50,042 bases of DNA from an uncultured Pseudomonadota bacterium. GTDB lineage: Bacteria; Pseudomonadota; Gammaproteobacteria; Steroidobacterales; Steroidobacteraceae. Below are positions 1-50,042 of this stretch, piece by piece. Within the stretch, counting starts at the first letter, position 1. The number at the start of each line of letters is the position of its first letter. The notes beneath the pieces are model-generated. The model saw only the letters and a list, made by a program, of their open reading frames with translations. It was not told the DNA's origin and ran no database searches. The stretch covers positions 1-50,042 of the forward strand of contig CALGVD010000135.1 in assembly GCA_937920275.1 (NCBI GenBank). The letters are read 5' to 3'. A program made the translations under genes and the position numbers.

Positions 1-431
1 TCCTCGTCGTTGGCGGACGCGAAACCGGCGTACACCGAGAGTGTGGATACGAAGAGGTAATGCGGTACCGAAGCGCGCAGCAGTTGCGCGGACAACCGGA
101 CATGACGCGGCACATAGCCGGAGTTGTCGATGACGGCATCCCAGTTACGCCCCGCGAGACCACCGACCTCTCCGTTGCGATCGCCCTTGATGCGCTCGAC
201 CTGCGGGAAACGGTCGGTGTTGGTACGACCACGGTTGAAGAAGGTCAGCCAATGACCGCGATCGAGCGCGTACTGCGTCATGTGCAGGCCGAGGAAGCGC
301 GTGCCACCGAGGACCAGGATGCGCAGCGGGCGCCGCGCGGGCGTGACCGGTGCGGCGGCGGCGGCGCCCGTCAGACCCCCGACCGCCAGCGCGGTCGATG
401 CCTGCAGGAAATGCCGACGACGCATGCTCAT
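1..431 (-). CDS. NAD-dependent epimerase/dehydratase family protein, Tat-type export signal (3' part cut by window edge)
   Basis: The N-terminal 143 residues are visible; the rest lies beyond the left edge. The protein opens MSMRRRHFLQAS followed by an Ala/Gly-rich hydrophobic stretch, which fits a twin-arginine signal peptide. Next comes a Rossmann-type nucleotide-binding start, ILVLGGTRFLG, and further on the extended-SDR-like FVSTLSVYAG segment. Extended SDR epimerases normally work in the cytoplasm, so an exported member is a little unusual but is known among Tat substrates. The ATG at 431 overlaps the stop of the upstream peptidase gene as ATGA, so the two are probably translationally coupled. 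Substrate cannot be told from this fragment. Confidence 0.8.
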   Translation of the reverse strand, partial: MSMRRRHFLQASTALAVGGLTGAAAAAPVTPARRPLRILVLGGTRFLGLHMTQYALDRGHWLTFFNRGRTNTDRFPQVERIKGDRNGEVGGLAGRNWDAVIDNSGYVPRHVRLSAQLLRASVPHYLFVSTLSVYAGFASANDE

Positions 432-2512
432 CGCCCTCCCGGCGGCGCGTACTGCTCCACCCACTCGCGCACGGTGCGATACCAGAACAGCGAGTTCTGC
501 GGCTTCAGGATCCAATGGTTCTCGTCGGGGTAGTAGACGAACTTCGAGGGGATCCCGCGCCGCTGCAGGGTGTGGAACAACTCGATGCCATGGTTGACCG
601 GCACGCGCAGGTCGTTCTGTCCGTGGATCACCAAGGTCGGCGTCACGAAGTTGCCGGCGGAGGTGTGCGGTGAATAGCGCGCGAACTCCTCCGGCCGTTC
701 CCAGAACTCGAAGAACCGGTCGGTCTCGCCGGCGTAGTCAGCGGCCATCTGGGTGAAGCTGTTGTAGACGGCGGCATGAGCGATCAGCGCCTTGAACGGA
801 TGTGGACGGCCGAGCAGCGTCGCGGCGAGGAACCCGCCGTAGCTGCCGCCACCCGCGACCATGCGCGAGGCATCGACATACGGTCTCGCAGCGAGCCACT
901 GTGCCGCGGCGATCGTGTCCTCGTAGGGCTGTGTGATGCGGTCCGGATTGATCGAATCGGTGAACGCCTGGCCGAATCCGCTCGAGCCGTGGAAGTTGTG
1001 CCAGGTGACGATGTACCCCCAGCTCGCGAACACTTGTGCGTTCCAGCGCCATTGCACGGCGTCCTGGATGCCGTTGTGCGGACCGCCATGCAACAGCATG
1101 AACACCGGGTACCGTTTGGCGGGATCGAAGTCCGGTGGATGCACCACCCACATCTGGATCGGCGCGCCGCCGCTGCCGGCGTAAGTGACGCTCTCCACCT
1201 TGCCGAGCGGCACGCCCTCGAGCGCCGCATCGTTGAAATCCGTCAGGCGCGTGGCAACGCCGTCCGTGAGGCCGAGCCGTACCAGCGTCGGCGGTTCGGA
1301 GAAGCTCTGTCGCAAAGCCACTGCAGCCGACCGCGCACCTGCGTCGCGCGCTATCGCGAGGCCGCTGAAGCTCGGCGTTGTGGTGATGGCCCGGGGCTTG
1401 CCGGGCGCTGCAAGATCGAAGCGGTAGATGCGGTTGGTCGCGGCATCGTCGATCGCGCTGAAGATCGCCTTCGAATCCGCCCGCCACAGCAGGCCGCCGA
1501 CCGAGCGGTCGAAGCTGCCTGAGAGATCACGCGTGGTGCCGCCCGCTCGATCGATGAGCAACAGCCGCGCACGATCCGCATAGAAGCCCGGGATGGACTG
1601 CGCGGTATAGCCGAGCCACTGGCCGTCGGGGCTATAGGCTGGGGAGCGGTCGTTGCCTGGATTGTCCTCGGTGAGGTTGCGGGCGGGCTTGCAGCCGCAT
1701 GATGCGATCGTGATCAGGTCGTAGTTGGGCGCTGTGCCGAGCTTGTCGGTGTCGGCTACCAGTGCGATCTCTGTACCGTCCGGCGAGATGTCATAGGACG
1801 ATGCCGAGTAAGCGGTACGCGACAGGTGGAACCCCGAGAGACGGGTGATCGCCTGCGGGTCACCCCCTGTCACGGCCACCGAGAAAAGATGGGGTTCGCG
1901 GTCGTCGAGGTAGCGGTCCCAGTGAGCGATCGGCGCCCGATCCCAGACGCGCGCGGTCATCTTCGTCTCCGCACGCTCCTTCATGCGCGCCGCCTGATCC
2001 TTCCACTCCACGAGATCGGTCCAAAGGGGGGTGACGAAAGCGAGGCGTTGTCCGTCCGGGAACCACTTGATCGCATTCGCGCCGGTCGGGACTTGCGTGA
2101 GCCGCCGCGCCTCGCCGCCATCGACGGCGATCAGGTAGATCTGCGTTTCTTTGTCATCTGCTCGCTTGGAGAGGAACGCGATGCTGCGACCGTCGGGACT
2201 GAAGATGGGTGAGTTGTCGGCCGCCTTGTCGCTGGTCAGCGGGCGAGCCTTGCCCCCTTTGGTGGGCACCAGCCAGATATCCGTCGCGCCGCGGTTCTCT
2301 TCGACATCGAAGCGCGTGACCGTGACGGCGGCCAAGGTGCCATCGGGGGAGATCGCGGTCTCGCCGAGGCGTGCGAGCGTCCACATCTTGCTGGCGGTCA
2401 GACCGGCTTGTTCATCGGCAGCCTGCGCAGAGGTCGGAGCGGCGCAGAGCAGTGCGGACAATGCGCAGAGGGCGGTGCCGAACCGCAGCCCTAGGGGGAG
2501 GGTGTGTTTCAT
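428..2512 (-). CDS. Secreted S9-family (prolyl oligopeptidase / acylaminoacyl-peptidase type) serine peptidase
   Basis: A 694-residue protein with a classical signal peptide ending near ...TSAQA (about residues 1-31), so it is probably periplasmic. The N-terminal part holds WD40/PD40-like beta-propeller repeats with recurring SPDG motifs. The C-terminal alpha/beta-hydrolase domain has the nucleophile elbow GGSYGG with Ser557, a putative Asp634 in HGQND, and His666 in DENHW. That layout matches the S9 DPP-IV/acylaminoacyl-peptidase group, which cleaves short peptides. It sits 12 bases after slyX and overlaps the epimerase gene by four bases, suggesting one transcript. Exact peptide specificity is not visible. 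Confidence 0.93.
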   Translation of the reverse strand: MKHTLPLGLRFGTALCALSALLCAAPTSAQAADEQAGLTASKMWTLARLGETAISPDGTLAAVTVTRFDVEENRGATDIWLVPTKGGKARPLTSDKAADNSPIFSPDGRSIAFLSKRADDKETQIYLIAVDGGEARRLTQVPTGANAIKWFPDGQRLAFVTPLWTDLVEWKDQAARMKERAETKMTARVWDRAPIAHWDRYLDDREPHLFSVAVTGGDPQAITRLSGFHLSRTAYSASSYDISPDGTEIALVADTDKLGTAPNYDLITIASCGCKPARNLTEDNPGNDRSPAYSPDGQWLGYTAQSIPGFYADRARLLLIDRAGGTTRDLSGSFDRSVGGLLWRADSKAIFSAIDDAATNRIYRFDLAAPGKPRAITTTPSFSGLAIARDAGARSAAVALRQSFSEPPTLVRLGLTDGVATRLTDFNDAALEGVPLGKVESVTYAGSGGAPIQMWVVHPPDFDPAKRYPVFMLLHGGPHNGIQDAVQWRWNAQVFASWGYIVTWHNFHGSSGFGQAFTDSINPDRITQPYEDTIAAAQWLAARPYVDASRMVAGGGSYGGFLAATLLGRPHPFKALIAHAAVYNSFTQMAADYAGETDRFFEFWERPEEFARYSPHTSAGNFVTPTLVIHGQNDLRVPVNHGIELFHTLQRRGIPSKFVYYPDENHWILKPQNSLFWYRTVREWVEQYAPPGGR

Positions 2513-2524
2513 GGAGTCTCCCGG

Positions 2525-2728
2525 TCAGTAGTGAGGGGGGCGTTCGTCGGAGGTCAGGCTGGTGGTCGACGCGCCGCCTTCCGCTTCGGCGAGCAATTGC
2601 TGGTTGCGCAGTCGCAGCGCGTCGAGTTCGCGCTGTTGACGGTATAGGGCGTCGGAAAGTTCCTGTTGCCCCTGTTCCAGGTGCGCGAGGCGTGATTCCA
2701 GCGCTTCGAGTCGTGTGTCTTCAACCAT
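2525..2728 (-). CDS. slyX: SlyX family protein
   Basis: A 67-residue protein, mostly one coiled-coil-forming helix rich in Glu, Gln, Leu and Arg (residues 4-50), with a C-terminal tail ending ERPPHY. Both the length and the closing PPHY motif are typical of SlyX, a small protein of unknown biochemical role. The start is the ATG at 2728, preceded by a strong GGGGGAG ribosome-binding site; the open frame extends further upstream but without SlyX-like sequence. It leads the minus-strand group with the S9 peptidase and epimerase. Confidence 0.9.
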   Translation of the reverse strand: MVEDTRLEALESRLAHLEQGQQELSDALYRQQRELDALRLRNQQLLAEAEGGASTTSLTSDERPPHY

Positions 2729-2858
2729 GGCTCCCCCGGGGGTGGCGTGTCTGGGGATAGAGGCTAAGCGATTGCGGCGCGACCGGCCACCGGACGGCCG
2801 CAGGGGGGGAGCCATCGTCGGATGCCGCGCAGCAGCGGGCTGGGGCATACTCGAGCCC

Positions 2859-3296
2859 ATGACGCTCAATCTTGGTGATGGACGGATCGTGGTCGGCACT
2901 GCGCGCACCGAGCGCGCGGATGCGATCGACCTCGTCCGCGGTTGGCTTGATGCCATGGCCCGACGGGACTTCGGCGCAGCGGCAGCGATGATGGTGGCGG
3001 GCGCACGGGTCGTCATCTCCGGCGGCCACGAATTCCGCACGCTCGAGGACTTTGCGGCCTTTTCGGCGGGGCGTTACACCGCGTTGCGTAAGCAGGCCGA
3101 TGCCTTCGAGACCTGCGAGGCGCCGGGCGGCATCGCCGTCTATGTCCGCGGCACGGCGTCGGGCGCATTCGTCGACGGCAAGGAGTTCACGGGTGCGCGG
3201 TGGGTCGACCGGTTCCAGGTCACCCAAGGCCGCATCGCCGGCCTCGAGACTTGGAGCGACCTTGCGGAACTGCGACTCGCGCTGGGTGCCCCATGA
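2859..3296 (+). CDS. NTF2-like (SnoaL-type) nuclear-transport-factor-fold protein
   Basis: A 145-residue protein with the cone-shaped NTF2/SnoaL pattern: an N-terminal helix (LVRGWLDAMARRDF), a middle stretch with a GGHEFRTLEDFAAFSAGRY pattern, then beta strands ending in a DRFQVTQGRIAGLETW motif typical of SnoaL-like proteins. Such folds serve as small ligand-binding domains or isomerases/hydrolases; no specific catalytic set can be assigned. I chose the ATG at 2859 because upstream codons lack fold-like sequence. Its stop overlaps the start of the nitrilase-like gene (ATGA at 3293-3296), so the two are coupled and may act on the same small molecule. Confidence 0.75.
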   Translation: MTLNLGDGRIVVGTARTERADAIDLVRGWLDAMARRDFGAAAAMMVAGARVVISGGHEFRTLEDFAAFSAGRYTALRKQADAFETCEAPGGIAVYVRGTASGAFVDGKEFTGARWVDRFQVTQGRIAGLETWSDLAELRLALGAP

Positions 3297-4354
3297 CGGA
3301 GCCGATCGTCCCGGGCAGGCTCGACCGCTATGCAGCGTTGGCGCTGCAGATCGATTGCGATGGGGTCCATCCCGATCATGATCGGGAATCGGCTGCCCGC
3401 CGGATGCAGGCGTCTTTGGTGCGTATCGGTCAGGCGCTCGAAGGCGCGCGTCGCTGGATCGGCCCGGAGCTCAAGCTCGTCGTGCTGCCGGAGTACATCC
3501 TGACCGGTCCGCCGTGGGGCGAGACCATCCCGCAGTGGACCGCGAAGGCTGCGCTGGCGCCCGACGGACCGGAGTACGAAGCGCTCGCTGCGCTGGCCCA
3601 GCGTCATGGTGTGTTCCTTGCCGGTAACAGCTACGAGACCGATCGTCATTTCACCGGGCTCTACTTCCAAGCCTGCTGGATCTTCGATCCTTCGGGCGAC
3701 CGGATCCTGACCTATCGCCGGCTGATCTCGATCTTTGCGCCGACGCCGCATGATGTCTGGGACAGATACCTCGACATCTACGGCATCGAAGGGGTGTTCC
3801 CGGTGGCTGAAACGGTGATCGGCCGGTTGTCGGCGATCGCCTCCGAGGAGATCCTCTATCCAGAGGTCGCGCGTGCGCACGCCATCCGCGGTGCCGAGGT
3901 GTTCCTGCATTCGACCAGCGAAGTCGCTTCGCCTAACCTCACCATCAAGCAGATCGCGCGCCGCGCGCGCGCGCTCGAGAACATGGCCTATGTCGTCTCC
4001 GCCAACAATGCGGAACTGCGCGGCATCTCGGTGCCGACCGACTCGACCAACGGCTATTCCGACATCATCGACTGGAACGGCAACCAGATGGTGGTCGCGG
4101 CCGTCGGCAATTCCTCCGTCGCCACGGCGTCGCTCGATCTCGCGGGCCTGCGCGCGCATCGGCGTCGGCCATCGATGTCCAACATGCTTTCGCGACAGGC
4201 GCTCGAGATGTTCGCAGAGCCGTTCGCCAAGGCCGATCTGCGCCGTCGCAACGGGTTGTTGCAGGACGGCAAGCTGATGATCCCCGACCGCGCCTACTTC
4301 CAGCAGCGCCAGGCGGATGCCATCGCGCGCATGGTAGAGCGCGGGATCCTTTGA
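3293..4354 (+). CDS. Nitrilase-superfamily (carbon-nitrogen hydrolase) protein with atypical catalytic residues
   Basis: A 353-residue protein with the nitrilase fold: the first catalytic Glu is plausible at Glu67 in VVLPEYIL, and the later IASEEILYPEVARAHAIRG segment aligns with the catalytic-Cys region of the family (usual form ICYD..FPE). In that alignment the nucleophile position is Ser184, not Cys, and the usual Lys in the YRK motif reads YRR (Arg142/143). Family members hydrolyse nitriles or amides through Glu-Lys-Cys, so this one may be a divergent enzyme, a binder, or an inactive homologue. It is coupled by ATGA to the NTF2-like gene and followed after 13 bases by an MDR reductase, suggesting a small catabolic operon. 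Confidence 0.82.
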   Translation: MTEPIVPGRLDRYAALALQIDCDGVHPDHDRESAARRMQASLVRIGQALEGARRWIGPELKLVVLPEYILTGPPWGETIPQWTAKAALAPDGPEYEALAALAQRHGVFLAGNSYETDRHFTGLYFQACWIFDPSGDRILTYRRLISIFAPTPHDVWDRYLDIYGIEGVFPVAETVIGRLSAIASEEILYPEVARAHAIRGAEVFLHSTSEVASPNLTIKQIARRARALENMAYVVSANNAELRGISVPTDSTNGYSDIIDWNGNQMVVAAVGNSSVATASLDLAGLRAHRRRPSMSNMLSRQALEMFAEPFAKADLRRRNGLLQDGKLMIPDRAYFQQRQADAIARMVERGIL

Positions 4355-4367
4355 CGGTCGCGCGGTC

Positions 4368-5411
4368 GTGGCCCGCGCTGTCATCCAGTACGCCTATGGA
4401 GCCGCCGACCGGGCGTTGCGCGTGGACGAGGTGCCCTCGTCGGACCCGGCGCCCGAAGAAGTCGTGGTGCGGATCGAGGCTGCAGCCATGCATATCGCCG
4501 ATCTGCGCACCCTCGAGGGTGCCGCAGGGTTCCGCTATCCGCTGCCGCGCACGCCGGGCTACGAGGGGGTGGGGCGTGTGCTGCGAGCCGGTGCGGCCTC
4601 CGGGTGGCGCGAGGGCGATCGCGTGTTCCCGGCGCTCGGCAGCGGTACCTTCCGCGATGAAGTCCGTTGTCGCGGCGCCGATTGTCTGCCCGCGCCCGAG
4701 GGTGATGCAGCGCAGCTGAGCTTGCTCACGGTCAATGGACCGACCGCCGCGGTGCTGCTGGAGGATTTCGCCGCACTGAAGCCCGGTGATTGGTTGGTGC
4801 AGAACGCGGCCAACTCCAGTTGCGGCCGATACCTGATCCAATTGGCGCGGCGGATAGGCGTTCGCACCGTCAATGTGGTGCGTCGGACGGGACCGGTGGA
4901 CGAGTTGCGCGCACTGGGTGGTGATGTGGTGCTGTCCGATGGCGAGGATCTTGCGGCGCGGGTGCATGCGGCCACCGACGGCGCTCCCCTGCGGCTCGGC
5001 ATCGATGCGGTCGCCGGTGCGGCGACCCAGCGCATCGCCGAGTGTCTCGCCCCGGGTGCGCCTTTGGTCGCTTACGGTGCGCTCTCCGGGCTGCGCTGCG
5101 AGGTCGATTTCTACCTGATGTTCCGTCAGGGCATCGTGCTGCACGGATTGAGTTTCGTACGGCAACTGCAGCGGCGCAGTCCGGAAGAGGTCCGGACGCT
5201 CTACGCGCGTCTCGCGGGGATGATGTCGCGCGGCGAGCTCGTCGCGAGGATCGCGGCACGCTATCCGCTCGAGCGCATCGTCGAGGCCTGCGCACACGCG
5301 GCGCTTGCCGGACAAGACCGCGACGGCAAGATCATCATCGAGCCGGTGGCAGCGCCCGGCGCATCACCGCCCACAGGGTCCACAACAAGAGCGGTAGCGT
5401 CACCAGATTGA
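4368..5411 (+). CDS. MDR-family NAD(P)H-dependent, zinc-free oxidoreductase (quinone oxidoreductase / enoyl reductase type)
   Basis: A 347-residue medium-chain dehydrogenase/reductase. The GroES-like N-terminal domain ends near the TPGYEGVGRV motif, and the cofactor domain has NAANSSCGRYLIQLAR, close to the 2-enoyl thioester reductase/quinone reductase branch. The Cys/His zinc ligands of alcohol dehydrogenases are absent. The start is a GTG at 4368, 13 bases after the nitrilase-like stop; no in-frame ATG nearby fits. The last 23 residues look non-conserved, and they run into the convergent MFS gene, giving a 77-base coding overlap. Probably a third step in the pathway of the two preceding genes; substrate unknown. 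Confidence 0.85.
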   Translation: MARAVIQYAYGAADRALRVDEVPSSDPAPEEVVVRIEAAAMHIADLRTLEGAAGFRYPLPRTPGYEGVGRVLRAGAASGWREGDRVFPALGSGTFRDEVRCRGADCLPAPEGDAAQLSLLTVNGPTAAVLLEDFAALKPGDWLVQNAANSSCGRYLIQLARRIGVRTVNVVRRTGPVDELRALGGDVVLSDGEDLAARVHAATDGAPLRLGIDAVAGAATQRIAECLAPGAPLVAYGALSGLRCEVDFYLMFRQGIVLHGLSFVRQLQRRSPEEVRTLYARLAGMMSRGELVARIAARYPLERIVEACAHAALAGQDRDGKIIIEPVAAPGASPPTGSTTRAVASPD

Positions 5412-6510
5412 GCATCTGCCAACCGAGCGCCTCGATGGCCACCCCGGCGAGCAGTGACACCACGGCTTGTGCGCCGAACACGATGAAGTCGTTCGTGCCT
5501 TGGGCGCGGAAACGTTCGTTGTCGGAGAAGGTCCCGGCCAACAGCGTGGTCGCGCCCACGAACAACAGGTTCCAGCCGATGCCGAGCAGCACCAGCGCCA
5601 CGAAGTAGTGCGTCACGCCCTCGCCCACGGCGGCGACGATGCCGACACAGGCGAAGTTCGCCGCGAGTCCACCGAGCATCAATCCGCGCACGCCGAGACG
5701 CGCGACCAGCCAAGGCGTCGCAAGCGAGGGCAGGTACATGCCGAGCAGGTGTGCGGTGATCACGCCCGAGGTGATCGCTCCTGAGTGGTGGTCGTGCACA
5801 TGCATGCTGATCGGGGTCGCGGTCATGATGAAGCTCATCACCGCATAAGAGGACAGCGCGGCAAGCACTGCGAGACGATAGCCGGGGACGCTCAGCAGTT
5901 GGCGCGCCGATCGAGCGCTGCCGCGATCCGCCCTCGGCAGCGGTGGCGTCGGCGGCAGTCGCATCAGGACCGACGCGGCGCCCGCGAGCAGCACGGCGAG
6001 CGCGAGGAACGAACCGGTGTACTCAGGCCACCCTCCCCAAAGCCGCGTCTGTTGTCCGAGCGAGGGGCCGATGATCGCGGCAGCCAGCGTACCGAGCATC
6101 ACGGTGGCGACAGCCTTGCCGGTCGCTTCGACGCCGGCCTCCGGTGACACCAGTTCCGAGGCGGCGAAGCGATACTGCTGCACCGCCGAGGCATGGACGC
6201 CGAACAGCGATGCTGAGAGGCAGAGCCCGATGAAGCTGCCTTGCGAGATGCTGAACGCGCAGGCGAGCGCCGCGACGCAGCCGAGCAGGGCGCTCGTGAC
6301 CAGCACCTGCCGCCGTCCGTAGCGCTGCATCAAGAGCGCCACGGGGATCGAGGCGGCCGCGAGTCCGACGACCGAGAGCGACCATGGCAGTGTGGCCAGC
6401 GCCGGCGAGGGCGCAAGGCGAGCCCCGACGATGCCACCGAATGTGACCAGCATGATGGTGCTGCAGGCGGCGAGCGCCTGCGCAAGGGTCAGTGTCCAGA
6501 CATGGCGCAT
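5335..6510 (-). CDS. Major facilitator superfamily (MFS) transporter
   Basis: A 391-residue integral membrane protein with about twelve hydrophobic segments and the MFS loop 2-3 motif in the form LLMQRYGRRQVLV. The second half begins after a charged central loop (PRADRGSARSARQL). I chose the ATG at 6510 (MRHVWTLTLA) because the 14 preceding in-frame residues look like leader, although no strong ribosome-binding site is present. Transcribed divergently from ilvA across 65 bases and convergent with the MDR reductase. Substrate not predictable; an efflux role is only a guess. Confidence 0.88.
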   Translation of the reverse strand: MRHVWTLTLAQALAACSTIMLVTFGGIVGARLAPSPALATLPWSLSVVGLAAASIPVALLMQRYGRRQVLVTSALLGCVAALACAFSISQGSFIGLCLSASLFGVHASAVQQYRFAASELVSPEAGVEATGKAVATVMLGTLAAAIIGPSLGQQTRLWGGWPEYTGSFLALAVLLAGAASVLMRLPPTPPLPRADRGSARSARQLLSVPGYRLAVLAALSSYAVMSFIMTATPISMHVHDHHSGAITSGVITAHLLGMYLPSLATPWLVARLGVRGLMLGGLAANFACVGIVAAVGEGVTHYFVALVLLGIGWNLLFVGATTLLAGTFSDNERFRAQGTNDFIVFGAQAVVSLLAGVAIEALGWQMLNLVTLPLLLWTLWAVMRRALPPAR

Positions 6511-6575
6511 CGGGAGGTCTCGCCTCAAGGCCGCACGCTGTGACGCGCACAAGGGCCGCAGTATATGCTTCGCAG

Positions 6576-8105
6576 ATGACTGCCGGTCCCGCTGCGGAAT
6601 ACATGGAGCGCATCCTGCGCGCGCGCGTCTACGATGTGGCCATCGAGTCGCCGCTCGAGCCGGCCTCGCGGTTGTCGCGCCGTCTCGGCAACACGGTCCT
6701 GCTCAAGCGCGAAGACATGCAACCGGTGTTCTCCTTCAAGCTGCGCGGTGCCTACAACAAGATCGCCAACCTGTCGGCGAGCGCGGCCGCACGCGGCGTC
6801 ATCTGCGCCTCGGCGGGCAACCACGCCCAAGGCGTGGCGCTGGCGGCGGGCCGGCGCGGCATCCCGGCGGTCATCGTGATGCCGGTGACCACGCCACGCA
6901 TCAAGGTGCGGGCGGTCATCGATCTCGGTGGCGAAGTGCTGCTGCACGGCGATGACTATGACGCCGCCTGCGATCATGCGCTCGGTCTCGCCCGCGAGCG
7001 CAATCTTGTCTTCGTACACCCTTTCGACGACCCGGATGTGATCGCGGGGCAGGGGACCATCGGCATGGAGATCGCGCGACAGTCCGGCGGTGATCTTGAT
7101 GCCGTGTTCGTGCCGGTCGGTGGCGGCGGCTTGATCGCCGGCGTCGCGGCCTTCCTCAAGCATCTCTATCCGCGGATCCGGATCATCGGCGTCAATGCCG
7201 CGGATTCACCGGCCATGCGGGATTCGTTGCTGGCGGGTGAGCGGGTGACCTTGGCACGCGTCGGCACCTTCGCCGATGGTGTGGCGGTCCGTCGGGTCGG
7301 TGAGGAGACCTTCCGCTTGGCGCGCGCGTTGGTCGATGAGATGGTCTGCGTCGATACCGACGAGATCTGCGCCGGCATCCAAGATATCTTTGAGGACACG
7401 CGCGCGATCATGGAGCCGGCTGGAGCGTTGGCGGTCGCGGCAGCCAAGAAGGTCATCGCCCGCGAGGGATGGTCGGGCAAGCGCGTGGTCGCCATCAACT
7501 GCGGTGCGAACATGAACTTCGATCGGTTGCGCCATGTCGCGGAGCGCGCCGAATTGGGGGAACAGCGCGAGGCGCTGCTGGCGGTGCAGATCCCGGAGCG
7601 CCCTGGCAGCTTCCTCGGGCTGTGCCGTGCACTCGGCCACCGAAGCGTCACTGAATTCAACTACCGTTACGACCGATCCGACATGGCGAGGGTGTTCTTG
7701 GGGTTCGCGCTCGCCAACGGTCGTGCAGACCGGGACGGCGTGTCCGTCGCGCTGCGTGCGGTGGGACATGAGGTCGTAGACCTCACCGACAACGAGCTCG
7801 CGAAATCCCATGTGCGCTACATGATCGGTGGCCGGCCCGCGGAGGTGGCGCACGAGATGCTGTTGCGCTTCGAGTTCCCGGAGCGTCCAGGGGCGCTGCT
7901 GCGTTTTCTCGAGGCCGTGGGCACGCAGTGGAACATCACCTTGTTCCACTACCGCAACCACGGTTCGGACACCGGCCGCGTGGTCGCGGGCATCGTCGTC
8001 CCGCCTGCGACGCGGGAGGATTTCATGCTGCATCTGACGGCGTTGCACTACCCATGGGTGGATGAGACGGCCAACCCCGCCTATCGGCTGTTCCTGGCGG
8101 GTTGA
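6576..8105 (+). CDS. ilvA: Threonine ammonia-lyase, biosynthetic (threonine dehydratase)
   Basis: A 509-residue PLP enzyme that deaminates threonine to 2-oxobutanoate, the first step of isoleucine synthesis. The PLP-binding Lys55 is in FSFKLRGAYN, and the phosphate-binding glycine loop is VGGGGLI. The C-terminal third carries two ACT-like regulatory repeats, each opening with PERPG (about residues 340 and 435), as in the isoleucine-inhibited form; length matches E. coli IlvA (514). The ATG at 6576 was chosen because AAEYMERILRARVYD aligns with the usual N terminus; upstream codons are leader. An alpha/beta hydrolase gene follows after two bases. Confidence 0.96.
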   Translation: MTAGPAAEYMERILRARVYDVAIESPLEPASRLSRRLGNTVLLKREDMQPVFSFKLRGAYNKIANLSASAAARGVICASAGNHAQGVALAAGRRGIPAVIVMPVTTPRIKVRAVIDLGGEVLLHGDDYDAACDHALGLARERNLVFVHPFDDPDVIAGQGTIGMEIARQSGGDLDAVFVPVGGGGLIAGVAAFLKHLYPRIRIIGVNAADSPAMRDSLLAGERVTLARVGTFADGVAVRRVGEETFRLARALVDEMVCVDTDEICAGIQDIFEDTRAIMEPAGALAVAAAKKVIAREGWSGKRVVAINCGANMNFDRLRHVAERAELGEQREALLAVQIPERPGSFLGLCRALGHRSVTEFNYRYDRSDMARVFLGFALANGRADRDGVSVALRAVGHEVVDLTDNELAKSHVRYMIGGRPAEVAHEMLLRFEFPERPGALLRFLEAVGTQWNITLFHYRNHGSDTGRVVAGIVVPPATREDFMLHLTALHYPWVDETANPAYRLFLAG

Positions 8106-8107
8106 CG

Positions 8108-9004
8108 ATGTCCGAGACCTATCGCGCCCGACGCATACCCCGCGAGTCGTTCGTCGAGCTGCGTGGACTGCGCCACCGGCTGCTCGCCTGGGGTCCGAGC
8201 GAGGCGCCGCCGCGCGTGCTGTTGCACGGCTTCATGGATTGTTCGGACACCTACCAGTCACTGGTCGATGCGCTGCCGGACGATTGGCATTGCATCGCGC
8301 CCGACTGGCGCGGGTTCGGCGGTAGCGCACATACCGGCATGCCGTATTGGTTCGCCGATTACCTCGCCGATCTCGATGCCCTGTTGGACAGTCTGTCGCT
8401 TGCTCAACCGCTGCGGTTGGTGGGCCACAGCATGGGCGGCAACATCGCGGCACTCTATGCCGGTATCCGGCCCGAACGCATCCGGTCGGTCGCCTCATTG
8501 GAGGGCTTCGGCCTGCCACGCACAGATCCGGTGGAAGCGCCGATCCGCCAACGTCGGTGGTTGGACGAACTGCGTTCACCGCCGGCCGGGTCACGCTATC
8601 TGTCGGTGTCACAGCTTGCAGAGAAACTGGCTCACCGCAATCCGCGCTTGTCGCCCGCGTACGCACGGTTCGTCGCCGACGCTTGGACCATCCCGAGTCC
8701 GGAGGGTGGTCGGGTGGCGCGTTTCGACCCCTGGCACCGTTTGGTGACCCCGGTGCTCTACCGCCGTGAGGAGATCGAGGCCACTTGGCGGAACATCACG
8801 GCGCCGGTGCTCATGCTGCTCGCGAGCGAGTCGGAATTCCTCGGGCGGCTTGGACCCGATGCGGAACCGGGAGCGTTCCACGCGCACTTGTCGCGGCTGA
8901 CGCTGCATACACTGTCGGGACTCGGTCACATGATGCATCACGAGGATCCCTTGAAGGTGGCTGCAGCGCTGCAGGATTGGTATGCGGCGGAGCCGACCGC
9001 CTGA
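8108..9004 (+). CDS. Alpha/beta-fold hydrolase
   Basis: A 298-residue cytoplasmic alpha/beta hydrolase with HGFMD (oxyanion region, residue 40), nucleophile Ser108 in GHSMGG, and a C-terminal His in GLGHMMHHED. The PDWRGFGGS segment is typical of the haloalkane-dehalogenase/epoxide-hydrolase-like branch. The ATG at 8108 lies two bases after the ilvA stop; an in-frame TTG at 8102 overlapping that stop is an alternative. Probably co-transcribed with ilvA but with no obvious isoleucine role. Substrate unknown. Confidence 0.9.
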   Translation: MSETYRARRIPRESFVELRGLRHRLLAWGPSEAPPRVLLHGFMDCSDTYQSLVDALPDDWHCIAPDWRGFGGSAHTGMPYWFADYLADLDALLDSLSLAQPLRLVGHSMGGNIAALYAGIRPERIRSVASLEGFGLPRTDPVEAPIRQRRWLDELRSPPAGSRYLSVSQLAEKLAHRNPRLSPAYARFVADAWTIPSPEGGRVARFDPWHRLVTPVLYRREEIEATWRNITAPVLMLLASESEFLGRLGPDAEPGAFHAHLSRLTLHTLSGLGHMMHHEDPLKVAAALQDWYAAEPTA

Positions 9005-9052
9005 GTGCCTGGAGTTCAGGTATCCGTCACGCTACGGCGGTATCATGACTGG

Positions 9053-9538
9053 ATGGAACCGACCGCCCAGCCAGCCTCGCGAGCCGTCACCCCCTCCGCC
9101 GGGCTTGGACCCGGCGCGGTCGCTGCGGGTTGGCTCGGTCTGCTGCCGTTCGCCTTGGCACTCGCCTGTGTGGCGCTCGGGCCGACGCCGGACTGGCGCC
9201 ACTTCGGGCTGGAGTTAGCGCTCGTTTGGGGCGCGGTCATCCTGTCGTTCGTGGCCGCTGTGCACTGGGGACTCGCGTTGGCGGGTTTCTGGCGTTGGGA
9301 GATCACCATCGTGATCGGTTCCGTACTGCCCTCCGTTTGGGCGGCCGCGGCTTTGTTGCTCGGCGGTAGCCGCGGGCTCGCGTTGCTGTTGGCGGGCTTC
9401 GGGTCGTTCTGGCTCTACGAGAGCAGGCGCGTGGGGGACGGACTGCCCCCTGACTACCTCGCGCTGCGTCGACAACTTTCGATCGTCGTCTGTGCGTTGT
9501 TGGCGCTCACCGTCCTCGCCTCGGAGCCGGTCCGCTGA
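9053..9538 (+). CDS. DUF3429 family membrane protein
   Basis: A 161-residue protein with four to five hydrophobic segments starting at WLGLLPFALAL. The GAVILSFVAAVHWGLAL segment and the FWLYESRR..PPDYLALRRQL ending match DUF3429, an uncharacterised family of small inner-membrane proteins. The ATG at 9053 was chosen over an in-frame GTG at 9005 because the intervening sequence lacks family character. It overlaps the next gene by one base (TGATG), so co-translation with the AI-2E-family permease is likely. Confidence 0.8.
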   Translation: MEPTAQPASRAVTPSAGLGPGAVAAGWLGLLPFALALACVALGPTPDWRHFGLELALVWGAVILSFVAAVHWGLALAGFWRWEITIVIGSVLPSVWAAAALLLGGSRGLALLLAGFGSFWLYESRRVGDGLPPDYLALRRQLSIVVCALLALTVLASEPVR

Positions 9539-10596
9539 TGGAAACCCTCACGGAAGGCAAGTGGTTGCGGCGATTGATCCTCGCCGCTTTGCTGGCGACT
9601 TTGGCGTTGCTCGCCTTCCAGGTGTTGCAGCCGTTCATCGTCCCGGTCATCTGGTCGGCGATCCTCGCCTATGTCAGCTGGCCCCTGCATGCCCGCCTCG
9701 TACGCGTGTTCCGGGGGCAGCGCGATGCGGCCGCTTTCGTGATGACGCTGCTGCTCGCGATCGCCATCATCCTGCCGATCGTCTGGTTGGTGATACTGGT
9801 GCAGACGGAGGCGCTGCCCGTCTATCGTGAAGTCGCACCGCTGCTCGCGCGCACGGAGCTGCCGGCGTTCGTCACCCAATTGCCGTTGCTTGGGCCGCGT
9901 ATCCAGGAATGGTTCGCGGAATGGGCGCGCAATCCCGAGGCGCTCGGCAAGGCCCTGGAGGGTTTCTTCGCGCAATCTTCCGGCGAACTGTCAGCGGTCG
10001 TGGGTGGGGTCGGCCGCAATCTCGCCAAGTTGGTGCTCGCGATGGTGTCGCTGTTCTTCATGCTCCGCGACGGTGAACAGTTCGCGGCACAGGTGCGGCG
10101 GATGCTCGCGCAGTTCTTCGGTGACGCGAGGGTCGAGCATTACCTGCACGGCATCGGTGCGACGGTCCGTGCGGTGGTCTACGGCATCGTCTGTGCAGCG
10201 TTCGCGCAAGGCACCCTTGCCGGGCTCGGCTATTGGGCTGCGGGTTTGCCGGCGCCGATCTTCCTCGCTGCACTGACCTTCCTCGTCGGCCTGGTGCCGT
10301 TCGTCGTCCCCTTCATGTGGGTGGGGGCGAGCCTCTATCTCTTCCTCACCGGCAAGACGATCGCGGCGATCGGGCTCTTCATCTGGGGTCTGACCGCGGT
10401 CAGCTGGATCGACAACATCGTGCGGCCGCTCGTGATCAGCGGCTCGGCCCGGATCCCGTTCCTGCTCGTGCTTTTCGGCGTGCTCGGCGGGCTCGCGGCC
10501 TTCGGACTCGTCGGCCTGTTCATCGGTCCGGTGATACTGGCGGTGTTGATGGCGATCTGGCGCGAGTGGATCGCCGAGAAGCGCGCGCAGGTCTGA
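9538..10596 (+). CDS. AI-2E family (PerM/TqsA-like, UPF0118) membrane transporter
   Basis: A 352-residue inner-membrane protein with a hydrophobic N-terminal pair, a long amphipathic middle segment (about residues 100-150) and a C-terminal run of membrane helices. The diagnostic region LVPFVVPFMWVGASLYLF and the WIDNIVRPLVISGSARIPFLLVLFG-type motif are characteristic of the AI-2E transporter family. Members export diverse small molecules or sodium in antiport, so the family name should not be read as proof of autoinducer transport. Starts with the one-base TGATG overlap to the DUF3429 gene. Confidence 0.92.
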   Translation: METLTEGKWLRRLILAALLATLALLAFQVLQPFIVPVIWSAILAYVSWPLHARLVRVFRGQRDAAAFVMTLLLAIAIILPIVWLVILVQTEALPVYREVAPLLARTELPAFVTQLPLLGPRIQEWFAEWARNPEALGKALEGFFAQSSGELSAVVGGVGRNLAKLVLAMVSLFFMLRDGEQFAAQVRRMLAQFFGDARVEHYLHGIGATVRAVVYGIVCAAFAQGTLAGLGYWAAGLPAPIFLAALTFLVGLVPFVVPFMWVGASLYLFLTGKTIAAIGLFIWGLTAVSWIDNIVRPLVISGSARIPFLLVLFGVLGGLAAFGLVGLFIGPVILAVLMAIWREWIAEKRAQV

Positions 10597-10623
10597 GCCG
10601 CAGTTCCGCGTCCCTGCTGCGCG

Positions 10624-11205
10624 TCAGGTCTCCTCGCGCGTCAATCGCACCGGCACCTTCGGTGCCCGATAGGCGCGTAGCGCGGTGAGCATCGCGGCAG
10701 GATCGCGTTCGATGAGCAGCATGTCGCGCACGCCGCTGCGCAGGAAGCCCTCGCCCTCGACGTGGTCGAGGAAGCGCCCGAGACCCGAATAGAACCCTGC
10801 GACATCCAGCAACGCACAGGGCTTGGCATGCAGACCGAGATGCGCCCAGGTCCAGATCTCGAACAGTTCCTCCAGCGTACCGACACCGCCCGGTAGCGCC
10901 ACGAAGCCATCGGACAGGTCGGCCATCAGCGCCTTGCGCTCGTGCATCGAGGATACGATCCGCAGGTCGGCGACCCCTCGGTGCGCGAGTTCGCGATCGA
11001 CCAACGCCTGTGGGATCACGCCGATGACCTCTCCCTCTGCCTTCAGCACCGCATCGGCGATGGTCCCCATGAGTCCGACCGACCCGCCGCCGAACACGAG
11101 ACCGACCCCGGCTTCTGCGAGCGCCGTTCCGAGATCGCGGGCGGCGCTTCGATAGACCGGGTCGAGACCGGGATTCGCGCCGCAGAACACACAGAGCCTT
11201 TTCAT
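10624..11205 (-). CDS. LOG family protein (cytokinin riboside 5'-monophosphate phosphoribohydrolase type, TIGR00730)
   Basis: A 193-residue protein with the lysine-decarboxylase-like/LOG signatures: FGGGSVGLMG near residue 40, MHERKALM near 90, and PGGVGTLEELFEIWTW near 105. Such enzymes release free base from nucleoside 5'-monophosphates; bacterial members act broadly on purine or pyrimidine nucleotides. The start ATG at 11205 overlaps the stop of the upstream duplicated hydrolase-like gene (ATGA), so both are on one transcript. It is convergent with the AI-2E-family gene across 27 bases; no clear terminator hairpin is seen there. Confidence 0.93.
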   Translation of the reverse strand: MKRLCVFCGANPGLDPVYRSAARDLGTALAEAGVGLVFGGGSVGLMGTIADAVLKAEGEVIGVIPQALVDRELAHRGVADLRIVSSMHERKALMADLSDGFVALPGGVGTLEELFEIWTWAHLGLHAKPCALLDVAGFYSGLGRFLDHVEGEGFLRSGVRDMLLIERDPAAMLTALRAYRAPKVPVRLTREET

Positions 11206-12902
11206 CGGCCGTCGAACCAGGGCAGCAGCGCGCTTGCCCAACCCACCTGTTCGTCGGGCAGTGCGACACGGACGAGTCGCGGCAGCGCGGTGGCCGCCCG
11301 CTCGGCACAGTCCGACCACGGATCGGCGGGCGAGGAGGTGATCGCAGCAGGCACCCGCAGCTTGGCAAGCTTTGCAGTCATCGGCCACTTCAGACCGGCG
11401 AGCAGCGAGCGCCGCCAGAGGCCGGATGAGGCGAAGAGCTCCAACACGCGCGCGTCGATCTGCGCCGGATCGACCTGCGGTGTCCCGCGCAACACCCCGG
11501 CACGGCTGTGGTCGAACCAAGGCCAGAAAAGCGTCTGATCGCGCACCATGTGCCAGGCGTGCAGCAGGTGTCCGCCGTGCCACTGCGGCTGGATGTCAGG
11601 TGCGCCTTGTCGTTCGAACGACTGTCGTTGCCGCTCGTCGAGGAACGGCAGCGAGACGAGCGCCAGTCGGCCGAACCGTTGCGGCTCCCGCAACGCCGAT
11701 TCGATCGCGACGATCGCGCCGTGGCCGACACCGACGCAATCGACCTGCGTCGCGCCGAGCGCCGCCAAGGCAGCGGACACAGCGCGGGCTTGTGCGGTGA
11801 TGATCGACGGCCCACGCGCGAGCGCCGCATCCGACGCACCGTGACCCGGCAGATCGAACGCGATCACCGGGCGTCTGCCGATGAAGCCGTTGGCAGCCTC
11901 GATAAGCGTCCGTGAAGAGCCGATGGCATCGTGCAACAACAACACGGGTCGGCCGCTGCCTGTGTCGTTGCGCCGCAGGCCCAATTGCCCGCCGGGCAGA
12001 TCGATGAGGTCTTGGTGCAGCGCGCGCGGTAGCGGTGCAGGGGGTGAGAGCGCAGGCGCCGGGGCCTTGGCGTGGCGCTGGATGAACTCACGGGCCAGAT
12101 CGAGCGTGGCGTCCGGATCGGTGGCTGTCTGTATGCTGACCGCCGCTGATCTTTGGCGGATACGCGGGAGCTGCCGGGCGAGTACATCGGTCGTCGATGC
12201 GGTCACCAGCAAGGGGGCTTCGGCGTGACGCAGCACTTCGTCGGAGCGCAACTCGAAGGCTGCCCGGTAGCCGACGCGGTAGTGGTCGCCGGAGCGCATG
12301 AAGTCGAGCAGCGCGTCTTGCAGGCGGTCCGGGGTCGGCACACCACCACCCAGTCTGTTGGCCGCCGCTGCGCGGTACCACGGGAAGAAGATCGATTGCT
12401 CGCGCAGCCGTGCCCAGAGCCAGCTGAGGTGCGCGCCGTCCCACGACGGTTGCAGCGGCGGCAGATAGTTCGCGACGATGTCGGCGCGCTCCGGTTCGGT
12501 CAATAACACGAAGCCGTTGGCGACGGCGCAGCTGAGCCGATCGGGGTGCCGCGCCGCCAGCGTCGCCGCCATCATCGCGCCGGTGTGGAAGCCGTACACC
12601 GCGGTGCGGCCGATGCCTAGGGCGTCCATGAACTCGATCACCGCATCGGCGAAGTCCTCCATACCGGCTCGCGCGACACCGAGCGGGGTCGACGATCCGA
12701 AGCCGGGTGTGTCCGGCGCGATGCAGGTGAAGTGAGGATGCCAACACGCAAGCGTCGCCAGCATGTCGCGTGAGGAGAGCGGCGATTGGTGCAAGCACAG
12801 CACCACCGGGCCGCGGCCGACGCGACGGTAGTGGACTTGGCGTGCGCCCCAGCGTCCATCGGCGATGGTGGCGAAATGGCGGGTGATGCGGATTTCGGTC
12901 AT
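11202..12902 (-). CDS. Tandem alpha/beta-hydrolase-like protein, both nucleophile elbows lacking Ser
   Basis: A 566-residue protein made of two alpha/beta-hydrolase-like units (about 1-278 and 290-566). The internal repeat is visible: PSWDGAHL..REQSIFFPWYR (residues 152-177) recurs as PQWHGGHL..RDQTLFWPWFD (439-464). The nucleophile elbow reads GFHTG (His106) in the first unit and GVGHG (Gly393) in the second, so neither has the usual Ser, Asp or Cys. GxHTG elbows occur in some alpha/beta-hydrolase subfamilies from memory. Hence it may use different chemistry or be a binding protein. The ATG at 12902 was chosen over an upstream in-frame start because MTEIRITRHFATIADGRW resembles the fold's first strands. 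Overlaps the LOG gene by ATGA. Confidence 0.85.
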   Translation of the reverse strand: MTEIRITRHFATIADGRWGARQVHYRRVGRGPVVLCLHQSPLSSRDMLATLACWHPHFTCIAPDTPGFGSSTPLGVARAGMEDFADAVIEFMDALGIGRTAVYGFHTGAMMAATLAARHPDRLSCAVANGFVLLTEPERADIVANYLPPLQPSWDGAHLSWLWARLREQSIFFPWYRAAAANRLGGGVPTPDRLQDALLDFMRSGDHYRVGYRAAFELRSDEVLRHAEAPLLVTASTTDVLARQLPRIRQRSAAVSIQTATDPDATLDLAREFIQRHAKAPAPALSPPAPLPRALHQDLIDLPGGQLGLRRNDTGSGRPVLLLHDAIGSSRTLIEAANGFIGRRPVIAFDLPGHGASDAALARGPSIITAQARAVSAALAALGATQVDCVGVGHGAIVAIESALREPQRFGRLALVSLPFLDERQRQSFERQGAPDIQPQWHGGHLLHAWHMVRDQTLFWPWFDHSRAGVLRGTPQVDPAQIDARVLELFASSGLWRRSLLAGLKWPMTAKLAKLRVPAAITSSPADPWSDCAERAATALPRLVRVALPDEQVGWASALLPWFDGR

Positions 12903-13079
12903 GCGACACTCCGTCGCTGGGATTGCCGCGCAACTTACCACCGCTGACCGACCACCGCGTGCCATCGTCCACGGAATCCGCGTGCGCCGCCGCCCACTGG
13001 CGCTTGTTCCCGTCGCTGCGCAACCTCGACCGGTTCCCGGATCCTGCCCGGGATTGAGGCCCGGACTCGGCCGCGCCTA

Positions 13080-13099
13080 GACTGTATATCCAGACAGTC
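13080..13099. promoter_or_regulatory. LexA-box-like dyad (putative SOS operator)
   Basis: The core CTGT-N8-ACAG (13082-13097) matches the classical gammaproteobacterial LexA consensus, with the first half CTGTATAT identical to the ideal site. The dyad extends two bases each way to perfect six-base arms, GACTGT and ACAGTC. It lies 115 bases before the first lipoprotein gene and about 180 bases before the opposite-strand hydrolase-like gene, so either transcript could be the target. The eight-base core alone is expected about once per 65 kb by chance, so support comes from the extended arms and the intergenic location. Confidence 0.45.
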
Positions 13100-13140
13100 A
13101 GAGCTTGGGGGAGCGGGAACTGCCGGCGATCACGGCGGTC

Positions 13141-13168
13141 TTTGTCTTTCAAGGTCGCGTGGCATACT
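13141..13168 (+). promoter_or_regulatory. Weak sigma-70-like promoter candidate for the lipoprotein-kinase-VWA cluster
   Basis: TTTGTC (13141-13146) and CATACT (13163-13168) are separated by 16 bases and lie 45 bases before the first lipoprotein ATG. Both hexamers are poor to moderate matches, so this is a position-based suggestion only. Confidence 0.25.
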
Positions 13169-13213
13169 TGTTTTCGGATCCGCGTCGCGTCTCTCCCGCT
13201 GTGGAGTTCCAGC

Positions 13214-13891
13214 ATGGCTCATCGGTCCCTGATCACCGCTGCCCTGTCCCTCTGTGCTGCCCTGTTCTTGGCGGGCTGCATGAGTGCACGCATCGAGGAA
13301 TCCCGGGAATTGTCCACCCAGATCGAGACGGGTGAGGCGGTGGTGATCCTCGCAAAGCCGCAGATCGAGGGTGCATCAGCGGACGACGATTTCATGGACT
13401 GCGTCGGACGCGGTCTTGCCTCGGGGGCGCGGCCGGTCGAGGTCCACGACAACAATGCCTTCGTCGACGGACTCTTCCCTTGGTTCGAGCCCGGGACGGC
13501 GCCCTCGCGACCGGAGGCTGTGAGCCGGTTGCTCGCCCGGCCAGGCGTGAGCGAGCGGGTCGCCGCGTCCGGGGTGCGTTATCTCGTCTGGCTGGACGGG
13601 GCGACGCGCAAGACCGACGGCGGTGGCAGCCTCGCCTGCGGCGCAGCGCCCGGCGCGGCCGGATGTGTGGGTTTCGGTTGGTGGGAGAACGAGTCGGACT
13701 TCGAGGCCGTCATCTGGGACCTCGAGAGCGGCAAGTCCGCCGGATCGATCGATACCAACGTGACCGGCACTTCGGCGATCGTCGGCGCCGTGGTGCCGTT
13801 GCCCTTCATCGCGCGGGTCGAGGCCACCGCCTGCAAGCGTCTGGCCGCCCAGCTACAAAATTTCTTCCAAGGCGGCGCACCGACGCCTTGA
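13214..13891 (+). CDS. Hypothetical lipoprotein, first gene of the ExbB-VWA-kinase cluster
   Basis: A 225-residue protein with a lipoprotein signal peptide: hydrophobic residues 6-20 and lipobox LAGC with Cys22. The mature part has a WLDGATRK..DFEAVIWDLESGKSAGS pattern and a short hydrophobic TGTSAIVGAVVPLPFIA stretch near the C terminus. This recalls small periplasmic CsgG/GNA1162-like lipoproteins, but I cannot assign a family. The ATG at 13214 has a GGAG site seven bases upstream; 24 in-frame upstream codons are leader. The position after Cys22 is Met, which does not favour inner-membrane retention by the Asp+2 rule, so the outer membrane is the likely location. Confidence 0.75.
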   Translation: MAHRSLITAALSLCAALFLAGCMSARIEESRELSTQIETGEAVVILAKPQIEGASADDDFMDCVGRGLASGARPVEVHDNNAFVDGLFPWFEPGTAPSRPEAVSRLLARPGVSERVAASGVRYLVWLDGATRKTDGGGSLACGAAPGAAGCVGFGWWENESDFEAVIWDLESGKSAGSIDTNVTGTSAIVGAVVPLPFIARVEATACKRLAAQLQNFFQGGAPTP

Positions 13892-13916
13892 TCGCGTCAT
13901 CGCCACGAGGATCCGG

Positions 13917-14639
13917 ATGATGAATTCTTTGAAACCCTTGCATATCGCGCTGTGCCTCGTAAGCCTTGTGGCGGTGACCGGTTGCGCGACACCTCAAGGA
14001 GACGGCGGCTCAGCCGGTATCCCCGGTAGTCCGTCGGGGGGCATGCCCGGGACGCCAGGGATGCCAGGCATGCCCGGGACGCCCGGGATGCCGGGGATGC
14101 CCGGGTCGCCCGGTATGCCCGGCATGCCAGGTTCATCGGGTGGTGCGGAGTCGTCCGAGGGCTCCGCAGATGGCACGCGGGATGGGGGCACCGCCAGCAC
14201 TGCCGATGAGCGCCGCGCGGTGCTCGACAAGCGGTTGGATGACTCGTTGGGCGAGTTCGATAAGACGCTCGGCGAGGAGCAGGCGCGCACCGCCCGCGAG
14301 CGTGATGCGCGCGGCGCGACGGTCGCCGCAGGCGGCGGCGCTGCGCAGTCCGGCGATGAAGGTGCTGGTGCGGGCGGTGAGGGCAGCTCTCGCGAGGGCG
14401 GTTTGAGCTCCGAGCGCAGCGCTGGCGCGAGCGCGAGCGCCAGTGGCGGTGAGCGGGGTGATCGCGGTGCGGCTGCGGGCAGTGGCGCCCCGGACCGGGG
14501 TGTCCCCTCCGGTGACGATGACGACATCGTCGCGCGGCGTCTGCGGCGTGCCGCCGAACAGGAGACCGATCCAGAACTGCGCGAGAAACTCTGGAAAGAA
14601 TATACGGAGTACAAGCGCAACGGTCAGGGCAGGGGTTGA
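13917..14639 (+). CDS. Collagen-like (Gly-Met-Pro repeat) lipoprotein
   Basis: A 240-residue lipoprotein with lipobox VTGC (Cys23). Directly after the anchor lies a Gly-X-Y tract of eleven triplets (residues 42-74: GMP, GTP, GSP mixtures), then a low-complexity Gly/Ser/Ala/Glu-rich stretch, and a charged C-terminal helix (about 205-236: DIVARRLRRAAEQETDPELR). The design suggests an extended spacer between lipid anchor and a helical binding end. Bacterial collagen-like tracts can form triple helices, often needing many more triplets, so trimerisation here is uncertain. Two adjacent ATGs (13917, 13920) both fit the upstream CGAGG site. It lies 25 bases after the first lipoprotein gene. Confidence 0.75.
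   Translation: MMNSLKPLHIALCLVSLVAVTGCATPQGDGGSAGIPGSPSGGMPGTPGMPGMPGTPGMPGMPGSPGMPGMPGSSGGAESSEGSADGTRDGGTASTADERRAVLDKRLDDSLGEFDKTLGEEQARTARERDARGATVAAGGGAAQSGDEGAGAGGEGSSREGGLSSERSAGASASASGGERGDRGAAAGSGAPDRGVPSGDDDDIVARRLRRAAEQETDPELREKLWKEYTEYKRNGQGRG
14040..14138 (+). repeat. Nine-base tandem repeat encoding the Gly-X-Pro collagen-like tract
   Basis: Eleven consecutive nine-base units of the form GG(N)-ATG/ACG/TCG-CC(N), differing mainly at wobble positions and at the middle codon (Met, Thr or Ser). A longer-period pattern of GMP-GTP-GMP/GMP-GTP-GMP/GMP-GSP-GMP is visible. Such in-frame repeats are prone to slippage that changes tract length without a frameshift. Confidence 0.85.
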
Positions 14640-14647
14640 GGATCACC

Positions 14648-15940
14648 ATGGACCAAGCGCCGTATCTTCATGTCGATGCACCACGGAGGCGAGTGCTCCT
14701 GCCGCAGTTCGCTGCGCTGCTGGTGGCGGTCGGCCTGCTCGGTGGCTGTGTGGTCAACGAGACCCGGCCGCTGGCGAAGCTCGAGGCCGTGCAGGCGAAG
14801 GAACAGATCCCTGAGGCGGAGTTGCTCGATATCGGTATCCGCGAATTCGACGCCGGCATCCCGGCTGAGATCGCCGATGACGAAGAGAAGCTCGACAAGC
14901 GGCGTATCTACCCGGATATCCGCAAGGCGGAGTCACGGTTGCTGGCGGTCCGGCTGCGCAGCACGCTGGAGGGCTCCGGCCAATGGGGTGCGGTGCGTGT
15001 CGTGCCCGAAGGCGTGTCCGGTCTCGATGTGATGGTCACCGCCCGCATCGTCGAATCCACGGGTGCCGACCTCGCGGTGCTCGTCTCGGCGGTCGACGCC
15101 CAAGGGCGCATCTGGATCAAGGACCGGCGCTATGCGAGCGAGGCCGATCTCGGTGCCTACAAGACCGAAGCGTCCCTGCGGGCCCGCGACCCGTTCCAGA
15201 ACGTCTACGCCACCATCGCCAACGACCTGCTCGCTGCGCGGGCGCAATTGCCTGCGGCCGATCGTCGCGAGATCCGTCGGGTCAGCGAACTGCGTTTCGC
15301 ACAGGACCTTGATCCGAAGCGTTTCCAGGGCTACCTCGTCCGTGGCACCGACGGGCTGACGCGGGTGGCGCGGTTGCCGTCGGCAGACGATCCGGCGCTG
15401 GCACGGGTCGTCAAGATCCGCGAACGGGACTCGGCCGTGATCGACACCGTCGACGGTTACGCCAGCGAGTTCGCCGACAAGCTGTTCGATCCCTACGGCG
15501 GTTGGCGGCGTACCAGTCGCGATGCGATCGAGCGCGAAGAGCGCACCCGCAATCAGGCGCGTACCCGCACCGTCCTCGGTGCAGCGGCGGTGCTCGCGAG
15601 CATCTTCGTCGGGGGGCAATGCGACCCCAGCGACTACAGCTGCCGGAACGCCGAGAGCATGCTGCGGACCACCGCGGTGATAGGTGGCACGGCGGCGGTG
15701 CTCTCCGGTATCCAAAGATATGGGGATGCGAAGGTCGCTGCGCAGGAGGTCAAGGAACTCGCAGGCAGCTTCGGCAACGAGGCCGCGACGCAGACCGTTG
15801 AACTCGAGGGCCGTACGCTCAAGCTCACCGGTACGGCGGAAGAGCAATATCGCGAGTGGCGGCGGTTGCTGGCGCAGATCTACAGCGAGGAGACCGGTAC
15901 GCCGTCGGGTTCCGGAGCCACCACGACCCCTGCACCGTAG
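14648..15940 (+). CDS. Hypothetical large lipoprotein of the ExbB-VWA-kinase cluster
   Basis: A 430-residue protein with a hydrophobic segment (residues 21-33) and lipobox LGGC, Cys34; the n-region is long. Residues about 85-200 form an alternating alpha/beta unit (LLAVRLRSTLEGSGQW, then VMVTARIVESTGADLAVLVS) like periplasmic accessory lipoproteins with a CsgG/TolB-N-type fold, but no family is certain. Near the C terminus two glycine-rich hydrophobic stretches (about 302-317 and 338-353) flank a small Cys-containing loop (QCDPSDYSC), which could form a disulfide or a membrane-inserting hairpin. The ATG at 14648 was chosen; an in-frame TTG at 14636 overlaps the previous stop. Next to the kinase gene, so possibly its periplasmic input. 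Confidence 0.7.
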   Translation: MDQAPYLHVDAPRRRVLLPQFAALLVAVGLLGGCVVNETRPLAKLEAVQAKEQIPEAELLDIGIREFDAGIPAEIADDEEKLDKRRIYPDIRKAESRLLAVRLRSTLEGSGQWGAVRVVPEGVSGLDVMVTARIVESTGADLAVLVSAVDAQGRIWIKDRRYASEADLGAYKTEASLRARDPFQNVYATIANDLLAARAQLPAADRREIRRVSELRFAQDLDPKRFQGYLVRGTDGLTRVARLPSADDPALARVVKIRERDSAVIDTVDGYASEFADKLFDPYGGWRRTSRDAIEREERTRNQARTRTVLGAAAVLASIFVGGQCDPSDYSCRNAESMLRTTAVIGGTAAVLSGIQRYGDAKVAAQEVKELAGSFGNEAATQTVELEGRTLKLTGTAEEQYREWRRLLAQIYSEETGTPSGSGATTTPAP

Positions 15941-15956
15941 GGCGGTGGACGCGCAG

Positions 15957-18221
15957 ATGGCGGACACCGGAGCCTTCGCTCATTTCACGCTGCTTGAGCG
16001 TCTGCACGGCGGCGGCGTGGCGCAGATCTGGAAGGTGCGCGATACGCAGAACGGACGCTTGAGGGCGCTCAAAGTCCTCGAGGGCCGAAAGGGCGCAGGT
16101 CCGTCGGGATCTGCAGCGGACATGACCGCGGCGATCGCAGCCTTGCGACGCGAGCACGAACTCTCCAGCGTGGTGACCCATCCCGGGATCCTGGCCGTCG
16201 ATCCGCCGTTGCTCGACGGCGATCGTGTCGGAATGCCCATGGCGTTGGCCGCCGATGATGCGCGGTCGTTGCGCGGCGCGTCGCCGATACGGGTGCTGCG
16301 TCTGTTACGGGAGGTCGCCGCAGCGCTTTCGGCACTGCACGCGCAAGGGGTCGCGCATCGCGATCTCAAGCCCGCGAACATCCTCCTCGATCGATCGGGC
16401 GCGGCGCTGTTGGCCGACTTCGGTTGCGCAGCAAGGTTCGGTGAGGACGGTGGGCTGACCGGCCGTTCGCCTTATTCCGCGGGCCCCGCGCAGCGTACGG
16501 GGGCCACGGTCACGGCGGGCGATGACCTGTACGGTTTCGGCGCACTGGCCTATGAACTGCTGGGAGGTTATCCGCCGCGGTATCCCGGCTCGCCCGATGC
16601 ACTCGGGGAGGTGCCACCGCTGCAGCCGCAGCATCCCATCCCGCCTGCCTTGCAGGGGCTCGTGATGTCATTGCTCGACTCCGACGAGTCCCGTCAGCCG
16701 GCCAGCATGGTCGGTGTGGCCGATGCGCTGCGACGGATCGAACTGCAGCCCCTTGCCGCGGCTGCCACGCGCATCCGGCCGCTCGAGGAGGCGGAGTTGG
16801 ATCCGCGCCGATCGACCGGTGAGGTGGGGCGCAGCCGTCGACCACGGACGATCATGGCGGTCGGGATCGCCGTATCGATAGCACTGCTCGCGGGTGTGTT
16901 TCTTTGGTTGCCGCGGTACGCCACTGAAGTCGCGCCACCCGTGGCTGTGACCGAGAAGGCGGCGAAGCCCGATGCCGCGAAGCCCGATGCTGCCGTGGAG
17001 GCCCGAGCGCTCGCTGACGCGAGGCGCGCTTTCGAAGGCGTGTTGGCGACGCTTGAGGCCCGTGCTGCAGGGGTCTGGGGCGGCGAGGCTTTCGCGACGG
17101 CCAAGGCGGATGGCGATGCCGCAGCACAGGTCGCCGCTGAGGGCCGCATCGCCCGAGCCACCGAACTCTATGGTCTGGCCACCGACAAGCTCGGTGCGGT
17201 GACCGGCCGCGCGGGGGCGGCGCTGGCGGCGCAGCGCAGCATCGGTGAGCGCGCGCTCGAGGCGGGGCAGCCTGAGGCTGCGAGTCAGGCATTCACGATC
17301 GCGTTGCAGATCGAACCCGACGACGCGGTGGCCCGTGCGGGTCTCGCGCGTGCCGGCAAGCTCGGTGCGGTGCTGCCGCTGTTGGCCGAGGCGGAGTCGG
17401 CGCTTTTGTCGGAACGACCGCTCGAGGCGGTGACGCTTTACGAGCGCGTGCTGCGCGACGACCCGGCGAACCGTACGGCACAGTCCGGGCTCTCCAAGGC
17501 GCGGACGGCGCTCGGTTCGGATGCTTATGCGCAAGCGGTCGGTGAAGCGCTGGCGGCATTGCGCGAGGGTCGTATCGATGCCTCCCGGACGGCGCTTGCG
17601 AAAGCCCGTGCGTTGCGCCCGGGTGGTGCGGAACTCGCCTTCGTCGAGGCGCAGTCGGCGGCGCTCGGTGTGCGGCGTGAGGTCGGCAGCCGCCGCGATG
17701 CGAATCTAGCGCTCGAGGCGGCGGAGCGCTGGGGCGAGGCGCAAGCCGGTTATGAGCAGTTGTTGGCGCGCGATCCGACCCTGGAGTTCGCGCGTGCGGG
17801 TCGGGCGCGCACCGCGCCGCGCGCCGAGTTGGCGCGACGGCTCGATCGACTGTTGGCCGATCCGTCGCGGCTCGTCGCACCGGAGGTGCGCCGAGAGGCG
17901 GAGACGCTGTTGGCCCGTGCCGCGGCGGTGCGCGGACAGGCACCGGTGTTGCAGGGGCAAGCGCAACGCCTGCGGGACTCATTGGCGCTCTATGATCAAG
18001 TGGTCGCCGCGGTGTTCGAGTCCGACGGACTCACGGCGGTCAGTCTGCAACGGGTGGGTACCATCGGCACATTCCGCCGCAAGGAGATCCGGCTCAAACC
18101 CGGTCGCTATGTCGTGACCGGCAGTCGTGACGGCTATCGCGATGTCCGGCGCGAGTTCGTGGTCGCACCAGGAAGTACGCCTGTGGTCGTCGAGGTGCGA
18201 TGCACCGAGGTGGTGTCGTGA
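15957..18221 (+). CDS. Transmembrane Ser/Thr protein kinase with periplasmic TPR-like and PEGA-like repeats
   Basis: A 754-residue protein with an N-terminal Hanks-type kinase (about 8-262): ATP Lys39 in LRALKV, catalytic HRDLKPAN with Asp136 and Asn141, and Asp154 in DFG. The Ala-Pro-Glu position of subdomain VIII is replaced by an AGPAQ sequence, so the usual Glu is missing. One membrane helix spans about 299-319. The outer half is Ala/Glu/Arg-rich helical repeats resembling TPRs (about 350-690), ending in a PEGA-like beta unit (LKPGRYVVTGSRDGYRDV). This is the layout of PASTA/PpkA-type receptor kinases. The ATG at 15957 is preferred to a GTG at 15945. It overlaps the SUMF1 gene as GTGA. 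Confidence 0.88.
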   Translation: MADTGAFAHFTLLERLHGGGVAQIWKVRDTQNGRLRALKVLEGRKGAGPSGSAADMTAAIAALRREHELSSVVTHPGILAVDPPLLDGDRVGMPMALAADDARSLRGASPIRVLRLLREVAAALSALHAQGVAHRDLKPANILLDRSGAALLADFGCAARFGEDGGLTGRSPYSAGPAQRTGATVTAGDDLYGFGALAYELLGGYPPRYPGSPDALGEVPPLQPQHPIPPALQGLVMSLLDSDESRQPASMVGVADALRRIELQPLAAAATRIRPLEEAELDPRRSTGEVGRSRRPRTIMAVGIAVSIALLAGVFLWLPRYATEVAPPVAVTEKAAKPDAAKPDAAVEARALADARRAFEGVLATLEARAAGVWGGEAFATAKADGDAAAQVAAEGRIARATELYGLATDKLGAVTGRAGAALAAQRSIGERALEAGQPEAASQAFTIALQIEPDDAVARAGLARAGKLGAVLPLLAEAESALLSERPLEAVTLYERVLRDDPANRTAQSGLSKARTALGSDAYAQAVGEALAALREGRIDASRTALAKARALRPGGAELAFVEAQSAALGVRREVGSRRDANLALEAAERWGEAQAGYEQLLARDPTLEFARAGRARTAPRAELARRLDRLLADPSRLVAPEVRREAETLLARAAAVRGQAPVLQGQAQRLRDSLALYDQVVAAVFESDGLTAVSLQRVGTIGTFRRKEIRLKPGRYVVTGSRDGYRDVRREFVVAPGSTPVVVEVRCTEVVS

Positions 18222-20686
18222 CCGGCCTGTCGCTGCAGGTGCGCGAGCCCGCCGGTGAGCGTGAGCTCGGCTTGCCCTGTGCGTTCGGCGGGTCCCCGGC
18301 AGACCCGCTGCGGATTCCCGGTGTCGAGGATGTGACGGTCGGCGTCTTCGAGCGACTCGACGGCGCGTTCGGGGTACGACTCATCGATGGCGCGCCAGTC
18401 GCCGCCATCACATCGTCGGGCCGAGCACGGCTCAATGGTCGGTCGCTGGCGATCGGTGACTTCCACGAACTCGTCGTGGGTGATGTGTTGTCGCTCGGCG
18501 AAGCCCTCATCGTCGTCGATGGCGAGGGTCCTGCGATCGATGTGCGTCACATGCAGGGCAACGACACGCTGCCGCCGCTGCGATCGACGGTCGAGGAGCG
18601 TGACGAAGATGACCCAGCGACGACCGCCATCACGGCAGTCGCGGTGGCGCCTGATGCGCCGGGCGCAGGCGCCGCGGGTCCGGTGACAGCGGCTGCCCGT
18701 ACCGCACAGGCGTCGCAGCGTCGGCAGTGGGTGACGGCGCTGCTGCTGCTCGGGGCGGTGGTCGGCCTCCTCGGCTGGGTGTTGCTCAGCATGCAGTCGG
18801 TGACTGTGGTGGTGACGCCTGCCGAGGCCACGGTACGCGGCTCCGGGATCAGCTGGCGCTCGGGACAACTGCTGTTCCTGCGGCCGGGGCCACAGGTGGT
18901 GACCGCCCGTGCAGCCGGTCATCGCGATATGTCGCGGAACATCCAGGTGCGCGAGGGCGAGTCCTTGCGTCTTGATCTGCGGCTCGAGCCGCTGCCCGGT
19001 GTGCTTGAACTGGATACCGGGGGTGTCGTCGCGCAGGTCTTCATCGATGGCGCGGAGGCGGGGCGTGCACCGGGGTCCATCGAGGTCGCGGCGGGGGAGC
19101 GGACGCTGACGCTGCGCGCACCGCGCTTCCTCGATGCGCTGCAGAAGGTCAAGGTCGAAGGCCGTGGTGTGCGCCAACCGCTGCGCATCGAGATGCGCAG
19201 CAACTGGGGCCGGCTCGAAGCGAGCGTGAGTGCGGGCGCGGCGTCGTTGTCGGTCGATGGCGCCGCAGCGTTGCCCATGCCGGTGTCTCTGGAACTGCCT
19301 GCGGGGATGCATCGCCTCGAGGTGGTCGCACCCGGCGTCCGACCGTGGCGCAGTGCGGTGCTCGTCAAGGTCGGCGAGACTGTGCGGGTAGGTCCGATCG
19401 AACTCGGCGCGCCGGACATGACGGTGTCGCTGCGCTCGCAGCCGACCGGTGCGCAAGTCACAGTGGGTGGCAGCTTCCGTGGGCGCACACCGATCGATGT
19501 CGAGTTGGCGCCCGGCGTCGATCACGATGTGGGGTTCGCGCTGCAGGGTTACGCGCCCGCGAGCCGGCGTATCGCGGCGCAAGCCGGCAAACGGGAGGGC
19601 ATGACGGTCGTGCTGCAGCCTGTGCTGGTCGCGCTGACCGTACAAGGTGAGCCGATCGAGGCGGAGATCTGGGTGGACGGTGTGTCGCGCGGCGTTTCGC
19701 CGATCACGCTGCAGTTACCCGCCCGTCCGCATCGGGTCGAGGTACGGCACAAGGGTTCCGAACCGCAGCAGTTCGCGGTCGACCTCTCTGCTGCGGTGGC
19801 GCGGACCCTCGATTACTCGCTGCGGCCCGCGGGGCGACCGGAGGGTTGGAAGCCGGCCGCAGCAACGCTCACGACCGGTGCAGGTCGCACGCTGCAGTTG
19901 ATGCCGCCGGGCAGTTTCGTGATGGGCAGCGAGCGTCGCGAGCAAGGGCGGCGCGCCAACGAACCTTTGCGCCGTATCACGCTGTCGCGCCCGTTCTACC
20001 TCGCCGCGCGTGAAGTCACCAACGGTGACTTCCGCCGTTTCCGGTCTGCCCATGCGTCGGGTGCCGTCGACCGTCGCAGCATCGATCTCGACGGACAGTC
20101 AGTCACCCGCGTAGCGTGGGCTGATGCCGTCGAGTACTGCAATTGGCTCTCGGCGCAGGACGGCTTGCCGCCCGCCTATGAAAAGTCCGGGGGCGATTGG
20201 ACGCTGCGCCAGCCGGTCACGACCGGTTATCGACTGCCGACCGAGGCCGAGTGGGAATATGCCGCGCGGCAGGTCCCGTCGGCTGGGCGCGCCCGGCGCT
20301 ATGAATGGGGCGATGATCTGCCGCCGCCGCCCGGGTATGCGAACCTCGCTGGGATCGAGACCGCGGCGACGCTACCGCGTGTGCTCGAGGGTTGGCAGGA
20401 CGAGTATCCATCGGTGGCGCCGCCCGGCAAACATGGCGCGAACGGCCTTGGGCTCTTCGATCTGACCGGCAATGTCTCGGAGTGGGTCCATGACGCGTAT
20501 GCTTCTTTTGATGCTGCGGGCGGTGGCACCGATCCGCTCGGTCCTGCAGCGACGGGATCCCGTCGCGTGATCAAAGGCAGCAACTGGCGTACGGCCTTGT
20601 ACTCCGAGCTGCGCCCGGCGTGGCGTGAGGGCGCTGACGGCGGTTCGCAGGACATCGGATTCCGGGTGGCCCGTTATGCGGAATGA
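18218..20686 (+). CDS. Single-pass membrane protein with FHA-like N terminus, PEGA repeats and a C-terminal SUMF1/FGE-fold domain
   Basis: An 822-residue protein. Residues 1-105 resemble a degenerate FHA domain (ARLNGRSLAIGDFHELVVGD). A membrane helix follows at 172-192, then about four PEGA-type beta repeats (195-545) with recurring short-turn motifs such as PTGAQVTVGG and AEIWVDGVSRG. The C terminus (about 555-820) is a formylglycine-generating-enzyme-like fold: PPGSFVMGSE, YRLPTEAEWEYAAR, LGLFDLTGNVSEWV. The final segment reads KGSNWRTALYSELRPAWR and lacks the two catalytic Cys of true FGE, so a binding role is likely, as for TagR of type VI secretion. The GTG start at 18218 overlaps the kinase stop and follows GAGGTGG. 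Confidence 0.87.
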   Translation: MTGLSLQVREPAGERELGLPCAFGGSPADPLRIPGVEDVTVGVFERLDGAFGVRLIDGAPVAAITSSGRARLNGRSLAIGDFHELVVGDVLSLGEALIVVDGEGPAIDVRHMQGNDTLPPLRSTVEERDEDDPATTAITAVAVAPDAPGAGAAGPVTAAARTAQASQRRQWVTALLLLGAVVGLLGWVLLSMQSVTVVVTPAEATVRGSGISWRSGQLLFLRPGPQVVTARAAGHRDMSRNIQVREGESLRLDLRLEPLPGVLELDTGGVVAQVFIDGAEAGRAPGSIEVAAGERTLTLRAPRFLDALQKVKVEGRGVRQPLRIEMRSNWGRLEASVSAGAASLSVDGAAALPMPVSLELPAGMHRLEVVAPGVRPWRSAVLVKVGETVRVGPIELGAPDMTVSLRSQPTGAQVTVGGSFRGRTPIDVELAPGVDHDVGFALQGYAPASRRIAAQAGKREGMTVVLQPVLVALTVQGEPIEAEIWVDGVSRGVSPITLQLPARPHRVEVRHKGSEPQQFAVDLSAAVARTLDYSLRPAGRPEGWKPAAATLTTGAGRTLQLMPPGSFVMGSERREQGRRANEPLRRITLSRPFYLAAREVTNGDFRRFRSAHASGAVDRRSIDLDGQSVTRVAWADAVEYCNWLSAQDGLPPAYEKSGGDWTLRQPVTTGYRLPTEAEWEYAARQVPSAGRARRYEWGDDLPPPPGYANLAGIETAATLPRVLEGWQDEYPSVAPPGKHGANGLGLFDLTGNVSEWVHDAYASFDAAGGGTDPLGPAATGSRRVIKGSNWRTALYSELRPAWREGADGGSQDIGFRVARYAE

Positions 20687-20700
20687 AGGAGACGAGTGCC

Positions 20701-21015
20701 ATGCGTGATGGAAAGGGACCCGGGCTGCGGGTCGGTCGGATGATCGGCTGGATGGCCGGCTTTGCCCTCTTTTGCTTGGGCGCGACGACCTACATGGTGA
20801 GGGCTGTGGCGCAGGAAGCGCCCGCCGTGCCGTCGCCCACCGAGCCGCAGCCGAGCACGCCGTCCGCAGAGGATGCGGACCCCGGCACCGATGCCGACAC
20901 CAACGAAGATGAACCCGCCGATCCGTCGCGCGGCGCTGCTGCAGCCGTGTCGGAAGAGCTCCCCGAGTACCGCGATTCCGCGGACAACAACATCAGCCTG
21001 CCGGTCGACATATGA
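20701..21015 (+). CDS. Small membrane-anchored acidic protein of the ExbB-VWA cluster
   Basis: A 104-residue protein with one N-terminal hydrophobic helix (about 14-33) followed by a Pro/Glu/Asp/Thr-rich, probably disordered periplasmic tail. An Ala-rich site after the helix (VRAVAQE) could also be a signal-peptidase cleavage site. I recognise no family. The ATG at 20701 is preceded by AAGGAGA nine bases away; an ATG at 20683 overlapping the previous stop is less well supported. It overlaps the proton-channel gene by ATGA, implying coupling and perhaps stoichiometric expression. Confidence 0.65.
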   Translation: MRDGKGPGLRVGRMIGWMAGFALFCLGATTYMVRAVAQEAPAVPSPTEPQPSTPSAEDADPGTDADTNEDEPADPSRGAAAAVSEELPEYRDSADNNISLPVDI

Positions 21016-21812
21016 AACACAACATGCCCAATGAATTCATCTTCACCGTGGTGGCACTGCTGCTGTCGGTGGTCCTCGTGCATTCCGCATACGTGCTGCA
21101 TGTGCGACCGGTCGCCGAGGCGCAGATGCGCGCGGATCGCGAGGCCATCGCGAAGGACCCTGATCATGTCTCGCAGCGATCCGTCCATGTGCTCATCAAG
21201 GACTACGAGCAGGAGGCGGTGATCATCCTGATGCTATGGGCGCTCGCCATCCTCGGCTACAAGGCTGTCGCGCAGAGACACGAGGTGCGGGCCTTGCGGG
21301 CGGAGCTGTTGCGGCTGCCCGAGGGCATGAAGATCCTGCCCGAGGACACCCGGGAGTACGCCCGCCAGCTCGAAGCCCTTCCCGAGGCGAGCCGCGACCT
21401 GTTGGTGCCGCGCGCGCTGCTTGCCGCATTGGCGCGCTTCGGTGCTACGCGCAACCTGCAGGATGCTTCCACGGTGGCACACGGAGTCTGCCAATCCGAA
21501 GCCGAGCGACTCGATTCTGATCTCTCCATGCTGCGCTACATCGCTTGGGCGATCCCCGCGATCGGGTTCATCGGCACGGTCCGCGGCATCGGCGATGCGT
21601 TGTCACAAGCGCATAAGGCCGTCACCGGCGACATCTCCGGCGTCACCGAGGGGCTGGGCGTCGCCTTCAACTCGACGCTGATCGCGTTGTTGTTGTCGAT
21701 CCTGCTGATGTTCCTGATGCAGCAGTTGCAGCAGGCCCAGGAGCGGCGCGTGCTCGACACCGAGACCTGGCTCGATCAACGGGTGATCCGCAACCTGCAG
21801 GTCGTTGAATGA
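21012..21812 (+). CDS. MotA/TolQ/ExbB-family proton-channel protein
   Basis: A 266-residue inner-membrane protein with four predicted helices: 9-30, 67-86, 175-198 and 217-240, with a large cytoplasmic loop between helices 2 and 3, as in the MotA/ExbB superfamily. The signature region is IPAIGFIGTVRGIGDAL (181-197), and helix 4 has the polar FNSTLIALL of ExbB/TolQ. Family members form pentamers around a dimer of ExbD/TolR/MotB-type peptides and convert proton flow to motion. No ExbD/MotB gene follows; instead two VWA proteins with an Asp-bearing anchor helix do. ATGA overlaps at both ends tie it to its neighbours. Confidence 0.87.
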   Translation: MKHNMPNEFIFTVVALLLSVVLVHSAYVLHVRPVAEAQMRADREAIAKDPDHVSQRSVHVLIKDYEQEAVIILMLWALAILGYKAVAQRHEVRALRAELLRLPEGMKILPEDTREYARQLEALPEASRDLLVPRALLAALARFGATRNLQDASTVAHGVCQSEAERLDSDLSMLRYIAWAIPAIGFIGTVRGIGDALSQAHKAVTGDISGVTEGLGVAFNSTLIALLLSILLMFLMQQLQQAQERRVLDTETWLDQRVIRNLQVVE

Positions 21813-23173
21813 CCGTGCTCGGCGCGCACCTCGATGATGCGGAGTTCGCTGTGGCGCGCGACGGCGCGACGCTTGCGAGCGCGCTGTCCATCGTGCACGC
21901 CGATCCGTCCGATCCGTCGCGTTTCGGGACACCCGCCGCCGACACGGCACGCCGTACGCCACACCTTGTATCGCTGACCCATTGGTCTTCTTTGGCGCGT
22001 GGTGCCGCGCTCGCCCGTCCCGTCCAGTCGGTGCTGCGTGCCGAGTTGCGTGAGCGGCTCGGGACCCTTCATCGACCCGGAGACAGCTTGCAGCTGGCGG
22101 TACCGGCTGCGCTCGAGGCACCCGCGCTCGGTTGGGTGCTCGGTGCCTGCCGTGCGGAGTCGCTGCCGGTCGCTGCGTTGTACGATGGCGCGGCGGTCGC
22201 GGTGTCGGCACTCGGCCTGCAAGGTACGGTGGTGGTGCTCGAGGCCGGCCTCCACCACCTCGGCGCGGTGCGCGTCGTGACGGAGGGCGGTACGGCCCGG
22301 CGTCGGGCTGCCCGGGTGACCCGCGACACCGGGCTCATGGCGCTGCGCCAAGCATGGATGCAGCTCATCGCCGAAGCGATGTTGCTGCGCTCCCGATTCG
22401 ATCCGTTGCACGACGCGGCATCTGAGCAGCGGCTCTTCGATCGCATCATGCCCGCGGCAGCCGAGGCCGCGACCGAGAGTTCGGTGACGCTCGAGTTGCC
22501 GACCGGTGGTCTGCCCTGCGCGGTGACGCTCAGCCGCGACCAGTTCGCCGCTGCGGCGCGCCCGGTGCAGCGCGCGTTGCTCTCGAGCATCGACGGGCTG
22601 CGACCGCCCGGTGCCCCGTTCACGCTGCTGGTACCGGCCGTTCTGCTCGCGGTACCGGGGTTGGCCCCGTCGCTGCTCGCGCTGCCGAATTCACGCGTCT
22701 TCGTGTTGCCGAGCGACCTGATCGCCCGTGCCGTCTCGATGCTGTCCGCGGAAAGCGATGCAGCCGACGAGAGTGCGGAGGTCTTGCTGCATCGCGCCGT
22801 GCCGCAGATGCTGCCGCTCGAGGCGGCGAGCGAGCTTGTCGCAGGGACGAACGACCCTCCGCACCGCGCTCCGCCCACCCATGTGCTTTGGGAGGGTCAA
22901 GCGCTGCCGCTCGTCGGGGCGCTGGAGGTCGGGCGGGCGCCGGCGGCCGGTGGCGTCCGTCTCGGCGACGGTCTCGCAGGCATCTCGCGGATGCACTGCA
23001 GCCTGTGCACTTCCGCTTCTGGGGTAGAGCTCGTCGACCACAGCCGCTTCGGTACCTGGCTCAACGGGCGGCGGGTCGCCGGTCGTGCGTCCCTCGCTGC
23101 CGGTGATCGCATCCGCATCGGCGATCCTGGTGTCGAACTCGCCTTGATCGCCGTCGGCGCGGACCCGCGCTGA
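21809..23173 (+). CDS. Hsp70/actin-fold-like protein with C-terminal FHA domain
   Basis: A 454-residue cytoplasmic protein with no signal peptide. Residues about 1-340 look like a degenerate Hsp70-type ATPase fold: VAALYDGAAVAVSALGLQG followed by TVVVLEAGLHHLGAVRV parallels the phosphate-2 strand region of Hsp70, and SVTLELPTGGLPCAVTLSRDQF parallels the later Hsp70 lobe; the classical phosphate motifs are not intact. Residues about 366-450 form an FHA domain with EVGRAP, GISRMHCSL and FGTWLNGRRV, all expected phosphothreonine-binding positions present. It would read phosphorylation by the upstream kinase. ATGA overlap with the channel gene. Confidence 0.75.
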   Translation: MTVLGAHLDDAEFAVARDGATLASALSIVHADPSDPSRFGTPAADTARRTPHLVSLTHWSSLARGAALARPVQSVLRAELRERLGTLHRPGDSLQLAVPAALEAPALGWVLGACRAESLPVAALYDGAAVAVSALGLQGTVVVLEAGLHHLGAVRVVTEGGTARRRAARVTRDTGLMALRQAWMQLIAEAMLLRSRFDPLHDAASEQRLFDRIMPAAAEAATESSVTLELPTGGLPCAVTLSRDQFAAAARPVQRALLSSIDGLRPPGAPFTLLVPAVLLAVPGLAPSLLALPNSRVFVLPSDLIARAVSMLSAESDAADESAEVLLHRAVPQMLPLEAASELVAGTNDPPHRAPPTHVLWEGQALPLVGALEVGRAPAAGGVRLGDGLAGISRMHCSLCTSASGVELVDHSRFGTWLNGRRVAGRASLAAGDRIRIGDPGVELALIAVGADPR

Positions 23174-23192
23174 GCAGGCTTGGAGGTCTTCG

Positions 23193-24287
23193 TTGAAGCG
23201 CCGTCGCATCGAGATCTTCAGCCTGTCGTTCCTCGACGTGATCTGTTGCGGCTTCGGCGCCGTCATCCTGTTCTACACCATCATCAGCGCCCAGAGCGGC
23301 ATCGAACGCACCCGCAAGGCCGAGGATCTCTCCGCGCAGGTGGCGCTGCTCGAGGAACAGGTGGTGGCAGGCGCCAAAAACCTGGTGTTGCTGCGCAACA
23401 CGCTGCGTCGTACCGACAGTGAGACGGTCTCGGCATCCTCCCGGGCCACCCGATTGATCGAGGAGCTCCAGGAGCGTCGCGAGCAGAGCGCGATCTACGA
23501 TGCCAGCACGCTCGCCAAACGCGAGCGCATCGAGCGTCTGAAAGCCGATGTGCGTGCGCTGGACGAGAGCACCCGACGACTCGAAGTCAGTGCGAAGACC
23601 GATACGCCCAAGGCTGATCGTACCGGTGCAGCGCGTGCCACGGCGAGCCGGCGTTCCATCACCGGTCTGTCGCTGCACGGCAAGCGCGTGTTGGTGCTGT
23701 TCGACCGATCGGCGAGCATGATGGACGATGATCTGGTGCAGATCATCCGCCTGCGAAATTCCGATGAGGCGGCCCGCCGCGCGGCGCCCAAATGGCAGCG
23801 AGCGACCGACATCGCAGGTTGGGTGGTGTCGCAGTTGCCTCCCGGTGCTCAGTTCCAGGTCTATGGCTTCAACGAAACCGCTGAACCGCTGCTGAGCGGG
23901 ACCGCAGGCCAGTGGCTGTCGGCAGGCGATGCCGAGCGGCGACGACAGGTCACCGTCGCCATCGATGCCGCGCTGCCGCAGGGCGGCACGAGCCTCGTCA
24001 ACGCGCTGCGTGCGGCACGCGCGTTCGTGCAACCGCCCGACCAGATCATCCTGATCACGGACGGGCTGCCGACCCAGGGTGCGACACCGCCGGCGCTGCG
24101 CCGCTATGTCGGGGTCGCCGAGCGCGCCCGCTTCTTCGATGAGGCGGTCCGCGACATCAACGCCAGCGTGCCGGTGGATGTGGTGCTGTTGCCCATGAAG
24201 GGCGATGTCCCCGCGCCGCATCGCTTCTGGGGGTTGGCGCGTACCACCAAGGGGTCGTTCATCATGCCCTCGAGGGACTGGCCGTGA
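23193..24287 (+). CDS. Membrane-anchored coiled-coil VWA-domain protein 1 with ExbD-like anchor helix
   Basis: A 364-residue protein. The N terminus is basic (MKRRR), followed by an anchor helix about 8-33 that contains Asp15 in SFLDVICCGFGA, positioned like the proton-carrying Asp of ExbD/TolR/MotB. A coiled coil spans about 36-132. The VWA domain (about 164-360) has a MIDAS motif DRSAS with Asp171, Ser173 and Ser175, a GGTSLVNAL Thr, and LITDGLPT. The start is TTG at 23193, backed by TGGAGG six bases upstream and by the matching N terminus of the next gene. Predicted topology: short cytoplasmic end, periplasmic coiled coil and VWA. Confidence 0.82.
   Translation: MKRRRIEIFSLSFLDVICCGFGAVILFYTIISAQSGIERTRKAEDLSAQVALLEEQVVAGAKNLVLLRNTLRRTDSETVSASSRATRLIEELQERREQSAIYDASTLAKRERIERLKADVRALDESTRRLEVSAKTDTPKADRTGAARATASRRSITGLSLHGKRVLVLFDRSASMMDDDLVQIIRLRNSDEAARRAAPKWQRATDIAGWVVSQLPPGAQFQVYGFNETAEPLLSGTAGQWLSAGDAERRRQVTVAIDAALPQGGTSLVNALRAARAFVQPPDQIILITDGLPTQGATPPALRRYVGVAERARFFDEAVRDINASVPVDVVLLPMKGDVPAPHRFWGLARTTKGSFIMPSRDWP
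23211..23261 (+). repeat. Near-identical 51-base segment, copy 1 (anchor-helix codons of VWA protein 1)
   Basis: Encodes EIFSLSFLDVICCGFGA, residues 7-23. It matches 24322-24372 at 47 of 51 bases, the four differences all silent third-position changes, while the two proteins are otherwise clearly diverged. This indicates strong constraint on the anchor or recent local gene conversion. Confidence 0.85.
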
Positions 24288-24297
24288 GGGCGCTGGC

Positions 24298-25347
24298 ATG
24301 CGATTGAAGCGGCGCGAGACCGAGATCTTCAGCCTGTCGTTCCTCGATGTGATCTGCTGCGGGTTCGGCGCGATCATCCTGCTGCTCGTGTTGTCGGAGT
24401 TCGGGCAGCCGCTCGTGATCGAGCGCTCGCGGCAGGACCTCGAGTCACAGCTCAAGCGCTTGCAGCAAGAGCTGTTCGCCATCCGCGGCGACAGTCAGGT
24501 GCTGGAGCGGGAGCTGCAGGGGCGTATCGATCTGCTGCAACGCGAGCGGCTCAATCTGGCCCGTGCCGCAGGCGACATGAGCGCACTGCGCGGCCAGTTC
24601 GACGCCTCGCGCCAAGAGGCGGCGGTCAGCAACATCGTCGAGAACGAGCTGCTCTCCGCCTACCAGGAACTGCAAGAGACCAACGAGCGGTTGACCCAGG
24701 CGTCGCGTTCGCGTCGTCGCATCAACACCAACGCGGTCGGCGGGATCCCCGTGGACAGCGACTATGTGATCTTCCTCATCGACACCTCGGGAAGCATGCA
24801 GAGCGCACATTGGGAGACCGCGATGGCCGTCATGCGCGAGGTGCTCGACATCTACCCGCGCCTGAAGGGCCTGCAGATCGTCGATGACAACGGCCGAGAG
24901 CTCTTCACCGGCACGCGGGGACGCTGGTTGGTGGACTCACAGTCGCTACGCCAGGACATCGTCAACCGGATGCGCACATGGCGGGCGTTCAGCGACTCGA
25001 ACCCTGCCGATGGCATCGAGGCCGCGATCCGCACCTATTGGTCCGCCGATCGGCGCATCAGCGTCTATGTGCTGGGAGACGAGTTCACGGGCGAAAGCAT
25101 CCAAGCGGCGCTCGATGCCGTCGACCGGATCAACCGGCCGGATGCCGGCGGTCGCCGCCGTGTCCGCATCCACGGCATCGGCTTTCCCGAGGGCGGTATG
25201 GCGCCCTTTACAAACATCCGCTTTGCCGCCCTAATGCGAGCCATGTGCGAGCGCAACGACGGCACTTTCGTCGGTCTCACGCAATCGCGGCGATGTGCCG
25301 CGACGATCAACATCGGAGGCATCAACACATGCGTCGGTGGCAGTTGA
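24298..25347 (+). CDS. Membrane-anchored coiled-coil VWA-domain protein 2 with ExbD-like anchor helix
   Basis: A 349-residue paralogue of the preceding protein. Same basic start (MRLKRRE), then anchor helix about 10-33 with Asp17 in SFLDVICCGFGA, a coiled coil (about 42-137) and a VWA domain (about 153-345) with canonical MIDAS DTSGSMQS (Asp162, Ser164, Ser166). Unlike the first copy it has no TDG motif; the equivalent strand reads ISVYVLGDEF. The last residues include a Cys pair region (CAATINIGGINTCVGG). ATG at 24298, ten bases after the first VWA gene. The two paralogues could form a heterodimer inside the channel pentamer, as ExbD forms a dimer. The 3' end overlaps the lipoprotein gene by 19 bases. 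Confidence 0.84.
   Translation: MRLKRRETEIFSLSFLDVICCGFGAIILLLVLSEFGQPLVIERSRQDLESQLKRLQQELFAIRGDSQVLERELQGRIDLLQRERLNLARAAGDMSALRGQFDASRQEAAVSNIVENELLSAYQELQETNERLTQASRSRRRINTNAVGGIPVDSDYVIFLIDTSGSMQSAHWETAMAVMREVLDIYPRLKGLQIVDDNGRELFTGTRGRWLVDSQSLRQDIVNRMRTWRAFSDSNPADGIEAAIRTYWSADRRISVYVLGDEFTGESIQAALDAVDRINRPDAGGRRRVRIHGIGFPEGGMAPFTNIRFAALMRAMCERNDGTFVGLTQSRRCAATINIGGINTCVGGS
24322..24372 (+). repeat. Near-identical 51-base segment, copy 2 (anchor-helix codons of VWA protein 2)
   Basis: Second copy of the segment at 23211-23261, encoding residues 9-25 of the second VWA protein; only four silent differences. Confidence 0.85.
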
Positions 25348-26069
25348 CGGCAGTCTTAGGTGTCGCTGCGTTCGCGAGCGGATGCGGCAACATGCAGATC
25401 GCGCCGCAACCGGTGTTCCCCAAGGCGCTCATCGAGCCGATGCCGGCGACCGTGGGCCTCGTGCTGCCCGCCGAGCAGCGCGACTTCCGGCACGAAGAGA
25501 CGCGGTCGGGTACGACATGGGCTGTGCTGCTCGGCTCAGCACAACAACATTTCGCGCGCACCGTCATGGGTGTCCTGTTCCGCGAGGTGCGCGAATTCCC
25601 AGCCGCCTCGGCGGCCACACTCGACCCGCAGGTACAGGCGGTGTTCGAGCCGCACATCGAGCAGTACTCCTTCGCCACGGCGCAGGAGACGGGCGGAGAG
25701 TATGTGGCGGTGACCATCCGCTACCGCATCGAGGTGACCGCGCCCGATGGCGGCGCCCACGACACGCTGACGCTGACCGGATACGGCACCAGTTCGACCA
25801 GCAGTCTCGGTTTCGATGCCAAGGGTCCGATGGACCAAGCGACGCGTGCTGCGATGCGCGATGCCGCGGCCAAGTTCATGGTGCAGTTCGGCGATCTGCC
25901 GTTGGCGGCGACGCTCGCCAAGGGCGAGCGCGTCACGGGAGACGGTGTCGCCGCGCGTACGGACGCGGGGCAGTCCATCGAGGCGCTGTCGATCCGCGGC
26001 TCGCGTCGGCCTGCATCGTTGCAGGCCCCGGTCGTCGTCACTCCTTCGACGACGCCTGCGGGACCTTGA
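25329..26069 (+). CDS. Hypothetical lipoprotein closing the ExbB-VWA cluster (YajG-like in outline)
   Basis: A 246-residue protein with a short signal and lipobox ASGC (Cys19). The mature N terminus (TVGLVLPAEQRDF..) followed by TTWAVLLGSAQQHFARTVMGVLF and alternating beta strands looks like YajG/LptE-type envelope lipoproteins, but I cannot name a family. The ATG at 25329 lies 19 bases inside the end of the second VWA gene, implying coupling. The last 32 bases overlap the convergent TPR/TonB-C-like gene. As the fourth lipoprotein of the cluster it suggests an outer-membrane-facing partner for the machine. Confidence 0.72.
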   Translation: MRRWQLTAVLGVAAFASGCGNMQIAPQPVFPKALIEPMPATVGLVLPAEQRDFRHEETRSGTTWAVLLGSAQQHFARTVMGVLFREVREFPAASAATLDPQVQAVFEPHIEQYSFATAQETGGEYVAVTIRYRIEVTAPDGGAHDTLTLTGYGTSSTSSLGFDAKGPMDQATRAAMRDAAAKFMVQFGDLPLAATLAKGERVTGDGVAARTDAGQSIEALSIRGSRRPASLQAPVVVTPSTTPAGP

Positions 26070-27462
26070 TCAGCATCCGTTCGCGCAGGATGACGCCGTC
26101 GGTCTCGGTCGGCACGCCGGCTTCGAGCCTGGGTGCGTAGCGGGCTTTTCGGGCGGCGAACATCACCGAGCGTGCGACCGCATCGGGTTCGCTGCCATCC
26201 GCGAGCGCGGCCTCGGTGACTTTGCCGTCGGCCGCCACCTTCAGCCGCAGTTCGACGATGCGCTCGACGAACCCGTCCGGATCCGACGGTGAGAGCCGGG
26301 CAGCCGACGCCGGTGGCGGACGATAGACGGCCCTGCGTGGTGATTCATAGGGCCGTCGTGCTGACGGGCCGGCCAGGGTCAAAGATTTCCAGGCCTCGGC
26401 GTAGGCGGCGGAAGCACGCGCTGGGACGCCCGTCAGGAGGTACCAATCACCGAGCTGCGCCAGCGTCTCGCCGAGCTGCCGATCATCGACAGGCGGGTGG
26501 CTGCGCAGCACGCCCACGGCGGTGCGCAGCATGCGCTCGCCTTCCGGGTTCAGCCGGCCACCGCCGCGCACGGTCGGGAAGGGATCGAAGCCGCTGGTGG
26601 TGTCGGGTGCCGTGTTCGGTTGCACCTCTGGGCCGAACAAGGCTTCGTCGAGCCAGGTCCGTGACAGACCGCGCAGCGCCGGTACGCCCGCCGGGGGTGT
26701 CGAGGTCGCGCCCTGCTCGGCGATCTGCAGCGCGCGCGCATGCAGGCCTCGCGCGGTGCTGTAGCGGCCGATCGATTCGTACCACCTTGCGAGCCGGTCG
26801 AGCGGGTCGAGCAGGCGCGGGTCGTTACGGCCATAGGCGGTCTCGGCGACACGGAACGAGAACAGGTGCTCGCGTTCGGCTTCCTCGCGAAGACCGAGGA
26901 CGACATAGCTTTCGATGAGCGGGTCGACGATATCGAGTTGCGCGAGGTTGTAGAGACCGTCGAGGTTGCGCGACAGGTCGACGGCACGCTTGAAGACGAC
27001 CGCCGCTTCGGCATGCCTGCCGGCGGCCAACCAGGTCTCGCCGAGACCCGTGAGCGGCCGGACCAGGTCCCGATCGGCGCCCCCGCTCTGCCCGTCGATG
27101 AGCGCCACCGCGCGTTGGTAATCGGCCTCGGCAGCGGCGAGATCGCCGCGTCGCAAGGCGACGGTGCCCGCGTTGGTGAGGGGGTTCACGAGTTCCCGGG
27201 CGTCTTTACCGAAGCGGGCTTCGGTGAGTGCCACCACGGCGGCGGCCTCGATCGCGGCCGCCTCGAGCCGATCCTCTGCAAGCGCCGCCCGCAGCCGGGC
27301 GTGCGCCGACGCTCTTTCGTCGGCGGAGGGTGGCAGCGCCGACGCCGCGATGGGCGGGGAGGTCGCCTGCGCGTCCTGCCCCATGGCAGCGGTGGCTTCG
27401 GCGGCGGGTGCCGCCAGCAGCAGGCTCAGCGCCGCTCGAAGAGATAATGCGAAACGATCCAT
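26038..27462 (-). CDS. Secreted TPR-repeat protein with TonB C-terminal-like domain
   Basis: A 474-residue protein with a signal peptide (about 1-25: [20 protein letters not shown]). Several TPR-like helical pairs follow (about 50-260), for instance [31 protein letters not shown]. The C terminus (about 385-465) reads [25 protein letters not shown] and [15 protein letters not shown], the TonB-C/energy-transducer-like pattern of strand, DG turn and helix. Such proteins are periplasmic and of unclear function. The ATG at 27462 lies 37 bases inside the end of the methyltransferase gene and has a GGAG site. It is the last gene of the VanZ-DUF2062-methyltransferase operon and converges on the VWA cluster. 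Confidence 0.8.
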
Positions 27463-28496
27463 TCGCGTCCGCTCCGGTAGCCGAAAAGTTCCGCACAGGA
27501 CATGAAGAATACACGCCAATACACCCACCAGCGCAGCGCTTGGTCGGCGCCGTAGGCCTCGGCGAGCGCCGGCATGAGGGTGGCGCGGTTCGCGTCCATG
27601 TTCTGCAGCCAGGCCTCCGAGGTGAGCTGGTAATGCCGACCATCGACCTGCCAGTGGTCTGCGAGGCGCAGGTCACGCTGGAAGTAATGCAGCAGATCGT
27701 CGCTTGGCATGATGCCGCCGGTGAAGAAATACCGCGCCATCCAGTCGCTCTCATCGCGCACTTCGAAGGTGTACGCGAAGCGATGGTGGGTGAAGATATG
27801 GACGAACAGCGTCGCACCGGGCGCCATCCACGAAGCGATGCGACCGAGCAGCGTCTGGTAGTTCCGCATGTGCTCGAACATCTCCACCGACACGACGCGG
27901 TCGAACCGCGTATCGGCATCGAACTCCAGTCGGTTCGCATCGCGGGTGATGATCTCGAGGTTGTGCAGACCGCGTTCGGCGGCTCGCGCATCGATGAACG
28001 CTTTTTGGGTCCGGGAGTTCGAGACGGCGGTGATGCGTGAACCGGGGTAGTGTTCGGCCATCCACAACGACAGCGATCCCCAGCCGCAGCCGAGTTCGAG
28101 GATGCGATCGCCATCGCGCAGCCGAGCCCGCTCGCAGGTCAGCGCCAGCATGCGTGCTTCGGCGGCCCCGAGGCCGGCTGCAGCGCGGGCTACCGTGAAG
28201 TCGTCGTAGAGGCAGCTCGAGTATTTGAGGTGCGGCCCCAGCGCCTTGAGATAGAACGCGGCCGGCACCTCGTAGTGCTGTTCGTTCGCGGCGTCGGTAT
28301 GGATCGCGATCGGGCTCTCGCACAGCCGCCGTACCATCGACATCAGATGCGATTGCTGGGCCTCGGGACTGCCCTTGTCCTCCTCGGCGAGGCGCTGCGC
28401 GAGAAGTGTGCGGATGCGCCGTCGGATGAGCCAGTCCGGCACACGGTCCGACTCGAGCAGCCGCATCGACAGCGAAGTCTGGGTCTGGTCCGTCAT
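27426..28496 (-). CDS. Cyclopropane-fatty-acyl-phospholipid-synthase family SAM-dependent methyltransferase
   Basis: A 356-residue cytoplasmic methyltransferase with the SAM motif [10 protein letters not shown] (about 134-143), the family segment [17 protein letters not shown] (71-87) and [10 protein letters not shown]. It is shorter than E. coli Cfa (382) and closer in outline to the CFA-synthase-like branch that includes coclaurine N-methyltransferase-type enzymes, so the product (cyclopropane lipid or another methylated compound) is uncertain. The ATG at 28496 overlaps the DUF2062 stop (ATGA). Envelope lipid modification fits its VanZ and DUF2062 neighbours. Confidence 0.88.
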
Positions 28497-28978
28497 GATG
28501 TCTTGTCGATCCCTGGTTTCAGGCTGTGGGCGGCGCGCGCGAGCATCGGCACCAACAGCCGGTAGAGTAGATAGATCCCGAGCGGACCCACGACCAGCCA
28601 GCCGAGGGCGGCGTGCACGATCGCGTCCCACAAGGTCACCACCGCGTTCCAGACGCCGTCGGCGATGAGCCCGAGCCCTGCTTCGATGGTGAGCGGTTGG
28701 CGCGCCGCGCCGGTCAGCGCTTCGCCGAGCCGAACGAACGGGATGATCAGCAGCAGTTGCAGCGGGTAGATCAGGTAGTTCACCAACTGGATCGCCGCGA
28801 GGTTCAAGCGTTGCGCCAAAGCGATGACCGCCAACAACGGGGTGGATATACCGAGCACCGGGAACAGACCGATACCGGTGCCGAGCGCCAGACACAAGGC
28901 GAGTTCGCGCGGCGCCAACCCCTGTCGCAGCAGACCGAGTATCGGATCGACGAGTTTGCGACGGAGGAACTGTTTCAT
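28493..28978 (-). CDS. DUF2062 domain membrane protein
   Basis: A 161-residue protein with three to four hydrophobic helices and the DUF2062 hallmark near the N terminus, [24 protein letters not shown], followed by [23 protein letters not shown]2062 proteins are small inner-membrane proteins often next to lipid- or glycan-related genes; their biochemistry is unknown. The ATG at 28978 starts 11 bases after the VanZ-like stop. Overlaps the methyltransferase gene by four bases. Confidence 0.85.
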
Positions 28979-28989
28979 GCGGCGGACAT

Positions 28990-30177
28990 TCAGGTGTGCA
29001 GTCGAGGGGGCGGTGCCGCTTGCACCAACGCAGCGCCGATCAACAAGGCGGCGATGTCGGTGGTGTCGGGTAGCCTGCCGGGCGCCCATTGTTGCAGGAA
29101 CTCGGCGGTCGCGGTGGCGAGCAGCGCGATCCCGATCGGCGGCAAGGTCGTGGTACGGCTTCCCCACGCGAGCCACGCCAGACCGATCCCCAAAAACAGC
29201 CGCTCCATGAGCGGCAACGCCCCACCGTCCACCGCACCGCCCGCCAACTGGGCGAACGGCAGCCAAGAGGCCACCGCCAGGTCTTCCCCAGGTCCCGGGA
29301 TCAGGCCGGCGAGCAGCGTCATGGCGCAGGCGGTCAGGAACACCTTCGTCGGTGTCCATCGGGACCGTCCCAGCCCCAGCAGCGCCACCCATGGCAACGC
29401 CAGCAGCGCCCCGGCGACCTCGTCCGGCGACAGTCGTTGACCGACGAACAGCAGCCGCAGGCCGAGCGAGGTGACCGTGGTGACGAGCAACAGGCTCCAA
29501 AAGTCGCGCCAGCCAGCCAGTGCACGGATGGCGGCGGCCAGCACGAGATAGCAAGCCAACCAAGCGACCACCCGGCTCGGCACAAGATCCAGGGCGAGGC
29601 TGTCGGCGAACGCCGCGCTGATCCGCCCGGGCCGCAGCCGGGGGACGAACGGCGCGAGGTGCGCGGCGATCCACAGCCCGGCCAGGATACCGAGCGCGGG
29701 GCTTGCCCAGGCGCCCCCCGACCGGGTCTGCAACGGCGCACGACGGGGCCAGGCACGGTAAGCGAAGGCGATCATCGTGCCGGATGCCGCGCTCATCGTG
29801 TTCAGGGCCCAGTCCGCAAGGCTCGGATCCCGGGGCGGAAGCGCATGCTGTGCGATCTCGATGCCGAGTGACAGCGCGGCGGCCGCCGTGACGGGCCACA
29901 AGATCCTGCGCAAGATGGACAGCTGGGGGTCGAGGGCGAGCGCCCCCAACAGCCCGCAGGGGACGTACAACAGCAGGTTGACGATGGTGTCGCGGCGCGA
30001 TGGCGGGATCCACTCCCGCAGGCGCGGAAATCCCCCCTGGACCCCCTCGAGCAGCCGACCCCAGTCCCAATCGAACGGGTACAGGGAGGCGCTGAGCACC
30101 AGCGCGACCCAGCCAGCCAACAGCCAAGCCTGCAATCGCAGGATGCCCGGCTCCCGGGCGGCGGTTCCCGGGATCAT
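28990..30177 (-). CDS. VanZ-like family membrane protein with two VanZ-type motifs
   Basis: A 395-residue polytopic membrane protein. The N-terminal half has the VanZ pattern: SLYPFDWD at the first loop, [17 protein letters not shown], and [17 protein letters not shown] with the following NTMSAASG. A similar end motif recurs at the C terminus: [16 protein letters not shown], then [11 protein letters not shown]. Thus it may be an internal duplication, or a VanZ domain fused to a partial second copy. VanZ proteins are linked to teicoplanin resistance in Gram-positives; in Gram-negatives their role is unknown. It heads the four-gene minus-strand operon. Start ATG at 30177. Confidence 0.83.
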
Positions 30178-30306
30178 AAATCTGTGACGCGCGTCCTAAC
30201 CGCCCGGACGGCACTTTCCATCATCATTCGTACACAGTCTAACCGTAAACACTGCTTGCACCCGCCCGGGTCCTGACGGCACTCTGGCGATCGACGAACT
30301 GTTCCT

Positions 30307-31317
30307 ATGATGGAGTCCATTTTGGTCGAAACCCACCTCAGCGCATTGCGTGACCGCGTGTCCGCGCTCGAGGCATTGGCGGCGGTCGATCGACTGATCC
30401 TCGCCGGGGCTCAACTCGAACCCGTGGTGGACGAACTGTTCGATCGGATGCCGGGCGTGATGCGCTGCGAGTACACCTGCATCGCTTTGCCGTCGGTCGA
30501 CCGCCCCGGTCTTTGGGATCTGCACCTCGAATCGCATGGTGCTGGCGGGACCGGGCGGGTCCTCCTGCCGCGCCAGTCCGGCGCGGAGGTCCATCGACCG
30601 CGTCTCGGTCCGGTCCCGGCCGCGCTGCGCCGAGCGGGTGCCGAGCTCGTGCAAGCATGGCCGGTCACCCTCGACACCCGCGTGGTCGCGATCCTCGGAG
30701 TCGGCTTCCGTGACGCGATCCCGGCCGATCCGTCGCTCGGCGACACGCTCGAGAGCTTCGCCCAGCGATTATCTCTGGCATTGGCCCGCAGCGAGCGTGA
30801 AGAGCGTCTCTACCGTCAGGCGCATTTCGATGCGCTCACCGGCCTGCCGAACCGGCTCCTTTTCCGCGATCGATTGACCGATGAGCTGCAGCAGGTCCGT
30901 GAGGGTGGCCTCGGCGGTGCCTTGCTGTATCTCGACCTCGACGACTTCAAGCAGGTCAACGACACCCTAGGCCATCCCGCGGGCGATCAGATGCTCGCGA
31001 TCGTCGGCCAGCGTCTGCGCGGTTGCGTCAAGGAACACGACACCGTCGCCCGTCTGGGTGGCGACGAGTTCACGGTCATCCTGCGGGCCTTGCCGGAACC
31101 TGGCGCTGCGCAGCATGTCGCGCAGCGCATCATCGACACGCTCGCGGCACCGATGCGGCTGGGCAGCCAGAGCCGGCGATTGGGCGTGAGCATCGGTATC
31201 GCCGTGTTCCCGGACGATGCGCAGGAGAGCGATGATCTGATCCGGATGGCCGATGCGGCGATGTATCGCGCCAAGCAGCAGGATCCCATCCGCATCGCTT
31301 GGCATCGATCGCCCTGA
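30307..31317 (+). CDS. Diguanylate cyclase with N-terminal GAF-like sensor domain
   Basis: A 336-residue soluble protein. Residues about 20-158 look like a GAF sensor, followed by a short helix and a GGDEF domain starting at HFDALTGLPNRLLFRDRL. The active site is intact, RLGGDEFTVIL, with the substrate-binding LDLDDFKQVNDTLGH motif, so it should make cyclic di-GMP from GTP. The inhibitory RxxD I-site that would precede GGDEF reads KEHD, so product inhibition through the usual site is doubtful. Two adjacent ATGs (30307, 30310) are possible starts, with no strong ribosome-binding site. Transcribed divergently from the VanZ-like gene over 129 bases. Confidence 0.93.
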   Translation: MMESILVETHLSALRDRVSALEALAAVDRLILAGAQLEPVVDELFDRMPGVMRCEYTCIALPSVDRPGLWDLHLESHGAGGTGRVLLPRQSGAEVHRPRLGPVPAALRRAGAELVQAWPVTLDTRVVAILGVGFRDAIPADPSLGDTLESFAQRLSLALARSEREERLYRQAHFDALTGLPNRLLFRDRLTDELQQVREGGLGGALLYLDLDDFKQVNDTLGHPAGDQMLAIVGQRLRGCVKEHDTVARLGGDEFTVILRALPEPGAAQHVAQRIIDTLAAPMRLGSQSRRLGVSIGIAVFPDDAQESDDLIRMADAAMYRAKQQDPIRIAWHRSP

Positions 31318-31356
31318 TCCACAGCCGGTCAGGCGTCCGGCCCTCCCATCCCTGAT

Positions 31357-31656
31357 CTATTTGCCGAACAGCCGGTCGAGCTCCGCGCGCGCGGCATCGA
31401 TCACTGCGGCGTCGCGCGGCACATGGGCGCCCGGTCGTGGCTTGAAGTGATCGCAGAAATTGGCGTGCTCCTTGTCGCGCACCTCTTCGGCGGTCGGTTC
31501 ACGGCATTGCTTGGCGATGCGCGTGTCGAACTCGACGCACAGCTTGCAGGCGTGCAGCTCGGCCCGGCACATCGGACATTCCTCGAGCCGGCGCAACGGC
31601 AACGAGAGCGCTGCGAGCGATGCTCCGCACTTCCAGCAGACGAGATCATGGGCCAT
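31357..31656 (-). CDS. Small Cys-rich, probably zinc-binding protein overlapping the uvrA 3' end
   Basis: A 99-residue protein with eight Cys, six in three CxxC pairs: C7/C10 (CWKC), C27/C30 (CPMC) and C37/C40 (CKLC), plus C51 and C68 in CDHF. This strongly suggests one or two structural zinc sites. The C-terminal part is helical (AAVIDAARAELDRLFGK). I recognise no named family. The ATG at 31656 lies 11 bases inside the end of the uvrA-like gene, so it is probably translated by coupling from the same message, which hints at a role linked to UvrA or DNA. Confidence 0.72.
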   Translation of the reverse strand: MAHDLVCWKCGASLAALSLPLRRLEECPMCRAELHACKLCVEFDTRIAKQCREPTAEEVRDKEHANFCDHFKPRPGAHVPRDAAVIDAARAELDRLFGK

Positions 31657-34600
31657 CGTGCGACTCCTGCAGGGTGGTCTCCCACCGGTCCTCGAGGAAG
31701 TCTCGCAGGGCGCGTCCCGTATGGGAACGACCCGGATGCTTGGCGAGCGCCTGCGGCGTCTTCGCAGCGATCTGCTTGCCGCCGCCGTCACCGGCCTCAG
31801 GACCCATGTCGATGACCCAGTCCGACTGTGCGATGAGGTCGAGGTTGTGTTCGACCAGCACCACCGTGTTGCCGGCATCGACCAACCGATGCAGCACCCG
31901 GACCAGCTTCTCTACATCGGCCATGTGCAGCCCGACCGTCGGTTCGTCGAGCACATAGAGGGTGTGTTTCGGCCGCGTCCGCAGCGGTGCGCGCAGATCG
32001 ACCCGGACCTTGGCGAGTTCCGTGACGAGCTTGATGCGCTGTGCTTCGCCGCCTGACAGCGTCGGACTCTGTTGACCGAGCGTCAGATAACCGAGCCCCA
32101 CATCGCAGAGCAGCGACAGCACATGGTGCAGGGCGGCGTGCGGTCGGAACGCCTCGGCGGCGTCCTCGATGTTCATCGCCAGCACTTCGCCGATGCTGCG
32201 GCCACCATAGGTGACACCGAGCGTATCGCTGTCGAAGCGCTGGCCAGCACAGCTGTCGCAGACCAGCTTCACATCCGGCAAGAAACTCATCTCGACGGTC
32301 TGCACGCCCTGGCCCTCGCAGGCCGGGCAACGACCCCCTGCCGTATTGAAGGAGAAGCGTCCCGCATCATGACCGCGCAGCCGCGCCTCGGTCGTACCGG
32401 CGAAGATGCGTCGGATGTCGTCCCAGATACCGACATAGGTCGCCGGACAGGAGCGGGGCGTCTTGCCGATCGGCGTCTGGTCCACTTCGAGCACACGGTC
32501 GATGTGTTCGATGCCGCTGATCGCGCGACAGCCGACGGCGCGAGCCTCGCCGCCGACCAGGTTGCGCACGCTCGCGAACAGCACATCGCGGGCGAGCGTC
32601 GACTTGCCGGATCCAGAGACGCCCGTCACGGAGATCAGTCGTCCGAGCGGGATGCGTATGTCGAGCCCGTGCAGGTTGTGCAGCGTGGCGCCTTCGATGG
32701 TCAAAGAAGGCGTGCTGGCGGCGATCGGTCGACGCGGCTTCAGCGGGTGTCGCAGCGGCGCACGCAGGTAGCGGCCGGTGATGGAGCCGGGGTTTGCGAG
32801 CAGGTCTTCGATCCGCCCCTCGCCGACGATGCGCCCACCCCGTACCCCTGCACCTGGGCCGAGATCGATCACATGATCGGCACGGCGGATCGTGTCCTCA
32901 TCGTGCTCGACGACCACCAGCGTGTTCCGGTGCCGCGCAAGCTCCTCGAGCGCATCCAGCAGGATCCGGTTGTCGCGCGGGTGCAGTCCGATGGTCGGTT
33001 CGTCGAGCACGTAGCACACGCCGCGGAGGTTCGAACCGAGCTGTGCCGCGAGCCTGATGCGCTGCGCCTCGCCACCCGACAGCGTCGGCGCGGCACGATC
33101 GAGGCTGAGATATCCGAGACCGACGCGTTCGAGGAAGCCGAGGCGGGTGCCGATCTCCTGCAGCAGATCACGGCCGATCGCCTGCTCGCGACGGTCGAGC
33201 TTCAGCCCGGTGAGACGCTTGCGCACCTGCGTCACGGACTCGCAGGTCAAGCGACCGATCGAGCGGTCACGGAAGCGTACGGCGCGCGCAACGGGATTGA
33301 GCCGTTCGCCATCGCAGCGGCCGCAGACCGCTGCCTCGCCGTCTTGCCGCTCGTTCCAAGCGGCTTCTTCACCGCTCTGCTCGGCGTCGAAACCCTCGAG
33401 CTGCAGCCCGGTGCCGAAGCAGCCGGTGCACCAGCCCTGCTTGGAATTGAAGGAGAACATGCGCGGATCAGGCTCGGCAAAGCTGGTGCCGCAGCTGGGG
33501 CAGGCGCGGCGTGTGGAGTACACGATCGGCACCCGGCTGCCTGTGGCCAGCACCTGCACCACGCCCTTGCCGTGCTGCAGCGCCTCGGTGAGCTTCGCGC
33601 GCAGATCGGCCTCGCCGCGAGCCGAGATGCCGAGCCGTGCGACCGGCAGCTCGATCGAGTGCTCGCGGAACCGGTCGAGCCGCGGCCAAGGCTTCACCGG
33701 CAGCCGCTCGCCATCGACGCGCAGTTCACGATAGCCCTTGGCTGCCGCCCACTTGGCGAGGTCGGTGTAGAGACCCTTGCGCGCGACCACGAGCGGCGCC
33801 AGCAGGTCGACGGTCTTGCCGCGGAACTGCTCGAGGATGCGGACCGCGATCAGGTCAGGGGACTGCGGTTCGATGCGTGCGTCACAGTCCGGGCAGTGCT
33901 GTGTACCGAGCTTCATGTAAAGCAGGCGCAGGAAGTGGTAGATCTCGGTGAGCGTCGCCACGGTGCTCTTGCGGCCGCCGCGACTGGTGCGCTGCTCGAT
34001 CGCGACGGTCGGCGGGATGCCGCGGATCGAGTCGACCTCCGGCCGCGAAGCCGGCTGCACGAACTGCCGCGCGTAGGCATTCAAGGACTCGAGGTAGCGC
34101 CGCTGGCCCTCGTTGAACAGGATGTCGAAGGCGAGCGTCGATTTACCTGATCCGGAGACCCCGGTGATCACGGTGAACGCATCGCGCGGGATGTCGACAT
34201 CGATGCCGCGCAGATTGTGCTCACGCGCGTTGCGTACGGTGATGTTGCGAGGCACCGACGCCGCGGACGCTGCTGCCGTGCGTACCGCCATCGCCGGTTC
34301 AGCGACTTGGGTCATCGTCCCCCTGCGTGCCTGCGAGGCGAGCGTCCGACGGTACTCGAGCAGCGCACGACCGGTATGCGAAGCCGGGATCTTCTCGATC
34401 TGTGCAGGTGTACCGACGGCGACCACTTGGCCGCCCGCATCGCCGCCCTCCGGCCCGAGATCGACGATCCACTCGGCAGCGCGGATGACATCGAGGTTGT
34501 GCTCGATCACGACCAAAGAATGTCCGGCATCGAGCAGCTTGCGGAAAGCACCGAGCAGCCGGGCGATATCCTCGAAATGCAGTCCGGTGGTGGGTTCATC

Positions 34601-37297
34601 GAACAGGAAGAGCTTGCCGGTCGTCGGCTTGCCGGCGGCCGTTTTGGCGGTCGCTTGTGCCGAATCGGCGAGGTGGCCCGCGAGCTTCAAGCGTTGTGCC
34701 TCGCCGCCCGACAGCGTGGGGACCGGTTGCCCCAGCCGAAGATAGTCGAGACCGACATCCACGAGCGGAGCCAGTCGGACAGCGAGCTCCGGTATGTCGG
34801 CGAAGAAATGCAGCGCCTCGGTGACCGTCATCGCGAGGACATCGGCGATGCTCGCCGATCGCCCGTCGGGTCCGGGATGCGTCACTTCAAGCGTCTCGGT
34901 GCGATAGCGCGTACCGTTGCAGTCGCCGCAGCGGAGGTAGACATCCGACAGGAACTGCATCTCGACATGCTCGAAGCCGCTGCCGCTGCAGGTCGGACAT
35001 CGACCGGTGCCGGAGTTGAAGCTGAAGGTGCCTGCCGTCCAGCCGCGTTGGCGTGCCTCGGGCAGTTTCGCGAAACGCTCGCGCAGCACATCGAAGGCGC
35101 CGACATAGCTCGCAGGGTTGGAACGGGCGGTGCGTCCGATCGCCGCTTGGTCGACGGATACGACATCGGTGATGGACTCGGCGCCGCGTAGTCCTCGGTG
35201 TGCGCCTGCGGCCTCTGACGGCCGACCGAGATGTTTGAGCAGCGCCGGATGCAGGACATCCTGCAGCAGGGTCGATTTACCGGAGCCCGACACGCCGGTG
35301 ATGCAGACCAAGCGCCTGAGCGGCAGCCGGACATCGATGTCGCGCAGGTTGTGCTGACTCGCACCGATCACTTCCAGCCAGCCGTGGTCCTCTGCTTCGC
35401 CGGCTGCGCGCCGCGGCGGTGGCAGCCGTACCGTACGTCGGCCGGTCAGGTAGTCCGCGGTGAGCGATCCCGGCGTCGCGAGCACCTCTTCCGGACGCCC
35501 CCACGCGACGATCCGACCGCCGTGCTCACCGGCACCGGGACCGAGGTCGAGCAGTCGGTCGGCCTGCTGCATGATCTGCGGATCGTGTTCCACCACGAGC
35601 AGCGAGTTGCCGGCGTCGCGCAACCGGTGCATGACGCCGATGACGCGCTGCATATCTCGGGGATGCAGTCCGATGGAGGGTTCATCCAGCACGAACAGCG
35701 TGTTCACCAGCGAAGTGCCGAGCGCGGTGGTGAGGTTGATGCGTTGCACCTCACCGCCCGACAGCGTGCGTGACTGGCGATCGAGCGTGAGATAGCCGAG
35801 ACCGACCTCGCAAAGAAAAGCGTAGCGGCTGCGGATCTCGGCGACGAGCAGTTGGGTGGCTTCGTCGAGCCGACCTGGTAGGCGCAGCCTATCAAAGAAA
35901 TCCCGCGCCCGCTCAAGGGGCAGCAACATCAGGTCGTGGACGCAGAGTCCCGGGAGCGCAGCGAGCGCCTCGTCGCTCCACTGCACGCCTCGCGGACGGA
36001 AGCGCGGTCGCTCGTCGAGCGCCGCGTCCGCGAGCGGCGCATCGCCCAGCCGCCACAACAAGGACGGGGTCGCAAGCCGTGCACCGTCGCAATGCGTGCA
36101 GGGGGTGTAGGCCCGGTACTTCGAGAGCAGCACCCGGATGTGCATCTTGTAGGCCTTGGTCTCGAGCCAGGCGAAGTAGCGTTTCACGCCGTACCAGGTG
36201 TTGCGCGCCCACTCGCCTTCGCCCTCGATGACCCACTCGCGTTGGGCATCCGTGAGATCACGCCACGGCACATCGAGTGGCATGCCGCGCTTGCGTGCGA
36301 GGCGCTCGAGGTCCTGTTGGCATTCGCGGAACGAGGGGGTCTGCCAAGGTTTGACCGCGCCCTCGCGCAAGGTCTTGGCGGTGTCCGGGATCACGAGCCC
36401 GTAGTCGACACCGATGGTGCGGCCGAAGCCGCGGCAGTGGGCGCAGGCTCCGGTCGGGGAGTTGAACGAGAACGCGCCGGGGGTGGGCTTACGGTACTCG
36501 ATGTCGCAAGCCGCGCAGTGCAGACCGGTCGACCAGCGCCAGCTCGCGATCACCTCCGGCGTCTGGTCAGCCGTGTCGGGGGTGCTTGCAATGCTTGCGG
36601 TGGGCGCGAGCGCGTGCACCAACAATCGGCCACGGCCCCCGCGCAGCGCTGCCTCGATCGCTTCGCCGAGCCGAGCCGGGTCCGCGGAGCCCGCGCGTAG
36701 GCGGTCCTGCACCACCTCCAACAGGCCGCGCTCGACCCGCCGTACCCGCGTATAGCCCTGGCGGTCGAGCAGTGCCAGCACCTCCGCTTCCTTGAAGTTC
36801 TTCGGGACCTTGACCTCGAAGCAGACGAGCAACCGCGGATCGCCTGCCGCTGCGGCACGCTGCAGCAGGTCTTCGCGGATGCCCGCCGGCGTGTCCTCAC
36901 GCACGGGCGCGGCGCAGCGCTCGCAGTGCAGCTGCGAGCAGCGCGCGAACAGGAGCTTCAGGTGGTCGTTGAGCTCGGTCATCGTGCCGACCGTCGAGCG
37001 CGAGGTACGCACCGGGTTGGTCTGGTCGATGGCGATGGCGGGTGGGATGCCCTCGATGCGGTCGACCGCGGGCTTGTCCATGCGGTCGAGGAACTGCCTC
37101 GCGTAGGGCGAGAAGGTCTCGACATAACGCCGCTGGCCCTCGGCGTAGAGCGTGTCGAACACCAGCGACGATTTCCCAGAGCCGGACACGCCGGTCACGA
37201 CCACGAGCTCGCCGGTGGGGATATCGAGGTCGAGGTTGCGCAGGTTGTTCTGGCGGGCGCCGCGCAGGACGATCGCGTCGTTCCGAGGATCGGTCAT
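31646..37297 (-). CDS. uvrA: Double-length excinuclease ABC subunit UvrA (tandem UvrA fusion)
   Basis: An 1883-residue protein, about twice normal UvrA (about 940). It holds two complete UvrA-like units joined near residue 995, each with two ABC ATPase modules; four Walker A motifs GVSGSGKS(S/T) lie near residues 42, 672, 1050 and 1564, each with an LSGGE(V/A)QR signature later in its module. Cys-rich zinc elements (such as CERC, CAHC, CPDC and CPAC) occur in both. UvrA recognises bulky DNA lesions in nucleotide-excision repair, normally as a dimer; here a dimer could be pre-fused. Tandem UvrA fusions are known in Chlamydia. The second unit begins [13 protein letters not shown]. Confidence 0.93.
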
Positions 37298-37435
37298 CGT
37301 CAGGGATCCACCGAGCGAGGCGGGAGCCGAACCTTACAACGCCGTGGCCGCCTCGTCATCTGGGGATGTGCTGGAGAGGGGGATATCGCGGTTGACGGTG
37401 AACCAAGGCCGCGTCTCTGGTCTAATGACGCCGCC

Positions 37436-39672
<2,237 letters not shown>

Positions 39673-39676
<4 letters not shown>

Positions 39677-40731
39677 GCGCAGATCACGAGTTCCGACCAG
39701 GACTGGAGTTCGATGTCGGTATCTTGGAAAGCCACTTCGCGGTGCATCTGCCGGAGCATGCCGGGCCCTTGCAGGTGCGGCAGTTCTCGGGCGGGCAGTC
39801 CAATCCGACCTATCTCATCGAATCGCCCGCGGGCAGCGTCGTGTTGCGTCGCAAGCCACCCGGCGTGCTGCTGCCCTCGGCTCACGCGGTCGACCGCGAA
39901 CATCGCGTGCTCGCGGCGCTCGCTCAAGATGGCCGCGTGCCGGTAGCACGACCGCTCCTGATGTGCGACGACGCCACCGTCATCGGCACGCCGTTCTATG
40001 TGATGGAACACCTCAAGGGTCGCGTGTTCTGGGATCCGACCCTGCCGGACTTGCCGCGCGCGTCGCGTCGCGCAATCTTCGACGCGATGGGGGCGACGCT
40101 CGCCGACCTCCACAACCTCGATCCTGTCGCGCTGGGTCTTGCCGATTTCGGGCGCGCCGAGGGCTATGTCGCACGGCAGGTCGCGCGCTGGTCGAAGCAG
40201 TACGCGGGCGATGTCGAGGCAGCAGGGCGTTTCGAGTCGATGGAGCGCGTCATCGATTGGCTGCCGCGTCATGCACCGGCATCGGAACCGCCGGCGTCGG
40301 TCGTGCATGGAGACTATCGTCTCGACAATCTGATGTTCGCGCCGGATGCGCCGCGGGTGATCGGCGTGCTCGATTGGGAGCTCTCCACCATCGGCAACCC
40401 GCATGCGGATTTCGCCTATCACCTGATGATGTACCGGATGCCGCCGGTGTCGGTCGGCGCCTTGCTCGGTCAGGATCTCGACGCGTTGGGGCTGCCCTCG
40501 GAAGACGAGTATGTCGCCGCGTATTGCACACGCCGCGGCCTGCGTGAAGTGCCGGACCTGGGCTACTACATGGCGTTCTGTCTGTTCCGGATGGCCGGCA
40601 TCCTGCACGGTATCCGAGGCCGCGTGCAGCGCGGCACCGCGGTGAACCCGCAGGCGAAGCGCTATGCCGCGGCGGTCGAGACCGTGGCGGATCTTGCCTG
40701 GAAGCAGGCGGAGTCGACGGGCCTGCGCTAG
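39673..40731 (+). CDS. APH-fold phosphotransferase family protein (ACAD10/11-like kinase domain)
   Basis: A 352-residue protein with the aminoglycoside-phosphotransferase fold: [24 protein letters not shown] (nucleotide loop and Lys), catalytic [13 protein letters not shown] and the metal-binding [19 protein letters not shown]. This set matches the ACAD10/11-associated and acyl-CoA-linked phosphotransferase group, which phosphorylates hydroxy-acyl-CoA-type substrates in known cases; drug resistance is not implied. The start is TTG at 39673, overlapping the ygiQ stop as TTGA and preceded by GGAGG at 39662, which decides this start. Confidence 0.9.
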
Positions 40732-40747
40732 CGCGCGATACGATGCG

Positions 40748-42112
40748 TCAGGGCGCCTGTGTCACCGGTGGCTTGAACACCATCGTCGACGCCGGCCGCG
40801 CCTGCTGCAGCCGCGCGGCGACCTGCTCGGTCCGCTCCATCGCACGCAGCGCGTTCTCGCCGGCGAGCTGACGCAGCTCGGCGTCGGTCCAGCCGCGACG
40901 GATCAGCTCCGCGAACAGCTTCGGGTAGGTCGACACGTCGTCGAGGCCTTCCGGCCAAGCGTCGTTGCCGTCGAAATCCCCGCCGATGCCGACATGGTCG
41001 ATGCCCGCCACGCGCCGGATGTGTTCGATGTGGTCGGCCACCATGCCGATGGTGGTGCGCGGGCGCGGCATCGCGGCGCGGCCCTCGTCCATGATCCGCT
41101 GCGCCTCTTCGGGCGTCGCGGCCGCTGCAGCGCGTGCACGCAATGCGGCCATGTAGGGCTGGGTCACGCGACCGACTTCGCAGTTGATGAAGCCGGCCAC
41201 GAAGGTGACCATCACCACGCCGCCGTTCCGCGGCAGCTCGCGCAGGATGTCATCCGGGACATTGCGCGGCACATCGCAGACGCCGCGTGCCGAGGAGTGC
41301 GAGAAGATCACCGGTGCCTCGGTGATGCGCAGCGTGTCCGCCATGGTGGAGGGCGCGGCATGCGAGAGGTCGATCAGCATGCCGAGTCGGTTCATCTCGC
41401 GCACGACCTCCTCACCGAAGGGTGTGAGACCGTCATGCCGCGCGGGCACCATCGCCGCGGCGTCGGCCCAATCGGTGTGCGCGTTGTGCGTGAGCGCCAT
41501 GTAACGCACGCCGAGATCGTAGTAGGCGCGCAGCGCGCCGAGCGAGTTCTCGATGCCGTAGCCCCCTTCCATGCCGAGCATCGAGGCGATCCTGCCGCCA
41601 CGGTGGGCCGCGCGGATCTCCGCCACGGTGGTCGCGAAGCGGAAAGTGTCGGGGTAGCGCGCGATGATGCGGTGCGCGATCTCGATCTGCTCGAGCTGCG
41701 GGCGCGCGAACGGGCCACGGCCCTCGCCCGGGATGTAGACCGACCAGAACTGCGCACCGAGGCCGCCGGCACGCAGCCGCGCGAGGTCGGTGTCACCGGG
41801 TGTGGGCTTGCGCAGATCGTAGACGACGATGTCGCCGGGCGCGTCCTTGAAGCCGCGCACGGCGTAAGGCAGATCGTTGTGGCCATCGACGAGGATGGTC
41901 GAGCGCAGCAGCTTGCGCGCATGCTGCAGTGCGACATCTTCGGCGGTGCCGTCCGGCGCGGCGGCACAGCCCGCGAGCATCAGCGCGAGCAGGACCGCCG
42001 CGGCGCCGCGCACCGTCACGCCCCCGCCCAGACCGCCCATGCCGGGGCCCCCGGCGTGCTGTCCGCGGGCATCTTCTACATTGCTGCTGCAGCGCATTTT
42101 GTCGAGACGCAT
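40748..42112 (-). CDS. Membrane dipeptidase (peptidase M19), lipoprotein
   Basis: A 454-residue zinc dipeptidase of the renal-dipeptidase family. Metal ligands are visible as DGHNDLP (His, Asp), SMLGMEGGY (Glu), LIDLSHAA (His), IFSHSSAR (His) and IGGDFDGND (Asp). A lipobox LAGC follows the hydrophobic AAAVLLALM stretch; from the ATG at 42112 (GAGGGA site upstream) Cys is residue 49, while from the ATG at 42040 it is residue 25, a more usual signal length. I list 42112 for its ribosome-binding site; 42040 is a real alternative. The enzyme cleaves dipeptides, often with D-residues, in the periplasm. Confidence 0.92.
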   Translation of the reverse strand: MRLDKMRCSSNVEDARGQHAGGPGMGGLGGGVTVRGAAAVLLALMLAGCAAAPDGTAEDVALQHARKLLRSTILVDGHNDLPYAVRGFKDAPGDIVVYDLRKPTPGDTDLARLRAGGLGAQFWSVYIPGEGRGPFARPQLEQIEIAHRIIARYPDTFRFATTVAEIRAAHRGGRIASMLGMEGGYGIENSLGALRAYYDLGVRYMALTHNAHTDWADAAAMVPARHDGLTPFGEEVVREMNRLGMLIDLSHAAPSTMADTLRITEAPVIFSHSSARGVCDVPRNVPDDILRELPRNGGVVMVTFVAGFINCEVGRVTQPYMAALRARAAAAATPEEAQRIMDEGRAAMPRPRTTIGMVADHIEHIRRVAGIDHVGIGGDFDGNDAWPEGLDDVSTYPKLFAELIRRGWTDAELRQLAGENALRAMERTEQVAARLQQARPASTMVFKPPVTQAP

Positions 42113-42290
42113 GTCCAGTTCCCTCGTTAAGGTGGTCTGCAGGCGCGGTGCTGTGGGGCTGATGCCCCGCAACCGGTCCACGCGCCACGGTGCTCATAAT
42201 ACGATGCACTGGATGCCCTGCCATGGGGGAGCGCTCCAGTCCCGATCCTTTGAATCAGGCTCGCCGACCCGGTCGATTGCATACAATCCG

Positions 42291-44909
42291 ATGCCCTCAT
42301 CTCCTGTCATCCCCATGCCCCCGCCGCGCCCCGTGTTGCCCACCCTGCCGATCCTCGAGGCGCTGCCTGCGCTACGGGCGGCGCTGGCTGTGGGTCCGGC
42401 AGCGGTGCTCGAGGCCCCGCCGGGCGCCGGCAAGAGCACCGTGGTGCCGCTCGCCTTGCTCGATGAGCCATGGGTGCGGGGTCGCAAGATCCTGATGCTC
42501 GAGCCGCGCCGACTGGCTGCGCGTGCGGTGGCGCAGCGCATGGCCGAGACGCTGGGGGAGGGGGTGGGCGCGACGGTCGGCCATCGTATGCGGCTCGACA
42601 CACGGGTCGGTCCGCACACCCGCATCGAGGTGGTCACCGAGGGCGTGCTCACGCGCATGCTGCAATCTGACCCGGCGCTCGAGGGCGTGGCGGCCGTGCT
42701 GTTCGACGAGTTCCACGAGCGCAGCTTGCAGGCCGACACGGGACTCGCACTGTGCCTTGATGCGCGTGCCACGCTCGACACCGATCTGCGGATCGTCGTG
42801 ATGTCGGCCACGCTCGACGGCGCCGCGGTGTCCGCGCTGCTCACGCGCGCGACGGGTGCGACGGTGCCCGTGGTCACGGCGGCGGGTCGTCTGTATCCCG
42901 TGGAGGTGCGATACCTCGGCCGAGCGATGCCGGTCTTGCCGGGCGGTGACGAGTCGCCCGAGCGGCTGCTCGCACTCGCCGTGCAACGCGCGCTGCGCGA
43001 GTGCGCGGGCGATGTGCTCGCTTTCTTGCCGGGCGCGGGCGAGATCCGTCGCACGCTCACGATGCTCGGGGGTATGCCCGAGGTCGATGACTCGGTGGTG
43101 CTGCTGCCTTTGTACGGCGAATTGGCTCCCGCCGAACAGGCGCGTGCCTTGGAGCCGGATCCTGCTGGGCGCCGCCGTGTGGTCCTCGCCACAAACATCG
43201 CCGAGACCAGTCTCACGCTGCCTGGCGTGCGCGCGGTCGTCGATTCGGGACTGGTGCGCCGCGCGGCCTTCGATCCGGTGACCGGCATGAGCCGCCTCGA
43301 GACCCGGCGCATCTCCCGCTCCGCCGCCGACCAGCGCGCGGGTCGCGCCGGACGCGTCGCCGAGGGGACCTGCTACCGCTTGTGGAGCGAGGGCGCGCAG
43401 CGCAGCCTCGCGGCGCAGACGCCGCCCGAGATCATCGAGGCCGACCTCGCACCGCTCGCGCTCGACCTTGCGGAGTGGGGCGCTGATGAGGCGGCGGCGC
43501 TGCCCTGGCTGGATGCCCCGCCCGCGCCCATGCTCGACAGCGCGCGAGACCTGTTGACGCGGCTCGGAGCATTGGATGATGCGCAGCGCATCACCGCCCA
43601 CGGTCGGGCGCTCGCACGCTTGCCGGCGCACCCGCGGCTTGCGCACCTGCTGCTCGAGGCGCAGCGTCGCGGTGAGTCGCGGCTCGGTGCGCAGCTCGCC
43701 GCCGTGCTCGGCGAGCGAGATCTCCTGCGAGGTCGACCTGGCGATGCGCGCGATGCCGATGTGCTGGCGCGTCTCGATCTTGTGCTCGGCCGGGGCCGGG
43801 GCCGTGGCGGTGGCGCTGCCGGTGACATCGACCCGGGCGCAGTGGCACGCGTGCGCCGTAACGCCGAGCTCTTCGAGCGGCGTCTGGTCGAGCGTCGTCG
43901 CGCGGATGACCCGGCGGTCGATCCACGCGCGCCGATCGGCGCTGCAGGTCTGCTGGCCTGCGCCTATCCCGATCGCATCGGGCGCCGTCGCGCCGGCGAC
44001 GCACCGCGCTTCCTGCTGGCGAACGGCCGTGGCGCCGCTTTTGCGCATGTCGATCGGCTCGGCCGCAGCGAGTTCATCGTCGCACTCGACCTGGACGATC
44101 GAGATCGCGAGGCGCGCATCCTGCTCGCGGTGGCGCTGGATCGCGGGACGCTCGAAGCTGCAGCTGACGGACGCCTGCGGCGCGCGGTCGAGGTCGCGTG
44201 GTCGTCCCAGGACGAGGCCGTGGTGGCGCGCGAGGTCGAACGGATCGACGGCCTCATCGTCGGCGAGAAGCCGCTGCCGCGCGTGCCACCCGAGGCCGCG
44301 CGCGCGGCGATGCTGGAGGGTCTGCGGCAGCTCGGACTCGACGTGCTGCCCTGGACCGACGAGGCGCGTGCGTTCTGCGCGCGTATCGAACTCGCGCGCC
44401 GCAGCGCCCTGCCGGGCACCGGAGACTGGCCGGACTTCGCGGCGGCCGCCCTCGCCGCAGACCACGACTGGCTCGAACCCTGGCTGGAGGGGATCACGCG
44501 GCGCAGCCACCTCGCACGCTTCCCCTTACTGGATGCGCTGCGGCTGCGGCTCGGCGCCGAGCGTTGTCGCAGACTCGATGACTGGCTGCCGTCGAGCCTC
44601 ACCGTGCCCACCGGTTCGAAGATCCGGATCGACTATCTCGATGACCTCGCGCCTTGCGCCTCGATGCGCATGCAGGAGGTGTTCGGCATGGCGACCACGC
44701 CACGGCTCGCCGATGGGCGCTTGCCCGTGACCTTCAAGCTGCTCTCGCCTGCGCAGCGACCGCTGCAGGTGACCGCCGATCTCGCGAGCTTCTGGCGTAA
44801 CGCCTATGTCGAGGTACGCAAGGACATGCGCGGGCGGTATCCTCGTCACCACTGGCCCGAGGATCCGCTGCAGGCCGAGCCGGTGCGCGGCATCCGCCGG
44901 CGGAACTGA
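42291..44909 (+). CDS. hrpB: ATP-dependent helicase HrpB
   Basis: An 872-residue DEAH/RHA-type helicase (E. coli HrpB about 809-824). Motif I is APPGAGKST near residue 43, motif II DEFHER near 138, motif III MSATL, motif V TNIAETSLT, motif VI QRAGRAGR. The C-terminal HrpB-specific domain ends with YPRHHWPEDPLQAEP, diagnostic for this family. HrpB is a cytoplasmic RNA/DNA helicase of incompletely known function. The ATG at 42291 is chosen; an ATG at 42315 is also possible, and upstream in-frame codons look like leader. Divergent from the dipeptidase gene. Confidence 0.96.
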   Translation: MPSSPVIPMPPPRPVLPTLPILEALPALRAALAVGPAAVLEAPPGAGKSTVVPLALLDEPWVRGRKILMLEPRRLAARAVAQRMAETLGEGVGATVGHRMRLDTRVGPHTRIEVVTEGVLTRMLQSDPALEGVAAVLFDEFHERSLQADTGLALCLDARATLDTDLRIVVMSATLDGAAVSALLTRATGATVPVVTAAGRLYPVEVRYLGRAMPVLPGGDESPERLLALAVQRALRECAGDVLAFLPGAGEIRRTLTMLGGMPEVDDSVVLLPLYGELAPAEQARALEPDPAGRRRVVLATNIAETSLTLPGVRAVVDSGLVRRAAFDPVTGMSRLETRRISRSAADQRAGRAGRVAEGTCYRLWSEGAQRSLAAQTPPEIIEADLAPLALDLAEWGADEAAALPWLDAPPAPMLDSARDLLTRLGALDDAQRITAHGRALARLPAHPRLAHLLLEAQRRGESRLGAQLAAVLGERDLLRGRPGDARDADVLARLDLVLGRGRGRGGGAAGDIDPGAVARVRRNAELFERRLVERRRADDPAVDPRAPIGAAGLLACAYPDRIGRRRAGDAPRFLLANGRGAAFAHVDRLGRSEFIVALDLDDRDREARILLAVALDRGTLEAAADGRLRRAVEVAWSSQDEAVVAREVERIDGLIVGEKPLPRVPPEAARAAMLEGLRQLGLDVLPWTDEARAFCARIELARRSALPGTGDWPDFAAAALAADHDWLEPWLEGITRRSHLARFPLLDALRLRLGAERCRRLDDWLPSSLTVPTGSKIRIDYLDDLAPCASMRMQEVFGMATTPRLADGRLPVTFKLLSPAQRPLQVTADLASFWRNAYVEVRKDMRGRYPRHHWPEDPLQAEPVRGIRRRN

Positions 44910-44933
44910 AGGGCGTACCGATCGGAGGGGCGG

Positions 44934-45998
44934 ATGATGATGACGGATCGTGTCAGGGTCTGGATGTTCGGCGCCGCGCTCTGGTTCGCCGCTGCGCCTG
45001 TGCCGGTGCGCGCGCTCGAGACCGCCGCCGCGGACGATCGCATCGTCGCGCGCGAAACCTGTCCGGCCCGGGACCCCGACTACGCCGACTACCGTTCGCG
45101 CCAGATGGCGAACTATCGCCGAGAAGCGAAGGCCGCGAAGTCGCAGGGGCTCGCGATGAGTCCGTCGACCGTAGCAGAGGCCTCGATCCTCTCGGCAGCC
45201 GAATACCTCGACCGCGGTGCTCCAGGCATCACCTGCGAGCGCATCACCTATCTCAGCGATGGGCTGAAGGTGGTCGGTTATCTTTGGCGTCCTGCCACCG
45301 CGCGCGACGGCGACCGCTTGCCGCTGCTCGTGTTCCATCGCGGCGGTGCGCTTGAAGACTCGAAGCTCAGGCCCAACACCCAGTTCGGCTTCGATCGCTT
45401 CGTGCGCGCAGGGTATGTCGTCATCGGCACGCAGTACCGTGGCAATGATGGTGGCGAGGGTCGGGAGGAGTTCGGGGGCGCTGATGTGCGCGATGTGCTC
45501 GCCGTGACGCGCATCGGACAAGCCTTGCCCTATGTCGATCCGCGGCGGGTGTTCGCGCTCGGCTATTCGCGCGGTGGCATGATGGCGCTGCTTGCGGCGC
45601 GGGCCGGCGCACCGCATCTCGCGATCGCCACGGTGGGCGCACCCACCGATCTGCGCAGCGCCCGCGCGGCGGCGGACGCCGGCAGCCTCGCGACGGCGCG
45701 TCGCCTGATCCCTGGCTTCGACGCCGACCCGGATGCTGCGTTGAGCGCGCGCTCGGCGATGGCCTGGGCGGAAGAGCTGCGGGTGCCGGTGCTCATCCTG
45801 CACGGCGGCGCCGACCCCATCGTCTCCGCCGCCGCACACGCGCTGCCGTTCGCGGCCCGCCTGCGCGAGCTTGGCAAGATCCATGACCTCGTGGTCTACG
45901 AGGGTGACACCCACGGTCTGCAGATCAGCGGTCGAGAGCGCGACGAGCGCATCCTCGAGTGGTTCCGGCGTTTCGACGCCGTGCTGCCGTCCCCCTAA
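44934..45998 (+). CDS. Secreted alpha/beta hydrolase (prolyl-oligopeptidase-like S9 group)
   Basis: A 354-residue protein with a signal peptide (about 1-27, ending VPVRA). The catalytic pattern is GYSRGG (Ser), HGGADPIV (Asp) and EGDTHGL (His), and IGTQYRGNDGGEG before the elbow is typical of S9-type esterase/peptidases lacking a propeller. Three successive ATGs (44934, 44937, 44940) are preceded by GGAGGGG. The stop codon interlocks with that of the convergent XdhC-family gene (shared bases 45996-45997). Substrate unknown; periplasmic. Confidence 0.87.
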   Translation: MMMTDRVRVWMFGAALWFAAAPVPVRALETAAADDRIVARETCPARDPDYADYRSRQMANYRREAKAAKSQGLAMSPSTVAEASILSAAEYLDRGAPGITCERITYLSDGLKVVGYLWRPATARDGDRLPLLVFHRGGALEDSKLRPNTQFGFDRFVRAGYVVIGTQYRGNDGGEGREEFGGADVRDVLAVTRIGQALPYVDPRRVFALGYSRGGMMALLAARAGAPHLAIATVGAPTDLRSARAAADAGSLATARRLIPGFDADPDAALSARSAMAWAEELRVPVLILHGGADPIVSAAAHALPFAARLRELGKIHDLVVYEGDTHGLQISGRERDERILEWFRRFDAVLPSP

Positions 45999-46999
45999 GG
46001 ACGCGCGGAGAACGGCGTGCCGCTGCGTCCATGCAGCGACGCCTGCAACTCGGCGACGATGGAGAGCGCGATCGCCTCGGGCGTGGCGCCGCCGAGATCG
46101 AGGCCGACGGGCGCACGCAGCCGTGGCCGCAGCGCCTCGGCCAAAGATCCGAGCTCCGCGTACAACCGCTCGCGTCGTGCAGCGGGACCGAGCAGACCGA
46201 CATATGGGATATCGCTGACGGCGAGCGCGGCGAGGTAGCGGCCATCCGCGACCAGGTTGTGGCTCATCACCACCGCTGCGTCGAACCCGTCGAGGGCGAC
46301 GACGGCGCCTGGGTCAGCGGCATCGACCGTCACGACACGGACCGCACCTGGGAAGCGTGCGGCCTCGACATAGGCCGGTCGGTGATCCACCACGGTCACC
46401 TGCCATCCGACCTGCGACGCCATCCGCACGACCGGCTCTGCGTCGGGGCCTGCACCGCAGAGCAGCAGCGCAGGCGCGCGTGCCGCAGCGACTGCGAACG
46501 AGCCGTCGCGCAGTGTCGCGCGGCCGGGTGGCAGCGCACCGACCGACGAGGCGCGGTCGGCATCGCCGCCGAGCGCGTTGCCGATCGAGAAGGCACCGTC
46601 GCCGCTCGCGAGATCGATCTCGAGCAGCGCCGGCTCGCGGCGTATCGCGGTCGACAGCCACCTATGCAGCAGCGTCAGAGAACTCCCCGCCTCGAGGCGC
46701 CACAGCAGGATGCGCATCGCACCCTCGCAGCCGAGGCCGAGCCCCCAGATCGGGTCATCGGAGCCGCGGCCGTCGTAATGGCGCTCGAGGATGCGATCGT
46801 CACCGGCCAACAACCGCTGCGCGTGTTCATGGAGGTCGCCTTCCAGGCAGCCGCCGCTCAGTAGGCCGAAGCGTGCGCCGCTCGATGAAAGCAACATCAA
46901 TGCGCCCGGCTTGCGGTAGGTGGAGCCTTCGGTGGCGATGACGAATGCCGCGACGAGCCGGTGTCCGGCCGCCGTCTCGCGATCGAGGAACTCCAGCAT
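45995..46999 (-). CDS. XdhC/CoxI family protein (molybdoenzyme maturation factor type)
   Basis: A 334-residue protein with the XdhC/CoxI N-terminal domain (FVIATEGSTYRKPGALMLLS, then GLLSGGCLEGDL) and a Rossmann C-terminal domain LLLCGAGPDAEPVV. Family members bind molybdenum cofactor, help sulfurate it and hand it to xanthine-dehydrogenase-type enzymes. No molybdoenzyme gene is in the window, so the client lies elsewhere. The ATG at 46999 follows the PhoX-family stop by 20 bases; it may share that transcript. Longer in-frame sequence upstream lies inside the PhoX gene and is not family-like. Confidence 0.9.
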   Translation of the reverse strand: MLEFLDRETAAGHRLVAAFVIATEGSTYRKPGALMLLSSSGARFGLLSGGCLEGDLHEHAQRLLAGDDRILERHYDGRGSDDPIWGLGLGCEGAMRILLWRLEAGSSLTLLHRWLSTAIRREPALLEIDLASGDGAFSIGNALGGDADRASSVGALPPGRATLRDGSFAVAAARAPALLLCGAGPDAEPVVRMASQVGWQVTVVDHRPAYVEAARFPGAVRVVTVDAADPGAVVALDGFDAAVVMSHNLVADGRYLAALAVSDIPYVGLLGPAARRERLYAELGSLAEALRPRLRAPVGLDLGGATPEAIALSIVAELQASLHGRSGTPFSARP

Positions 47000-47019
47000 C
47001 GCGGGCGCTGCGGCCGCTG

Positions 47020-49032
47020 TCAGAGCGGCGCACCGTCCTCGCGGCTCACGGCGATGACCGCCGAGCGCGCGGGCAAGCCGCCACCATCCGGCCAATGGCT
47101 CACAGGCGCGTCCACCGTGCCGCCCTCGCCGGGGTGTTGGATGCTGAGGAACAGCGTCTTGCCGTCGGGCGTGAACTCGCAGCCGCAGACCTCCGCGCCG
47201 ACCGGCGCACTCAGCACTTGTGTCAGTCGTCCTCGGTCCGGCCCGCTTGTCGGTACCACGAAGCAGCCGTTGTTGCCGATCAGCCGGGTGTCGGCATCGG
47301 TCACCACCCACAGGCGACCGGAGGGGTCGAAGCCGAGGTTGTCCGGACAGGCGATCGGGCTCACAGCACCGCGGTCGGCATACCCCGCGTAATAGACATC
47401 TTCGCGGGCAAGCTGTCCGGCGGCGACGTCCTCAGCGCGGGTCAGGAAACGTGCCGCGCCATCACGCGGATCGCCTGCGAGCAGGAACACGTTCCATGCG
47501 AACCGCAGACTGGACGCATCGTCGCCATCCTCGATGAGTTCGACGATGTGGCCGAAGTCGTTCTTGGGCCGCGGATTCGCGGCGTTCGGACCGAGGTCGA
47601 TGTTGCGGCCCATGAAATCGCGGCGCTCAGGCGCGCGCGAGTCGTTCTTGGTGAGCGCCATATAGACGCGTCCCGTCACCGGACTCGGTTCGACATCCTC
47701 GGGCCGGTCCATGGGCGTGGCGCCGAGCAAGTCTGCAGCCTCGCGGCAGCGGATCACGACCTCTGCTTGGCTCGTAAAGCCGGCTCCGCTGTTCAAGGGA
47801 CCGCGCTCGTCGTACACCAGCGGCAGCCACTCGCCGCGTCCGTCGGCGTCGAAGCGCGCGACATGGAGCGTGCCGTGGTCGAGGAGGTCACGGTTGGCGG
47901 CACGGTCCTTCGGGTCGAAGCGGTCGCGGCTGACGAACTTGTAGACATACTCGAACTTGGCGTCATCGCCCATATAGGCGGCCACCCGCCCGTCCTTCGT
48001 GAGGATGGTATTCGCCCCTTCGTGGCAGAAGCGGCCGAGCGCGGTGCGCTTGCGCGGCGCCATCGTCGGGTCTTGCGGATCGATCTCGACGATCCAGCCG
48101 TGCCGAAGCGCCTCGCGCGGTTCGCGACGGACATCGAAGCGCGGATCGACGGTGTCCCAGCCGTAGGCGGAGCGCTCGCGCAGCGGCCAGCGGCGGTGCG
48201 CGCGCTTCGTCGCTTCGTCGGCGTCCGCGCCGCCCGCCCAAGTCCGTGCGCCGCCGAAATAATCCTGGATGTTCTCCTCGGCGGTGAGGTAGGTGCCCCA
48301 GGGCGTCTTGCCGCCCGCGCAGTTGGCGAAGGTGCCGAGCACCCGTGTGCCGGTGGGGTCGGCGTTGGTCCGCAGCAGCGGCGCACCGCGCGCGGGTCCG
48401 GAGATCTCCATCGGGGTGTTGGCGGTGATACGCCGCGTCGCAGCTGCACCCCGCACGACGCGCCAACCGCGCATCCCGCGGCGCACCTCGAGCACGCTCA
48501 CGCCATGCGCCGCCTGCATCCAAGCGACGATCTGCGGCCGTGCCGCGATCATCGCGGCGACCTGTCGTGCTTGATCCGACTCGGATCCGGACAGACCTGC
48601 GAAGACCAGTTCATCCACATATTCGTGGTTCGCGCAGAGCAGGCCGGCATTGCGTCGCCCGCGCATCGGGAAGAAGGCCAACGCGTCGTTGCTGGTGCCG
48701 AACCTTCGTTCCTGCCGCGTCGCCGCGTCACGATCAAGCCAGTCGAGCGTACGCAGATCGCCGGCGGTGAGGCCCGGGTCGCCATCGAACAGCGGGTCGC
48801 CGAAGCCGACGATCACCTGTGACCGCAACCCTGGTGACAACCGCAGCGCGTCCTCGCGTGAGGGCGCGAGGGCCGCGTAGGACTTGGACTTCGCACTGCG
48901 CGTGGGGTCCATCCCCGCGCCGAGGGCGGGCAGGGCACCGGTCGCTGCCGCAGCGCCGGAGGCGACGAGGAATCCGCGCCGCGACAAGCGTTGCTCGAGG
49001 AGTGCGCCGAAATAGACGGGCTTGAGGGTCAT
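47020..49032 (-). CDS. PhoX-family (DUF839) secreted phosphatase-like protein, Tat signal
   Basis: A 670-residue protein with a twin-arginine signal ([23 protein letters not shown], about 17-39). The rest is a beta-propeller-like DUF839 fold: LCANHEYVDELVF, GGKTPWGTYLTAEENI, CHEGANTIL, YVYKFVSRDRFDP, CPDNLGFDPSGRLWVVTDAD. PhoX enzymes are calcium/iron alkaline phosphatases; several Glu/Asp/Cys/His residues in these motifs are plausible metal ligands, but phosphatase activity is not proven for every DUF839 protein. The ATG at 49032 has an AAGAGG site eight bases upstream. Followed by the XdhC-family gene. Confidence 0.92.
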   Translation of the reverse strand: MTLKPVYFGALLEQRLSRRGFLVASGAAAATGALPALGAGMDPTRSAKSKSYAALAPSREDALRLSPGLRSQVIVGFGDPLFDGDPGLTAGDLRTLDWLDRDAATRQERRFGTSNDALAFFPMRGRRNAGLLCANHEYVDELVFAGLSGSESDQARQVAAMIAARPQIVAWMQAAHGVSVLEVRRGMRGWRVVRGAAATRRITANTPMEISGPARGAPLLRTNADPTGTRVLGTFANCAGGKTPWGTYLTAEENIQDYFGGARTWAGGADADEATKRAHRRWPLRERSAYGWDTVDPRFDVRREPREALRHGWIVEIDPQDPTMAPRKRTALGRFCHEGANTILTKDGRVAAYMGDDAKFEYVYKFVSRDRFDPKDRAANRDLLDHGTLHVARFDADGRGEWLPLVYDERGPLNSGAGFTSQAEVVIRCREAADLLGATPMDRPEDVEPSPVTGRVYMALTKNDSRAPERRDFMGRNIDLGPNAANPRPKNDFGHIVELIEDGDDASSLRFAWNVFLLAGDPRDGAARFLTRAEDVAAGQLAREDVYYAGYADRGAVSPIACPDNLGFDPSGRLWVVTDADTRLIGNNGCFVVPTSGPDRGRLTQVLSAPVGAEVCGCEFTPDGKTLFLSIQHPGEGGTVDAPVSHWPDGGGLPARSAVIAVSREDGAPL

Positions 49033-49055
49033 CGGATCGTCCTCTTTACGGGAGG

Positions 49056-49066
49056 TTTATATTTTA
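49056..49066 (-). promoter_or_regulatory. A/T-rich element upstream of the PhoX-family gene (possible -10)
   Basis: On the minus strand this reads TAAAATATAAA, the most A/T-rich run in the neighbourhood, 24 bases before the PhoX-family ATG. It offers overlapping -10-like hexamers, but no convincing -35 is seen at the right distance. Confidence 0.25.
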
Positions 49067-49095
49067 GCGGGACATCGCCACGGTCGGCGTGAAGA

Positions 49096-49452
49096 TCATG
49101 TGGCAGGCGAGTCGTTGACTGGCAGGCCTTCGAGCACGGTCACGAAGAAGCGGCCCTTGCCTTCACGCAATCTCTTCGCCGCCTCGTACTCGGCCGACTT
49201 CCAGAAGCCCCAAGCGGCTTCTTTGGAGGGGAACTGCGCGATCAGGATGCTCTCGCCGCGCGGGTCGCCCTCGGCGACCTCGACCTTGGGGGCTGGGGTG
49301 ATCGTCAGATAGTGCCCGCCGAACTTGCGGTAGATCGGCGGCAGCGCAGCGCTGTAGGCCTTGAAGCCTTCCAGGTCGGTGATCTTGCCCTGCACCAGCA
49401 GATAGGCGGGCGGACCGCCTGCGGACGCAATGCCCCCGGGCGTATCGTTCAT
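49096..49452 (-). CDS. DUF1330 family protein
   Basis: A 118-residue protein of dimeric alpha/beta-barrel type. The segments YLLVQGKITDLEGFKAYSAA, then GGHYLT and SILIAQFPSKEAAWGFWKS match DUF1330, a ferredoxin-like-fold family of unknown function related in shape to antibiotic-biosynthesis monooxygenases. The ATG at 49452 overlaps the stop of the glutathione S-transferase gene (ATGA), so the pair is co-translated and may share a metabolic or detoxification role. Confidence 0.85.
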   Translation of the reverse strand: MNDTPGGIASAGGPPAYLLVQGKITDLEGFKAYSAALPPIYRKFGGHYLTITPAPKVEVAEGDPRGESILIAQFPSKEAAWGFWKSAEYEAAKRLREGKGRFFVTVLEGLPVNDSPAT

Positions 49453-50042
49453 CCGATGAGTCCTTCCGCGCGCTTCGCGGCCTGTACGGACGGGCGCTGC
49501 GCGATGCGCTGGTGGTAGGCCTGTAGGGTCGGCCACTGCGCAAGATCGAGGCCGCCGTAGCGGCACCAGCCGAGCACGGTGAACAGATAGGCATCGGCGA
49601 CCGTGAAATCGCAGCCGAGCAGATGGTCGTGACCCTCGAGCGACTGTGTCAGAAAGTCGAAGCGCTTGCCGAGGTTGGTGCGTGTGGTGGCCTTCTGCTC
49701 ATCGGTCACACCCGGGGTGAAGAAGGGGCTGAAATTCTTGTGCACTTCGGAGTTGATGTAGCCCAACCACTCGTGCAGCCGGTAGCGTGCGCGCGTGCCA
49801 TGAGCGGGCGCGAGGCCGCTCTCCGGCTTGAGATCCCCGACATACGGGAGGATGGCCGTGCCTTCTGTCAAAACTTCGCCGTCATCGAGGCGCAGCGCCG
49901 GCACATAATTCTTTGGTGTGACCTTCGCGTATTCCTCGCTGCCCGCGGTCTTCTGGCCGCGGCCCTCGACCTTGACCGCCTCGAACGGCAGCCCGGTCTC
50001 GAGGAGCGCGATGTGGACGGCGAGCGAGCAGGCACCGGGGGA
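49449..50042 (-). CDS. Glutathione S-transferase family protein (5' end cut by window edge)
   Basis: About 197 residues are visible to the right edge; only the first few are missing. The visible start PGACSLAVHIALLETGLPFEAV is the typical thioredoxin-fold beginning of GstA-like bacterial enzymes, with the PGACS motif holding the Ser/Cys seen in beta-class GSTs. Later come VPALRLDDGEVLTEGTAILPYV (glutathione-binding cis-Pro and Glu-Gly/Ser-type turn) and the helical C-terminal domain with FTVADAYLFTVLGW. It conjugates glutathione to electrophiles or acts as a binding protein. Overlaps the DUF1330 gene by ATGA. Confidence 0.92.
   Translation of the reverse strand, partial: SPGACSLAVHIALLETGLPFEAVKVEGRGQKTAGSEEYAKVTPKNYVPALRLDDGEVLTEGTAILPYVGDLKPESGLAPAHGTRARYRLHEWLGYINSEVHKNFSPFFTPGVTDEQKATTRTNLGKRFDFLTQSLEGHDHLLGCDFTVADAYLFTVLGWCRYGGLDLAQWPTLQAYHQRIAQRPSVQAAKRAEGLIG

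Follow-up and report, generated by a model that had tools for sequence, protein, structure and literature searches.

Gene content and layout of the cluster

Eleven open frames, all on the + strand, occupy positions 13214-26069 of the window, by which we mean the whole stretch of 50,042 nucleotides analyzed here (Table 1). With the starts chosen (TTG for g9 and GTG for g5, for which an alternative ATG at 18200 is possible), the spacing from g1 to g11 was +25, +8, +16, -4, -4, -4, -4, +19, +10 and -19 bases. This recomputed spacing agreed with the packing into gaps of 8-25 or overlaps of 4-19 bases described in the first-pass annotation of this DNA.

Table 1. Genes of the cluster, with positions in the window
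Gene	Position	Strand	Product and features
g1	13214..13891	+	225-aa lipoprotein, unknown family, LAGC lipobox-like motif
g2	13917..14639	+	240-aa lipoprotein, collagen-like Pro-Gly-Met repeats
g3	14648..15940	+	430-aa lipoprotein; alpha/beta domain (TolB N-domain/FlgT/PelC/CsgG-like), then long helices
g4	15957..18221	+	754-aa inner-membrane protein: Ser/Thr kinase, hydrophobic segment 298-316, TPR-like repeats
g5	18218..20686	+	822 aa: divergent FHA-like N-domain, hydrophobic segment ~172-190, four PEGA, SUMF1/FGE-like
g6	20683..21015	+	110-aa small protein, only in near relatives
g7	21012..21812	+	266-aa MotA/TolQ/ExbB-type channel; pore threonines T189, T222
g8	21809..23173	+	454 aa: degenerate Hsp70 nucleotide-binding-domain fold (1-317), C-terminal FHA
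g9	23193..24287	+	364-aa motor-dimer candidate 1: helix with Asp (SFLDV), coiled coil, VWA
g10	24298..25347	+	349-aa motor-dimer candidate 2: helix with Asp (SFLDV), coiled coil, VWA-like
g11	25329..26069	+	246-aa lipoprotein, unknown family, ASGC lipobox-like motif

The domain content reported earlier was recovered by Pfam: a kinase in g4 (5e-18), FHA in g8 (6e-10), PEGA (1e-33) and SUMF1/FGE (7e-43) in g5, and MotA/ExbB in g7 (PF01618, 2e-14; 53.8 versus a cut-off of 22.9 bits). The twin VWA proteins also held, g9 matching above the cut-off (1.8e-8) and g10 below it (2.4e-4; 22.1 versus 27 bits) but aligning with g9. At 22% identity in that alignment, g9 and g10 form a heterologous pair. A regular expression found lipobox-like motifs in g1, g2, g3 and g11, in agreement with the four putative lipoproteins noted before. 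The Collagen match of g2 (0.001) fell under the Pfam cut-off, and g1 matched no Pfam or NCBIfam family.

The lipid Cys34 of g3 is nearly invariant (alignment A5). The structure model of g3 (pLDDT 88) gave TolB (4r40) as the best Foldseek match (E 5e-3, prob 1.0, TM 0.19), and comparison with FlgT (3w1e) gave a Z of 8.5 (rmsd 4.0, 136 aligned), a score shared by coiled coils that match its helices. By sequence, the best g3 match to solved structures was at 0.17. Models that have no clear relatives can also give Z values as high as 8.5 with this tool, so we take the TolB/FlgT likeness as a lead only. Together, the lipobox motifs and this weak fold match suggest that a complex encoded here may reach the outer membrane.

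Conservation and distribution

Gene content, and mostly gene order, recurred in Gammaproteobacteria and another class of the same phylum, and the cluster was also present in records titled Desulfobacterales, Acidobacteria, Myxococcales and Kiritimatiellia. Named isolates carrying it include Steroidobacter gossypii and Peristeroidobacter soli. Among 99 loci examined, 53 extended 9.5 kb or more upstream of the g10 homologue and were used for synteny, with kinship ignored. In this set, g9 and g10 were both present in 53/53 loci, followed by g5 (52/53), g4 (51/53), g3 and g7 (48/53 each), g8 (47/53) and g2 (42/53). The remaining genes, g11 (19/53), g1 (6/53) and g6 (6/53), are thus cluster members in only part of the family. 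The first-pass annotation had set beforehand, as its refutation test, whether neighborhoods in related genomes keep these genes together; when this was run on related genomes, the gene set was kept. The recurrence of the cluster is not chance.

Some loci had kept the content and shifted the order: one was split into two facing halves (L134) and another had g7 last (L046). A g1 homologue lay behind g11, at the opposite cluster end, in L044, L045, L047, L048, L142 and L190. In all 14 additional g10 loci (L183, L187-L199), g7 stood beside g9 and g10. The same three genes were together in 7/7 additional loci from the phylum of the Kiritimatiellia genome, four of which had none of g2-g5 in the stretch fetched; thus, g2-g5 are not obligate neighbors. 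One locus (L106) had the VWA pair and no other cluster gene across its 21 kb, and the same genome also has the full operon. A gene with an OmpA domain (domain tested in one case) followed g10 in 14 loci; it could serve as an additional periplasmic anchor and is outside the motor model proposed below. A search with a mixed VWA alignment matched 36 of 299 genomes at E 1e-6 and 15 of 299 at 1e-50; the matches between these two thresholds looked like general VWA matches and were rejected.

Kinase, g5 and the putative pseudo-chaperone g8

The g4 kinase domain has ALK (37-39), HRD (134) and DFG (154) motifs; its TPR-like repeats scored under the Pfam cut-off here and above it in several relatives. 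The N-terminal domain of g5 had no Pfam FHA match and appeared FHA-like by profile comparison (94.7% versus the whole g8 alignment, 71.9% versus a poorer FHA alignment). Formylglycine-generating enzymes carry two catalytic Cys close to their C-terminus. In g5 of the window, Cys641 is the only Cys from residue 561 onward; with the pair missing, an active formylglycine enzyme was rejected.

For g8, a second sequence search returned both FHA (1.5e-8) and Hsp70 (2.4e-7), and the structure model (pLDDT 93) matched mortalin (6p2u) with a Z of 29.5 (rmsd 2.9, 317 aligned). The GGGT phosphate loop is replaced: in the alignment, LDLQLHRA of the family profile stands opposite the GGGT stretch of SSB1. 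A hydropathy scan flagged segments 273-291 (2.13) and 119-148, both within the folded domain, and g8 is taken as cytoplasmic. The Hsp70 fold in the N-terminal two thirds of g8 and the divergent FHA-like N-terminus of g5 had both been overlooked in the first-pass annotation.

Such domains could belong to an ion-channel-gated signaling or adhesion complex that exerts no force. Its kinase, FHA, PEGA and VWA domains would be sensors of the envelope or surface, and proton flow would do no more than switch the state. The HRD and DFG motifs of g4 and the FHA and FHA-like domains of g8 and g5 are in line with this idea, as is the ligand binding known for VWA domains as a family. However, among 65 loci with a clear state, a kinase domain was present in g4 in 35 and missing in 30, and the g8 FHA domain was missing (g8 present or not) in 24, against the near-constant presence of g7, g9 and g10 in the synteny set. 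(The 65 loci include the window and seven later loci; L090, L115 and L140, with g4 at an edge, and L146, with the kinase in a separate frame, were dropped.) Thus, signaling appears to be an add-on, and we consider a purely signaling or adhesive complex unlikely. For the same reason, the earlier description of a kinase-controlled complex fits some lineages only: the kinase is present in the present lineage, but such control is not general. Co-evolution of kinase and FHA was also considered, given the raw table of 61 loci (31, 1, 10, 19; Fisher 1.4e-7). On the g10 tree, a quick tree with long branches flagged, each trait required only four changes, leaving 3 independent pairs (p = 1); we do not claim a linkage because the traits change too seldom.

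The channel protein and the VWA pair

The channel residues T189, N220 and T222 of g7 were each conserved in 75/75 sequences (window included). Sequence searches of g7 against solved structures gave no match at 0.01, and g7 was rejected as TolQ or ExbB proper, its scores with the NCBIfam equivalog models being far under the cut-offs (TolQ, 27.5 versus 221 bits; ExbB2, 21.8 versus 135.35 bits). Profile searches of the genome returned six MotA/ExbB, four ExbD and two MotB matches. Each of the other five MotA/ExbB genes had an ExbD or MotB within ~0.7 kb, which accounts for all six ExbD/MotB genes. Neither Pfam on the cluster nor the genome-wide profile searches found an ExbD, TolR or MotB linked to g7; it has only the VWA pair.

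The N-terminal helix of the VWA proteins contains an Asp; this residue, Asp17, was present in 37/37 aligned proteins. This Asp followed [SA][FA]L in 84/91 g9 sequences, and at least five of the other seven read SFID, again with Asp; in g10 it did so in 94/96, the remaining two having Glu and AFID, respectively. The Asp is in the ExbD register (IFSLSFLDV versus INTTPLVDV of the genome's own ExbD), and the helix of the VWA proteins is rich in Cys/Gly, in which the genome's ExbD differs. In the sequence comparison with solved structures, g10 had two coiled-coil matches only.

Alternatively, the VWA proteins could act as transducers of the TolA/TonB type that dock on the flank of the channel, with g7 borrowing ExbD/TolR from another system. 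A first family of such VWA proteins, next to tolQR, is described in a 2025 paper (PMC12204202), and ExbD proteins are indeed encoded at other sites in this genome. However, the VWA helix Asp sits at the ExbD position, every ExbD/MotB gene found adjoins another channel, and, according to that paper, the second VWA family is without the SHLS motif of side-docking helices. In addition, six genomes (G213, G558-G562) had a first-found g10 locus without g7, yet encoded a close g7 at another site (E of 1e-99 or lower), which in G560 was on a different contig as judged by length. In five of these (G213, G558-G561), no ExbD/MotB was present within 20 kb of the relocated g7 on the same contig, two contigs being short (G558, 9.7 kb; G560, 24.3 kb); in the sixth (G562), the relocated g7 was inside a full operon. 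Side docking therefore seems quite improbable. A Zorya-like anti-phage motor is highly implausible and was rejected: PADLOC ZorA models matched g7 weakly (22 bits) and ZorB models weakly matched the OmpA-domain gene after g10 in L148 (3.6e-5), but the g4 matches looked like a general kinase and no ZorB, ZorC or ZorD was among the PADLOC matches listed for g3-g11 (for g4, the best 25 of 33 families).

A proposed proton-driven motor

Gene partnership, conservation of the Asp and threonines, and the absence of a linked ExbD/MotB led us to place the VWA helices in the channel pore. The cluster probably encodes a trans-envelope proton-driven 5:2 motor, in which a g7 pentamer works with g9 and g10 in place of the ExbD/MotB dimer. 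The kept gene neighborhoods lend support to the earlier proposal of a complex built on the MotA/ExbB channel and two VWA proteins; from these data we infer the 5:2 assembly, rotation, outer-membrane target and role. Several observations weigh against the model: the low TolQ and ExbB scores of g7, the Cys/Gly-rich VWA helix, the lone VWA pair of L106, the four loci with none of g2-g5, the OmpA-domain gene after g10, the few changes of kinase and FHA on the tree, and a g3 fold match no better than chance matches can be.

Five g7 subunits would form the inner-membrane channel, and one g9 and one g10 would each put a single N-terminal helix with a protonatable Asp into the pore in the manner of ExbD/TolR/MotB. 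Proton flow would then turn or tilt the periplasmic VWA pair, and the coiled coils and VWA domains may pass force to the TPR part of g4, the PEGA/SUMF1 part of g5 and the lipoproteins g3 and g2. On the cytoplasmic side, g8, with its degenerate Hsp70 and FHA domains, and the FHA-like domain of g5 might act as an assembly or gating platform, which the kinase of g4 probably regulates by phosphorylation in this lineage. The likeliest uses of the putative force are to remodel or stabilize the envelope or to move a surface component.

A broader reading, which we find as easy to doubt as to believe, is that of a distinct and widespread machine with a core of some eight genes (g2, g3, g4, g5, g7, g8, g9 and g10). 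It would comprise a proton motor whose rotor is an obligate VWA heterodimer, a TolB/FlgT-like lipoprotein, TPR and PEGA/SUMF1 parts outside, a degenerate Hsp70-FHA platform inside, and kinase control in some lineages. To our knowledge, a use has been established for few kinds of proton-driven 5:2 motor. If our model is true, VWA proteins can act as the moving dimer of a proton motor, and such a motor can be linked to phospho-signaling and a pseudo-chaperone. The cluster occurs in several phyla and in named isolates, and its conserved partner set points to proteins for study.

Comparison with known systems

Outside preprints and most subscription journals, we found no literature on the whole gene set or its function. 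The earlier statement that no named system has this gene set stands insofar as no name was found, but a channel with a heterologous VWA pair had already been proposed as a motor core in 2025 (Mol Biol Evol; PMC12204202). The TPH-vWA/TolQ-like motors of that paper resemble the present cluster in having two unlike VWA genes next to a TolQ-like gene, an N-terminal helix Asp, conserved pore threonines and no TolR/ExbD/MotB nearby, and in their AF3 model the VWA Asp faces a Thr ring of the channel. This likeness (Idiomarina example) is drawn by description from gene layout and residues. The passages available describe no counterpart of the g3 lipoprotein, the TPR protein, the FHA-like/PEGA/SUMF1 protein or the degenerate Hsp70-FHA protein; within the main text available, kinase, SUMF1, PEGA and Hsp70 do not occur, and the sole FHA word-start match is FhaC.

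Three other systems share parts with the cluster. Tol-Pal (TolQRA-TolB-Pal) also has a MotA/ExbB-type channel and, by the weak fold match, a lipoprotein with a TolB-N-like domain, whereas here a VWA dimer is found instead of an ExbD/TolR family match, and g7 is far under the TolQ cut-off. The Zorya ZorAB complex is of the same 5:2 motor class and differs in the ZorB/ZorC/ZorD components missing from the matches listed for g3-g11. Finally, GldK/PorK of T9SS/gliding shares the SUMF1-like domain, GldK being the best NCBIfam match of g5 (81.2 bits), whereas g5 is far below the cut-off of 350, has PEGA domains and an internal hydrophobic segment, and lacks a lipobox.

Cluster organization and protein domains

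The eleven genes, g1 to g11 from 5' to 3', all lie on the + strand, separated by gaps of 8-25 bases or overlapping by 4-19, and the window is a single contig within a 2.7-Mb genome. Coordinates of the cluster and other features are listed in the table. The product of the convergent TPR gene carries TPR repeats and a TonB_C-like C-terminus that scored just below the cut-off (22.7 versus 24.6 bits); of 99 loci, 81 of which extend 2.5 kb or more beyond the downstream end of g10, 29 have a homologue downstream of the cluster, encoded on the other strand.

Coordinates of the cluster and related features (window positions unless a contig, C, of the same genome or a homologous locus, L, is named)
Feature	Coordinates	Strand	Remark
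Upstream neighbour	11202-12965	opposite to cluster
Eleven-gene cluster	13214-26069	+
g2	13917-14639	+	Pro-Gly-Met repeats
TPR gene	26038-27528	-	convergent, at downstream end of cluster
Cyclopropane-fatty-acid synthase-like methyltransferase (PF02353)	27426-28895	-	downstream of cluster
VanZ-family protein	28990-30177	-	downstream of cluster
MotA/ExbB	C32 14010		ExbD 14489
MotA/ExbB	C118 27288		ExbD 26803
MotA/ExbB	C29 30818		ExbD 30228 and 29784
MotA/ExbB	C29 61267		MotB 60981
MotA/ExbB	C43 5948		MotB 6527
Separate kinase frame	L146:1253-2332
OmpA-domain gene	L148:2394-3155	same as cluster	directly behind cluster
Orphan VWA pair	L106:8754-11014		Peristeroidobacter soli

Lipobox-like motifs were identified in g1, g2, g3 and g11. 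g3 combines long helices with an alpha/beta domain that weakly matches TolB-N, FlgT, PelC and CsgG, and g2 contains a collagen-like repeat run (Collagen, 0.001, under the cut-off). The Ser/Thr kinase g4 has ALK, HRD and DFG motifs, and its single hydrophobic segment (298-316) precedes TPR-like repeats. Profile comparison of the N-terminal domain of g5 with the FHA domain of g8 gave 94.7% probability, and 71.9% with a poorer alignment; most of its top solved-structure matches were shared with the FHA domain of g8. This domain is followed by one hydrophobic segment, four PEGA domains and a SUMF1/FGE-like domain in which the expected Cys is absent. g8 begins with an Hsp70 fold (Z 29.5, rmsd 2.9, 317 residues), followed by FHA; the GGGT loop of Hsp70 is replaced, and we infer that g8 is a pseudo-ATPase scaffold. 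g7 belongs to the MotA/ExbB family, and g9 and g10 share one N-terminal helix with an Asp, a coiled coil and a VWA domain.

Partner of the g7 channel

In the window's own genome, each ExbD and MotB gene found adjoins a MotA/ExbB gene other than g7, and none lies next to g7. Where g7 is relocated (five genomes), no ExbD or MotB was present within 20 kb on its contig, a partial search for the 9.7-kb (G558) and 24.3-kb (G560) contigs; the nearest was 21.6 kb away (G559). When the g9/g10 helices IFSLSFLDVICCG were aligned with own-genome ExbD INTTPLVDVMLVL, the Asp residues fell at the same position. This Asp was invariant in 37 of 37 aligned VWA sequences and nearly invariant in larger sets, and T189 and T222 of g7 were invariant (75/75). 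Because of the missing ExbD/MotB beside g7, the register and conservation of the Asp and the invariance of T189 and T222, we conclude from the sequences that g9 and g10 probably form the dimer of a 5:2 motor. Its assembly, rotation and force would be those of the family.

Gene content and order across loci

One profile per cluster gene was searched against 99 loci (the best 80 and 19 others); these loci are mutually related and partly served to build the profiles. Of these loci, 53 extended 9.5 kb or more upstream of g10; g9 was found in all 53, g5 in 52, g4 in 51, g3 and g7 in 48 each, g8 in 47, g2 in 42, g11 in 19, and g1 and g6 in 6 each. In 14 later g10 loci (L183, L187-L199), which were not used in profile building, g7, g9 and g10 were always present, a fresh test for g7, not for the VWA pair, in six whose genomes had already given two VWA matches in the phylum-level search. 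The whole set (g2, g3, g4, g5, g7, g9 and g10) occurred in 7 of the 14 (L183, L187, L189, L190, L193, L198, L199); L188 is truncated by a contig end. Seven of the 14 represent every other matching genome from the Kiritimatiellia-phylum search: one had the whole set (L193), in two (L194, L195) g4 or g5 lay close by in opposite orientation, and g2-g5 were absent from the stretch examined in four (L191, L192, L196, L197).

The kinase is an optional layer, and the putative motor persists without it. The g4 kinase was found in 2 of the 10 relatives first examined (L037 and L038, the nearest by kinship). In a wider set of 65 loci whose state was clear, 35 had the kinase and 41 a g8 FHA; on the tree both formed a few large blocks, with 4 changes each. 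In L146, the kinase domain occupies a frame separate from the remaining g4, either a frameshift or a truly split gene.

Gene content is more durable than gene order. g7-g10 and g2-g5 sit on opposite strands in L134, g7 follows g10 in L046, and a g1 homologue is located at the front (window, L037, L079, L095) or behind g11 (L044, L045, L047, L048, L142, L190). The first-found g10 locus lacked g7 in six genomes, all of which had a close g7 elsewhere (G560 with an additional partial match, 1e-19); in five of the six, cluster and g7 loci shared no 40-base word. In the sixth, Peristeroidobacter soli, the first-found locus was a second, orphan g9-g10-like VWA pair with no further cluster gene within the 21 kb examined, and a full operon was also present. 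A same-strand gene family directly behind the cluster was observed in 14 loci (six titled Woeseiaceae); the one product tested (L148), a possible peptidoglycan anchor, had an OmpA domain (8e-14), a glycine zipper-like stretch and weak ZorB matches.

Distribution

The closest g10 among the best loci listed was in a Proteobacteria bacterium UBA964 record (99% identity), followed by relatives at 76-81% titled Steroidobacteraceae, Nevskiaceae or merely (gamma)proteobacterium. Counting the window's own genome, 19 of the 274 class genomes (E 1e-6; one weak, 1e-11) and 15 of the 299 phylum genomes (E 1e-50) had a g10 relative; in the phylum to which a Kiritimatiellia genome belongs, 8 of 145 did (E 1e-20), that genome among them. 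A scan of named genome contigs revealed at least 550 stretches encoding relatives; titles among the best 80, which were kept, included Steroidobacteraceae, Woeseiaceae, Desulfobacterales, Acidobacteria, Myxococcales and Kiritimatiellia.

Comparison with known systems

Two VWA families near TolQ-like motors have been proposed (PMC12204202), the second with paired VWA genes, a helix Asp and no TolR/ExbD. The main text of that paper has no match for kinase, SUMF1, PEGA or Hsp70, some of which its gene-neighbourhood figure may show, and FHA matches at a word start only in FhaC. No paper on the whole gene set was found in the literature searched. Our cluster matches the second family, as described there, on every feature tested. 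Thus, we rate the motor core as already put forward, as a proposal, and see what is new in the wider apparatus.
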